A DNA stretch of 64,000 nucleotides, taken from positions 3,715,918 to 3,779,917 of the forward strand of contig NW_006921536.1 in assembly GCF_000340215.1 (NCBI RefSeq), given 5' to 3'. The notes under the pieces were generated by a model that saw only the letters and a program-made list of their open reading frames with translations, was not told the DNA's origin and ran no database searches. Positions within the stretch are counted from its first letter, which is position 1. The number at the start of each line of letters is the position of its first letter. The translations under genes were made by a program, and so were the position numbers. This document shows, piece after piece, positions 1-64,000 of this stretch. The stretch comes from Pseudocercospora fijiensis CIRAD86. Its lineage: Eukaryota > Ascomycota > Dothideomycetes > Mycosphaerellales > Mycosphaerellaceae.

Positions 1-1303
1 CTTACGAGCCTACGGGCGACTAAGAATAATAGGGAGGTCGTTATCCCCTAGGGGTATAATAAGGAAGTCGGTTTTATACTCGATATTAAAGGTAGAGACA
101 GGAACGGAAGTGCTAATACCGATAAATTTAGCTCTTCCTCTAGCTTCTCGTATATTTAGAATAAGACCCTTTAAAAGAGTAAGGCTAGCTCGCTATAGGA
201 ACTTCGCGTTTAGTATGTTCCCCTCGGAGCCTTTATTAATAAGAGCGCGGATCTTAAGGCACCTATTAATAGTAATAGTAATATACGGGCTAGGAATAAG
301 GGCGAAGTTATCGTCGACTAATAAGAGGCGAATCTAGCTAGGGTCGATATAGAGCATCTCGTTAGGTAGAGCATCTACCCCGGATAAAATAACCTATACT
401 ACGTAGTAGTTAAGTCTGTTTCTCCGGCTAATCGAATTAGGGTCCCGGATAACCTCTTCGTTAGCGGCCTCGCATTCCTCTTAGCCTTCTTCCTCGTCGA
501 GGCTAGTAAAGAATTCCTAGGCGGAGGTAAGGACTAGAACAGGGTAATCCTTAGGCTTCCTAGGTCTAGTTCTCCTAGCAGCTAAGGAAGCTACTCTACC
601 TACTATCTCTATAATCTAGTAGGGAATCTTATCGGTTTTATCCTTCTCTAGCTCCCGGATTCTTATAGTAAGAGCGTTATCGTTCGGCTAGCGAGCTACG
701 AGTTTTTAATATTCCGGAATGTAGGTAAGGGCCTTAGTATTGCTAAGCTATATACTATTCCTACTAAGGAATTTCTTTACCTAAAAATCGGGGTCCTTGT
801 AATGCTTCTAAAGATTCTTTATAAGGTTAGTCGTCTTAGGCTCCTTGCGTATAGCCCTCTGCCGGCTCGGGGGGTTTACTCCTTTCGACGGTTCCTTAGC
901 AGTAGGCTTCGGGTTTAGCGGTAGTGCGTCGTCTATTTCTAGGTTACTATTCTTAGGTAGGCTAGCGTTACTATTTAAGGATTTAGTAGTAGGCTGCCTA
1001 TAAGTACTAGAAGGGCTAGTAGTAGGGGTTTTACGACTAACCGTTTCCTTAGACTAGGTTCTTGCTCTTAGAGGTAGTAGGCTCGGGGACCTTTAAGTAG
1101 TTCTTCGAGGCTAGGTTTGTTTACGAATTGCTTCCTCTACCTCGTAAACGCTAAGCCCTTAAACTACGTTGCGAATGCCCTTAGTCTTCGTAGTACCTTT
1201 CTACTTAGTAGTAGCTTTCCGGATCCGATTTGTATCGGCAATAGCGGTAACGGGAAGACTATTCCTAAGCGGTGCATCCTAGCTACGAGTATAGGCAAGG
1301 GTA
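1..1303 (-). pseudogene. Gypsy-A retrotransposon, gag-pol segment with retropepsin (degraded)
   Basis: Read on the minus strand, this is the continuation of the gag-pol frame interrupted by the Copia insertion; it runs off the left edge. Around 210-270 the minus frame gives a stretch of the type ITINRCLKIRALI followed by N-K-G-S-E. This matches the retropepsin active-site region of Gypsy proteases (hydrophobic-ALIDSGSE), with the catalytic Asp now Asn. Stops are TAG/TAA at Gln/Trp positions, as RIP produces. About 250 residues upstream of the protease are polar and low in recognisable motifs, which fits a gag/protease linker. Joining this segment to 16590 through the Copia target duplication gives a continuous frame, which supports the assignment. 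The reverse transcriptase would lie outside the window. The family call is good; the exact limits of each domain are not determined. Confidence 0.7.
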
Positions 1304-1308
1304 TCTAC
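1304..1308. repeat. Copia target-site duplication, left (TCTAC)
   Basis: TCTAC here is repeated at 16585-16589, directly outside the other Copia LTR. A perfect 5-bp direct repeat at both outer edges is the expected integrase footprint. It fixes the LTR limits at 1309 and 16584. Confidence 0.8.
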
Positions 1309-1437
1309 ACTTGATATAACTAATGTTGTATTTAGAAGAAGGACTATCTACGGAAAGTCTAAAGATAAAGTGTAGCAGTTGCAGCCTCAGGCATTAGGCA
1401 CGTGATGGACCCTAACACCTAGACACACACTCTAAGT
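1309..1437 (-). repeat. Copia 3' LTR (129 bp)
   Basis: Pairs with 16456-16584; differences are almost all C/T or G/A. The termini are ACTTG and CAAGT-like, an inverted pair typical of LTR ends. The outer edge abuts the TCTAC target duplication. At 129 bp it is short for an LTR. Because the element is on the minus strand this left copy is the 3' LTR. Confidence 0.82.
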
Positions 1438-1635
1438 TACCCCCTTAGCACGTGCATATCGCTATAGAATGAAACAAACACATTAGCTATTCAGTTAGCA
1501 AAGCAAACAGGAGGGTATTAGGTAATCAAACAAAACAGGTGAACAAGCTAGACTATTCTTATATCTATATAAAGCAAACAAAGGCCCTTTCTTCTTAGTA
1601 TTTAGCAGCTGGCTTTGTAGCGCTCTTAATAGCGG
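1438..1635 (-). other. Copia 3' untranslated stretch with purine-rich tract
   Basis: Lies between the 3' LTR and the end of the RNase H frame. On the minus strand the bases next to the LTR read TAAGGGGGTAAC, a plausible polypurine tract for plus-strand priming. The stretch retains more CA and TG dinucleotides than its surroundings, so it is less RIP-mutated. No gene is seen in it. Confidence 0.5.
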
Positions 1636-1639
1636 CCTT

Positions 1640-2130
1640 GTAATCTACTAGGTTTAGCTGTTTAACAAAGCGGCCGTGCTTGATCTTGTTAAGCGGCTTA
1701 GTAAAGCTATCGGCTATCTAATTATATATGCTAACCTATTAGACGACAATAGTACTATTAGCAATCTTCTCTCGAATGTAGTAAATACGAGCATCTATAT
1801 ACTTTGTGCGGCCATCAATAGTAGACTTAGTAATAGCGATAGCGGACTAATTGTCCTCGTAGAGTGTTACTAGGAGAATATAGCCCTTATAGCCAATCTC
1901 CTTTAATAAGCGAGCTAAGGCAACTGCTTCCTTAGCCCCTATAGTAAGTTGAATATACTTAGCTTCAGTTAATAATAGTGTGACGAGTGTCTAGCGGCCG
2001 GACTTATATAATAGAGGTCCGCCTGCAATAGTGAAGTAGAAGCCACCTATTAAACGGCGAGTAACTAGGTTATCGGCCTATAAGGCATTATAGTATCTAG
2101 CAAAATTGAGCTTATCGTTCTATGTGCCTT
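1640..2130 (-). pseudogene. Copia RNase H domain (degraded)
   Basis: The minus-strand translation gives TEAKYIQLTIGAKEAVAL, a Leu-rich helix, then DN-stop-SAIAITKS and RTKYIDARIYYIREKI. These are the signature blocks of Copia RNase H: (A/E)AEY.AL...KE, DN(Q)SAI, and (R)TKHID.RYHFIRE. The stop in the DN-x-SAI block sits exactly at the Gln position, and the His of TKHID reads Tyr, both expected from CpA to TpA change. The domain normally removes the RNA template and forms the C-terminus of Copia pol. It is continuous with the reverse transcriptase to its right. Confidence 0.85.
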
Positions 2131-2149
2131 AGAAGCGCATACTACGACT

Positions 2150-3340
2150 GAGGGTACTAACTAGGTACTTAATCAGCTAAAGGAGCGCGGTATAATGCTC
2201 TTTAGTAGGGTTAGAGATAAATCGTAATAACAGGCCTATAGTGTAGCAAGCATCAGGTCGTGTAATTATAGCTAGCTATAGTGCCTTACTAACACCTTCT
2301 TAATACTAAGTCTTGAAGGCGGCACTAGCTATATAGCCCTTAGGTACGCGTTAAATAGACGTCTTAATATAGCGAGGTGCTATTAGAGTAGCTAGACCGA
2401 CACGGCTACGTATACTATACTTCTTACTAAGCCTATTCAAATAGGCATCTTAAACGACGTGAATAGTGCGCTAACCGCGGTTACGGATAATCCGCATGCC
2501 GAGATAGTAGTAAAGGTCGCCTAGTTCTCGTATATTGAAACGGTCCTTTAGCAACTGAGCTACTGCCTCTAGTACTAATAGAGTATAGGCGATAATAATT
2601 ATATTATCGACGTAGATAACGATAATCGAGCCGCTAATAACGTGTTTAAATACACAGACGTCGGTTATTATTAGAATGAAGTCTAGGCTCTTTAAGTACT
2701 TCCGAAGCTCTTTATACTACAGCATTAGTGACTGTTTCAGACTATATAGTGCCTTTAGCAATAGGCAAACTATGCCCTTGCTACCACGGTCCTCAAAACC
2801 GTGTAGCTATTTAACGTAGATCTTGTACTTGTCGCCGATAAGAGCATTAAGGAAGGCAGTTAGGATGTTATACTGCTTAGCCTCTAGGTCGTAATAAGCA
2901 ATTAAGCTAAACAAGGCTCGAAGTGTATACGGCTTAGCAATAGCCGTATAGGTCTCGTTATAATCCTGTCCTTTAACCTATATAAAGCTACGGACGACCT
3001 AACGAGCCTTAAACCGACTTACCTTGCTATTAGCGTCGCGCTTAATAGTAAACACCTATCGGCTACGAACAACTTTGCGACCTTCTAGCACCTCTAACCG
3101 AGATACATACACCTATATATAGTTGTCGATTAGTAACTTGTATTTAGCCTTATAGGCCTCCTTCTATTGTAGCTAGTATAGCGACTAAGTCGCCTCCTTA
3201 TAGCTCTTTAGAATAGGAATAGTGTCTCTATTAGACTGTTCAGCAACGTAGTAGGAAGCTATAAAACCCTTAACATAGGCTATCGGCATGTTAGCTATTA
3301 TGCGTCGAGTTGACCGCTTAACACTATAATTAGCTAGATA
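2150..3340 (-). pseudogene. Copia reverse transcriptase (degraded)
   Basis: Minus-strand frame with RVT_2 hallmarks in order: VFTIKRDANSKVSRFKARQV, GQDYNETYTAIAK, a QYNILTAFLNA block, a LLLKALYSLKQS block, and the catalytic box read as VIYVDNIII near 2602-2622. Copia enzymes have YVDD here. The second Asp has become Asn (GAT to AAT), a TpG to TpA change, so the polymerase active site is lost. Stops lie at Gln/Trp positions. The frame is cut at its N-terminal side by hAT-1 at 3348/3349 and resumes at 13295. Confidence 0.88.
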
Positions 3341-3348
3341 GCTACGTA
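3341..3348. repeat. hAT-1 target-site duplication, left (GCTACGTA)
   Basis: This 8-bp sequence recurs at 13287-13294, immediately outside the opposite terminal inverted repeat. An exact 8-bp duplication is diagnostic of hAT superfamily integration and agrees with the transposase inside the element. Confidence 0.93.
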
Positions 3349-3368
3349 TAGACCCCGCAGTGGTTCGG
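3349..3368 (+). repeat. hAT-1 left terminal inverted repeat (20 bp)
   Basis: TAGACCCCGCAGTGGTTCGG; its exact reverse complement occupies 13267-13286. Identity ends after base 20. The inner neighbour is a hairpin-like GGTTCGG/CCGAACC pair. Confidence 0.93.
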
Positions 3369-3484
3369 TTTCCGAACCACCAAACGTATATGGTTTGGTT
3401 TCTTAGCGGCGAACTAGCTCCCTAGTTCCGGTTTGGTTTTTTCGAACTATATAGATTCCTAGTTTGAACTAGAGACTGTATTAG

Positions 3485-3780
3485 TTTTACTACAAGGACA
3501 CTCTTATTCGACTGCCGGCCACGATTGCCGGCCATAATAGTAACTCTGTTACATTTACTACGCTCTTTTGCCGTTGCTAGGGCGTAGTTGCCGTTGCTAG
3601 GGCGTAGTTTTGCTATAAGGACACTCTTATTCGACTGCCGGCCACGATTGCCGGCTATAATAGTTACTAGGTTGTATTTACTACGCTTTATTACCGTTGC
3701 TAGGGCGTAGTTGCCGTTGCTAGGGCGTAGTTGCCGTTGCTAGGGCGTAGTTGCTATTGCCGGGGCGTAGTTGCCGTAGT
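3485..3780 (+). repeat. hAT-1 left subterminal repeats (20-bp units in a duplicated ~120-bp block)
   Basis: A 20-bp unit, TTGCCGTTGCTAGGGCGTAG, occurs as two copies at 3568-3607 and about four to five degenerating copies from 3691. The segment upstream of each array (AAGGACACTCTTATTCGACT, then paired GCCGGC motifs) is itself duplicated. Subterminal arrays often hold transposase binding sites in hAT elements. That role here is inferred from position only. hAT-2 has the same arrays with different unit numbers. Confidence 0.8.
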
Positions 3781-3949
3781 TGCGAAAGCTTACCTATATA
3801 ACGTTACGTAGGCGGCAACAATTAGGGCTTCGCGATATTCTTACACTTTCAACTTCTTCCTCTATACCTATACCGATAATAACTACTATACGCTGCGCCC
3901 CCGCCCCTTTCCCTTATAATAGTAAGAGAGAAGCGCGCCGCGCGCTAAA

Positions 3950-5290
3950 TAGAAGATGGAACTAAAGACCGCGAGTTTGTTTTGCCTAAGCGTCTAACTA
4001 AAAAGCGCAAGACTAAAGAGGAGTACTCTACGAAGAAGAATTCCGTACGAGACCGCGAGAGAAAGGATAAGATAGATAAGGATAAAAGAGCTAAGGATAA
4101 GAGAAGAAAGGCGCGGAATAAGGCATTCTATCGATAGCTAGCGCCTATAGAAAAAAGTAAAGGTTGGAATAAGAAGACAACCTAAGAGAAGGCTAAGAGG
4201 AGGAAAGAATTGCGGCTAGTTTTCGAGCGTAAAGTTCTAGTAGCGTAAGTCAATCTAGCTAGCGGCCGTAGCTAGCAGCTATAGCCGGCAGCCGTAGCCG
4301 GCAGCTGTAGCCGGTATATTTTTCTTTAATACGTTAACTAATAGTATTCAGACCTATAGTCGCTACCTCTATCGATACGACCGATAGTAACGGAGATATT
4401 TAGATAGCCGAGAACAATAATGCTAGAGTTTAGGATGCCGCGATAGAGCTTAATACTACGAATGAAGGAACTGAAAAAAGCGAGGAGATACTATACGTCG
4501 ATCTAGTAACAGGTGCAGTCTTAGGGCCTAACGCTATAGACGATAAGCGCTAGGAGTGGATCGAGCACAGTCAAAGAGACGAGATACTAGTAAAGGGCTA
4601 AGGCATAAGTCCTATCAATCTAGAAAATCATAGTTAAAGCTACTACGAAAAGCTAGCAAGGATTAGAATCGAGACTAGTCGTCTTTATATCCTCAATATA
4701 GAGTAGAAGTTTCTTTATCAGTATTAGAGCGAAGCCTTTACGTCTATAAAGGCAAAGTAGCTTACGATTAATGCGATCGGGGCTAGGTATCTAGGGACGG
4801 CAGAAGTGTTACTACAGGAGGAAGGGGTACAGGTAATTATTCTATACTCGGCATATATAGCCGACGTTCGTAGCCGGCAGATACTAACAGTTAAACAGAA
4901 AGCGTTTCTCGAAGGCAGAGTGCCACTACTATATGAAATCTTTACTAAGGCAGAGAGGGCTTGTATCCGGAATCTAAGCTGCTAGTAGGATAGGTTAGCG
5001 TTGGAATTCTCTGAATCTCTATATAAGCCTCCGAAGGATTACCTATTTCAGCGATACGGCTTTATCTCGACTACTCCGCAGGTACCCGAAGAAGCTCGAG
5101 CGCTCTTTAAGGTCTTTACTAAGAAGCGGAAGGAGTTCGAGGATCAGGATTGGTTAATAGAGCTGTTAGTTAGTCTTAGGTTTCGTAGTTAGACTCGGCC
5201 TAAGCATTTGCTTATCGAGTATCTTATACCGAAAGAGGATAGATTGAGACTAAAAACGAGCTTAGATTCGTTAGGTATAGTAGCTCGGTT
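3950..5290 (+). pseudogene. hAT cargo gene A: basic, unrecognised protein, at least two introns (degraded)
   Basis: I do not recognise this gene. The first exon (to about 4244) is extremely Lys/Arg-rich (blocks such as KRLTKKRKTKEE and RDRERKDKIDKDKRAKDKRR), suggesting nucleic-acid binding or nuclear localisation. A likely intron runs 4245-4344 (GTAAGT, branch-like CTAAT, AG) and holds GCCGGC repeats. A second runs about 4833-4898 (branch TACTAAC). The third exon reads cleanly (LALEFSESLYKPPKDYL, then YGFISTTPQVPEEARAL) to at least 5190. Breaks are TAG at Gln/Trp positions. The gene is conserved in hAT-2 at about 29500-30850 (minus). It could be an accessory transposition protein or captured cargo. 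Confidence 0.6.
4260..4315 (+). repeat. GCCGGC-bearing short tandem repeat inside an intron
   Basis: Three to four copies of a roughly 12-bp unit containing TAGCCGGCAG lie between the 5' splice site (4245) and the branch/3' splice region of the gene A intron. Comparable clusters occur throughout the element. Confidence 0.75.
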
Positions 5291-5324
5291 CCGTTAGTAG
5301 GAGAGAGCCGCCGTATAGAAGGCA

Positions 5325-5455
5325 AAATTTAGGTAGTTAGGGTAGCTAGGAAAGAAATTCTAGTAGTTGGGCTAGCTAGGGTAGCTAGGAAAAAAAATCT
5401 AGTAGTTAGGTAGCTAGGAAACAAAAAAAAAAGGTAGCTAGCTATTTACTACCTA
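5325..5455 (+). repeat. GTAGCTAGG minisatellite between cargo gene A and transposase
   Basis: Imperfect repeats of a unit containing GGTAGCTAGGAAA and AGTAGTTAGG, ending in a purine-rich A tract. The counterpart in hAT-2 is at about 29340-29465. No gene is visible across it. Confidence 0.7.
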
Positions 5456-5562
5456 GCTGTTCCTAACGATACGATGCTATAAAAGAAAGGGTGTTTCTCT
5501 ATAGCTACTAGTATATATCTACTACTCCTAAGTCCTTACCTTACCGTACGAAACCTCAAAAT

Positions 5563-8500
5563 ATGCCGACCGATATTGTCTATATACTAGGCGCTACACT
5601 AGGAAGGGTAACAACGAGACGACAGTCGAAACAGTCTAGTATACGAGCGAGATTGCGACAACGTCGAGAGGAGGTCGTATACTCACCTTCGAGCCTATCG
5701 AGTCCTAGACGACGATTAGGGCTAGATTCATCCTCTCCGAATCCTAGTAGTAGGAATTCATTACAGGGTACTACTACCTAGTCCTCACTTTCACGGAGTC
5801 TAAGTAGAAGGTTGTTCGGAGACATAAGAACATCGAGTATTAACCCGGAAATCTTCGAAAAGGCTAGCTAGGCGTATCTTTAGAAACCCGAGTATATAGA
5901 GCAGTTCAATTAATAGGTCTATAAGATATAGTTCCCTTTATACTTACGTTCGAAGGAGTATAAACTCCGGAAGTACTCGATGCGATAGGGGAGTAAGGAG
6001 CGAACGGACACATTCTAGAAGTTCTTTATAGAGGGGGCATTATACCGTTATACGACTTCTCGACTTAAAGGTTAACTAGTAATTGTCTATAACTTCTACG
6101 GTTCAATCTTAAAACACCCGAAACTAGGGGATAGGAACTTATCGCCTACGAACTATCTCTATTCTAAACGGTGTCGGGAATCTTAAGGAGAGAGGAGAGT
6201 TAATATAGATACAGCGTTCTAGAAAGAGGTATATCTTCTAAAATGCCGGCTACAGCTACCGGCTACAGCTGCCGGCTACAGATTCCGGCTACCTAAATCA
6301 ACCGTAGAGATCTAGCTAATTATTATAGGCTGCGCTTAAGGAAGCTCTAGGATTAAAGGCTACCGATTTCTCCCCCGAAGACTTTAAGCAACTAGCAAAC
6401 GAAATGCTAGCTATAAACGGTCTTCCGGAAGACTTCTACGAAAGGGAGTCTATATAGAAGACATACCTATATCTTACAAACTACCCTCCCCTATTTCTCG
6501 GCGCGATAACCTAGCGTGTTATATTCGAAAAGAACAAAGAGGCTACGTTAGACGACATTCGGGAGATCCTCCGTAATACTCGCCGAGTAGCTATTGCTGT
6601 CGATAGCTAGTCAAGCCGGACTATAAGAGCCTCCTTCCTCTCGATTATACTATACTTTATCAATTCGGATTAGAAACTCTAGGAACTTATAATCGGATTC
6701 CCTAAAATTCTAGGTTCCTATACTAGTAAGGACATAGCGAAGCTTGTCTATACGGCAATAGACAGGGTTAGCGTAATAACGAAACTGATCTCGATTACTG
6801 CGGACAACGCTAGTAATAATCGAACATTGTATAAGGCGTTATATATACAATTCACTCGCATATGTCTTTAAAATCACTAATTATATCGATAGGGTCGAGT
6901 ATATAGAGGAGATTACAAGGTCTACAATCTAGCTTAATCTTCCGAATGTTAAGCTCGCTACGATTCCGGATACGTACGACAATACGTACGATAATAACGA
7001 TAAAGAGGAGCCTATTAATAGCCCTAGCCCTATTGAATCGGAGCCGACGTCGTTGCTAGTTGCATCCCTATAGAAGTTTCCCTACCTCGCTTATATAGTT
7101 CAAATCGCGATCCGAGCCCTCTTTAAGACGCTTAAAATTGCACTATTAAACGACGACTAATAGAAGATCCTAGATAAGGATAAAGCAAAGTCGAAAGTCG
7201 AGAAACTTATTGCAGCAATAAGACGGGATAAGGCAGAGAGCCTCGCTCTCGTTTTGTATAAGGTATAACTTTTGTCCGTAGCCGGCACCTATAGCCGGCA
7301 ACCTAGTATAGTTCTAACTCTTTTTCTCTAGCTTCGTCGTCTAGCAATATATACGAACTCGAGCTTACAGAGATATAACCGATTCGAGGCTATTTAAAAG
7401 AACCTAATCGAGCGCCCTAAAACCGATACCTAGAATATCGTATAGAATAAGCGATAGTAAAAGCGGCCTCCTTAGCGCCTACTCCGTTTTACCTAAGACG
7501 TTAAGACCCGGTTCGATTCGACTTTCTATATAGTTACGAGGGGATGTACTTTACGTACCGCTCTCGAGATCTATTAGAGTTCCGAGGGTATTGAGTAGCT
7601 CGGCCTTACCGCCGCCGAATAGCGCTAAGCAGAGTATCTCGTCGATATTAGTAAGCATTACGCGAAGGTTACTACTACGATTGGAAGAACCCGAGGACCG
7701 ACGATCTACCTTATCTTTGCGTACTATAACTAGCTCTTTAACGAGCTCGAGGAAACCGCAGCTAAGCTAGCTAAGAAGAGCGTTCCCTAGAAAGTAGCTA
7801 TAACGAAAGCTATAGACACCTCCTATACTAAGTTGCATAAATACTATAGTGCTACCTTTAACTCGTTTAGGGATATCTATAGCGTTGCGTACTTGCTCAA
7901 CCCGGTAGAAAAGGATATATACTAGCAGAGGCCGGAATAGAAGGCGGACGAGGTATAGCCGAAGCATTACTAGACTATTCTAGAAAAGATGTTCTACGAG
8001 CGTCGGAAAGAAACTAGTCTAAATGCAGCTCCTACAAAGAAAAAGAAGGTTTAGAAGGCTCCGATATTATACCTATTTCGTAGGTAGGAAGTAGAGGCAG
8101 AAGAGGAAGCAACTACTAAAGTGAATAAGGAAGAGTTCGATCTCTATCGGCGCGCGAGTAAGTACAAACCCGTAGGCTTAGAAAGAGGGCTAATAATCTC
8201 TAGATCTTACCGGTCTTCTAGACGAATTCGGAGACGATATTCTCGCTATATAGCAGCGGTTAGAGCCTAAGTTTCTAACGATAGCGTCGGTCGCTCGGGA
8301 CGTCCTCGCTATCCCGAGCGCAGGCATAGGCTATAAGAGGTCTTTTAGTATCGCTCGTTACTAGGGCCGCTTTAATCGAATATACTCGCCTACTACCTTC
8401 GAATCTATTATAGTATTCCGATACCATCTCCTCTACTAGAATCGCTAAGGCAGGTTACTAAAGATTATACTAAAGGAGTTAATCGAGGAATTAGAAAACC

Positions 8501-8670
8501 TTAAGATCGAAGAAACCTAGGAGCGCGAAGAGAATACGAAATTTAGTCTAAGCGAAACCCTAATTAGCGATAACGAAGAGGAGGAGGGCGGAGGTAGAAG
8601 GCGATACCGGGTCGAGAAGCGGAAACGTATATAGGCTTAGAGCAGCTTTAAGGAGACGAAGCGTTTACGT
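5563..8670 (+). pseudogene. hAT superfamily transposase, intron-containing (degraded)
   Basis: The DDE-type transposase of the element. Exon 1 starts at ATG 5563 with an Arg/Ser-rich N-terminus; no intact BED zinc finger was found. Introns are inferred at 6229-6328 and 7263-7331 (GTATAA, branch CTAAC, CTCTAG); both contain GCCGGC repeats. Hallmarks follow in order. AIAVDS-stop-SSR is the first catalytic Asp, with Trp mutated to stop. SITADNASNNRTL is the DNASNN block. DVKTRFDSTFYIVTRG corresponds to KTRWNST. Then come TKLHKYYSATFNSFRDIYSV, and near 8230-8450 the hATC dimerisation block with ASVARDVLAIPS, RSFS and a final R..YSPTTFES. The stops are nearly all TAG at Trp/Gln. Full length would be roughly 900-950 residues, within the hAT range. 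Confidence 0.93.
6243..6291 (+). repeat. GCCGGC-bearing repeats in transposase intron 1
   Basis: Four tandem copies of a 12-bp unit of the form GCCGGCTACAGC lie inside the inferred intron 6229-6328. hAT-2 holds extra copies at the same place (about 28465-28550), so the array changes length between copies. Confidence 0.75.
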
Positions 8671-8847
8671 ATAAGGTAATATAGCCGGCGTATATAGCCG
8701 GTATATATCCGAAATGTGTTTCGAATTCCTAGGACCTAAACAGACTAGTTGCTATAGCAACCGACCCCGCTTACCTACGGACTATTTCTAATTCTCTATT
8801 CGCTCTTCCTCTCCTTCTTCCCTTTCCCTATATTCTTAAAGACAAAT

Positions 8848-9640
8848 ATGCCTTAAGGATTCGGCTCTTCGGGCCTTCCTAAGCCGGCTACCTCCCCTTC
8901 CTTAAGCTACTATCCTTTATTCGAATCTAACGATAACCTAATAAGGCGGTTTAATAGAAGACCATTTATTCTAGAAGGCAAGAAGCATTAATGTCTCCCT
9001 ACGATTATATACTTATTAATTTTCTAGGTCCTACCGATATGCCCTCGTCGCCTAAACGCGTAGATAAATATCTTTAGAGGCTAAAGGGCAAGGGTAAAGC
9101 AAGCTAAGTATAGGGAGACCGTAGCGAGAACGAGATATCGGAAGAGCAAGGCTCTCCGTAGTATATACGAAGGAAGGGGGTTCCTCGGAAAACAGTACCG
9201 AAAAACAAGAAAGCTATAGGTAGATAGGAGAAGGCTAAAAAGAGTAGGCGGACGAAGACTGTCGCGAAGAAAAGTTATCTTTCTATTAAAAGAAAGGGAA
9301 TAAGGCAGGACTCGACGATAAAGAAGCGGCGCTTTAAACTAGGTACTATTACCCTTCGCTAGATCCGGCTTTTCTAAAACAAAAGAGGGACCGAGCTTTT
9401 AATCCCTAAGACTCCCTTCTAGCGACTCGTCCGAGAAATTACATTAGATTTTCGGTCTAGTATGCGATTTACGGCTAAGGCGATTAGTGCTCTTTAGGAA
9501 GCTACGGAAGCATTTCTCGTAACCGAGCTTAAGCTTTTAAACCTCCTTGCTATCTATACGAAGCGGGTTACTCTTTAAAATAAAGATATACAGCTTCTAG
9601 CTAAAATTCGGCGTCGGTTTACAGCGGATTAGTTGGAAAT
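8848..9640 (+). pseudogene. Histone H3-like gene A carried by hAT-1 (degraded)
   Basis: From ATG 8848 a Pro/Ser-rich leader is followed, after a probable small intron near 8993-9030, by a long Lys/Arg-rich tail (KTVPKNKKAIGR, KKSRRTKTVAKKSY). A complete H3 histone fold follows from about 9337. It reads LGTITLR-x-IRLF, then TELLIPKTPF-x-RLVREI, DFRSSMRFTAKAISAL, EATEAFLV, LLAIYTKRVTL and KDIQLLAKIR. Each block aligns without gaps to canonical H3 (GTVALREIRRYQKS, TELLIRKLPFQRLVREI, and so on), with TAG/TAA only at Gln positions. Loop 1 has the H3 length rather than the longer CENP-A form. The N-terminal extension is much longer than canonical H3. The frame continues past the fold toward 9690. 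Conserved in hAT-2 at 25045-25824 (minus). Confidence 0.9.
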
Positions 9641-9714
9641 TGTATTTAGTCGTTAGATTAACCTAGGAGGAGGCCTATTTTCGTATCCTTTTGCCGGCTA
9701 CAGGTGCCGGCTAT

Positions 9715-10150
9715 ATTTCTAATTTTATCTCCGCGCCGTCCCTAAATCTAAGGTACGAAGTAGAAACCTAGCGCTCTATATTCACCCGGCTCTTACAGAG
9801 ACGAGCTATATTCAGATTAGTTTCTTCGTATATCGCGACCTAGCGGGTAGTAAGCGAAAGGGCGATAGAACGTTTATAATACGTCTCTATTTAGACCCAA
9901 AATACAAAGGTCCTAAGGAGCCCTAGCATCCTAACTATAAGGAGATTCTTTAGCATTAGCACTTTGATCCTCTGTACTACGAGGTAGATAGTAAGCCTAC
10001 GAGAGAGAAACTTCAACGAGAAATTCTCTATAATACGTAGCGCTATTATATAGCTATAGATACGTACTAAGTCCGGCAACTCGAAGAAGAATTGAGACAG
10101 CGTATTAGCGACCGAGGAGGAGATCGATAGTATACTAGTAGAGTCGAGGT
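9715..10150 (+). pseudogene. Unrecognised reading frame downstream of H3-like gene A (possibly its C-terminal exon)
   Basis: After a GCCGGC-marked intron-like stretch (about 9640-9740) a frame resumes. It gives recognisable but unassigned protein text such as NLALYIHPALTETSYI, FFVYRDLAGSKRKGDRTFII, RLYLDPKYKGPKEP and YEVDSKPTREKLQREIL, broken only by TAG/TAA at likely Trp/Gln. I cannot place it in a family. It could be a separate gene, or a C-terminal domain fused to the H3-like fold, since the fold's frame stays open into the intron. hAT-2 has it at about 24560-24980 (minus). Its 3' part overlaps the start of the 361-bp duplication. Confidence 0.5.
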
Positions 10151-10740
10151 CTTATAAGCGAAGCACAAGATAATATAGGCTCTTAGTCGTATAGAGTAAC
10201 GTACTATATAAATAACTAGGCGTACTACTCTTATTCACTTACGACCTATATCCTAGGATGCTCTTATCGTACCTTTTATACTCTTTTCTAATACCTCACC
10301 TATAATCGCTCCGCGACAACCGAGTGAATATAAGCTATAGGATTTCCGCTCGGTACCTTAGCCTTCGAGATACGGCGGAGTTAATTCTCTATAATACGTA
10401 GCGCTATTGTATAGCTACAGATACGTACTAAGTCCGGCAACTCGAAGAAGATTTAAGACAGCGACCGAGTAGGAGAATAATAGTATATTAGTAGAGTCGA
10501 GGTCTTACAAGCGAAGCACGAGATAATATAGGCTCTTAGTCGTATAGAGTAACGTACTATATAAATAACTAGGCGTGCTACTCTTATTCACTTACGACCT
10601 ATATCCTAGGATACTCTTCTCGTACTTTTTATACTCTTTTCTAATACCTTACCTGTAAGCGCTCCGCGACAACCGAGTGAATATAAGCTGTAGGGTTTCC
10701 GCTCGGTACCTTAGCCTCCGAGATAGGGCGGAGTTGAATT
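10023..10740 (+). repeat. 361-bp tandem duplication unique to hAT-1
   Basis: 10023-10383 is repeated at 10384-about 10740 with scattered transitions and small deletions. It starts at ATTCTCTATAATACGTAGCG and ends near GGCGGAGTT. hAT-2 has a single copy at about 24295-24650, so the duplication arose in this copy or its lineage. The unit covers the tail of the unknown frame plus non-coding sequence. Confidence 0.88.
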
Positions 10741-11290
10741 TAGAGCGATAGCCGGCACTCGTAGCCGGCACTCGTAGCCGGCATATAGAGACGGTAGTAG
10801 GCCTTTTCCTGCTAAATGACTAGCTTGTTTAGTATAGCCTACCTGATATTTCTTATATTTACTAGCAATAGGCCTAGGTTACTTATAAGATTACTATAGC
10901 TAGTAAAGGCATTACTAAAGAATATCTATACTATAGTAGGATACTATTATCACGCCGGCTATTCATTAAAAGGAGGCTTTCGCCTATTACTATGCCGGCC
11001 ACATATGCCGGCTATATTTCAAAGTCTGCCGTACCTGCCTTTTTTAGCCGTGCCTGCCTTTTTTAGCCGTGCCTGCCTTCTTTCCTTGCTCTAACGTTAC
11101 TATAATATAGGCTTGCGCGAAGCTTACTCTATTACCTAGCGACACCGCGACACTACCGCTATATTCAACCTTCGCATCGATACCTACACCTCTACGCTCT
11201 ATATCTACTACCTCCGTAACACCCTCGCTCCGCGCGCGCCTTCGTACACCTTCGTAACGCACTTTTTTCCTCAATTCGACGACTTTTACA
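10741..11290 (+). other. Spacer upstream of H3-like gene B
   Basis: No convincing gene. It contains three tandem GCCGGC units at 10748-10785, two further GCCGGC clusters (about 10955-11013) and a short repeat TTTTAGCCGTGCCTGCC at about 11040-11085. The segment next to gene B presumably held its promoter. An open frame on the minus strand (11044-11274) has an Arg-rich composition but looks fortuitous. Confidence 0.5.
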
Positions 11291-12131
11291 ATAGCGAGTC
11301 TACTTAACTAAGTTACGACGCCTCGCAAGAAGGGACCTACTGCTTCTGCGGGTCGTAACAAGATCGGAAATAGTAGAACGAGCACAGTATATTAACGCAA
11401 GATAGCTGCTGCTACTGCCGCTAGCTCCGGTGCTAGAAAGGGCGTCGCGAGCAAGGCTCCGCGTAAGACAACGGCGGGTAAGGCTCCGCGTAAGACAACG
11501 GCGGGCAAGGCTCTACGCAAGACGACAACTAGCGCTTCTACTGCTAATAGCAATCGTACGAAGCGTCGATAGCGCCTAGGAAGTAAGTCCTATTTATAGC
11601 CGGCAGCGTAGCCGGCAGCGTAGCCGGTAGCGTAGCCGGCATTCTTACTATCTTTTTACTAATCCTTCTTTAGCCGTAGCCCTCCGTAAGATTCGGCAGT
11701 ATTAGAAGAGTTCTTAGCTCCTAATCCGTAAAACTCCTTTCTAACGACTTATTCGCGAAATTGCCTAGGATTATAGAACGGACCTTCGCTTCTAAGCCTC
11801 CGCGATAGGCGCCCTTTAAGAGGCTGTAGAAGCCTACCTAGTTCGTATCTTCGAATGTATATTTCTCTTCTACCTCTTTTCGGACTATACTAATACTATT
11901 TTAGCGGTCAACCTTATAGCTATCTACGCGAAGCGTATAACGATTATAGACAAGGATTTCAAAGCACTCGATCAGATTCTGAAAGGCTAGAATGTCTACA
12001 TTCGAGACGGTACTAGGTAGGATAGATATTCTAGTAGAAAGGATGTTCGTAGTATTATCTACAAGCTTTTCTATATGCGAAATGAGCCGCTATTATACGG
12101 CGCTGTATACCGCGCTCTAAATACTCTCTAA
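11291..12131 (+). pseudogene. Histone H3-like gene B carried by hAT-1, three exons (degraded)
   Basis: A second, more canonical H3. The likely start codon at 11291 now reads ATA (ATG to ATA fits RIP). Exon 1 encodes an H3-type tail in which the motif GKAPRKTTA is repeated three times, followed by RTKRR. Intron 1 is 11583-11673 (GTAAGT, ACTAAT branch, TTTAG) and holds four GCCGGC units. Exon 2 gives AVALRKIRQY, LLIRKTPF-stop-RLIREIA, DYRTDLRF-stop-ASAIGAL and EAVEAYLVRIFE, matching H3 block for block. Intron 2 is 11857-11904 (GTATAT, TACTAATA, TTTTAG). Exon 3 gives VNLIAIYAKRITI and KDFKAL. The frame stops at 11990 (TAG) or, if that was Trp, at 12131, giving a C-terminal extension of about 47 residues unusual for H3. 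hAT-2 copy: about 22926-23738. Confidence 0.92.
11597..11641 (+). repeat. GCCGGC-bearing repeats in intron 1 of H3-like gene B
   Basis: Four 12-bp units of the form AGCCGGCAGCGT lie between the GTAAGT donor and the ACTAAT branch point. Their position inside a well-defined intron is the clearest case of the pattern. Confidence 0.8.
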
Positions 12132-12314
12132 GCATATATATATAGTATAGTATGCTTTATTAGCCGTACGGAATAGAAGTCTCCCAAAATCCCGTTAGTA
12201 CTAAGGAGTAAAAAGGCCGGCCACGCTGCCGGCCACGCTACCGGCTACGCTACTAGCTACGCTGCTAGGTTTTTTAAAGAACTAAAAGAAGATAGACATT
12301 CCGGTTGATTTGTA

Positions 12315-12854
12315 TTAGTTTAGATTTTTATAAAAAGAAAATAGGAAAAAATAAGGAAGGTTGAAGAGCCTAATAGTTATAGTTATAGGCACTATCCCTG
12401 TTTTCTAGAGCATATTATATACCTGCCTTCGCAACTCTACCTAATACTCCCTCTAAATATCCTTATACTCTACCTACTGAAAATTCAACTAAGTACCTAG
12501 ACCTATAGCTGCCTCTATATCTTTTACTATCTTCTATAGGTTGAAGGCCTCTTCTATAGCAGCCTCTACCTCCTTATACAATACGAAGTCACTACCTGCC
12601 CCACCCTTTATATCTCCTAAATAACTAAGAGTTCCAAGGAACGAACTAGCATTCGGCCTTAGTATAGCGAGTAACTAGTAGAACGTTCTATAGAGCTGCC
12701 TTATAGCTCTTTTATATACTATACCGATACCGAGGGAGGAGCCATCCTAGTACTTAATATTGTCGAATAGTTCGGTAGGAAAGTGTATAAACTTCTTAAG
12801 GAGGAGGACTTCTAGGGAAATCGATAAGTTCTACCTAGATCTAGATAAAGACAT
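12315..12854 (-). pseudogene. hAT cargo gene C: 179-codon unknown protein (degraded)
   Basis: Minus-strand frame from ATG at 12854 to TAA at 12315, exactly 540 bp, converging on the H3 genes. hAT-2 has the identical length at 22201-22740 with no indels. That argues for a real coding region, since non-coding parts of the two copies differ by many indels. The translation begins MSLSRSR and contains KKFIHFPTELFDNIKY, a helical segment FNL-x-KIVKDIEAAVGL and a C-terminal FSLFSFYKNLN. Interior stops are TAG at likely Gln/Trp. I do not recognise the family, and no membrane segment or signal peptide is evident. A regulator or second subunit of transposition is possible but unproven. Confidence 0.62.
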
Positions 12855-13266
12855 TCTGCTAAGCAGTTAGGGAATTGAACCGTAAACGAAAGGATGAAAT
12901 TCATACCTAAGGAGTACAGTTTCCGAACTAAACTATAATGCCTTATATATGTGTATATATGCTTTTAATTGGTTAGTGCCCTTAGCTAATTGTCTATAGA
13001 TTTGAGGTCATATAAGTACCTTTATACAACTACGTAGCCTAAGTAGGATTCGAAAATTCTATAAGTACTAAGGACTAAAAATGCCGGCTACGCTGCCGGC
13101 CACACTACTGAGTCTTACAAAGGGCTTGCTTGAAGCTACGTATACATTCGTATACTTCTTAAAAACCGATAAATTATATAGTTCGAACTAGCTACTTATA
13201 TAGTTGCTTAGCAAACCAACCCAAACCAAACTAGAGTTTCGGCTTAGCAAACCAAACCAAACCAAC
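12855..13266. other. hAT-1 right subterminal region
   Basis: Holds the presumed promoter of cargo gene C, a GCCGGC pair at about 13082-13105, and, next to the right inverted repeat, repeated CCAAACC/GGTTTGG motifs (about 13205-13266). The left subterminal region uses a different 20-bp array, so the two ends are asymmetric beyond the 20-bp TIR. Confidence 0.55.
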
Positions 13267-13286
13267 CCGAACCACTGCGGGGTCTA
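13267..13286 (-). repeat. hAT-1 right terminal inverted repeat (20 bp)
   Basis: Exact reverse complement of 3349-3368, followed by the GCTACGTA duplication at 13287-13294. Confidence 0.93.
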
Positions 13287-13294
13287 GCTACGTA

Positions 13295-16200
13295 ACAGGT
13301 CTCGAGCCGACTTGTTACTCCGTGTCTTGCGCGTAGATCGATTACTAACAGCCTTAGCAGGTCGCTTAAACTTAGGCAACTAGCCTAGCTCGCCCTTCTT
13401 AGCGTTTGGATTATATACTAGCTCTTCCTCGGCTAACTAAAAGCTATCTTTATTACTTAAAGTTAGTAGTTAAACTGGTTGAACGTCTAGAAGGTCGTTA
13501 TCGATTAGTAACGGATTAGCGACCTTATCGGCCATTTCCTGTATAGGTCCTTGTTTAGGCTGTTCTTCTTACTAAGCTAGAAGCCGCTAGACTACACTAG
13601 TAGCCTCGGTAGGCGACGGAGCCTCGTTGCTTATAGAATTGAACAAAGCCGGCATAATAGACTTAAGGGTAACAAACTCGTTCTTAGAAGGGTCATTAGG
13701 ATTAGTGTATAGATCTATGCTATTTAGAAGCAGAAGGTCACTATCTGACTTAATAAACTGAACATCCTTAGAAGCGATAACCTTATATTAATTAGGTAGG
13801 TAGATTATGTACTTTCTAGAGTCTATAGAGCCCTTAGCATAGCCAACTAGCTTGCTAACAAGACCTCTACTATCTATCTTCTTTCTACGAGCGACACTGT
13901 AATCGTATACAATAGTAGTATAGCTATAGGCTCGAAGGTGCTAAAGGCGTAGCTGCTTTCGCGACCAATTAAGCTCCCTAGCTATAATAGTATAGGGGCT
14001 AAGACCTTCTAGGGTTCTAGGTGTAATATTAAGGACCTATATAGCGGAGGCAATAGTATATAGCTATAGAGACTTTAGAAGGTTAGCCTGTAGCATTATC
14101 TTTCTCGCAGTCGTATATACGATGTGATTGCTAACCTTAGCAAGGCTATTATAAGTTAATAAATAAGGTGCAGTAACTTGTAGTATAATGCCCTCGTCTC
14201 GAGCCTAATTTAATAGCTAATTTCCGCCGTATTTACCCCCTCTATCGAGGCGGTAGATTAGGATTGAGTAACTAGTCTGTATACGGATATATATACGATA
14301 GTCCTTAATAGCTACTATAGCCCCTAACTTGAGCGTGCTAGTATATTCGTATCGATAGCCTAACTTAGCGCATGTAAATAGTATAAAATAGCGCTCCTAC
14401 AACAGACTAGGATTGGTAATAGTAACCACATCTATACAGACAATGTAATAGATCGTAGATAGTCGTACGCGTAGCAGCCGATTGTATTCCTTATATAACA
14501 TAGCTATACGATAGGCAATACAGTTGCGGAAGTCCTTCTTAGCACTAGTAATAACAATCTGACCCTCAGATTCTATTCTTAGCAGCTTGCGGTAATGAAT
14601 ATAGCTATATCGCAGATGCTACTTATCTATAGTGCCTATAGGCACCCCCTTCTTCGACAGAAGGGCAACTACTTTACTATCTAGACTAGAGGTTAGTATA
14701 TAGAGGTAGGGAAGACTATTCTTACGGTATGTCTAAGCGACAGTGACCTCATTGCCCTCCACTATCGTGAACAGGATACGCTTATCATTTCGGTAGAAAC
14801 AACCCTTATCGGCAAGCTTCTTAGTAGACAGAAGGTTGGCTGCCAGACCTAGAATATACAGTATATTAGACAGCTTTATACTGCTTACACTACGCTTATT
14901 AACAACCTTAGTCTAAGCTATACTAACTATTGTAGCGTGCTTCGTGTTGCTACTAAACCGGACAGGAATGTAACAGCCTTCGTATTTAATAAGCAATAAA
15001 GGGTTATTAACTATGTGTATACTAGTACCTAAGTCGACAACCTAATTAGTAGTACGAGTGCTAGCCGTAAGAGCCGTAGAAACCTGGTCGCTAACAGTGA
15101 CTATAGTAGCGCTTGTAGTGAAGGCGTAATTGTAGTTTAGGTCTAATAACACCCCCGGGGTAGCATTAGCCGTATATAGCCCCTAAGCACCATTCTAACT
15201 AGATAGCGGTTGTTGCTATTGTTGCTATATAGTTAGTCTACGCTGCTACTATTGCTGCTGCACCCCCTTCTTCTTAGCCTTCTGCTGTTTACGACGTAGT
15301 CGGTCTTCCTCCTTTAGATAAGAGTATTTAGTATAGTAGCGGTTAGAAGGGTGTAACCCTTAACAATAGGCGCACTTCTCACGGTTAGACTAATAACCAT
15401 TCTGGTTGTTTCTACTACGACTACGACTATTATTGCTATTTCCGCGGCTACTACGACCGCTACGGTTCGAGTTACCTCGACTATTGCTATTGCCTTGTAG
15501 TTGCTAGCGCTAGAGGCCGAAGAAACTATTGTATTAGGCCTAGTTTAACTAAGCCACATTCTTATTAAGCAACGCGCTAATAATGTTATTAAGTATATCA
15601 TCGTTAATAGTGTACTCGGAGGCGCGCATCTGCTCTCGGCGCATCTGTGCGAAAGCCTCGTAGAATAGAGAGATCTACATAATAAACATATAGACAGCCT
15701 AGTATTAGCTAATAGCCAATTTGGTATCCTTTAAGGCACTAAGCTTCTTCTTGTACTTATTACAGAACTTCTTAATATCCTTGCTATTATACCGAAGGGT
15801 GATATATTCCTAGTAGAGTATGAATTTAGTAGACCTACCTTTACTAGTGTATTTCTTATATAGGTAAGTCTACACTTCCTACGATATAGCGAGACTAAGT
15901 AACGACTGCTAAACCTCGGCGACACAGTTAGCAAAGATCCACGTACGCGCTAATTAATCTTTTGCTTCCTATTTATCTTGTCGGTCTTCAAACTCTAACT
16001 AAGTTTTAGAAGACAACTTAACATTAGGCTTTAGGCGGGTCCCCTAGACATAGCGCTATACCTGTATACCTTTAAGGGCACCCTTAGCGGCATAAGACTA
16101 TAATAGATAATTCTCCTTATTCTTTAGCTTAGGGATATTGCTTATATAAGCGCTAGCAGAAGTTGTAGGGGGAGCTATTGCAGACAGCGACGGCGATAAT

Positions 16201-16440
16201 ATAGAAAGAGACTTTTTAACTTGTCTTAAGGGGCGGCCGATAGGCGCGCCTATGTTCTAGTATAGCGGACAGCTAACACTAATAGTAACCGACTCGAGTC
16301 TAGCACCTACTAGAATACTCGAGGGCGGCGGCGGCGACGGTATTAGTATCGGCGCAATTTTTAGTGACGAGCGCTAGCTACGCAGCTGTCGGAGTGACTA
16401 TTAGAATACGTAGTAAACGTGTTGTATACGTTAGAAACGC
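13295..16440 (-). pseudogene. Copia gag, protease and integrase (degraded)
   Basis: Reading right to left: a gag region; near 15345-15395 a zinc knuckle reading EKCAYC then GLHPSNR (C-x2-C-x4-H form, the last Cys mutated to Tyr); and the protease at about 15021-15045 giving V-D-L-G-T-S where Copia has DSG. The Ser to Leu change, TCA to TTA, is a CpA to TpA event. These are followed by a LSNILYILGLAANLLS block, HLRYSYIHYRKLL (pre-integrase zinc-binding region) and an integrase core with DRGGKYGGN, where the Asp-x-Gly-Gly-Glu motif has its Glu changed to Lys. The frame ends at the hAT-1 insertion and continues at 3340 into reverse transcriptase. Several active-site residues are lost by RIP-type changes. 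Confidence 0.85.
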
Positions 16441-16443
16441 AGG

Positions 16444-16455
16444 GGGCTCATAACC
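16444..16455 (-). promoter_or_regulatory. Copia primer binding site candidate
   Basis: On the minus strand, directly inside the 5' LTR, the sequence reads GGTTATGAGCCC. This resembles the initiator-tRNA-derived primer sites (TGGTTAT.AG) used by Copia elements. I could not align it to a host tRNA. Confidence 0.5.
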
Positions 16456-16584
16456 ACTTAATGTAACTAATATTGTATTTAGAAGAAGGACTATCTACGG
16501 AAAGTCTAAAGATAAAGTGCAGCAGTTGCAGCCTTAGGCATTAGGCACGTAATAGACCCTAACACCTAGACACACACTCCAAGT
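16456..16584 (-). repeat. Copia 5' LTR (129 bp)
   Basis: Partner of 1309-1437, followed by the TCTAC duplication at 16585-16589. It should hold the Copia promoter; no individual promoter motif is assigned. Confidence 0.82.
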
Positions 16585-16589
16585 TCTAC

Positions 16590-18600
16590 AACTATAGCCG
16601 CCTCGTAGTCGCTAAAATCTAGCTCTTTATCGGCCTCCTCGACTATACCTAGATCGTAGGGCCTTTAGTATAGTATAACCCGCCTAGTAGTAGTAGGGGC
16701 AGTAGTAGGGGTAGGAAGGCCGTTTCGAGTATCGTTTAAAGCGATCCCTCCGTAGGGATTTCCCGGAGACCTTAAAGGTAGAGAGGGAAGAGTAGAAGGA
16801 ATTATTAGAGCTAGGGCTCGAGGAGTCGGAACTCGAGGGCCTAGTTAAGCTATAGTATTAGGGGCTGCAGTTCGCCTTAGTTACTAAGAAGGATAGTTAA
16901 ATTGTTTTCGAAGGGCTTCTATTTTAAATTTAGGTAGGAAAACAATCTCCTACTAGTAATAGGCCTCGAGGAGAGGAAGTATAATAGCGAGCTTTAGGAG
17001 GGTAGGACTATTACGGAAGCGGAATAGGGTAGCGTATAGTATACCTAGGGGCCCGAAGTACTACGTACGGTCTCGAATGTAGTAGAACCCTTAGTCTTAT
17101 ATATACCGGTAGGGCCTACAGTTTAGACGAAGGTAGCCTTTAGCTCCGTAATAGTAATAGCGACCCTCTATACTAGGGATAGATTAAAAGGCAAAGGCAT
17201 CGATAGTTAGCCCTTATATAAACTAGTTGTTATATATCTAAGTTGTAGGGGTATTGTCGCTCTAGAGGGGATAGAGGCGCTATAGGGCATACGAGTCGGT
17301 ATTAGTATTAACCGGACCTATAGTAGGGCCCTTCTAATTATCTCGGGAGAGGACGTAAAGTTTTAGGTCTTAGAACTACTTAATAAGGTCGTCGATACCG
17401 GGGTCCGTAACTAGCTTAAGGGCTACCCCCTATCGCTAGACATCTAGGGTAGGGCGTATACTTAGTATCCTTTTCTTAACTGTCTCTCGTAGCTCTTTTA
17501 AATAGCTAGTATCGTTACTAGTAAGGAGCGAGAAGCCCTATCGGCTACGAGCTAGGTCGTACCTAGTACGATAAATCTATTCGAAGTCGGTATAGGATTC
17601 CTTATCGTAAGGGTAGATGCTATATTTTTCGTAGATCCGAGGTATAATAGTAGGTATAGAGCCTCCTAAGCCTTTTAGAAATAGACGGCTCCTCGTAACA
17701 TTGTTAAGAAGCCTCCTCGGTATCCCTTTAGCGATGCTATAGAAGTCCTAATAAAAGCGAAGGGCATTACTCTTAGCCGTTTGTTTAGTGTATAGCTATT
17801 TAAGGTATTCGCGGGAGTTTAGCCGAACCGCGATATCCTAGTTAGCAAACTCGCGCTTAAACTTCTTTAAGAAGGCTTCCTACGTAAGAGGCTTACTACC
17901 TAGGAGCCGAGCAACTCGGGGTCAGATACTAGCTTTACAATTAGCTATAAGGAGCTTCACCGTAGTAGCCGTTTTAGCCCTTAGATAGTATCGCTTAAGG
18001 ATAGTAGAAAACCTTTTAATAAAGTTAGTAGCGTTTTCTCTAGTAAAGAGGGGGTTCTTAACGGTCCCTAGGAGGGGCATCTACGGCTTTAAGTCTAAGA
18101 AGGCCTAAAGAAGACCTTAGAGAAGTTAAGGGGATAGCCCTCCGGTTGCCTAGACAAGCTACTAGGGAACTTCTCGAGTACCGCCCTCCTAGGTAGTGCC
18201 TCCTTAAGCCGCTTCTCTATTTTCTATATTAGTACCCTTATCGCTTCCCGAGGCCGTAGTCCTCTCGGTATTAGAGTTAGTATCGAGGTAGTTGCGAATA
18301 AAGTTTAGAGGTAGGTCTCGGTAGGTACCGGTATTAGAGGGGGCCTATAAAGGCGGCTCCGCCGGGGTAGGGTTGTTATTGTTTTCTTAGGAGCTTATCT
18401 CGTCGATAGAACAAACAATTTATAGAAGACGATAAACGATTAGAATAAATAGGAAGGATATAGTATCGATAAAATTAGATAGGTTACTAGATATACTTAA
18501 GGTAAGGAGGGAGCGTAGACGGGCTATAGCGTACTTTATAGTACATGTCGCGTCTATATCCTCGAAGCAAGGGGAGGGTAGGCGGTAGTCCGTATATATA
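16590..18600 (-). pseudogene. Gypsy-A gag with CCHC zinc knuckle (degraded)
   Basis: Minus-strand frame with a fungal Gypsy capsid-like region near 17480-18080: FTRENATNFIKRFSTILKRY, LLIANCKAS, a Trp-position stop before EAFLKKFKREFAN, and LKELRETVKK. A zinc knuckle follows at 17130-17175, reading RYYYYGAKGYLRLNC. The expected C-x2-C-x4-H-x4-C is recovered if two Tyr are Cys (TGC to TAC) and one Tyr is His (CAC to TAC), all RIP-type changes. It continues without a frame break across the Copia insertion into 1303-1. The 5' LTR lies directly to the right. Confidence 0.8.
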
Positions 18601-18621
18601 TAGAATAAAGGGGGCGGCGAA

Positions 18622-18924
18622 TGTTACCTAGCTAGCTAGCTAGTATACCCGCTATACCCGTTTTAGGCCCCCTTTGTTCCTCTCTATTAATTTCTATTAA
18701 CTCGCAGTATACCGATTACGGTACCGCGGAAGGGTCGTAATAGCCCGGAAGGAAGTTTTAAGTTAGGCTCGCGCCGATTAGCGGAAGGGATAGGGGGCTA
18801 TCGACTTTTTAGGGTTCTTCGTGTCCCTATCTCTAGTTTCTTATAGCGGGCTCTTAGGTTTCTTTCTGTATAGGTCGTTTCTTATAAGGTCCCGCCTGCT
18901 ATAGATAGGTAGGGAGTCGTAACA
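18622..18924 (-). repeat. Gypsy-A 5' LTR (303 bp)
   Basis: Runs from TGTTACC at 18622 to GTAACA at 18924, i.e. TGTTAC...GTAACA on either strand, with the gag region immediately internal. The partner LTR would lie left of the window, so the limits rest on terminal symmetry and position alone. Confidence 0.6.
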
Positions 18925-19485
18925 TTCGTAAACAGTATTTCCTTTTGCTTCGAGTCGGTAACGGTATTCCTTTTACTTTAAGTCGGTAACGGTTTATTAG
19001 TAGTAGGACGTCTCGATACTACTAAGGTCTTTTTAGCGGTAGTATTACATTAGTAGTATAGTCCTCGCTCTAGGCGAAGGCTATAAACGTTTCTTCTTAA
19101 CTATATATATACCTGCACCTTTAAATAAATAAAGATAGCCCTACCTTCGGCTCTAGAAAATGTAGGCAGGACGAGTAGGTCGTAGGTAGAGGTACATATA
19201 TAGGGAACTGTATACTATAGGCCTAGTACTTAGTGTCTCTTAGGTAACTACGAGGGGTCGGCGTAGCATTATATACTTCGAAGGGAAGGCGTTATAAATA
19301 TTAAAGAGAAGAGAATAGCCGTAGGGAGGGCTACATTGTAGCTAGATTAGGTACATTTCCTATGTCTTTCTTGCTATGTGTTGCCGTAGCTGTGTCTCCT
19401 TATATATTGTATATATATATATTCGGGGGTGTAAAAAAAAGGAGAGAGGGTATAGGTGTGCATACCTGTGCCAAGCCGGGTTTCC
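18925..19485. other. Spacer between Gypsy-A and the Gypsy tandem
   Basis: No gene recognised. The sequence keeps more TG and CA dinucleotides than the flanking elements (for example around 19360-19480), includes a TATATATA run at 19410-19425 and an A8 tract at about 19433. A short direct repeat (TCGGTAACGGTATTCCTTTT-like, about 18955-18990) is present. It may be genuine pre-insertion DNA. Confidence 0.45.
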
Positions 19486-19689
19486 CTACTATACTAGTTA
19501 GCTATATCGTCGGTTAACAATATTATTAAGAATGTAGTTAATAGGCAATTCTAGATTATTACCTAGAACTATAGGTTCTTTAGTAGGCCCTTTAGCGGGC
19601 ACTTTAGCAGGCTCTATACTACTAGTATTGTTATTGCTAGCGCTACTAGTAGCGCCGCGGTTGTTATTGCTTCGTAATAAGCCGGCTGT
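19486..19689 (-). pseudogene. Gypsy gag 5' fragment
   Basis: Matches the gag N-terminal segments at 33785-33968, 34442-34660 (inverted) and 47645-47855, including the GCCGCGG-rich part and the Ile/Leu/Asn-rich tail. It is cut at about 19486 with no recognisable continuation, so the third unit of the tandem is truncated. Confidence 0.8.
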
Positions 19690-20161
19690 TATAATAAGGG
19701 GTAGTACTAATAATATATTATAGCCCCTTATAGTGCGAATATAGCGGAATTAGTAGGTATCGGCCTAGTATACTTAACTTAGTATAATAGGCCGTATAGA
19801 AGGCCTTGCTTAATAATTAGTATAGTTGTTTTTAGTAGAATAGTACGTATAGGTCCCGTTCTTTGGGCGTAATATAGTTAAATCGATAGTTTTCGTAGCT
19901 ATACCGCTAAAAGCTTGAAATAAGGACTATCTAGCTACTGCCCTTAAAAGGTAGATCGAATACTATATAAGAAGGGTTATATTAGTAGGTAGATAGGGTA
20001 GTAGTAGGTATAGTAGTATTCGATAAGGATCTAGGAAGAGAAGGAGGAAGGCAGGCTAGTTAGCCTAACGCTAAGCGCTAAGCCCTACCTAAGGCACTAA
20101 GACCCTAGCTTTACTTAGTCTAGTTATATACTAATTACGTGTAGCCTCTTTAGCCCTAACA
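19690..20161 (-). repeat. Gypsy LTR (472 bp), left member of the tandem
   Basis: Near-identical to 33969-34441 (inverted), 41090-41554 and 47856-48324. It ends at 20161 in CCTAACA, the complement of the TGTTAGG start. It directly abuts truncated integrase sequence of Gypsy-B at 20162. Confidence 0.88.
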
Positions 20162-21761
20162 CCTATAATAAAGTCTATTATAAGTTCTACAAATAGTTTC
20201 TTTAGAATAGGAAGTAAAGACAACTCGCCGAATAGTAAGTGCTTTAGTGCTTTAACTCGCTAGTATACTATATACGTCTATATATATATTCCTTTATATA
20301 CCGCTTACTATTTAGCTAGTAGTATATACGCGATAGCAGCTCGTGCGACCTCTCTATACTATTGTAACTAGCGAGCTTACTATTATAGTGCCTCTTTAAA
20401 AGCTCTTATCTAATCGATTGTTTAGCGGGGATATAGTATCTGCCCTTAAACTTTAAGTAACCCTTATTATCGATCGACTAATTATTACTCTTACTAGATC
20501 GAGTGTTTCGCCTACTTACAAGCTTATTAATACGTTTAATAGCAAAGGCGTCCCTCTACTAAGCGCGTAATAGCTTATCTATAAACGATTAACTATCCCT
20601 ATTTATAAGGTTATTTAATAGCACCCTTACTATCGAACGAGGTACGTATTATATATATCTAATAGCACTAGCAGCCGGATTAACTATAGCAGTGCCTTTA
20701 TCGCTATTACTATATATAGCGATGTCGACTAGGGAGTTATTATAACTCTTCCTATTAGTATTATTAGCCCTTGCCTTAATACGCACTATTAATATAGTAG
20801 GAGTATTAATATGCTTCGAGCCGTCGCGGAGTCCGGTAAGCCGCTTATCCTACGCTTACTTATTAATAATATAGGCTATAGCAATCTTATACTATAGGGT
20901 TAGAAATAATAAGTTAATATACTAAGTCTCGCTATTATAATTAGGTCGCCTCGATAGGCTATTAGTAGGGTTACTTACGCCTAGCCGATATAGTATATTA
21001 AAATCGAACCTAGCGAGGTAGACGGCCTATCTAGCCTATCGACCTATAACCCGTATAATCTTAGTAATCCTACGTAGGTTGTTATAGTCTATATAGACCT
21101 AAATAGGGTGCTAAGCACTATCGAGATAATAGCGCTAATGCTTAAAGGCCTCTACGATTGCTAAGAGCTCTTGCTCGTAGGTCTCGTAGCGGCGCTCTAT
21201 ATCGATTATCTTTCGCGAAAAGAAGGCAATCGGGTACTAATAGTAGTCCTTATCCGACTGCTAAGATATTATAGCTAATATAGCGAACTGTAAAGCGTTA
21301 GTCTCGATACGGATCTACTTGCTTAGTATAAAGTAGTATAATAAAGGGACTTTAGTAAAGCGTTGCTTTAAACCGTTAAAAGCGGCTTGTGCTTTGCTAG
21401 TCTATTTAAACTCTCTAGATAGGTTGGCCTTAGTTTTAGTAAGCTTAGTTAGGGGCATTACATGCCGTAAATAGCCCTTAATAAAGCGGCGGTAAAAGTT
21501 AGTAAAACTAAGGAACGACTATAGCTCCTTAATTAACGTAGGAATAGGCTATTTAGTAATAGTCTAAACACGGTTAGGGTTAGCCTTAATACTATTAGTC
21601 GATACGAGGAAGCTAAGGAAGGGCACTTCTTTAGTAGCAAAGGTGTATTTAGAAGGCTTGCAATATAAGCTATAGGCCCGTAGGCGGTCGAGTACCTTAC
21701 GGACTATAGCCTAATACTCCGTAATATTAGGTAAGTATATATAAACTAGGATGTCGTCTAG
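20162..21761 (-). pseudogene. Gypsy-B pol: integrase N-terminus, RNase H, reverse transcriptase thumb (degraded, truncated)
   Basis: Aligns with Gypsy-D 43770-45365. Right to left it contains the reverse-transcriptase segment after the catalytic box, the connection and RNase H region, and the integrase H2C2 zinc region. It stops abruptly at 20162, where Gypsy-C and -D continue with the integrase core (FVEL..DFI.G motif). Core, chromodomain and 3' region are therefore deleted and the break is sealed to an LTR start. At 21745-21768 the minus strand reads V-Y-L-D-D-I-L-V-Y. The catalytic YLDD box is still intact here, unlike in Gypsy-C and -D. Confidence 0.85.
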
Positions 21762-21768
21762 GTAAACT
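21762..21768. repeat. hAT-2 target-site duplication, left (GTAAACT)
   Basis: GTAAACT recurs at 31485-31491 beyond the other TIR. Seven of the expected eight bases match. The uninterrupted site in Gypsy-D (about 45362-45375) reads GGTAAACTATATAGAGG, confirming a duplication and a single-base change or loss at its edge. Confidence 0.82.
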
Positions 21769-22200
21769 TAGACCCCGCAGTAGTTCGGGTTGGTTTGGTT
21801 TGGTTTGCTAAGCCGAAACTCTAGTTTGGTTTGGGTTGGTTTACTAAGCAACTATATAAGTAGCTGGTTCGAACCATATAATTTATCGGTTTTTAAGAAG
21901 TATACGAATGTATACGTAGCTTTAAGCAAGCCCTTTGTAAGACTTAGCAGTGTAGCCGGCAGCGTAGCCGGCATTTTTAGTCCTTAGTGCTTATAGAATT
22001 TTCGAATCCTACTTAGGCTATATAGTTGTATAAAGGTACTTATATAACCTCAAATCTATAGACAATTAGCTAAGGGCACTAACCAATCAAAAGTATATAC
22101 ATATACACACAAGGCATTATAGTTTAGTTCGGAAACTGCACTCCTTAGGTATGAATTTTATCCTTTCGTTTACGGTTCAATTCCCTAACTGCTTAGCAGA

Positions 22201-22740
22201 ATGTCTTTATCTAGATCTAGGTAGAACTTATCGATTTCCCTAGAAGTCCTCCTCCTTAAGAAGTTTATACACTTTCCTACCGAACTATTCGATAATATTA
22301 AGTACTAGGATAGCTCCTCCCTCGGTATCGGTATAGTATATAAAAGAGCTATAAGGCAGCTCTATAGAACGTTCTACTAGTTACTCGCTATACTAAGGCC
22401 GAATGCTAGTTCGTTCCTTAGAACTCTTAGTTATTTAGGAGATATAAAGGGTAGGGTAGGTAGTAACTTCGTATTATATAAGGAGGTAGAGGCTACTATA
22501 GAAGAGGCCTTCAACCTATAGAAGATAGTGAAAGATATAGAGGCAGCTGTAGGTCTAGGTACCTAGTTGAATTTTTAGTAGGTAGAGTATAAGGATATTT
22601 AGAGGGAGTATTAGGTAGAGTTGCGAAGGTAGGTGTATAATATACTCTAGAAAACAGGGATAGTGCCTATAACTATAACTATTAGGCTCTTCAACCTTCC
22701 TTATTTTTCCCTATTTTCTTTTTATAAAAATCTAAACTAA
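22201..22740 (+). pseudogene. hAT cargo gene C, hAT-2 copy (degraded)
   Basis: Exactly 540 bp from ATG 22201 to TAA 22740, colinear without indels with 12315-12854 of hAT-1. TAG stops occupy likely Gln/Trp positions. The presumed promoter is the GCCGGC- and TTTGG-rich subterminal region to its left. Function unknown; see the hAT-1 entry for composition. Confidence 0.62.
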
Positions 22741-22925
22741 TACAAATCAACCGGAATGTCTATCTTCTTTTAGTTCTTTAAAAAACCTAGCAGCGTAGCT
22801 AGTAGCGTAGCCGGTAGCGTAGCCGGCAGCGTAGCCGGCCTTTTTACTCCTTAGTACTAACGGGATTTTAGGAGACTTCTATTCCGTATAGCTAATAAAG
22901 TATACTATACTATATATATATACTT

Positions 22926-23738
22926 AGAGAGTATTTAGAGCGCGGTATATAGCGCCGTATAATAGCGGCTCATTTCGTATATAGAAAAGCTTATAGATAA
23001 TACTACGAACATCCTTTCTACTAGAACATCTATCCTACCTAGCACCGTCTCGAATGTAGATATTCTAGCCTTTTAGAATCTAATCGAGTGCTTTGAAATC
23101 CTTGTCTATAATCGTTATACGCTTCGCGTAGATAGCTATAAGGTTAACCGCTAAAATAGTATTAGTATAGTCCGAAAAGAGGTAGAAGAGAAACATATAT
23201 TCGAAGATACGAACTAGGTAGGCTTCTATAGCCTCTTAAAGGGCGCCTATCGCGGAGGCTTAGAAGCGAAGGTCCGTTCTATAATCCTAGGCAATTTCGC
23301 GAATAAGTCGTTAGAAAGGAGCTTTACGGATTAGGAGCTAAGAACTCTTCTAATACTGCCGAATCTTACGGAGGGCTACGGCTAAAGAAGGATTAGTAAA
23401 AAGACAGTAAGAATGCCGGCTACGCTGCCGGCTACGCTACCGGCTACGCTGCCGGCTATAAATAGGACTTACTTCCTAGGCGCTATCGACGCTTCGTACG
23501 ATTGCTACTAGCAGTAGAAGCGCTAGTTGTCGTCTTACGTAGAGCCTTGCCCGCCGTTATCTTACGCGGAGCCTTACTCGCGACGCCCTTTCTAGCACCG
23601 GAGCTAGCGGTAGTAGCAGTAGCCCTCTTACGTTGATATACTATACTTATTCTACTATTTCCGGTCTTATTGCGACCCGTAGAAGCACTAGATCCCTTCT
23701 TGCGAGGCGTCGTAACTTAGTTAAGTAGACTCGCTATT
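22926..23738 (-). pseudogene. Histone H3-like gene B, hAT-2 copy (degraded)
   Basis: Minus-strand counterpart of 11291-12131 with the same two introns and the same ATA at the presumed start, so the start loss may predate the split or be a parallel RIP change. The tail here has two rather than three copies of the GKAPRKTTA-type unit, one reading GKALRKTTT. The histone fold is intact in outline with stops at Gln codons. The flanking GCCGGC clusters (about 22800-22840 and 23413-23460) match those of hAT-1. Confidence 0.9.
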
Positions 23739-24559
23739 ATAAAAGTCGTCGAATTAAGGAAAAAAGTGCGTTACGAAGGTATACGAAGATATACGAAGGC
23801 GCGCGCGGAGCGAGGGTATTACGGAGGTAGTAGATATAGAGCGTAGAGGTATAGGTATCGATACGAAGGTTGAATATAGCGGTAGTATCGCGGTATCGCT
23901 AGGTAATAGAGTAAGCTTCGCGTAAGCCTATATTATAGTAACGTTAGAGTAAGGAAAGAAGGCAGGCACGGCTAAAAAAGGCAGGCACGGCTAAAAAAGG
24001 TAGGTACGGGAGACTTTGAAATATAGCCGGCATATATAGCCGGTATAGTAATAGGCGAAAGCCTCCTTTTAATAAATAGCCGGCGTAATAATAGTATCTT
24101 ACTATAGTATAGATATTCTTTAGTAATGCCTTTACTAGCTATAGTAATCTTATAAGTAACCTAGGCCTATTGCTAGTAAATATAAGAAATATTAGGTAGG
24201 CTATACTAAACAAGCTAGTTATTTAGTAGGAAAAGGCCTACTACCGTCTCTATATACCGGCTACGAGTGCCGGCTATCGCTCTAAATTCAACTCCGCCCT
24301 ATCTCGGAGGCTAAGGTACCGAGCGGAAACCCTATAGCTTATATTCACTCGGTTATCGCGGAGCGCTTATAGGTAAGGTATTAGAAAAGAGTATAAAAAG
24401 TACGAGAAGAGTATCCTAGGATATAGGTCGTAAGTGAATAAGAGTAGTACGCCTAGTTATTTATATAGTACGTTACTCTATACGACTAAGAGCCTATATT
24501 ATCTTATACTTCGCTTATAAGACCTCGACTCTACTAGTATACTATCGATCTTTTTCTTA

Positions 24560-24980
24560 GTCGCTAATACGCTGTCTTAATTCTTCTTCGAGTTACCGGA
24601 CTTAGTACGCATCTATAGCTATATAATAGCGCTACGTATTATAGAGAATTTCTCGTTAAAGTTTCTCTCTCGTAGGCTTGCTATCTACCTCGTAGTATAG
24701 AGGATTAAAGTGCTAATGCTAAAGAATCTCCTTATAGTTAGGATGCTAGGGCTCCTTAGGACCTTTATATTTTGGGTCTAAATAGAGACGTATTATAAAC
24801 GTTCTATCGCCCTTTCGCTTACTACCCGCTAGGTCGCGATATACGAAGAAACTAATCTAAATATAGCTCGTCTCTATAATAGCCGGGTAAATATAGAGCG
24901 CTAGGTTTCTACTTCGTACCTTAGATTTAGGGACGGCGCGGAGATAAAATTAGAAATATAGCCGGCACCTATAGCCGGTA
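24560..24980 (-). pseudogene. Unrecognised frame downstream of H3-like gene A, hAT-2 copy
   Basis: Counterpart of 9715-10150. The same protein text is readable, and an open stretch survives in the antisense direction, which I regard as fortuitous. Only one copy of the following 361-bp spacer unit is present here. Confidence 0.5.
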
Positions 24981-25044
24981 AAAGGATACGAAAATGGGCC
25001 TCCTCCTAGGTTAATCTAACGACTAAATACAATTTCCAACTAAT

Positions 25045-25824
25045 CCGCTATAAACCGACGCCGAATTTTAGCTAGAAGCTATATATCTTTATTTTAAAGA
25101 GTAACCCGCTTCGTATAGATAGTAAGGAGGTTTAAAAGCTTAAGCTCGGTTACGAGAAATACCTCCGTAGCTTCCTAAAGAGTACTAATCGCCTTAGCCG
25201 TAAATCGTATACTAGACCGAAAATCTAATATAATTTCTCGGACGAGTCGCTAGAAGGGACTTTTAGGGATTAAAAGCTCGGTCCCTCTTTTGTTTTAGAA
25301 AAGCCGGATCTAGCGAAGGGCAATAGTACCTAGTTTAAAGCGCCGCTTCTTTATCGTCGAGTCCTGCCTTGTTCCCTTTCTTTTAATAGAAAGATAACTT
25401 TTCTTCGCGATAGTCTTCGTCCGCCTACTCTTTTTAGCCTTCTCCTATCTACCTATAGCCTTCTTGTTTTTCGGTACTGTTTTCCGAGGAACCCCCTTCC
25501 TTCGTATATACTACGGAGAGCCTTACTCTTCCGATATCTCGTTCTCGCTACGGTCTCCCTATACTTAGCTTGCTTTACCTTTACCCTTTAGCCTCTAAAG
25601 ATATTTATCTACGCGTTTAGGCGACGAGGGTATATCGGTAGGACCTAGAAAATTAATAAGCATATAATCGTAATAAAATATTAATGCTTCTTGCCTTCTA
25701 GAACAAATAGTCTTCTATTAAACCGCCTTATTAGGTTATCGTTAGATTCGAATAAAGGATAGTAGCTTAAGGAAGGGGAGGTAGCCGGCTTAGGAAGGCC
25801 CGAAGAGCCGAATCCTTAAGGCAT
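25045..25824 (-). pseudogene. Histone H3-like gene A, hAT-2 copy (degraded)
   Basis: Minus-strand counterpart of 8848-9640, with ATG at 25824, the basic leader and the H3 fold (blocks ending KDIQLLAKIR). Differences from hAT-1 are mostly transitions. Confidence 0.88.
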
Positions 25825-25999
25825 ATTTATCTTTAAGAATATAGGGAAAGGGAAGAAGGAGAGGAAGAGCGAATAGAGAATTAGAAATAGTCCGTAGGTA
25901 AGCGGGGTCGGTTGCTATAGCAACTAGTCTGTTTAGGTCCTAGGAATTCGAAACACATTTCGGATATATACCGGCTATATACGCCGGCTATATTACCTT

Positions 26000-28900
26000 A
26001 TACGTAAACGCTTCGTCTCCTTAAAGCTACTCTAAGCCTATATACGTTTCCGCTTCTCGACCCGGTATCGCCTTCTACCTCCGCCCTCCTCCTCTTCGTT
26101 ATCGCTAATTAGGGTTTCGCTTAGACTAAATTTCGTATTCTCTTCGCGCTCCTAAGTTTCTTCGATCTTAAGGTTTTCTAATTCCTCGATTAACTCCTTT
26201 AGTATAATCTTTAGTAACCTACCTTAGCGATTCTAGTAGAGGAGATAGTATCGGAATACTATAATAGATTCGAAGGTAGTAGGCGAGTATATTCGATTAA
26301 AGCGGCCCTAGTAACGAGCGATACTAAAAGACCTCTTATAGCCTATACCTACGCTCGGGATAGCGAGGACGTCCCGAGCGACCGACGCTATCGTTAGAAA
26401 CTTAGGCTCTAACCGCTACTATATAGCGAGAATATCGTCTCCGAATTCGTCTAGAAGACCGGTAAAATCTAGAGATTATTAGCCTTCTTTCCGAACCTAC
26501 GGGTTTATACTTACTCGCGCGCCGATAGAGATCGAACTCTTCTTTATTTACTTTAGTAGTTGCTTCCTCTTCTACCTCTACTTCCTACCTACGAAACAGG
26601 TATAATATCGGAGCCTTCTAAACCTTCTTTTTCTTTATAGGAGCTGTATTTAGACTAGTTTCTTTCCGACGCTCGTAGAACATCTTTTCTAGAATAGTCT
26701 AGTAATGCTTCGGCTATACCTCGTCCGCCTTCTATTCCGGCCTCTACTAGTATATATCCTTTTCTACCGGGTTAAGCAAGTACGCAACGCTATAGATATC
26801 CCCGAACGAGTTAAAGGTAGCACTATAATATTTATACAACTTAGTATAGGAGGTGTCTATAGCTTTCGTTNNNNNNNNNNNNNNNNNNNNNNNNNNNNNN
26901 NNNNNNNNNNNNNNNNNNNNNNNNNNNNNNNNNNNNNNNNNNNNNNNNNNNNNNNNNNNNNNNNNNNNNNAACGCTCTTCTTAGCTAGCTTAGCTACGGT
27001 TTCCTCGAGCTCGTTAAAGAGCTAGTTATAGTACGTAAAGATAAGGTAGATCGTCGGTCCTCGGGTTCTTCTAATCGTAGTAGTAACCTTCGCGTAATAC
27101 TTACTAATATCGACGAGATACTCTGCTTAGCGCTATTCGGCGGCGGTAAGGCCGAGCTACTTAATACCCTCGGAACTCTAATAGATCTCGAGAGCGGTAC
27201 GTAAAGTATATCCCCTCGTAACTATATAGAAAGTCGAATCGAACCGGGTCTTAACGTCTTAGGTAAAACGGAGTAGGCGCTAAGGAGGCCGCTTTTGCTA
27301 TCGCTTATTCTATACGATATTCTAGGCATCGGTTTTAGGGCGCTCGATTAGGTTCTTTTAAATAGCCTCGAATCGGTTATATCTCTATAAGCTCGAGTTC
27401 GTATATATTGCTAGACGACGAAGCTAGAGAAAAAGAGTTAGAACTATACTAGGTTACCGGCTATAGGTGCCGGCTACGGATAAAAGTTATACCTTATACA
27501 AAACGAGAGCGAGGCTCTCTACCTTATCCCGTCTTATTACTATAATAAGTTTCTCGACTTTCGACTTTGCTTTATCCTTATCTAGGATCTTCTATTAGTC
27601 GTCGTTTAATAGTGCAATTTTAAGCGTCTTAAAGAGGGCTCGGATCGCGATTTAAACTATATAAGCGAGGTAGGGAAACTTCTATAGGGATGTAACTAGC
27701 AACGACGTCGGCTCCGATTCAATAGGGCTAGGGCTATTAATAGGCTCCTCTTTATCGTTATTATCGTACGTATTATCGTACGTATCCGGAATCGTAGCGA
27801 GTTTAATATTCGGAAGATTAAGCTAGATTATAGACCTTGTAATCTCCTCTACGTACTCGACCCTATCGATACAATTAGTGATTTTAAAGATATATACGAG
27901 TGAATTGTATATATAACGCCTTATACAATGTTCGATTATTACTAGCGTTATCCGTAGTAATCGAGATTAGTTTCGTTGTTACGCTAACCCTATCTATTGC
28001 CGTATAGACAAGCTTCGCTATATCCTTACTAGTATAGGAACCTAGAATTTTAGGGAATCCGATTATAAGTTCCTAGAGTTTCTAATCCGAATTGATAAAG
28101 TATAGCATAATCGAGAGGAAGGAGGCTCTTATAGTCCGGCTTAACTAGCTATCGATAGCAATAGCTACTCGGCGAGTATTACGGAGGATCTCCCGAATAT
28201 CGTCTAACGCAGCCTCTTTGTTCTTTTCGAATATAATACGCTAGGTTATCGCGCCGAGAAATAGGGGAGGGTAGTTTATAAGATATAGGTATATCTTCTA
28301 TATAGACTCCCTTTCGTAGAAGTCTTCCGGAAGACCGTTTATAGCTAGCATTTCGTTTGCTAGTTACTTAAAGTCTTCGGGGGAGAAATCGGTAGCCTTT
28401 AATCCTAGAGCTTCCTTAAGCGTAGCCTATAATAATTAGCTAGACCTCTACGGTTGATTTAAGTAGCCGGAATCTGTAGCCGGAATCTGTAGCCGGAATC
28501 TATAGCCGGTAGCTGTAGCCGGCAGCTATAGCCGGCAGCTATAGCCGGCATTTTAGAAGACGTACCTCTTTCTAGAACGCTATATCTATATTAACTCTCC
28601 TCTCTCTTTAAGATTCCCGATACCGTTTAGAATAGAGATAGTTCGTAAGCGATAAGTTCCTATCCCCTAGTTTCGGGTATTTTAAGATTGAACCGTAGAA
28701 GTTGTAGACAATTACTAGTTAACCTTTAAGTCGAGAAGTTGTATAACGGTACAATACCCCCTCTATAAAGAACTTCTAGAATATATCCGTTCGCTCCTTA
28801 CTCCCCTATCGCATCGAGTACTTCCGGAGTTTACACTCCTTCGAACGTAAGTATAAAGGGAACTATATCTTATAGACCTATTAATTAAACTGCTCTATAT

Positions 28901-29231
28901 ACTCGGGTTTCTAAAGATACGCCTAGCTAGCCTTTTCGAAGATTTCCGGGTTAATACTCGATGTTCTTATATCTCCGAATAACCTTCTGCTTAGACTCCG
29001 TAAAGGTAAGGACTAGGTAGTAGTATCCTATAATAAATTCCTACTACTAGGATTCGGAGAGGATGAATCTAGCCCTAATCGTCGTCTAGGACTCGATAGG
29101 CTCGAAGGTAAGTATACGACCTCCTCTCGACGTTATCGTAATCTCGCTCGTATACTAGACTGTTTCGACTATCGTCTCGTTATTACCCTTCCTAGTATAG
29201 CGCCTAGTATATATACAATATCGGTCGGCAT
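26000..29231 (-). pseudogene. hAT transposase, hAT-2 copy (degraded, contains assembly gap)
   Basis: Counterpart of 5563-8670 with ATG at 29231. All hAT landmarks described for hAT-1 are present on the minus strand, including the DNASNN block (about 27940), KTRF-x-ST (about 27240) and the hATC block (about 26300-26430). The GCCGGC array in the first intron is longer here (about seven units, 28465-28550). The 100-N gap falls within the coding exon upstream of the hATC region. Confidence 0.9.
26871..26970. other. Assembly gap of 100 N (true size probably ~17 bp)
   Basis: The bases on each side match hAT-1 at 7784 and 7802, leaving 17 bp (7785-7801) between them. The 100 N is thus a placeholder length, and the 106-codon open frame spanning it is an artefact. 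Confidence 0.88.
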
Positions 29232-29499
29232 ATTTTAAGGTTTCGTACGGTAAGGTAAGGACTTAGGAGTAGTAGATATATACTAGTAGCTATAGAGAAA
29301 TACCCTTTCTTTTATAGCATCGTATCGTTAGGAATAGCTAGGTAGTAAATAGCTAGCTACCTTTTTTTTTATTTCCTAGCTACCTAACTACTAGATTTTT
29401 TTTCCTAGCTACCCTAGCTAGCCTAACTACTAGAATTTCTTTCCTAGCTACCCTAACTACCTGAATTTTGCCTTCTATACGGCGGCTCTCTCCTACTAA

Positions 29500-30850
29500 C
29501 GGAACCGAGCTACTATACCTAACGAATCTAAGCTCGTTTTTAGTCTCAATCTATCCTCTTTCGGTATAAGATACTCGATAAGCAAATACTTAGGCCGAGT
29601 CTAACTACGAAACCTAAGACTAACTAATAGCTCTATTAACTAATCCTAATCCTCGAACTCCTTCCGCTTCTTAGTAAAGACCTTAAAGAGCGCTCGAGCT
29701 TCTTCGGGTACCTACGGAGTAGTCGAGATAAAGCCGTATCGCTAAAATAGGTAATCCTTCGGAGGCTTATATAGAGATTTAGAGAATTCTAACGCTAACC
29801 TATCCTACTAGTAGCTTAGATTCCGGATATAAGCCCTCTCTACCTTAGTAAAGATTTTATATAGCAGTAGCACTCTGCCTTCGAGAAACGCTTTCTATTT
29901 AACTGTTAGTATCTGCCGGCTACGAACGCCGGCTATATATGCCGAGTATAGAATAATTACCTATACCCCTTCCTCCTATAGTAACACTTCTGCCGTTCCT
30001 AGATACCTAGCCCCGATCGCATTAATCGTAAGCTACTTTGCCTTTATAGACGCAAAGGCTTCGCTCTAATACTAATAAAGAAACTTCTACTCTATATCGA
30101 GGATATAAAGACGACTAGTCTCGATTCTAATCCTTACTAGCTTTTCGTAGTAGCTTTAACTATAATTTTCTAGATTGATAGGACTTATACCTTAGCCCTT
30201 TACTAGTATCTCGTTTCTTTAACTATACTCGATCTACTCCTAGCGCTTATCGTCTATAGCGTTAGGCCCTAAGACTACACCTGTTACTAGATCGACGTAT
30301 AGTATCTCCTCGCTTTTTTTAGTTCCTTTATTCGTAGTATTAAGCTCTATCGCAGTATCCTAAACTCTAGCATTGTTGTTCTCGGCTATCTAAACATCTC
30401 CGTTACTATCGGTTATATCGATAGAGGTAGCGGCTATAGGTCTAAATGCTATTAGTTAACGTGTTAAAGAAAAATATACCGGCTACAGCTGCCGGCTACG
30501 GCTGCCGGCTATAGCTGCTAGCTACGGCCGCTAGCTAGATTAACTTACGCTACTAGAACTTTACGCTCGAAAACTGGCCGCAATTCTTTCCTCCTCTTAG
30601 CCTTCTCTTAGGTTGTCTTCTTATTCTAACCTTCACTTTTTTCTATAGGCGCTAGCTATCGATAGAATACCTTATTCCGCGCCTTTCTTCTCTTATCCTT
30701 AGCTCTTTTATCCTTATCTATCTTATCCTTTCTCTCGCGGTCTCGTACGGAATTCTTCTTTATAGAGTACTCCTCTTTAGTCTTACGCTTTTTAGTTAGA
30801 CGCTTAGGTAAAACAAACTCGCGGTCTTTAGTTCTATCTTCTATTTAACG
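29500..30850 (-). pseudogene. hAT cargo gene A, hAT-2 copy (degraded)
   Basis: Counterpart of 3950-5290. The basic N-terminal exon lies at about 30570-30850 and GCCGGC repeats occupy the intron at about 30478-30535. The minisatellite separating it from the transposase is at about 29340-29465. Function unknown. Confidence 0.6.
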
Positions 30851-31014
30851 CGCGGCGCGCTTCTCTCTTACTATTATAAGGGAAAGGGGCGGGGGCGCAG
30901 CGTATAGTAGTTATTATCGGTATAGATATAGAGGAAGAAGTTGAAAGTATAAGAATGTCGCGAAGCCCTAATTGTTGCCGCCTACGTAACGTTATATAGG
31001 TAAGCTTTCGCAAC

Positions 31015-31350
31015 TACGGCAACTACGCCCCGGTAATAGTAACTACGCCCTAGCAACGGCAACTACGCCCTAGCAACGGCAACCACGCCCTAGCAACGGT
31101 AATAAAGCGTAGTAAATACAACCTAGTAACTATTATAGCCGGCAATCGTAGCCGGCAGTCGAATAAGAGTGTCCTTATAGCAAAACTACGCCCTAGCAAC
31201 GGCAACTACGCCCTAGCAACGGCAACTACGCCCTAGCAACGGCAACTACGCCCTAGCAACGGCAAAAGAGCGTAGTAAATGTAACAGAGTTACTATTATA
31301 GCCGGCAATCGTAGCCGGCAGTCGAATAAGAGTGTCCTTATAGCAAAACT
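31015..31350 (-). repeat. hAT-2 subterminal repeats
   Basis: Complement of the hAT-1 left array. The 20-bp unit is present about four times at 31021-31100 and four times at 31185-31264 (two in the matching hAT-1 array), separated by the duplicated block with paired GCCGGC motifs. The copy-number difference shows array instability. Confidence 0.8.
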
Positions 31351-31491
31351 AATACAGTCTCTAGTTCAAACTAGGAATCTATATAGTTCGAAAAAACCAA
31401 ACCGGAACTAGGGAGCTAGTTCGCCGCTAAGAAACCAAACTATATACGTTTAGTAGTTCGGAAACCGAACCACTGCGGGGTCTAGTAAACT

Positions 31492-33963
31492 ATATAGAGG
31501 TAGTCTAATAGGCCTAATAGGGCCCGATTAATATAGGACTAGAATATAGCAGGGGCATTAGCTAGGCCAAATAGTATAACTAAATACTCGAAATAGCTAT
31601 AGCGAGTATAGAAGGCCGTCTTCTATTTATCGCCCTTACGAATACAAATACGGTAATAGGCGTCCTTAATATCTAATATAGTATAGAAGTAGGCCCTAGA
31701 AAGGCGATCGAGGGTCTTATTAATAAGCGGAAGTAGATAGCGGTCCTTAATAGTAATAGTATTAAGCCTACGATAATCGATATATAGGCGTAGGCGACTA
31801 TCCTTCTTCGGTACAAATAGAATAGGTAGACTAGTAGGGCTATTACTATACTAAATTCGACTATTAGCTAGGTTCTTATCTAGGTACTTACGTAATATAG
31901 TAAGCTCTCGTTTACTAAGGTTATAGAGGGGCCTAAAAGGAACCTCCTTACCCTATATAATATCGATCTTATAGTCCGTCTCTTTAAATATAGGCAATAT
32001 CGATGCTAGGTAGTGTTTAAATACATTAATATAGGTTTCTCGAATAGGCTATAGTATACGAGTAAGCTAATTAGGGTCTATACTATTAGGGGGCATAGGT
32101 TTATCGTTATTACTACTAAGCAGGTCGGTAGTCGGGTTAGCTAAGGCGGAGGCTAGTATTAGGTTGCTAATAAATAGGACCCTAATATCTTTAGAGTACT
32201 CGCTAATATTAATATATTTAATGTCCTCTTTCCTAGCGATCCTAAATCGCTATTATTAGAGTCCTAAGTCTATAGTTATAGCGTAGTGCTTAAGAATAGG
32301 GTTACTAATAACAATATCGGATAGAAGGCTGTCTATATCTACTATATAGGCAGTAAAGTCTAACAAACGCTTATTGCCGAGGTCGTCTTTTAGAACTATA
32401 GGAATATAGTAGGCTCTATAGGTTAAGTGCCGAGCGTTATTAAACTAAGCAAGGGTTAGTAGGTTAGCCCTATTTAATTATCGAAGGTCTAATTACTTAG
32501 CTAGGCGATAGCTAATAAGGGCACTAACTAAATTTCCTAGATCTAGCGTAACCTTAGTTTTATAATTAGTGCCCTAGGCGTCTTATATAAGGCAGGTACG
32601 TATAATAGCTAGCACAATGTCGATAGTTTTACGCCGTATAAGGCTAACAGTTAGTACGGCGCTTATTCCTTTTTCGAAGGTTAGCCTATAGGGGTAGCGT
32701 TAGCTACTAAGAGGTGCTTTCGGTACTTAGCGGTAGTACGGTCGACTCGGGCCTAATCCCTAGGTTTGTCGCATTAGCCTAGTAGATAGCTAGTACTATT
32801 ACAATTAAAGCACTTATACCTAGTTAGGGCACTGCTAGGTCCGCTCGGATTAGCGCTAGAATTAGAGGAACGATTAGGGGTATATAGAAATAAGCCCCTT
32901 CCTTACTCTCTCCCTCGCTAGGGGTTTCTACCGCGGTATTAGCCCCTGCCTCTTCTACGTTAGTAGTCGTTACTGTTTCTATTATTAGTAGTACTCGTTT
33001 AGACAGTACTTCCTTAGTTTCTACTATAGCTACGGTTATTAGCGGCTAGTCGTATCTTAGATTCTAATCGTTGCTAAAGCTAGATAGCTCGTTTAGCTAT
33101 TTCTACCTCGACTATAAATTAAATACGTATTAGGTTAGCCTATTTAAATATACGGCGGCGGTCCAATTTAAGGATAAGCTCCTACCTAAGTTTTAGGCGT
33201 ATTTCCGAGATCTATATAGAATTAGTCTTAGCCGGAAGGTCGTCCTCGAGGGTCTTTAAGTAGGCCTCGAATAAACGAGCTAATTAATTAGTCTTTTGTT
33301 TAGCTCGGAGGTACTAATCCTAAGTATATTATTGCCTTAGTATAGGGTTTCTAAGAGTGTCTAGTATAATAGTTTTGTAGGTCTACTACTAAACGGTAGT
33401 CTAGTTATTAAGGGAGTCGAAATAGTTATCCTAGGTGCGTTCTAGGTCTCTATTAATGTACTATATAGTATAGACGACTAAGGAATAGTTATCTAGCAGC
33501 GCTCTCGGTATATTACGCTAGTTAAGCTTATAGTTACGAATATAGTCGTTATATTGCTTTCAACTAGAGCTATTAAATACAGTATAGTCCTTAAGTTTAG
33601 CATCCTTCTTTTAGATAAGGACAGGTAGTAAAGAAGGCCCTAATATCGGCTTAGTATTAGTTGCTAGGGCTTCCTATAAGCGGCGAATTTCGAGGAGATT
33701 ATCCTTTAGCTATTGTTCTTAACGCAAAGTAGCGAGCCTATTCTAAGTAGCTTCCTAAAGTCTCGCTATTAGCTAGGGGCTAAAGGCTAGTTAGCTATAT
33801 CGATGATTAACAACATTATTAAGGATATCGTTAATAGGCAATTCTAGATTATTACTAGGAGCTATAGGCTCTTTATTAATAGGCTCTATACTACTAGTAT
33901 TGTTATTACTAGCGCTACTAGCGGCGCCGCGGTTGTTATTATTATTGTTTTATAACAAGCCGG
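31492..33963 (-). pseudogene. Gypsy-B gag, protease and reverse transcriptase palm (degraded)
   Basis: Continues Gypsy-B right of hAT-2. Right to left: gag (about 32850-33960), zinc knuckle near 32790-32830, protease near 32480-32580, and reverse transcriptase fingers/palm (31492-31990). Every block aligns with Gypsy-D 45366-47850 and with Gypsy-C read in the opposite direction. The gag start (…AATAGCCGG on the minus strand) is separated from its own 5' LTR (41090-41554) by Gypsy-C. Stops are RIP-type throughout. Confidence 0.85.
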
Positions 33964-33968
33964 CTATT
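33964..33968. repeat. Gypsy-C target-site duplication, left (CTATT)
   Basis: CTATT recurs at 41086-41090, right after the Gypsy-C 3' LTR end. Removing Gypsy-C and one copy restores the normal gag/LTR junction of Gypsy-B, matching the uninterrupted junction at 19681-19700. Confidence 0.88.
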
Positions 33969-34441
33969 TGTTAGGGCTAAAGAGGCTATACGTAATTGGC
34001 ATATAACTAGGCCGAGTAAAGCTAGGGTCTTAGTGCCTTAGGCAGGGCTTGGCGCTTAGCGTTAGGCTAACTAGCCTACCTTCCTCCCTCTCCTCCTAGC
34101 TCTCTATCGAATACTACCTATACCTACTACTACCCTATCTACCTGCTAATATAACCCTTCTTATATAGTATTCGATCTACCCTTTAAGGGCAGTAGCTAG
34201 ATAGTCCTTATTTTAAGCTTTTAGCGGTATAGCTACGAAAACTATCGATTTAACTATATTACGCCCGAAGAACGGGACCTATACGTACTATTCTACTAAA
34301 AACAACCGTACTAATTATTAAGCAAGGCCTTCTATACGGCCTATTACACTAAGTTAAGTACACTAGGCCGATACCTACTAATTCCGCTATATCCGTACTA
34401 TAAGGGGCTATAATATATTATTAGTTCTACCCCTTATTACA
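33969..34441 (+). repeat. Gypsy-C 5' LTR (473 bp)
   Basis: Begins TGTTAGGGC, ends CTTATTACA; about the same length as the 472-bp LTR at 19690-20161. The gag-side sequence begins directly at 34442. Confidence 0.9.
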
Positions 34442-34654
34442 ATAGCCGGCTTATTACGAAACAATAACAATAACAACCGCGGCGCCGCTAGCAGCGCTAG
34501 CAATAACAATACTAGTAGTATAGTGCCTACCGAAGTGCCTGCTAAAGTGCCCGCTAAAGGGCCTACTAAAGAACCTATAGTCCTAGGTAATAGTCTAGAA
34601 TTGCCTATTAACGACATTCTTAATAACATTGTTAATCGACGATATAGCTAACTA

Positions 34655-35800
34655 GCCTTTAGCCCCTAACTAGTAGGGAGACTTTAAGAAGCTACTTAAA
34701 ACGGGCTTACTGCCCTACGTTAAGAATAGTAGCTAAAGGACGACCTCCTCGAGCTCCGTCGCCTTTAGGAAGCCCCGATAACCGCTACTAAACTAATAGT
34801 AGGACCTTCCTTACTATTAGCCTAAAAGAAGGATGCTAAACTCAAGGATTGCACCGTATTCGACGGCTCTAGTCGCAAGCAGTATAATAATTATATACGC
34901 GATTGTAAGCTTAACTAACGAAATGCACCGAGGGCTCTTCTAGACGACTATTTATTAGTTGTCTACGCTATATAGTACATTAATAGCGACCTAAAACGTA
35001 CCTAGGATAACTATTTTAACTCCCTCGATAACTAGACCGCTGTTTAATAGCAAACCTATAAAACTATTATACTAGACACCCTTAGAAACCCTATACTAAG
35101 GCAATAATATACTTAGGACTAGTACCTTCGAGCTAAGCAAAAGACTAATTAATCGGCTCGCTTATTCGAGGCCTATTTAAAGACCCTCGAAGACGACCTT
35201 CCGCCTAAGACTAATTCTATATAGATCTCCGAGATACGCCTAAAACTTAGGTAGGAGCTTATCCTCGAATTAGACCGTCGCCGTGTATTCGAACAAGCTA
35301 ATCTAATACGCATTTAATTTATAGTCGAGGTAGAAACAGCTAAACGAGCTATCTAGCTCTAGTAACGACTAGAATTAAGGATCCGACTAGCTAGTACTAA
35401 CCGTAGCAACCGTAGTGCCTGCGGAGGAAACTAAGGTCCCTACTAGAACAATAGTGCTAATAATAGGAATAGTAATAATAACCGTAGAAAAGGCCGTAGC
35501 CGGCGGCTATATAGAGGAGGCCGTAATAGGGGCCGTAGAAGGGGCTCGTATCCCTATAGTACTAACCGCTCGACTAATAATAATAGTAGCAATAACGGTT
35601 ATAGCAACCCCCTAACCGGATTAAAGTGCTTTAACTGTAATAGTACTAGCTATCTACTAGGCTAATATAACAAACCTAAGGACTAGGCCCGAATTAACCG
35701 TGCTTCCGCTAAGTATAGGAAACACCTTTTAGCCGCTAATGCTACCCCTATCGGCTCTTTTAATTAGTCGAAAAAAGAATAAGCGCCGCACTAACTGTTA
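34655..35800 (+). pseudogene. Gypsy-C gag with zinc knuckle (degraded)
   Basis: Plus-strand frame with a capsid-like region (VFDGSSRKQYNNYIRDCKLN, LDTLRNP, ARLFEAYLKTLEDDLPP) followed by an Arg/Asn-rich low-complexity segment and a zinc knuckle at about 35625-35690 reading KCFNCNSTSYLLG. The expected H and third C both read Tyr, the RIP products of CAC/CAT and TGT. The short open frame 35415-35615 is another frame of the low-complexity segment. Confidence 0.82.
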
Positions 35801-35849
35801 GCCTTATATAGCGTAAAACCATCGACATTGTACTAGCTATTATACGCAC

Positions 35850-37880
35850 CTGTCTTATATAGGATACGTATAGAGCTAGCTATAAGACTAAGGTTATACT
35901 AGATCTAGGAAATTCAGTTAGTGCCCTTATTAACCACCGCCTAGCTAAGCAATTAGACCTTCGACAATTGCTTAGAACTGATATACTAACCCTTGCTTAG
36001 TTTAATAACGCTCGGCACTTAACCTATAGGGCTTACTATATTCCTATAGTTCTAAGAGACGACCTCGGTAACGAGCGCTTACTAGATTTCACTGCCTACG
36101 CCGTAGATATAGACAACCTTCTATCCGATATTGTTATTAGTAACCCTGTTCTTAAGCACTATGCTATAGTTATAGACTTAGGCAGCTAATAGTAGCGATT
36201 TAGAATCGCTAGGAGAGAGGACATTAAATACATTAATATTAGCGAGTGCCCTAACAATATTAAGGTTCTGTTTATTAGCACCCTAATACTAGCCTCCGCC
36301 TTAGCTAACCCGACTACTAACCTACTTATTAGAGATAACGATAAACCTGTGCCCCCTAATAGCATAGACCCTAAATAGCTTACTCGTATACCTTAGCCTG
36401 TTCGACAGACCTATATTAATGTATTTAAATACTACCTAGTATCGATATTGCCTATATTTAAAGAGACGGATTATAAGATTAATATTATAGAGGGCAAAGA
36501 GGTTCCTTTTAGGCTACTCTATAACCTTAGTAAAAGAGAGCTTGCTATATTGCGTAAATATCTAGATAAGAACCTAGCTAATAGTCGAATTTAGTATAGC
36601 AATAGCCCTACTAGTATACTAATCTTATTTATTCTAAAGAAGGATAGTAGCCTACGTTTATATATTAATTATAGAGGGCTTAATGCTATTACTATTAAGG
36701 ACCGCTATCCACTTCCGCTTATTAATAAGACTCTCGATCGCCTATCTAGCGCCTATTTCTATACTATATTAGATATTAAGGATGCGTACTATCGCATCTG
36801 TATTCGTAAGGGCGATAAATAGAAGACAGCCTTTCGCACTCGTTATAGCTATTTCGAGTACTTAGTTATACTATTTAGGCTAGCTAATGCCTCTACAACC
36901 TTCTAGTCCTATATTAATCGGGCCCTTTTAGGCCTATTAGACTACCTCTGTATAGTTTACCTAGATAATATGCTAGTTTATATACACTTACCTAACATTG
37001 CGGAGTACTAGGCTATAGTCTATAAGGTGCTCGATTGCCTAAGAACCTATAGCTTATATTGCAAGCCTTCTAAATGCACCTTTGCTACTAAAGAGGTATT
37101 ATTCCTCGGCTTCCTCGTATTAACTAATAGTATTAAGGCTAATCCTAAACGGATTAAGACTATTACTAAGTAGCTAATACCTACTAGTATTAAGGAACTT
37201 TAATTATTCCTCGGCTTCGCTAATTTCTATCGTCGCTTTATTAAGAGCTATTTACGGCATGTAATACCCCTAACTAAGCTTACTAAAACTAAGGCTAACC
37301 TATCTAGAGAATTCAAATAGACTAACAAAACACAAGCCGCTTTTAACGGCTTAAAGCAACGCTTTACTAAAGTCCCCTTATTATACTATTTCGTGCTAAG
37401 TAAGCAGATCCGAATTAAGACTAACGCTTTATAGTTCGCTATATTAGCTATTATGTCACAATAGGCTAATAACACCTATTAGCACCCGATTGCCTTCTTC
37501 TCCCGAAAAATAATCGATATAGAACGTCGATACGAGACCTACGAGTAAGAGCTCCTAGTAATCGTAGAAGCCTTTAAGTACTAGCGCTACTATCTTAATA
37601 GTGCATAGTACACTATTTAGGTCTATACAGACTATAACAACCTGCGTAGTATTACTAAGGTTATAAGGGTTATAGGTCGATAGGCTAGATAGGCCGTCTA
37701 CCTCGCTAGGTTCGATTTTAATATACTATATCGGCTAGGCGTAAGTAACCCTACTAATAGCCTATCGAGGCGGCCTAATTACGATAGCGAGACCTATTAA
37801 TCTATTAATTCGTTGTTTCTAACCCTATAGTATAAGATTGCTATAGCCTATATCGTTAATAAGCAAGCGTAGGATAAGCG
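35850..37880 (+). pseudogene. Gypsy-C protease, reverse transcriptase and RNase H (degraded)
   Basis: Protease at about 35880-35975 reads KVILDLGNSVSALIN (Gypsy-D has DPG). Reverse transcriptase at 36480-37200 contains LYINYRGLNAITIKDRYPLP, TILDIKDAYYRICIRKGDK and a catalytic box VYLDNMLVY at 36955-36981. The normal YLDD has lost its second Asp by a GAT to AAT change. Continuing downstream, FLGFANFYRRFI-like and FSRK-type blocks mark thumb, connection and RNase H. Stops are at Gln/Trp. Confidence 0.88.
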
Positions 37881-38149
37881 GACTTCTAGACCCCGCGGCG
37901 GCAACAAATACTATAGCGGAGTTGTCGTTCTTCTAGTATACGTTAGAAAGGACGTAGATCGCTCGAGCTATAATAACTCGATTAAAGACATTGCTATCTA
38001 TAGTAATAGCCTATATAGCGATAGTACTATAGAAGAGGTTATAGTAGTTCCGGCTGCTAGTACTATTAGATGTATATAATACGTACCTCGTTTAATAGTA
38101 AGGGTACTATTAAATAACCTTACAAATAGGGATAGTTAATCGTTTATAG

Positions 38150-39690
38150 ATAAGCTGTTACATACTTAGTAGAGGGACGCCTTTGCTATTAAACGTATTA
38201 ATAGGCTTGTAAGTAGACGAGCGACTCGATCTAGTAAGAGTAAAAGTTAGTCGATCGACGATAAGGGTTACTTAAAGTTTAAGGGCAGATACTATATCCC
38301 CGCTAAACAATCGATTAGATAAGAGCTTTTAAAAAGGCACTATAATAGTAAGCTCGCTAGTTACTATAGTATAGAGAGGTCGTACGAGCTGCTATCGCGT
38401 ATATACTACTAGCTAAATAGTAAGCGGTATATAAAAGAATACGTATAGACCTATGCAGTATACTAGCGTATTAAAGCACTAAAGCACCTGCTATTTAGCG
38501 AGTTGTCTTTACTTCCTATTCCTAGGAAGCTATTCGTAGAACTTATAATAGATTTCATTATAGGCCCTCCTCCTACTAAGCGTAGGGGTAGCAAGGATAT
38601 ATATAATACTATCCTTGTTATAGTAGATCGATTTACTAAAGGCGCTCGATAATCGATATATCCCGGCGTAGAAAGATTAGACTGCTATTAATATAGTAGA
38701 AGCGCTATAGAACAATATCTTCTATACCTATTAGGGAACCCCTAAGGGGATAGTGTCTAATCGTAGATCGATACTAACATCGTATTATTAGAGCGAGATA
38801 TGCCTATAGCTAAGACTAAAGCATCGGCTATTAATAGCCTTCTACCTATAGACTAACGGTCAAATAGAGAGGCAGAATACTACCCTATAGTAGTACCTAC
38901 GTAGCTATATTAATAAAAACCCCGAGGATTGGGTTAACCTCCTATAGCCTATAGAATTCGTATATAACAATAGTATATACTTATCGACTAAGGTTTTACT
39001 ATATATAGCTTCAATAGGCTAAAACGCTGCCTTACTACAAGACCTACTAACGCTCGAGGCCGAGCGTAAGGAAAGGGAAGCGCGTTAAGTACTAGAGATA
39101 CTAGCGGTAATAGAACGTGTCTAGAAGATACGAGAAATCTACGCTAAAATAGCTAAGAAGCTAACAAAGGCTTAAGAGTACTAAAAGACCTACTACAATA
39201 AGCGCTATATACTAATAACCTTTAAACAAGGCGATATAGTTATACTTAGTACGAAGAACCTCCGTATCCGCAAACACCTATTACCTAATAGCAAAACGAG
39301 GCCTAAGCTCGCACTAAGATACATTAGCCTATTCCGCATTCGAGAAGTTAAGGGCTCTTTCGCACAAGCCTATTAGTTGTAGCTTCCCCCTTATTATACT
39401 ATCTACGACACCTTCTATATATCCCTCTTTAAACTATACTATTAGCGCGAAGGCGATAAAGCGCCTACTAAGTTAGAAGAAGTCTTAGCTAATAGCGAAG
39501 AGCTATAGTCTATAGAACGTATTCTAAAGTACTAGACTAGGCAAGGCAAGAAGGAATACCTCTTAAGATAGTAGGGCTATTTACCTAAATAGGACTCGTA
39601 GGAAGCTAAAGACTCCTTTAAGGATATAGCTAAGTTGTTAGATAAGTATTAGACTAGTATAAAGAACAAGAAGAAGGCTAAGGGCCTATA
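38150..39690 (+). pseudogene. Gypsy-C integrase with C-terminal chromodomain (degraded)
   Basis: The H2C2 zinc region lies near 38325-38470. The core starts FVELIIDFIIGPPPTKRRGS, followed by TILVIVDRFTKGA, where the catalytic-Asp strand is preserved. A GPY/F-like region follows, then a chromodomain at about 39490-39690: SIERILKY, GKKEYLLR-stop-QGYLPK, DS-stop-EAKDSF. This corresponds to the WVVERIL...YLVKWKGY...TWE consensus with Trp codons turned to TAG. In chromoviruses this domain directs integration to methylated-H3K9 heterochromatin. Confidence 0.87.
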
Positions 39691-39699
39691 ATATCGCCT

Positions 39700-40888
39700 A
39701 GGAACAATGCTACCCCTAGGGTACTATTAAGCTAACTAATTAGAGGCAAGCAATTGTTAGTAAAGGATAACGAGACTATACTATAATAGCGAACGCGCAC
39801 CGAGAGTTAACAAGCGCGCTATAACTATTAACTAATCGCCTACTCTTTTAAGGATTCTACCTCTTTACTAATACGCCCTATAGGTCCCCCTTTTGTTCCT
39901 TTATTCTATTAAGGCCTCGAGGCCTAGGCGGTCGACGAGGACGGCGCGCGCGCGTAAAGGGTAATAATAATAATAACGACGGCGCAGCCGGCGCGGCTAT
40001 AATAGTAACGGTATTACAGAGTATGTCGCTAGTTAAACTATTACTAGTCGAAGAAGGAAATAGGAAGCAAGGTAAAGTTAGCGCTAAGACGGCTAGCGCC
40101 GCTATTATTAATATTACCTACTATTGTCGCTATACCTATAGGAACAACCTTACCTATACTACGAGCCTAAAGTACTAACTAAGTTAAAAGATTGAACCTA
40201 TCGAGGGTTTAATTAAAACTTTAACTAAGTTAAAAGATTAAGCGACTAATAGACTAACTAAGGGTAAAAATATAGAGCTAAGCTAGCTAGGGTTGATCTT
40301 GCGGATAATAGGTTACTCCTCGATCTTTCCGACCCTTTAAGCGAGGCGAACCTTAACTATTATACTTATAATAGCCTTTACTTATAGAAACTAGACGAAC
40401 TGCGTTTTTAAAAAGATAAGATAAGATTAATAATTAAAGGCTGCTAAACCTAACTAATTAGGGCTAGTAAAACTACAATAGTAAATAATAGCCCTCGTAA
40501 TAACAAGAATAACCCTCGGAGCGGATATTGCTAGGTCTTTTAAGAGTAGACGCAAAGAACTCGGTATAACATTACTTAGAACGGAGGCAGTGCTATAATA
40601 CCTCGTACGCCTACCTATTATAGTAGGGAAGACGCGCTCGTATTATAATTAGTCGATAGTCCTTAATTCTTATAGATATATATTACTTCATTATATACAA
40701 GGATAGCGCAGTTAGAGTTAGACTTGTATTAGAAGGTAAGGTTTAATATAGTTACCACACTTAGGTAGTTAAGTGTTTAATTTAGCGCGGGCTAAGCAAC
40801 TTATTAGACTTGCTAAGTTAGTAGTAATAGAGGTCGAGATTGGAATATAGACAGGCTACGAGGGCGCGGCCTTTAGAAGGGAAGCGTG
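39700..40888 (+). other. Gypsy-C 3' region
   Basis: No gene seen. It is an inverted counterpart of 41555-42640 (the Gypsy-D 3' region), with about 180 bp extra just before the LTR (40713-40888). Contains a GCGCGCGC run near 39950. Together with its partner it forms a long inverted repeat explained by convergent elements. Confidence 0.7.
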
Positions 40889-41085
40889 TATTAGGGCCAA
40901 AGAGGCTACACGTAATTAGTATATAACTAGGCCGAGTAAAGCTAGGGTCTTAGTGCCTTAGGCAGGGCTTAGCGCTTAGCGTTAGGCTAACTAGCCTGCA
41001 TTCCTCCCTCTCCTCCTAGCTCTCTATCGAATACTACCTATACCTACTACTACCCTATCTACCTACTAATATAACCCTTCTTACA
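40889..41085 (+). repeat. Gypsy-C 3' LTR with ~276-bp internal deletion
   Basis: The first ~190 bp match the start of the 473-bp LTR. It then ends directly in CTTACA, matching the LTR terminus, so the middle is missing between similar CCCTT(C/A)TTA motifs. The CTATT duplication follows, so the deletion happened after or during integration without losing the end. Confidence 0.8.
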
Positions 41086-41089
41086 CTAT

Positions 41090-41554
41090 TATAATAAGGG
41101 GTAGCACTAATAATATATTGTAGCCCCTTATAGTACGGATATAGCGGAATTAGGAGATATCGGCCTAGTATAATTAACTTAGTATAATAGGCCGTATAGG
41201 AGGCCTTGCTTAATAATTAGTACGGTTGTTTTTAGTAGAATAGTACGTATAGGTCCCGTTTTTCGGGCGCAATATAGTTAAATTAATAGTTTTCGTAGCT
41301 ATACCGCTAAAAGCTTAAAATAAGGACTATCTAGGTACTGCCTTTAAAGGGTAGGACGAATACTATATAAGAAGGGTTATGTTAGTAGGTAGAAAGGGTA
41401 GTAGTAGGTTAGTATAGTATTCGATAGAGATCTAGGAGAAGAAGGAGGAAGGTAGGCTAGTTAGCCTAACGCTAAGCGCTAAGCCCTGCCTAAGGCACTA
41501 AGACCCTAGCTTTACTCGAGCTAGTTATATAATAATTACGTATAGCCTCTAACA
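41090..41554 (-). repeat. Gypsy LTR shared by Gypsy-D (3') and Gypsy-B (5')
   Basis: About 465 bp, minus orientation, with a 7-bp deletion near its TGTTAGG end. The Gypsy-D 3' region lies to the right. To the left, beyond Gypsy-C, lies the Gypsy-B gag start. One LTR therefore serves two internal regions. Confidence 0.85.
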
Positions 41555-42640
41555 AGAATAGTTAGACTTGCTATCCTTATGTATAATAAAGTAATATATA
41601 ACTAAAAGAATTAAGGACTATCGACTAATTACAATACGAGCGCGTCTTTCCTACTATAATAGGTAGGCGTACGAGGTATTGCAGCACTGCCTCCGTTCTA
41701 AGTAATGTCGTTAGAGTTCTTTGCGTCTACTCTAAAAGACCTAGAAATGTCCGCTCCGAGGGATTGTTCTTATTATTACGAGGGATTGTTCTTATTATTA
41801 CGAGGGCTATTATTGTTCGTAGTTTCGCTAGCCCTAATTAGTTAGGTTTAGTAGCCTTTAATTGTTAATCTTATTTTATCTTTTCAAAAAAACACAGTCC
41901 GTCTAGTTTCTATAAGTAAAGGCTATTATAAGTGTAGTAGTTAAGGTTCGCCTCGCTTAAAGGGTCGGAAAGATCGAGGAGTAACTTATTATCCGCAAGA
42001 TCGACCCCGGCTAGCTTAGCTCTATAGTTTTGCCCTTAGTTAGTCTATTAGTTACTTAATCTTTTAAGCCTTAATATTCTAACTTAGCCTTAAAGTTTTA
42101 ATCAAACTTTTAACGGGTCTAATCTTTTAACTTAGTCGGTATAGTGCCTTAGGCTCGCGGTATAGGTAAGGTTGTTCCTATAGGCGTAGCGATAATAGCA
42201 GGTAATGTTAACAATAGCGCTAGTCGTCTTAGCGCTAACTTTACCTTGCTTCTAATTTCCTTCTTTAACTAGCAATAACAGTAGCAACACCGTTACCGAT
42301 ATAGCCGTATCTTTCCTTCCTTAAATAGGAACACACTCCGTAACACTGTTACCGATATAGCCGTGTCGGCTGCCGGCATACTGCTAGCTCGTAGCGCGAC
42401 ACTATTACTATCCTTATTATCGTTATTCGTACGCGCGTATATATCGCCGATTGCCTAGGCTTCGAGGCCTCGATAGAATGAATAAACAAGAGGTAGAGTC
42501 CTTAAAAGAGCAGTAACTAATTAACGCGTCGTAGCGCGCTAGGTATAGTCTTATTGTCCTAGTTGCCGGTCCCTAATTAGTTAGCGAATGTTACCCCGGG
42601 GGTAGTATTAATCCTAGGTCTTCTCTAGTAGCGTTAGCGA
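41555..42640 (-). other. Gypsy-D 3' region
   Basis: Non-coding stretch between the chromodomain and the shared LTR, inverted relative to 39700-40712. It contains a 24-bp tandem pair (CGAGGGATTGTTCTTATTAT at 41757-41805) and a repeated GTTACCGATATAGCCGT motif (about 42291 and 42349). Confidence 0.7.
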
Positions 42641-42649
42641 CATTATAAG

Positions 42650-44260
42650 CTCTTAGCCTTCTTCTTGTTCTTTATCCTAGTCTAATACTCGTCTAATAAC
42701 TTAGTTATATCCTTAAACGAGTCTTTAGCCTCCTACGAGTCCTATTTAGGTAAATAGCCTTGCTATCTTAGAAGGTACTCCTTCTTGCCTTGTCTAGTCT
42801 AGTGCTATAGGATACGTTCTATAGACTATAGCTCTTTACTATCCGCTAGTATGTCTTCGTGTTTAGTAGGGGCTTTATCCCCCTCGCGCAGGTAATATAG
42901 CTTTAGGAGGGATACGTAGAAGGTGTTATAGATAGTATAATAAGGTAGAAGCTATAACTAATAGGCCTATGCGGAGGAGCCCTTAACTTCTCGAATACGG
43001 AATAGGCTAATGTATCTTAGTGCGAGCTTAGGCCTTGTTTTGCTATTAGGTAATAGGTGCTTACGGATACAGAGGTTCTTAGTGCTTAACATAACTATAT
43101 CGCCTTGCTTAAAGGTTATTAGGGTATAGTGTTTGTTATAATAGGCCTTCTAATAGGCCTAGGCCTTTACTAGTTTGTTAGCTATCTTAGCGTAAATTTC
43201 TCGCATCCTTTAAACCCTCTTAATAGCCGCTAGTGTCTTAGGTGTTAGTACGTAACACGCTTCCCTTTCCTTGCGCTCGGCCTCGAGCGATAAGGGGTCT
43301 TATAGCATAGCAGCGTTTTAGCCTATTATAGCGAAATAAGGTAACACCTTAGTAGATAAGTAGGCACTATTGTTATATACGAATTCGGCTAGTTGCAGGA
43401 GGTTAACCTAGTCGTTAGAGTTCTTATTAATATAGCTACGCAGGTACTGCTATAGCGTAGCATTTTGCCTCTCGGTCTAGCTATCTGTTTGTAGATAGAA
43501 CGCTATAGATAGGCGATGCTTAAGTCTTAGCTATAGGCATATCTTACTCTAATAGTAAGATATAAATGTCGACCCTCGGTCGGAGACTATCCTCTTAGGG
43601 GTTCCCTAATAGCTATAGAAGATGTTATTCTATAGTAACTTAGCTAGGTTAATAGCTATCCAATCCTTCCGAGTAGGGATATAGCGAGCACCCTTAGTAA
43701 ATCGGTCTATAACGACTAGTATAGCGTTAAAGACGTCTCTGCTTCCTCTCTATTTAGTAGAGGGAAGACCTATAATAAAATCTATTATAAGCTCTGTAAA
43801 AGGCTTCTTTAGAACAGGGAGTGAAGACAACTCGCTAAATAGTAAGTGCTTTAGTGCTTTAACTCGCTAGTATACTATATAGGTCTGTATATACTCCTTT
43901 ATATGCCGCTTACTATTTAGCTAGTAGTATATGCGCGATAGTAACTCGTGCGACCTCTCTGTACTATAGTAACTAGCGAGGTTACTATTATAGTGCCTCT
44001 TTAAAAGCTCTTATCTAATCGATTGTTTAGCGGGGATATAGTATCTGCCCTTAAACTTTAAGTAACCTTTGTCGTCGATCGACTAATTGTTACTCTTACT
44101 AGATCGAGTCTTTCGCCTACTTATAAGCTTATTAATACGTTCGATAGCAAAGGCGTCCCTCTGCTAAGCACGTAATAGCTTATCTATAAACGATTAACTA
44201 TCCCTATTTATAAGGTTATTTAATAGTACCCGTACTATCGAACGAGGTACGTATTATATA
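42650..44260 (-). pseudogene. Gypsy-D integrase with chromodomain (degraded)
   Basis: Minus-strand equivalent of 38150-39690, including the chromodomain at about 42660-42860 and the integrase core and H2C2 region. It is less mutated than Gypsy-C in places. All domains are present in order, so Gypsy-D is the most complete member of the tandem. Stops lie at Gln/Trp positions. Confidence 0.86.
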
Positions 44261-44499
44261 TATCTAATAGCACTAGTAGCCGGAACTACTACAACCTCTT
44301 CTATAGTACTATCGCTATAGATAGCAATATCTTTAATCGAGTCGTTATAGCTCGAGCGATCTACGTCCTTTCTTTTAACGTATACTAGAAGAACGACAAC
44401 TCCGCTATAGTATTTATTGCCGCCGCGGGGTCCGGAAGTCCGCTTATCCTACGCTTGCTTATTAACGATACAGGCTATAGCAATCTTATACTATAGGGT

Positions 44500-46130
44500 T
44501 AGAAACAACGAATTAATAGATTAATAGGTCTCGCTATCGTAATTAGGCCGCCTCGATAGGCTATTAGTAGGGTTACTTACGCCTAGCTGATATAGTATAT
44601 TAAAATCGAACCTAGCGAGGTAGACGGCCTATCTAGCCTATCGACCTATAACTCTAGTAACCTTAGTAATACTACGGAGGTTGTTATAGTCTATATAGAC
44701 CTGAATAGTGTGCTATACACTATCGAGATAGTAGCGCTAGTGCTTAAAGGCCTCTATAATAGCTAAGAGCTCTTGCTCGTAGGTCTTATATCGACGTTCT
44801 ATATTAATTATCTTCCGTAAAAAGAAGGCAATCGGGTACTAGTAATAGTCATTATCTAATTGCTATAATATAATAGCCGATATAGCGAACTGTAAAGCGT
44901 TAGTCTTAATTCGGATCTATTTGCTTAGCACGAAATAGTATAACAAGGGGACTTTAGTAAATCGTTTCTTTAGACCGTTAAAAGCGGCTTGTATTTTATT
45001 AGTCCATTTGAATTCCCTAGATAGGTTAGCCTTGGTTTTAGTGAGCTTAGTTAATAGTATTACATGCCTCGAATAGCCCTTAATAAAACGGCGGTAGAAA
45101 TTAGCGAAGCTAAGGAACGACTACAGTTCCTTAATTGTCGTAGGAATAGGCTATTTAGTAATTGTTCTAATCCGATTAGGGTTAGCCTTAACACCTTTAG
45201 TAGATATAAGGAAGCTAAGGAAGGCTACCTCCTTAGTAGCAAAGGTGCATTTAGAAGGCTTGCAATACAGGCTATAAGCCCTTAGGCGATCGAGTACCTT
45301 ACGGACTGCAGCCTAGTGCTCTATAATATTAGGCGAATAGGTATAAACTAGGATGTTATCTAGGTAAACTATATAGAGGTAGTCTAATAGGCCTAACAAG
45401 GCCCGATTAATATAGGACTAGAAGGTCGCAGGGGCGTTAGCTAGGCCAAATAGTATAACTAGGTACTTAAAATAGCTATAACGAGTGCGGAAGGCTGTTT
45501 TCTACTCGTCGCCTTTACGAATACAGATACGGTAGTACGCATCCTTAATGTCTAACGTAGTATAGAAGTAAGCGCTAGAAAGGCGGTCGAGGGTCTCGTT
45601 AATAAGCGGAAGTAGACAGCGGTCTTTAATAGTAATAGCATTAAGCCTACGATAATTAATATATAGGCGTAGGCTACTATCCTTCTTTAGAATAAATAGG
45701 ATTAGTGCACTAGCAGGGCTGTTGCTATACTAAATTCGACTATTAGCTAGGTTCTTATCTAGGTATTTACGTAACATAGCAAGCTTACGCTTACTAAGGT
45801 TGTAGAGTAGTCTAAAAGGAACCTCTTTGCCCTCTATAATATTAATCTTATAGTCTGTCTCTTTAAATATAGGCAATATCGATGCTAAGTAGTATTTAAA
45901 TACCTCGATATAAGTTTCTCGAATAGGCTAGGGTATACGAGCAAGTTAATTAGGGTCTATACTATTAGGGGGCACAGGTTTATCGTTATTACTACCGAGC
46001 AGGTCGGCAGTCGGATTAGCTAAGGTAGAGGCTAGTATTAGGTTGCTAATAAACAAGACCCGGATATTATTAGGGCACTCGCTAACATTAATGTGTTTAA
46101 TGTCCTCTTTCCTAGCGATTCTAAATCGCT
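44500..46130 (-). pseudogene. Gypsy-D reverse transcriptase and RNase H (degraded)
   Basis: Minus-strand equivalent of 36190-37880. The catalytic box at about 45352-45372 reads VYLDNILVY, the same Asp to Asn loss as in Gypsy-C. The site where hAT-2 sits in Gypsy-B is uninterrupted here (about 45360-45375). Confidence 0.86.
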
Positions 46131-46134
46131 ACTT

Positions 46135-46494
46135 TTAGATACCTAAGTCTATAGCTATAGCATAGTGCTTAAGAACAGGGTTACTAATAACAATATCGGA
46201 GGGGAGGCTGTCTATGTCTACTACGTAGGCGGTAAAGTATAGCAAGCGCTTATTACCGAGGTCGTCTCTTAGGACTATATAGACATAGTAAGCTCTATAA
46301 GTCAAGTGCCGAGCGTTATTAAACCAAGTAAGGGTTAGTAGGTTAGTCCTAGGCAATTGTCGGAGGTCTAATTGCTTAGCTAGGCGATAGTTAATAAGGG
46401 TACTAACTAAATTTCCGGGGTCTAGTATAACCTTAGTTTTATAATTGTTAAAATACGTGTCCTCTACGAGACAGGTGCATATAATAGCTAGCAC
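46135..46494 (-). pseudogene. Gypsy-D retropepsin segment (open for 119 codons)
   Basis: One of the few stretches still open. The translation contains TKVILDPGNLVSTLINYRLA, then LDLRQL, and later DIVISNPVLKHY, the typical retropepsin arrangement (active-site D-x-G followed by hydrophobic-G/N-hydrophobic-LI and a C-terminal LG.D.L-like region). The frame is part of gag-pol and has no start of its own; the first Met is internal. The absence of stops here is chance survival, since both neighbours are broken. Confidence 0.8.
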
Positions 46495-46499
46495 AATGT

Positions 46500-47855
46500 C
46501 GATAGTCTTACGCCGTACGAGGCTAACAGTTAGTACGGCGCTTATTCTTTTTTCGAAGGTTAGCCTATAGGGGTAGCGTTAGCTACTAAAAGGTGTTTCT
46601 TATATTTAGCGGAAGCTCGGTTAATCCGGGCCTAATCCCTAGGTTTGTCGCATTAGCCTAGTAAATAGCTAGTGCTGTTATAGTTAAAGCACTTTAATCC
46701 GGTTAGTAGGTTGCTATAGCTATTGTTACTATTGTTAGCCGAGCGGTTAGTATTATAGGGATACGAGCCCCTTCTACGGCCCCTATCGCGGCCTCCTCTA
46801 TATAGCCGCCGGCTACGGCCCCTTCTACGGTCGTTGTTACTATTCCTACTATTAGCATTATTGTCTTAGTAGGAACCTTGGTTTCCTCCGCGGCTACGAT
46901 TGCTACGGTTAGTACTAGCTAGTCGGATCCTCGATTCTAGTCGTTATTAAAGCTAGACAGCTCGTTCGGCTATTTCTACTTCGACTATAAATTAAATACG
47001 TATTAGATTAGCCTGTTCGAACACGCGACGGCGGTCTAATTCGAGAATAAGCTCCTACCTAAGCTTAGGGCGTATTTCCGAGATCTATATAGAATTAGTC
47101 TTAGCCGGAAGGTTATCCTCGAGGGTCTTTAAATAGGCCTCGAATAAGCGAGCCGATTGATTAGTCTTCTGTTTAGCTCGAAGATATAGGTCCTAAGTAT
47201 ATTGTTGCCTTAGTATAGGGTTTCTAAGGGTGTCTAGTATAATGGTTTTGTAGGTCTGCTACTAAATAGCGGTCTAGTCGTCGAGGGAGTCGAAATAGTT
47301 ATCCTATATGCGCTTTAGGTCGCTATTAATATACTATATAGCGTATACGACTAAGGAATAGTCGTCTAGTAGCGCTCTTAGTGCATTGCGCTAGTTAAGT
47401 TTATAGTTACAAATGTAGTCGTTATACTGCTTTCGACTAGAGCTATTAAACACAGTGTAGTCCTTAAGTTTAGCGTCCTTCTTTTAGATAGGTAGTAAAG
47501 AAGGTCCCGCTATTAGTTTAGTTGTCGGGGCTTCCTAAAGGCGACGGAGCTCGAGGAGGTTATCCTTTAGCTATTGTTCTTAGCGTAGGGCAGTAAGCCT
47601 GTTCTAAGTAGCTTCTTAAAGTCTCGCTACTAGTTAGGGACTAAAGGCTAGTTAGCTATATCGACGATTAACAATATTGTTAAGAATGTCGTCGACAGGC
47701 AATTCTAAGTCGTTACCTAGAATTATAGGTTCTTTAGTAGGCTCTCCGGTAGGCTCTTTAGCAGGAGGCACTTTAGTAGGCAACGTGCTACTAGAGTTAT
47801 TATTGCTAGCGCTGCTAGCGGCACCGCGGTTGTTGTTTCGTAATAAACCGGCTAT
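46500..47855 (-). pseudogene. Gypsy-D gag with zinc knuckle (degraded)
   Basis: Counterpart of 34442-35800. The knuckle lies near 46668-46704 and the Arg/Asn/Gly-rich segment at 46740-46930. The N-terminal part (47652-47870) remains open and is Ser/Pro/Asn-rich. Confidence 0.8.
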
Positions 47856-48324
47856 TATAAGGGGCGACACTAATAATGTATTATTAGCCCCTAAGATACG
47901 GATGTAGCGGAATTAGTAGATATCGGTCTAGTACGATTAACTCGGTATAATAGGCCGTATAGAAGGCCTTGCTTGATAATTAGTACGGTTGTTTTAATAG
48001 AGTAGTACGTATAGGTCCCGTTCTTTAGGCGCAATATAGTTAAATCGATAGTTTTCGTAGCTATACCGCTAAAAGCTTGAAATAAGGACTATCTAGCTAC
48101 TACCCTTAAAGGGTAGATCGAATACTATATAAGAAGGGTATATTAGTAGGTAGATAGGGTAGTAGTAGGTATAGGTAGTATTCGATAAAGAACTAGGAGG
48201 AGAGGGAGGAAAGCGGGCAAGTTAGCCTATTACTAAGCGCCAAGCCCTGCCTAAGGCATTAAGACCCTAGCTTCACTCGAGCCTAGTTATATACTAATTA
48301 CGTATAGCCTCTTTAGTCCTAATA
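47856..48324 (-). repeat. Gypsy-D 5' LTR (~469 bp)
   Basis: Ends at 48324 in CCTAATA (TGTTAGG with one RIP change). It marks the right edge of the tandem; sequence to the right is unrelated. Confidence 0.87.
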
Positions 48325-50140
48325 CGTAGATTCCGCTATTAAAATACGATCTCGCTATACTAACGACAAGTTACAACCCGTAAATCTAATATAAGAAGGT
48401 TATAGCTCTACTAATTGCGAGTCTAACGATCTAAAAATCCCGTATATACGACGTATACGCGTTAAGTTATACTAAATCTCGCGACGCGACTTAATATAGC
48501 TATCCGTTTGCCCTACCGAGTCGAGACGAGTATACGACTAAATTATATAGTAAATAGATACGCGGAGGTTATAGAGGGCACTAGAAAGGTAGACCCCTTA
48601 CACTTTGTTAACGTAGAAGGGCGTCGTTTGTTTACTTATAAAGCATATAGGGTAGGCAAACGAGTTAGTCGAGAGTAGTAATTTACGTTTATCGATAATA
48701 ACTTTAGCATTTCTAAAGCGACTAGCTTATTAAAATAGCGGATATTCTTAATCGCTAAATTATCTAGGTCCCGTCTCTATAAAGTGCTATACTACGACTA
48801 ATAGTTGTTAAGCTATATAGCCTATTCGATATAAAATATAGTAGTAGTAACGCAACCTATACCCGCTAGTAACGGTTTAGCTTTAGGCGCTTCGCTAGAA
48901 TAAGATCTCGAATAGCGCTAACCTTAATATAGTATAGTATAGAAATAGAAGTTACGAGCAGTATATACGGATTTAACTACGAAGCGCCTAAATAGAGGTA
49001 GCCTATAAGGATAGATATATTCTACGTCTAAGATATTAAGAAAGGGCAACTACTACTACTATGCCTACCTCCTCGCTTTAACGGTATCTATTATAACCCT
49101 ACGATATTATCTATAACGCGCTTACGCTTCTTCTTCGCGGCTTTAATAGTACGATAGCTCTTATACTAGCGTAGAAGACGCTTGCCCTTCTAGAAGTAGC
49201 GAACCTTCTTACGCTTACCGTATCGACTATTATAGCGCTACTAATCGATACCCTTAATACCGTTACTATTATACTTACTATCGGACTCTTCCGCTATATA
49301 ATCTGCTAGCGTATTCTTCTTTAGTAGACCGCTAGGTACGCCGGTAGCTACTTATCTAGACTAGTACTTAAATTGCTAACTAACCTACGCTATATAGGAA
49401 TAGGTAGGTATATTCTACTAAATAATAGTATTAATCTCGGCTCTTAGATAAATATAGCGACGGCTTTTAGCGGTATATAGAACAGGCTTAATAGCCTTCG
49501 TAGTATAGTATTTAAAATATATAAGTAGTATATATTCGGTTGTCTTATATACCTCCGTTACTTTATCTTTTATAGCATCGCCTATCTACTAGTAGAGGTC
49601 GCGTATAGGAGGGATTATCTCCTTATTAAATAGGCGCTCGAGTCGGCGGCTAGTCGTACGGTTACTACGGTATAGATATACTTTATAGACGTATACTTAA
49701 TCTCGGAAGGCGTAGGGCTTATATATATTAGCGCTATATATTTAGGCGTCCGATAACGTATAGGATATCTCGTACGGTACCGCTATCTTTAAAAGAAGAA
49801 GGATATACGAAGTAGAAGCAAGGTAGACGAAGCGGAAGTCGTATAGCTAGAAGTTATAAAGGTAAATCGCGGAGGAGGTAGAAGTTCCAAATATAGAAGT
49901 TAAGGGAAGTAGCTAGCTCTTCCTATATTTAAGAACTATATCTAAAAAGGAATAGAAGGCGGCTTCTATTATATAGTAGCAAACGAGTAGCAGGGACGCA
50001 CTAAAGACTATTATTTACTTTTATATAGTCTATATAAACCTACCTTTTTAAGCGCTAGTAGACTACTCCTTTCTTTTATAACGTTATCGCTTAGGGTAGA
50101 GGGGAATAGTCGTCGTAGGCTCCTCTTAAACCCCCTATAC
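48325..50140 (-). pseudogene. Unrecognised, heavily mutated coding relic
   Basis: Between about 49000 and 49850 the minus strand gives a frame broken almost only by TAG. It has segments such as LERLFNKEIIPPIRDLY, EYILLIYFKYYTTKAIKP, and a basic C-terminal KAAKKKRKRVIDNIV. I do not recognise a family. The stretch 48325-49000 shows no convincing frame. RIP is more severe here than in the Gypsy tandem. It may be the left part of the same unit that holds the two large genes to the right. Confidence 0.35.
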
Positions 50141-50149
50141 CTACCGCTT

Positions 50150-50495
50150 TAGTATCTATATCTTTTTGCTAACGTTAGCGTTCTAGATAAGTTAAATACT
50201 CGCTAAGGCTCGGTATTAACTTGCCCTCTACTTTAGTACTCCTATTCGTAACGTTAGCGTTCTAGACAAATTAAGCACTCGCTAAGGCTTAGTATTAACT
50301 TGCCCTTTACTTTAGTATACTCGTCTTACTAGCGTTAGCGTTCCGGATAAATTAAGTATTCGCTAAGGCTCGGTAATAAATTGCCCTCTACTTTAGTATC
50401 TTCGTCTTACTAGCGTTAGCGTTTCGAAAAAATTAAGCACTCGCTAAGGCTCGGTATTAACTTGCCCTCTACTTTAGTATCCTCGTCTTACTAGC
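50150..50495. repeat. ~80-bp minisatellite, four units
   Basis: Unit contains CTAGCGTTAGCGTT, a linker, CTCGCTAAGGCT and TTGCCCTCTACTTTAGTA. The last motif recurs at 50231, 50310, 50391 and 50472. Units differ mostly by transitions. Confidence 0.88.
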
Positions 50496-50698
50496 GTTAT
50501 ACTTCCTTTTAATTTAGCCTTAAGGTTGCCGCTAGGTCTTATCTACTAAAATCTACGATACTATTCTCCTACTAGTAGCTATAGCTAAGGTTATAGCTTA
50601 GTAGAAGGTATTCTTAGAGCCTTAGGTATCTATCGTTATCGTATTAAGCACTTTTGCTAGCGTAGTTTTGCTAGAAACGTTACGGAAACTTTTTTACC

Positions 50699-50782
50699 GA
50701 TCGCGACGATCCTATCGATAGGATCGCTTAGGATCCTTAGGATCGTACGTTAAAGATCTTATCTAATAGGATCGTCGCGATC
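50699..50782. repeat. Perfect 17-bp inverted repeat with nested palindromes
   Basis: GATCGCGACGATCCTAT at 50699-50715 is exactly complementary to 50766-50782. The 50-bp spacer holds smaller palindromes (CCTATCGATAGG, AGGATCCTTAGGATC-like). A strong hairpin or a degenerate transposon end is possible. No coding. Confidence 0.8.
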
Positions 50783-51049
50783 TAGAAATTCTAGTAAATC
50801 TAATCGTAGTTAGAATTTTATTCTTTACCGTCTAACTCGTATATCGAGTTAGGCTCGAGTCGTCGTAGGTACTAGTACTAGCCTTTAAATTACATTTTCT
50901 ATCGGATCTATATATTATACGATTATTGCTTCTACTAATATCTAACGTTTATACGTATACTCGGATAACTACTAGCATTTGTATACGTCTACTACGTATA
51001 CTAAGTAAGTACTAACTTAGCGACCGACTTGTATAGTATTAATAGATTT

Positions 51050-54000
51050 CGTTATATTATATAAGGCATCTATTTATTACGGTTAATAAGAATATATTCT
51101 ATTCGTCTTCTATAGCTATATTAAAGCGATATATATCTACCTTCTTTCGTTTATTTCCTTTCGACTTCTTCTTCTCTTTTACTATATATCTCCTAATTCT
51201 TCGATCCTACGTCTCTTTATTAAATACTATCTCCTCGACTTTGCCGCCGTCTGCCTCTATATCTGCCTACTATATCTACTCCCCCTCTTCTAGCCCTAAT
51301 ATATCCCTAACGCGATTACTTACCGCTACGAATAAAGTCTTATCTATTACGTAAAACTAGTTAGAATACCTGCTATTCGTATAGTAATTAGCGCGTAATC
51401 CTTTCCCTATTCTTATTACCGCGGTATATCTATACCTTTTATATTAATTGTCTTCGGTTCTATTATATCCTATTATCTCGGTAGCACTTATACCGTTACT
51501 TCCCCGTACCGAAGTAAACAGATTAGTAGCCTCCGTCGGCTCCTAATCTATCGCTTAGAAACTGCTCTATAGTATAGGTAGTCTAATATCGTTTTTCTTA
51601 GGTAGGGCCTCTACCTCTACTAACTTATTTATCGTATTATCGCCGGCTTTGAGTTGTTTACTTAATTATTACCCGGTAGACGCTTTAGGACCTATCGATT
51701 ATGTTAGTAGGTAAGAGAAACACGGCGCTCGTAGACTATTCTTACTATAGCGCTCGATCGATCCGCCTTTATCGTCGGAATCTAAAACGACGTCGATTGC
51801 TATAAGTATATCGATATCGTTACGTACGCTCTCGAAGTTATTTATTAATAATTTAGGGATATCTTATACTCTACCTATATATAGTACGTATATCTTTTAC
51901 GCTTTCGACAACCGAAGGTTACGAGTAGCTTAATCCGTCGTATTCTACGTAGTTATCCGATCTAGGAACGGCTAGTATATTAACTTATAATATAAGGCTA
52001 GCTAGATCGCTTTACTTCTAACTTTAGTTAAATACGACTCTATCGACTATCCGGTTAGTATTCTACTAAGTACCGTAGTAGTAGACAATATTATAAAAGG
52101 GGTAACTTTGTAGTAGTACTATTTAATATATGTCTTCTAGCCTCGCCGATCCTACCGGAATAGTATACCCGCTAGACATTTATATATAAGCTTACTAAGG
52201 TAGCGCGTAGTATATATCGACCGTTAGCTATTATCTAGTAACTATACTATTTTAGAGAGGGTCTTACTAGTTTCTCGTCGTAGTACTCGAAGATTTAGTT
52301 ATCGAGTATCCTCTTAGCGTATACTATCCTTTTTAGAGTATCGGTTATTACGATCGGTACTTAGTTTATTAAGGTCGATCAGATATAGGTATTAATATAG
52401 CCTCGCTCCTTTCGTATAGCTTCTCGTAACTATTCTAAAATTAGTCTCGATACTATTATATCGGGATCTCTACCGACTACTTAGATTACGTCTCTCGACG
52501 GTATATAGCTACCTAGCTATAGTACTATTATACGTAAAGCTAGTAATCGATCGTAGCTTTTACTATATACCTCCTTAATTGTTTCGTCTACCTATAGTAT
52601 AGTTTAAGAACTAGGAAATATCGTCTTATATCCTCTAGCTCTAGTTAACGTAATAGCGAATAGTTTACGACGCGTCTCGTTATATAAGATTTGCTCCCTT
52701 GCCTCGAGTAAGCCCTTCTTTCGATTTAAACGTTCTTTACTAGTAGTTATTAAGCCTTTATCTCGCTTCTTACGTCGTTTTAATAGCTTTATATCGTCGC
52801 TCCGATCCGCCCTATCGTCGCTATACTTCTATTTTAGCCTTGCCGGATCTTTGCTATTCCTACTCTTATACTAGTTACGTTAGTCCTCTATCGCCGTGCT
52901 CTAGTATATATTACCTTTATAAATTTCGATCTAATGCTAGTCGCTATATATAAATAAGTCTCTTCCCTATTTTCTTCTTTAATTCTAGTATCCCTATCCG
53001 ACTCTATTAAGTTAGATAACGATTAAGTTCTATATTTATCTTCTTTGTAGTTGCGACCTATCCTAAGTGTACTATAACGAGTAGTAGTATTATTACGAAT
53101 CTAACGTAGTATATATTAGACTATACGCGTCTTAGTGCTTATTTATCCTACGAAAAGGGGGGTATTAAATTACGGTTTTATCCTCTACTCCTATATATAC
53201 TACCCGAGTCGCCGTCTATAATCGCTTATTAGTCCTATCGGATATACCCCGCTAATACTAAAGCATAATCGTAGCCTATAGACTATTCGCTATTTTCGTA
53301 CCTTGTTAACGCTAGCCCGATTCGGTCGCGAGTCGGATTCGGGAACTATTAATCTAGCGCTATTATTAGTCTAGCGGTAATTATTATAGTCTAGGCCGAC
53401 GGTATATAGTAATACTATCGATATTGTACTAAAGCAATCGGCGTATTTAGACTATTTATTCCTCGCTCGGTCGCTACTACGGTATATATAGATATATATT
53501 CTTTATTAGTAAATCAATCGGCGTTAGCTGATCCGCTAGGTTGAATATATACCTTCGAAGCTACCTCGTAGCATTACGGGTTAGTTAGAACTATCTCTAT
53601 CGGCGTATTTAGCTAATTCGAGGTTAATAATACTATAGAGGCCCTATACTCGATAGATGCAATTCGAAATAGATTAGCTAGAGGCATATAATCTACCCTA
53701 GCCTAACGACTAGTAATCGTAGCCGATTTAGCCTTTCCTTAATTATCGCGCTACCCCGCGTCCGCTATCGCTATAGCGCGATTAGGGTGCTTAAATATAG
53801 GCTAAGATTAAATAGATAAAGGAAGAGATCGCGGCGCTTAAGACTACTATACGTAATATACTTACTATATATTAGTATATATCTAAGATTAAAGCGTAGT
53901 GCTTATCGTAGCCGGAGTATCTTGCCTTCCGTTTAATAAATAGATTAGTGCCTATTACTATTAGAGTAGGACTTCTATATCGGACTTAGTAAAATTAATT

Positions 54001-56060
54001 ATTTATCTTGCTTTTCTGCGTTTATATTTACGCTCGTTCTACCTCCTTAATTTGCCTATAGATTGCAAATTACAGCTATAGGCCTCTACCTAATATATCG
54101 GATAGACTAGCCCTCTACTATCGCTCGTTATTAATTCGAACGTATCTATCTTAGTCGCTTATCTAATATAAGGCGTCGACTCTAGCTTCGAAACTATAAT
54201 CTACCCGCAGTATCTTAACTAATCGTTCGAGGTTTATATTATAGACTCCTACTAACGCGCGGCCTTTAACTATAGGCTAGCGATAATCGAGTTTATATAG
54301 TCGATATATAGGTTTTACCTTCCTATTCTGCTCTTATACTATAACTATACTCTACTATATATTATTTAGTACGCGGTACGGCGGCACCGCTATAGATCCT
54401 TCTAGTATCGCTAGTCTAGTATTTATAGATATAGCAATTTCTACGTAATCGCTAGTATCGCCGACTCTACGCGTTATTACGCGTACCGTTTTTCGTCTCG
54501 TCTGTCGGCGATAATTAGAACAAATCTTATATACTAGGTACCTAAACGTAGTCTGTCCCTCTACCGTATAGATCTGCTTTACTGCCTTAGGGAACTCTTC
54601 TTCGTATTTCTCGTCTATTAATACTAGGTCGTATAGGTAACCTTACGTCCTTCGGCGTTCTAGTAATAATAGTAATCGGAACGTGCTACTAATCTAAATA
54701 GACTCCTAAATTAACCTCTCGACGCTAGCGTAAAATGCGTAGTATATCGACGGCGATAGGCTAAGGCCGCGGGTAATACCGCCTATTAAATATTAATCGC
54801 GAGGTAGTTAAGTACGTAGCATTCTTAAAGGCGGTAGTTATATATATAGCGTAGTAGAAAGTCGACGTTAGTTAGTAGTAGAAACTAGAACTACTCTAGT
54901 CGCGGGGTTTACTAATACCGACTCGGGCCCTAATTTGGTATCGAATCGGGTACTAAGCCTACTAGACAACTTCTATATCCTCTATTACTAACTTCGGTAG
55001 CGGGTTCGGCAAATTACGTTATCTATTATCTCGCTTCTTAGCCTTACGCCTAGTATATTATATTGCTACGGATTTATATACGGTCGTTTATTCGGCCTCC
55101 TACTTAGACTACTACTCTAGTATACGATTTATAAAATATTTCGATCGTTTTATACCTTTGTTTGCTACTCGTTATAGCTAAATATATGCCTTTTCGCCGC
55201 CGATAGAGTTAGTAGCATCTATAGAAAATATGCTATCTTAATCGTTAGCTCGAACTATCTATATACCCTACTCTCGGGTCCTAAGACTAACCGCCTTACT
55301 AGCCTATACCCTCGTACTATAGCGGGTCTAGTCTACTCGCTATCGTATAATAATTGTTAGTTACTATAAGGATATAGATCGGTTAATTTAGCTACATTAC
55401 GTAGCTTATTAGCACTCGCGTCCCGCGCCGGCGATCGTAGTCGCAACTCTGCTATAGATAGGCTTATATTTATATTACTAACTTTCGATTACTTATTACG
55501 TAGTACTATGTTTACTACGACTTATTAGTCCTATATCTAGAACCGTCTATCGTATAGGGGTTTATACTATAACGATTATCTATAGCCTTATTACTTCGGT
55601 TACTAGTTGCGTAACTAAACTATTATATACTTAAGCGCTAGATACCTTACTTCGTCGATTTATTAGCTAGTTAGGCCCGACTCGCTAACCGACCCGGTTA
55701 CGAGGTAGGCATTTAAGGTCGTTACCTTTCCTAATTACTACCTTCTTTAATATTTACTATTAACTTACACTAATATACCTGTTCTATATATATATACCCC
55801 CTTACCCTCCCTATCGTACGTATAGTATATTATTTCCTTCGCTAATGCCCTATTCTAACTTATATATAGGCCGTACTATATAACCTAGCCGTCGTGCTCG
55901 ACTAGTATTAAGCTAGTATATATAGACACTTATTATATAATGTAACTCTAACGGCTCGCGTTAGGGTCGGTAGGTATAAGTAGCTCTCTGCTCCTATTCT
56001 TACCTCCGCTAACCCTAACGTATAGCGAATTTTACTACCTCTATTAGTTTCTCTACTACT
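51050..56060 (-). pseudogene. Large unrecognised gene relic, divergent from the SNF2 gene
   Basis: Long minus-strand frames, broken nearly only by TAG at Gln/Trp-like positions and at least one frame change near 52900, run across about 5 kb. Readable segments include IVSRLILEQLREAIRKERG (about 52390-52450), NQVPIVITDTLKRIVYAKRI, LYDLVLIDEKYEEEFPKA (about 54590-54640) and EGQTTFRYLVYKICSNYRR. I cannot assign a family. The length suggests a protein of 1,200-1,600 residues or two adjacent genes. The head-to-head arrangement with the SNF2 relic, around about 56060-56187, suggests a shared promoter and joint function in one mobile or duplicated unit. That is inference. Confidence 0.4.
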
Positions 56061-56186
56061 CTCGGATAGTATACGTCGTTATCGATCTATAGTCTCTAAC
56101 CTCTACTATATAAGTATTACTAATTAGTATAACCTGTTATATACTAATGCTATATACTAGTTACAAACTCGTCGCCTACTACCTTT

Positions 56187-59100
56187 ACTAAGATAGTAGT
56201 CTCTACGAATATCGAGGACTAGTTAAATAATAACGAGCTACTAATTAAAGCCTTAAATAACGGCAAAGACGTCCCTAAACATATTATACTAAACCTATAT
56301 AGCATCGATAAGCCTCTTCTTAAGTTAGTAATAAAAAGGCTCCTTCTATATCTAGAGAAACATTTTTTATTTAACCGGTCGAATAGGAAGTAGCTTCGCT
56401 AGCCCGTTAAGGGGCATTATAAGGAGGAGAAAGACATAGTATACGCTATTGCTAGTAACCTTAACTATCCTACTAAACCTAGACGTAGGCTATTAATAGC
56501 CGAATAGTACTTTAAAGATCCTAAATAGGCTCCGAAGTAGTACGTTAGGGGAATACTTCCGTAGGACAATACAAATAGTCCGAATAATTAAATTTAGAGG
56601 TCTATAGTCTACTTAGTATACCGCCTTATATAGAAGGTTATAAGGGACAAGTTTACCCTACCGGCCGGTAATAATACTAAAGAGGAAGACGTATCCGAGA
56701 GCGAGACTAATAGATCCCGATAAACTACGCCCTCTATACCTGAGTATAAAGCAAGTTCTACCTCTACTAGTAAGACTAGTAGAGCCGGTCGGGTATTTAA
56801 GAGGATAACGCTAGAAGATTCGTACGGTAGTAAGGATACTAATCTAGTAATATCCGACGCGCTACGCCCTATTAAGCCGGACTAGGCTAAGATTACGTTA
56901 TACTTTAGTATTATCGACTAGCGGTTACCTTTAACGGCAGACTACGAGGTCTTTAGCTTAAATTAGTCTATCCTACAATCGAAGACTTCTAATAATATTA
57001 GTATAAAGGATTTGTTACAGCTCTAGCTCGTACGAGAGTTATTACTATCGCCCGAATAGTAAAAGTACGAATTCTTCGTAGTAATCGATATAGCTCGCGG
57101 CCCTAAAGGTCTTTCTAAATACAAGACTAATCGGATATTCTACTCCCTAGCTATAGAGATATATAATAGCTTAGATACTAGGATTTCTACGAGACTCGAT
57201 TTCCTCGTCGGCAAAAATATAATAGACTATACTAGGATACCTTCTATATATCGTCGACCGTCTCTACTAAAGACTTCTAGAACTATCGACCTAACTTAGT
57301 ATAGTGCTTCTATAGCTAGTAATCCTACTAAAATTAATATCGGTTAGGGTCCGTAGTCGCCTACGAAATTAGCTATTAAGTAAGCTAAGGACGACCGACT
57401 CGCTTATAAGGATCGCGCTAATCGCGAGCGCTATAAACAGGTTATCGCGGATAGATTCTAGAGGATATAGGAATAGTAAGAGGTAGCCTAGTAGGCAGCC
57501 GCGTAAAAAGCTATAGCCGACGTCGCTACGGATATAATAGCGATTTAGTAGGCTATCGATAAGGCAGTTAATAAGATGCTCTACGATAACGGTTATAATA
57601 GGGATACTGCTTTACTTCTAGTCGCCTTTAACGATTTAGTTCGAACGGCCGTCCGTTCTATATAGCCCGATATAATAGAGTATACGATAAAGGCCTATAT
57701 TGCTTCTACTCTACCTAAGATATTGCTACCTTTAAATAGACTAGTACTATCCCTAGCACAACCTCCGGCGTAGAGAAATACTAGTAATAATACTAAGGAC
57801 GATAGAAAAATTAAATCAAGTAAAGCCGATAATACTAATAGTAAGAAGGCTAGAGATATAATCGACTTAAAGCGAAATCGAATTCGCTAGAAATAGACCG
57901 AGTCGTTACCGAGTTAGATCGTATCGCTACTAGATCCGAATAAGCCCGACCTCGCCGTACGACTACCGGGTACGTAAGTAGAAGTCTAAGCTAACCCTCT
58001 ACCGATTTAGACGTTAGTAGATTTTATCGATTAGATCTCGTCGGCGGTACCTAGCTAGTCGATAGATTTAGATATAGAAACCGACGTCGAGAAGCAGTTA
58101 TCTAGTAACGTATACTCCTACCTCGACGCTAAGAACTTTAAGTTAATATACGATTTTAGACTGCTCGATCCCTATTAGACTTCGCTACGTATAGGCGTTA
58201 TTCTACCTAATTAGAGATCGACTCGTCCGTTAAAGTCTTACTAATTCTATATAATTACTTAGACGCTTCTAGCTTCCGTTACTAGCGCGGACTTCTATAT
58301 CGGTAGTATAGACGTAGATATAGGTAAGACGGTATATACGTTAGGGTACGTCGCTATAACCTCGATATAGTAGAGGGTATAGAGTAATAACGGGCTATTA
58401 ACTACTAACGCCTATCCTTTTCGGCTATCTAATTCGTCGGTTAACCTAGGACTTCGGCTAAACGAGAAAATTACGTTCGATCCGTAGGTATTAGCTAGCG
58501 GTATAAAGCCGGTTATCCGCCCTAGCGTTTACGTTATCTATATTCCGAAGTAGCTAGCCGAAAACTAGATATATAAGATCGATAACTTTATACTACCCGG
58601 AGCTATATTCGTATATCTTATAAAAGACTCTAGTTAGCTAACGAAAGATAAGAGACGCAATAGAGCTAGTCTATAGAACTACAACTAGGTCGTATATATC
58701 GATAACGTTCTTTATCTCGATTATATAGCGCTCCCGACTCGGCTAGAACTAGAATAGGTTTTCGGTATAGAGGTTATAGATAAGTAGTAGGAAAAAAAAG
58801 GCGTCCCGGTACGTTTATTACTTAAATACGAGGATATAGAAGTAACCCCTTATCTATAGTACTATAACTAGATCGTCCTTACTACCTCGACTATAATATC
58901 TAACGTACTAGATTTTATAACGTATAAACGAGCTAAGAAATAGAATTCCGAGAAGTAGCTAGACAAATCTAATTCGAAACCGCCGCTACTTCGTATACTC
59001 GCTACGACTATTATTGTCGATAAGTTTTATATTACTAAGACATATAGCGCTAAAGAGTAGACTGCCGTCGCTAGTCTTATAGGCTATCCTTTCGTTCTTA

Positions 59101-60600
59101 GCCTAAGTAGTACCCTATTTAGCAAACTATCTAATTTAGCTATTATCGTAACTACCTCGGTATAGAGATACGTTAAGGCCTACGATATAAAGGGTTACCT
59201 CTGCCCTATTTAGTCGCCTTCTATAGCACGGTTTACTTTCGTCGACTAATTGCTATCGACTAAAGAGACGCGCGATATAGAATGTAACTTCTAGTTTAGC
59301 GACGATAGTAATATCTCCGACTCGGCTAGGTATATTAGTAATTAGGTTTCTAAGTACTTACAATCTAAATACTCTAACGCGACCGTAGGTCGAATAGAAC
59401 TAAGTATTATAGATAAAGATACTCGGGCGCTCGACAAATTTCGCCTCTAGTTACTATCGAAAATAGTTCGCCTTAAGAAGACGCTAATATAGCAACCTAT
59501 ACCTAATACTCCGCATATACCGGCTATCGATTATCTACTATATTCGTATTTTAATATCGGCTTATAATTTAAATCTATAGAAGATATAGTATTAAGCGAG
59601 TAGGTCGAAAAATAGAATGTAGCGGAAGATATTAAATTTATATATATATCTAAGATAATATAGGTCTTTACTATGTTTCTATCGCTACTTCTCGTACTAT
59701 AGGGGGGCGATAAGGAATTAATTAAGGAACTTAGTACTTTTATACTATAGGACATTAAAAACACGCTTCCTAGGATACGCGACTACGGTTTATTAGATAC
59801 CTACCTCTAGGACTATATACTAACACTATATAACGAGCCAGTTATAGTATCGCTACGGTATATAATCCGAATAAAGCGTAGTAAGCAGCGCTAGCACAGG
59901 TATAGAAGTAAGATTGTGCTAGCTAGCTTTAAGCCGTAGAATGTCTTCGTAGTAGACTTAGTACGTATCTATCTGCCCCTATCTACTAAGTATATAAGAC
60001 TAACATTTTTATAGTATCTTTAGTAGCTAGCTATATAGAAAGAAGGCACCTAGTATTACGATAACATCCTAAGCACTAGCAATATAGCGTATAGAATCCT
60101 TATTAATACTTAGAGTAGCTAGACTAATACTACTAGTGCCGACCTTGTTAAAGAGTTCGTATCTACGAGGAACAAGATAAATAGATATAGCGACGAGAAG
60201 TAGCTTATAGTAGTATATACAAGCTAGATTACAACTAGTATAAACCTCCCCCCTACGAATACCGTTATTATTATCGATAATTACTAGACTCCGGAGGCTA
60301 ATATTTAAATAGGTAGAAGAGTATCTTATATAGCCGGCGTTTAGAGGGCAGATTTTACAGAGTCTTACCGATTTGTAATAGTATTAGCTATAATTATATA
60401 AGTAGTATAGGTTATAAGTAGATAGGTACGAGCTTAGGATATATAATAATCGCTCGGCTTCGAGAAGGAAAAAAAGAGGAAAAAGGGTAAAGTATAATAG
60501 GATATAGCTATAGCGTACGTCGGCGCTAGTATTACGAGCGGGGGAAGTAGTATATAGAGTCGACGTCGATATAGTAGATACGCTATAAAATGTTAATAGA
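56187..60600 (+). pseudogene. SNF2-family helicase/ATPase (degraded)
   Basis: A plus-strand frame of roughly 1,450 codons, broken by TAG at Gln/Trp. The N-terminal ~700 residues are unrecognised (segments such as LYSIDKPLLKLVIKRLL, EFFVVIDIARGPKG). The C-terminal half has Snf2 ATPase motifs in order: RPLKSYQFYII (Q region); DVDIGKTVYTLGYV at 58310-58352 (motif I, GKT kept); IIVDKFY at 59010-59030 (motif II, DEFH-like with Glu to Lys and His to Tyr); YPFVLSLSSTL (motif III, LSGT-P type); and TVIIIDNY-stop-TPEANI-x-IGRRVSYI near 60260-60325 (motifs V-VI, Q..GR..RIGQ). Such ATPases remodel nucleosomes or translocate on DNA. Whether this was a transposon gene or a duplicated host gene is open. 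Confidence 0.78.
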
Positions 60601-60659
60601 AGTAAAGCAAGCCCTAACTTTGTATTTATCCGCGTATAATATTAATAACTACTACTATA

Positions 60660-60975
60660 GGTATAAATTAGCGATACGACTCGATAACCGACTTAGAATA
60701 CGAGTTAGTAAGCCTACACATTAGGAAGCGACCTAGACTACCGCTCTGCCCTTTAAATTAGTAATACTACTCGACAACCGACTAGCTATCCGACTTAGCC
60801 TAACTTAGGTTGCTAATCGGCAAACCGACGTATTAGGAAGCTACCTAAACTACCGCCCTACCGTTTAAATTAGCGATGCGACTCGACAACCGACTAGCTG
60901 TCCGACTTAGCCCGGCTTAGGTCACTAATCGGCAAACCGACGTATTAGGAAGCTACCTAAACTACCGCCCTACCC
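60660..60975. repeat. ~110-bp minisatellite, three units
   Basis: Unit contains AAATTAGCGATRCGACTCGA, CAACCGACTAGCT, GGCAAACCGACGTATTAGGA and CTACCTAAACTACCGCCCTA. Starts lie at 60665, 60755 and 60868. It lies just past the SNF2 relic. Confidence 0.85.
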
Positions 60976-61544
60976 TTCCTATCCCCTCTTACTATATATC
61001 CGTATAGTATGTTTCCCTATATTCCGTTACTACCTTTACGTATCGAGTATAAGGTTATTATATACCTATTATTTTCGTAATAGAAACGCAACCTATTTGC
61101 GTAATTGCTCTAACTCTAGTACTAACCGCTCTACCTCGTCTCGTAGTTCTTTATTCGTCTTCTATCGTATAAATAGCGGCGGTCTATTCTTGCGGATATA
61201 TAGCGCTACCCTACCTAAGATTCGAATACTTCGTTTAATCTATCTATCTAGGTCCTCTATATTAGAAAAGGCTAACTAGCTACTACGTTTATCGACTCGA
61301 TTAAGTACTAACGACTTAACCGCGTACTACGACTCTTAACTATCCTTTACCTTATCTATATTATCGAAGTTCCCTATCGTTCTAGTATTAAGTAGAATAT
61401 ATATAGTACAGACCCTAGGCTAGGAAATCGAATATAGTCGACTAGGTTATATAGTATAGGCAATCGGTTAAACAATCCCGTAACCGTAGCTAGAGCGATT
61501 AATAACTAGCGCGCTAGCTAGAACTATACTCGGCGCTACGATAC
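60976..61544. other. Spacer without recognised gene
   Basis: AT-rich, RIP-mutated. A 60-codon open frame at 61097-61279 is Ser/Asn/Arg-rich and has no support. No RNA gene or regulatory element recognised. Confidence 0.4.
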
Positions 61545-62185
61545 TATTTACTATATAGCGCCGCTATTATACGTACAGAGCTAGACTATAGTTAGGGTAA
61601 AGGCGTAGATAAGGTTAAGCTCGAGATAAGAACTACGCCGGCGATAAGGAGTATCGTAAAGAGGACGCTACGGCTACGGCTATTACGAGCCTCTAGTAGA
61701 ATAAGAAGCTAAACCCTATCTACTACGCGGCGCCGCTATTATACTATAGAGCAAGATTATAGCTAGAGCAAATGCGTAGGTAAAGTTAAGCTCGAGATAC
61801 GAACTACGCCGGTAGCAAGAGCAGGCCTCTAGTAGAATAAGAAGCTAAACCCTATCTACTACGTAGCGCCGCTATTATACTATAGAGCGAGATTATAGCT
61901 AGAGTAAAGGCGTAGGTAAAGTTAAGCTCGAGATACGAACTACGCTAGCGGCAAGAGCGGGCCTCTAGTAGAATAAGAAGCTAAACCCTATCTACTACGC
62001 AGCGCCGCTATTATACTATAGAGCGAGATTATAGCTAGGGCGTAGGTAAAGTTAAGCTCGAGATACGAACTACGCTAGCGGCAAGAGCGGACCTCTAGTA
62101 GAATAAGAAGCTAAACCCTATCTACTACGCGGCGCCGCTATTATACTATAGAGCGAGATTATAGCTAGGGCAAAGGCGGTAAGAG
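61545..62185. repeat. ~136-bp minisatellite, five units
   Basis: The motif GCGCCGCTATTATA recurs at 61557, 61730, 61866, 62002 and 62132. The unit also contains AAGTTAAGCTCGAGATACGA and TAGAATAAGAAGCTAAACCC. The first unit is longer (173 bp). Confidence 0.88.
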
Positions 62186-62355
62186 TATCGTAAAAGGACG
62201 ACCGAGTCGCCTTACTTACTCTTAGAGTATCCTATAACTATACCTTTGTTATTCTCGCTATATATTGTTCCGACGTATATAAACTAGCGTAATGCCGTTA
62301 GGTTAGAGAATAAGGGACCGTTTGTTCGGCTAGAGGGCTATAAGGATTCTTAGGG

Positions 62356-63020
62356 GTTCGAAAAAGTACCCACCCTCCTTCAGTCACGGCAATCCTCCGG
62401 CACTGCCTTCTTACTACGAAACCCTCTCCCCAACTCGAATTGATAATGCCTCCCTCGAACCGCCCAGACTATCACCCGAACCTCGAGGGCTTGCCTCAAC
62501 TCAATATGAATCAGTCGAGGTCTGCCGACACGTCGCAGGCCAACTCGCCCATTGAGCAGCCTGCAGGGTCAGGCCCCCGCTATCCGCTGGGCAATGGTCG
62601 TGCTGGAGCTGGCTCCCCGTCCAAGGAACACGGCAGTCCTCTCTCCCCCTCGCGGTACGGCATCTACATATCCCCACCAAAACATACGTTGCTTGAGCAT
62701 TGGAGCTCACTTGGCAGCAGCGCACGTGAGATCCAGCAGCGAGAAGGTCTGACGCCGCACATTTGGGGACCACCCACGACTGGCAGTGGACACTCCACAC
62801 CACTACGAGAAACTATTCCAGAGTCGCCCGGCAGCGACAGCTTCCCTGACCTCGACGCTGGCCAAGCTACTGGCGGCCGTCCGAACGACTCCGCATCCTC
62901 ATCCTCGCCAAGAACTCGAGCGGGCACTGTTCCCTCGCGCTTCCCGGTCATGGCTCCCCTCAATGGCTCGCCACGCCCCGCCTTGTACCCCAATCCCGGC
63001 CAGCGGACGCCGCCCAGGGC
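62356..63020 (+). CDS. Non-mutated 5' end of a host gene, low-complexity N-terminus (partial)
   Basis: Sequence composition changes sharply at about 62356: CA, TG and CpG are all common and no RIP stops occur. After a CT-rich leader, ATG at 62446 opens a frame that stays open to the assembly gap (192 codons). The protein is Pro/Ser/Gly-rich with no predicted fold (short stretches SPSRYGIYISPPKH, RAGTVPSRFPVMAPLNGSPR). Such disordered N-termini are common in fungal RNA-binding and signalling proteins. The RAGTVPSRF-type motif made me think of Puf/Jsn1-like proteins, but that is a weak impression. A TTG six bases upstream is not a plausible start. Other open frames here overlap it and are shadows. 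Confidence 0.7.
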
Positions 63021-63120
63021 NNNNNNNNNNNNNNNNNNNNNNNNNNNNNNNNNNNNNNNNNNNNNNNNNNNNNNNNNNNNNNNNNNNNNNNNNNNNNNNN
63101 NNNNNNNNNNNNNNNNNNNN
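63021..63120. other. Assembly gap of 100 N
   Basis: Separates the unmutated exon from RIP-mutated sequence. The round 100-N length suggests a placeholder. Since the other gap in the window is a placeholder too, the real distance is unknown, and the join itself may be wrong. Confidence 0.9.
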
Positions 63121-63479
63121 TAGGTTAGATTCAGCCTTGTCGACCATAGCATCCTATATACTATGACGCGATAGATTAAGTATAGATAATTACTTCCGTT
63201 GATAGCACCGAATTCACCCTAGATACTAGATAGTCCGGTACTTAACGTTAGTATACGCGCTAATCCCTAATACCGACCTACCGAGCTATATATAATCTGT
63301 ACTAATTAGCCTTATCGACGCCTACTTAGAGGCGACTAGACTTCTAAGATACTTAAATTCGTAGCTATATTTCTAAACCTCGATGCTATATCTATTACCG
63401 GAACTCCCGGTACTAGGCTTAGGAATAGTCCGCGGCTTTTCTATCTTACCGATCCTACTAGTAATTATTAGTTAAGTCC
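63121..63479 (+). other. Mutated sequence possibly belonging to the Argonaute relic
   Basis: Plus-strand frames have only RIP-type stops, with text such as LNVSIRANP. That segment is reminiscent of the Argonaute PAZ-side region but too short to assign. No other feature seen. Confidence 0.3.
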
Positions 63480-64000
63480 CGTAGAGCTATTTAGCTTCTC
63501 GGTAGGTACTAGTATAATTATAGTGCCTAGCAGCATCCTAGATACTCCTCGCGTAGGCTATAATTCGAATTCGAAACCTAGTATACTATAGAAGGACTAC
63601 TAGAACTTATAGAGCGTTAAGTTTACTAGACCTAGAAAATTTAATAAGTAGTCGGTCCTAGTTATTAACCGTAAGAGCAATCGAGGCAATATACTATATA
63701 GTAACCTAGGTAGTCCTAAAAAGGCCTTTATAAAGCTCTATAGTAGTAAAGAGAAGTATCCGAAGATAACCGTAATTATCGTTAGTAGGTATTACTATAC
63801 TCGTTTCTACCCGACTTATAGGTAGGATATATATAATAACTATTAGAACCTACTCGTAGGTATAGTCGTCGACTATAGTATCGCTAAGAAGATCTATATA
63901 AGGTTAGGCTATAGGCATATTTAGGACTTTAAGGCAGAGTACGACCCGCTTACTACTTAGTTATAAAAGACGAGATCAATCTTAAGGCGTACGAACTTTA
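63480..64000 (+). pseudogene. Argonaute (PIWI-domain) fragment, internally deleted and mutated
   Basis: Two blocks match Argonaute. At about 63540-63672, SILDTPRVGYNS, then SVKFTRPRKFNK-stop-SVLVINR, corresponds to the linker-2 region (R.LP.P.I.Y ... WN....KF..P.....W.V+). At 63761-63812, PKITVIIVSRYYYTRFYP corresponds to the PIWI block KITVV+VxKRHHTRFFP, with His codons turned to Tyr. Then come NLLVGIVVDYSI (PGTVVDRGI) and DFKAEYD. Only ~30 codons separate the two blocks, where a full Argonaute has about 250-300. Most of the MID domain and the first catalytic Asp of PIWI are therefore missing. Argonautes bind small RNAs and cleave targets in quelling/RNAi. This is a dead copy, open at the right edge. 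Confidence 0.72.

What the first reader, a model, noticed from the sequence alone, without database searches (positions are those of the whole stretch)
3349..13286. A hAT transposon that carries two different histone H3-like genes
Seen: 20-bp TIRs, an 8-bp target duplication, a full set of hAT transposase motifs, and between the same TIRs two separate H3 folds (8848-9640 and 11291-12131) that align block for block with H3 and have spliceosomal introns. The same unit is present inverted at 21769-31484 in another host element. Known: hAT elements rarely carry host-type genes. From unverified memory, DNA-transposon transduplication, I believe of histone H3, was reported in Pyrenophora. Inference: the H3 genes are long-term cargo, possibly helping the element alter local nucleosomes, escape silencing or control replication-coupled transposition.
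Basis: partly seen in the sequence, partly recalled or inferred. Interest (0 to 1): 0.95.

Follow-up and report, generated by a model that had tools for sequence, protein, structure and literature searches.

The report
Dead jumping gene carrying two histones
A fungal 'jumping gene' that carries two histone H3-like genes, present in hundreds of mutated copies; the element was already published, but its histone genes look like old, spliced parts of the element rather than recent copies of a host messenger RNA.

Summary
Window 3349-13286 is a complete hAT transposon: 20-bp TIRs, perfect 8-bp TSD, a decayed transposase and two H3-like genes. It is not new. The copies seen are fossils: 148 of 150 scored histone matches carry in-frame stops; the other two are host H3 and CenH3. 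Added here: (1) the published '16-aa insertion' in the second H3 fits a 48-nt spliceosomal intron, and that gene has another intron 3 nt from a host H3 intron, so 'a transcript was captured, no introns' does not fit it. (2) The two H3s are not recent duplicates (49/83 identical). (3) Three diverged subfamilies carry both genes in the same order with the same introns. (4) Between subfamilies the first gene's histone fold changed at 3.6% of sites (purine/pyrimidine) against 10.0% in non-coding DNA and 5.1% in the transposase, so it looks selected; the second evolved fast. What the histones did is unknown; a chromatin role is a guess.

The parts
3341..3348 (.). left target-site duplication GCTACGTA
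3349..3368 (+). left 20-bp TIR
3369..3880 (.). 5' subterminal region with 123-bp and 20-bp tandem repeats and paired GCCGGC motifs
4245..4344 (+). putative ORF1 intron holding GCCGGC units
   Evidence: inferred from frame and splice-like ends
4356..5321 (+). ORF1 main piece, unknown function, decayed; no Pfam hit over cut-off and no homologue found
5563..8655 (+). hAT-type transposase gene, decayed, in pieces 5563-6240, 6329-6856, 6897-7262, 7377-8165, 8218-8655
   Evidence: Pfam Dimer_Tnp_hAT below cut-off on the last piece; codon-position bias of substitutions
8848..8977 (+). H3-A exon 1 (tail)
8978..9027 (+). H3-A intron in the tail, phase 1; in 26 copies donor GCAAGA 17, GTAAGA 8, TTAAGA 1, acceptor TTCTAG 26 of 26
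9028..9623 (+). H3-A exon 2: long basic tail and histone fold (fold 9342-9623), decayed
   Evidence: Pfam PF00125 1.5e-22; solved H3 chains, best 4.1e-32
10022..10740 (.). tandem duplication of about 353-366 bp; the homologous stretch is shorter by about one unit in W2 and s2a
11315..11582 (+). H3-B exon 1: tail with tandem KAPRK-type units
11447..11513 (+). 27-bp tandem repeat encoding 9-aa tail units; number varies between copies in steps that keep the frame
11583..11673 (+). H3-B intron 1 (GTAAGT donor, ACTAAT, TTTAG), holds GCCGGC units
11674..11856 (+). H3-B exon 2, first part of histone fold, decayed
   Evidence: Pfam PF00125 4.2e-17
11857..11904 (+). H3-B intron 2, 48 nt; fits the published '16-aa insertion'
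11905..12080 (+). H3-B exon 3: end of histone fold (to about 11987) and C-terminal extension
13267..13286 (-). right 20-bp TIR
13287..13294 (.). right target-site duplication GCTACGTA
21769..31484 (-). second, inverted copy of the same element (100 N at 26871-26970)

Best explanation
This is one of hundreds of RIP-killed copies of a hAT transposon family of Pseudocercospora fijiensis that carries two histone H3-like genes (the family of Dhillon et al. 2019). It moved as hATs do, leaving 8-bp target duplications (duplications shown; cut-and-paste from established knowledge of hATs). Before decay it carried ORF1, a transposase, H3-A (long tail, one intron) and H3-B (tail with tandem KAPRK-type units, two introns). 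Both H3 genes were already in the common ancestor of at least three subfamilies, were spliced, and at least H3-A was kept as a working protein while the family spread (inferred from conservation). RIP-type mutation then destroyed the copies. What the histones did is not shown; the guess is that they entered nucleosomes and eased expression or transposition of the element against silencing.
For: Identity: 73.94 Mb, largest contig 11.88 Mb, host H3 on C6, against about 74 Mb, 11.8 Mb and scaffold 6 in the papers; same TIR and TSD lengths, element length and two H3s. RIP: TA/AT 1.79; 148 of 150 scored histone matches have stops. Both H3s in 24 of 24 copies read plus one copy of a third subfamily. 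Introns in those 24: H3-B intron 1 donor GTAAGT 24, TTTAG acceptor 24 (in one, L017, followed by a short duplication that one search had counted as a misfit), length 79-103; intron 2 is 48 nt in 24. H3-B exon 1 keeps its phase in 24 of 24. Constraint, variable purine/pyrimidine sites among three subfamilies: H3-A fold 10/281, transposase 142/2759 (third-position excess p=1.4e-5), non-coding 94/942; H3-A fold v. non-coding p=0.0004.
Against: H3-A shows no significant third-position excess (4/1/5, p=0.22), and its tail and exon 1 are not conserved beyond non-coding DNA. H3-B changes faster than non-coding DNA (42/266, p=0.011) with only a weak third-position excess (p=0.04). Non-coding sites counted are only those that align, a bias. 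Splicing is inferred, with no RNA. Intron 2 donors read ATAT.. in 12 of 24 copies, and ACTAAT is intact in 17 of 24; most copies have a GC donor in the H3-A intron (17 of 26). The species name rests on numbers matching papers, not on a named record. Subfamily 3 rests on one copy read nearly whole and one partial copy; the right end of the former was not found. Of subfamily 2 only the C12 copy matches from end to end; the C17 copy matches from 6381 on.
Confidence: 0.72

Rival explanations
1. Passive transduplication (published view): a host H3 transcript or retrocopy was captured by chance and amplified as a neutral passenger.
For: Published reading of this family. H3-A has no intron in its fold, where host H3 has one. 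H3-B evolves fast.
Against: H3-B has two intron-like inserts with conserved splice signals, one of which fits the '16-aa insertion'; both genes persist in three subfamilies with mostly frame-keeping indels in H3-A and in the H3-B tail; the H3-A fold is constrained. H3-A and H3-B are too unlike to be one captured copy duplicated recently (49/83).
Confidence: 0.22
2. The H3 genes are active today and shape chromatin or transposition in this genome.
For: In Pyrenophora tritici-repentis a hAT-borne H3-like gene is mostly intact and has ESTs (PMC3538342, passages and part of one section).
Against: 148 of 150 scored matches have in-frame stops; the other two are host H3 and CenH3. Only the best 150 of 772 candidates were scored, so an unlisted intact copy is not formally excluded; Dhillon et al. 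report that all but the original were inactivated.
Confidence: 0.02
3. The introns are chance insertions or tandem-repeat growth in dead copies, not spliced introns.
For: Intron 1 consists largely of GCCGGC units that also occur in spacers.
Against: Same places, donor and acceptor in three subfamilies, ACTAAT before the acceptor of intron 1 in nearly all (lost in s2b); few purine/pyrimidine changes in them (3/117); both sit where removal restores H3 continuity.
Confidence: 0.06

Closest known systems
H3-carrying hAT of Pseudocercospora fijiensis (Dhillon et al. 2019, PMC6710886)
   Same: 9.5-9.9 kb, 20-bp TIR, 8-bp TSD, two H3-like copies in full-length elements, RIPped, 784 H3-like copies, original H3 on scaffold 6. 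Taken to be the same element.
   Different: The paper reads both H3s as copies of one captured transcript without introns; in the sections read it describes no subfamilies in P. fijiensis and no selection on the copies. Here the second H3 has intron-like inserts, the two H3s are distinct, and the dimerisation domain, reported as not found, is seen below the Pfam cut-off; DUF659, reported as found, was not.
H3L hAT element of Pyrenophora tritici-repentis (Manning et al. 2013, PMC3538342)
   Different: 5.6 kb, one H3L, most copies intact and with ESTs. Homology with this element could not be tested; Dhillon et al. report no similarity of the element sequences.
Divergent H3 proteins P0002 (metagenome), P0078 (Tricladium), P0228 (Bisporella)
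   Same: P0002 is nearer H3-A of the window (59/98) than host H3 is (51/91) and shares a 2-residue insertion in the first helix.
   Different: Genomic setting unknown; the tree joins long branches with weak support.

Membership tests
hAT DNA transposon | short TIRs | tested here: met
   20-bp TIRs; 362 + 358 genome matches against control 1 + 0
hAT DNA transposon | 8-bp target-site duplication | tested here: met
   own copy 8/8; 10 of 10 further TIR pairs 8/8; W2 imperfect
hAT DNA transposon | hAT transposase with C-terminal dimerisation domain | tested here: inconclusive
   PF05699 E=0.0032, 17.6 bits, below cut-off 21.4; gene decayed
H3-carrying hAT of P. fijiensis (PMC6710886) | 9.5-9.9 kb element with two H3-like genes | tested here: met
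   9938 bp; two PF00125 regions
H3-carrying hAT of P. fijiensis (PMC6710886) | host genome and copy number | tested here: met
   73.94 Mb; 772 first-look candidates for PF00125, which are not yet copies, against 784 published; identity with the published consensus sequence not tested
captured processed H3 transcript | no introns | tested here: not met
   H3-B two intron-like inserts, H3-A one in its tail; splicing itself not shown
canonical histone H3 | H3-type histone fold | tested here: met
   (by sequence)
canonical histone H3 | near-invariant sequence and tail | tested here: not met
   51/91 and 59/85 identity of the fold with host H3; tails differ
CENP-A/CenH3 | closer to host CenH3 than to H3 | tested here: not met
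   48/91 and 49/85 with CenH3, below the values for H3, for H3-A by a small margin

The most novel reading that the evidence does not exclude
Two different H3 variants were standing, selected genes of a hAT lineage: the element supplied its own nucleosome parts. H3-A kept its fold under selection, while H3-B evolved fast with a tail that grows and shrinks by KAPRK-type units, as expected in a contest with host silencing. The H3-carrying hATs of Capnodiales and Pleosporales would then be one old kind of element rather than repeated accidents of capture.
Probability: 0.25. Interest if true: 0.78.

Novelty: already known. Interest (0 to 1): 0.42.

Why it matters
The element itself is in print, so the headline is not new. 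What matters is the correction: if its H3 genes had introns and were selected while the element spread, they were not a passively copied host transcript. This would be a rare case of a transposon with histones of its own and makes the role of such histones testable in fungi where the gene is still intact.

Tried and rejected
Tried without result. Whole-element DNA search of the own genome was not scored (too many letters). ORF1 has no homologue at E<=0.01 among the 7997 candidates scored and no Pfam hit over cut-off. Profile searches with H3-A and its relatives brought mostly ordinary or tandem H3s among the 120 listed, so wider spread of the element could not be shown. Papers: searches are listings. 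Of PMC6710886 I read abstract and Background, Results, the first of two parts of the Discussion and Methods; of PMC3538342 the first of two parts of one section and passages; of PMC13041039 and PMC4981457 passages only. No supplements were read.

Considered and rejected: that residues shared by H3-A and H3-B mean a matched pair (some lie at RIP-type sites and cannot be read); that the element at C14:456472-466282 lacks H3s (its interior reads N, gap or withheld); that introns were gained by spreading of one introner (only the GCCGGC units are shared, the splice ends differ). I first took the two best 373-bp derivatives as untouched by RIP; one search does not bear that out (TA/AT 1.22 and 2.11).

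Dropped rows: 6 of 28 transposon H3-A loci fetched were not extended downstream. Gap columns, and sites where W1 and W2 differ in class, were left out. Copies were picked from high-scoring H3-A matches, so their H3-A content is by construction; only the presence of H3-B is informative. One search stopped with an error before its last tests; those on the transposase were done.
Full report
What is there. The element at 3349-13286 is bounded by 20-bp TIRs and a perfect 8-bp TSD. The genome holds 362 + 358 TIR matches at up to two mismatches, against 1 + 0 for the reversed pattern (100 places listed). Ten TIR pairs chosen from the perfect matches listed there, 9.5-10.0 kb apart, all have perfect 8-bp TSDs, each different. 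Nine of the ten hold an H3 match or 69 (eight hold both H3s, one only H3-B in these capped lists); the tenth reads N inside. On the + strand lie ORF1, a transposase in pieces, H3-A and H3-B.

Which organism and element. The genome has 73.94 Mb and a largest contig of 11.88 Mb, with host H3 on C6. The P. fijiensis papers give about 74 Mb, a largest scaffold of 11.8 Mb (passages) and the original H3 on scaffold 6. Dhillon et al. describe 784 H3-like copies in 471 elements, 133 elements of 9.5-9.9 kb, a 20-bp TIR, an 8-bp TSD, and two H3-like copies per full-length element, the second with a 16-aa insertion. I take it as the same element. The name rests on these numbers, not on a named record; an rRNA check did not complete.

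Decay. The TA/AT ratio is 1.79 in the element and 0.53 at the host H3 locus. Of 150 histone matches scored, 148 carry in-frame stops; the other two are host H3 (L009) and host CenH3 (L034). Only the best 150 of 772 candidates were scored. The best 150 matches to H3-B exon 2 show the same: only host H3 is without stops (150 of 761 candidates).

Two different H3s. The H3-A fold of the window is 51/91 identical to host H3 and 48/91 to CenH3; H3-B is 59/85 and 49/85; H3-A to H3-B is 49/83. So they are not recent duplicates, and neither is nearer to CenH3 than to H3, H3-A by a small margin. H3-A has a long basic tail and two extra residues in the first helix, shared with a metagenomic H3 (P0002, 59/98). 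The tree placing them together is weak (86/67, long branches). H3-B has a tail with 9-aa KAPRK-type units, whose number changes in steps that keep the frame.

Introns. In 24 copies (W1, W2, 19 of subfamily 1, three of subfamily 2), H3-B intron 1 starts GTAAGT in 24 of 24 and has the TTTAG acceptor in 24; one search counted 23, but in the odd one (L017) the acceptor is present and followed by a short duplication. Its length as counted is 79 (5), 91 (15), 102 (2) or 103 (2), L017 being one of the longer ones because of the duplication. ACTAAT lies before the acceptor in all but s2b (one search counts 22 of 24, missing L017 for the same duplication). Intron 2 is 48 nt in 24 of 24; its donor reads GTAT.. 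in 12 and ATAT.. in 12, and ACTAAT is intact in 17. 48 nt is 16 codons, so intron 2 is very probably the published 16-aa insertion (inference). Host H3 has an intron at codon 44, phase 1; H3-B intron 1 lies at codon 45, phase 1, 3 nt away. Host H3 has none at codon 106, where H3-B intron 2 sits. H3-A lacks an intron in its fold but has one in its tail at 8978-9027: in 26 copies 49-51 nt, acceptor TTCTAG in 26, donor GCAAGA in 17, GTAAGA in 8, TTAAGA in 1. Hence a processed-transcript origin does not fit H3-B unless introns were gained later; for H3-A it stays possible.

Subfamilies. A copy on C12 matches the window element at 82% over its first 5.4 kb, and one on C17 at 85% in the transposase part (from 6381 on); both match at about 79-80% around H3-A and 74-76% around H3-B. 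A further copy on C6 matches at 88% over its first 6.4 kb and 76% in H3-B. All carry H3-A and H3-B in the same order with the same introns; H3-B of the C17 copy is split by a nested 373-bp derivative.

Selection. RIP makes transitions useless, so I counted only sites where subfamilies differ as purine against pyrimidine, with no reconstruction (W1, W2, one copy each of subfamilies 2 and 3). Transposase 142/2759 (5.1%), third-position excess p=1.4e-5; ORF1 69/960 (7.2%); H3-A exon 1 15/130 (11.5%), tail 21/281 (7.5%), fold 10/281 (3.6%); H3-B tail 29/203 (14.3%), fold 42/266 (15.8%, third-position excess p=0.04), C-terminal extension 9/76 (11.8%); non-coding 94/942 (10.0%); H3-B introns 3/117 (2.6%). 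H3-A fold against non-coding p=0.0004; H3-B fold is faster than non-coding, p=0.011. Earlier runs with other sets of copies (cut short by an error after most H3 tests) agree in direction: H3-A fold 3.5% between subfamilies 1 and 2, without significant third-position excess. P values are not corrected for the number of tests. So the H3-A fold looks kept, while H3-B looks fast or partly relaxed. The 3' part may also have its own history (recombination), which I did not test.

How it worked. Shown: hAT-type insertion, decay by RIP-type mutation, two H3-like genes shared by subfamilies. Inferred: splicing and selection. Guessed: the histones entered nucleosomes and helped the element against silencing. 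The tails still hold lysine-rich H3-like motifs, so I do not claim that they escape lysine methylation.

Verdict. Observation confirmed; element already known; the published account of its H3 genes needs revision. That the intron reading is not in print rests on searches (open-licence PMC only) and the sections named above.

Noticed in passing
C7:1843928-1844300, C14:62379-62751 (L087, L088): A derivative of about 373 bp with the same TIRs; the two copies read match only the element's ends; at least 40 copies at 78-100% identity. These two (363/373 identical) have perfect 8-bp TSDs and are less depleted of RIP targets than the full element, index 0.78 and 0.65 against 0.42, GC 54-56%. One copy is nested in H3-B of a subfamily 2 element on C17.
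   Followed up: partly
window 3514-13100: GCCGGC occurs 28 times in the element against about 2 expected (most in 100 simulations: 6), often in 12-13-bp tandem units within putative introns, spacers and both ends; the unit number varies between copies and a pair is kept in the 373-bp derivative. Possibly transposase binding sites; unexplained.
   Followed up: partly
window 62501-63020: A GC-rich stretch without RIP signature (TA/AT about 0.5, GC 60-65%) ends at a run of 100 N inside an otherwise RIPped region.
   Followed up: no
P0078 (Tricladium varicosporioides), P0228 (Bisporella): Divergent H3 proteins in two fungi (both Leotiomycetes, recalled); the Tricladium one is listed on three contigs, which may mean several copies.
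   Followed up: no
L001-L008: The own genome also holds hAT transposases over the Pfam cut-off, two of these eight without stops in the dimerisation domain (L003, L004); none of the eight matched this element by blastn at E<=1e-10 over more than 120 bp.
   Followed up: no
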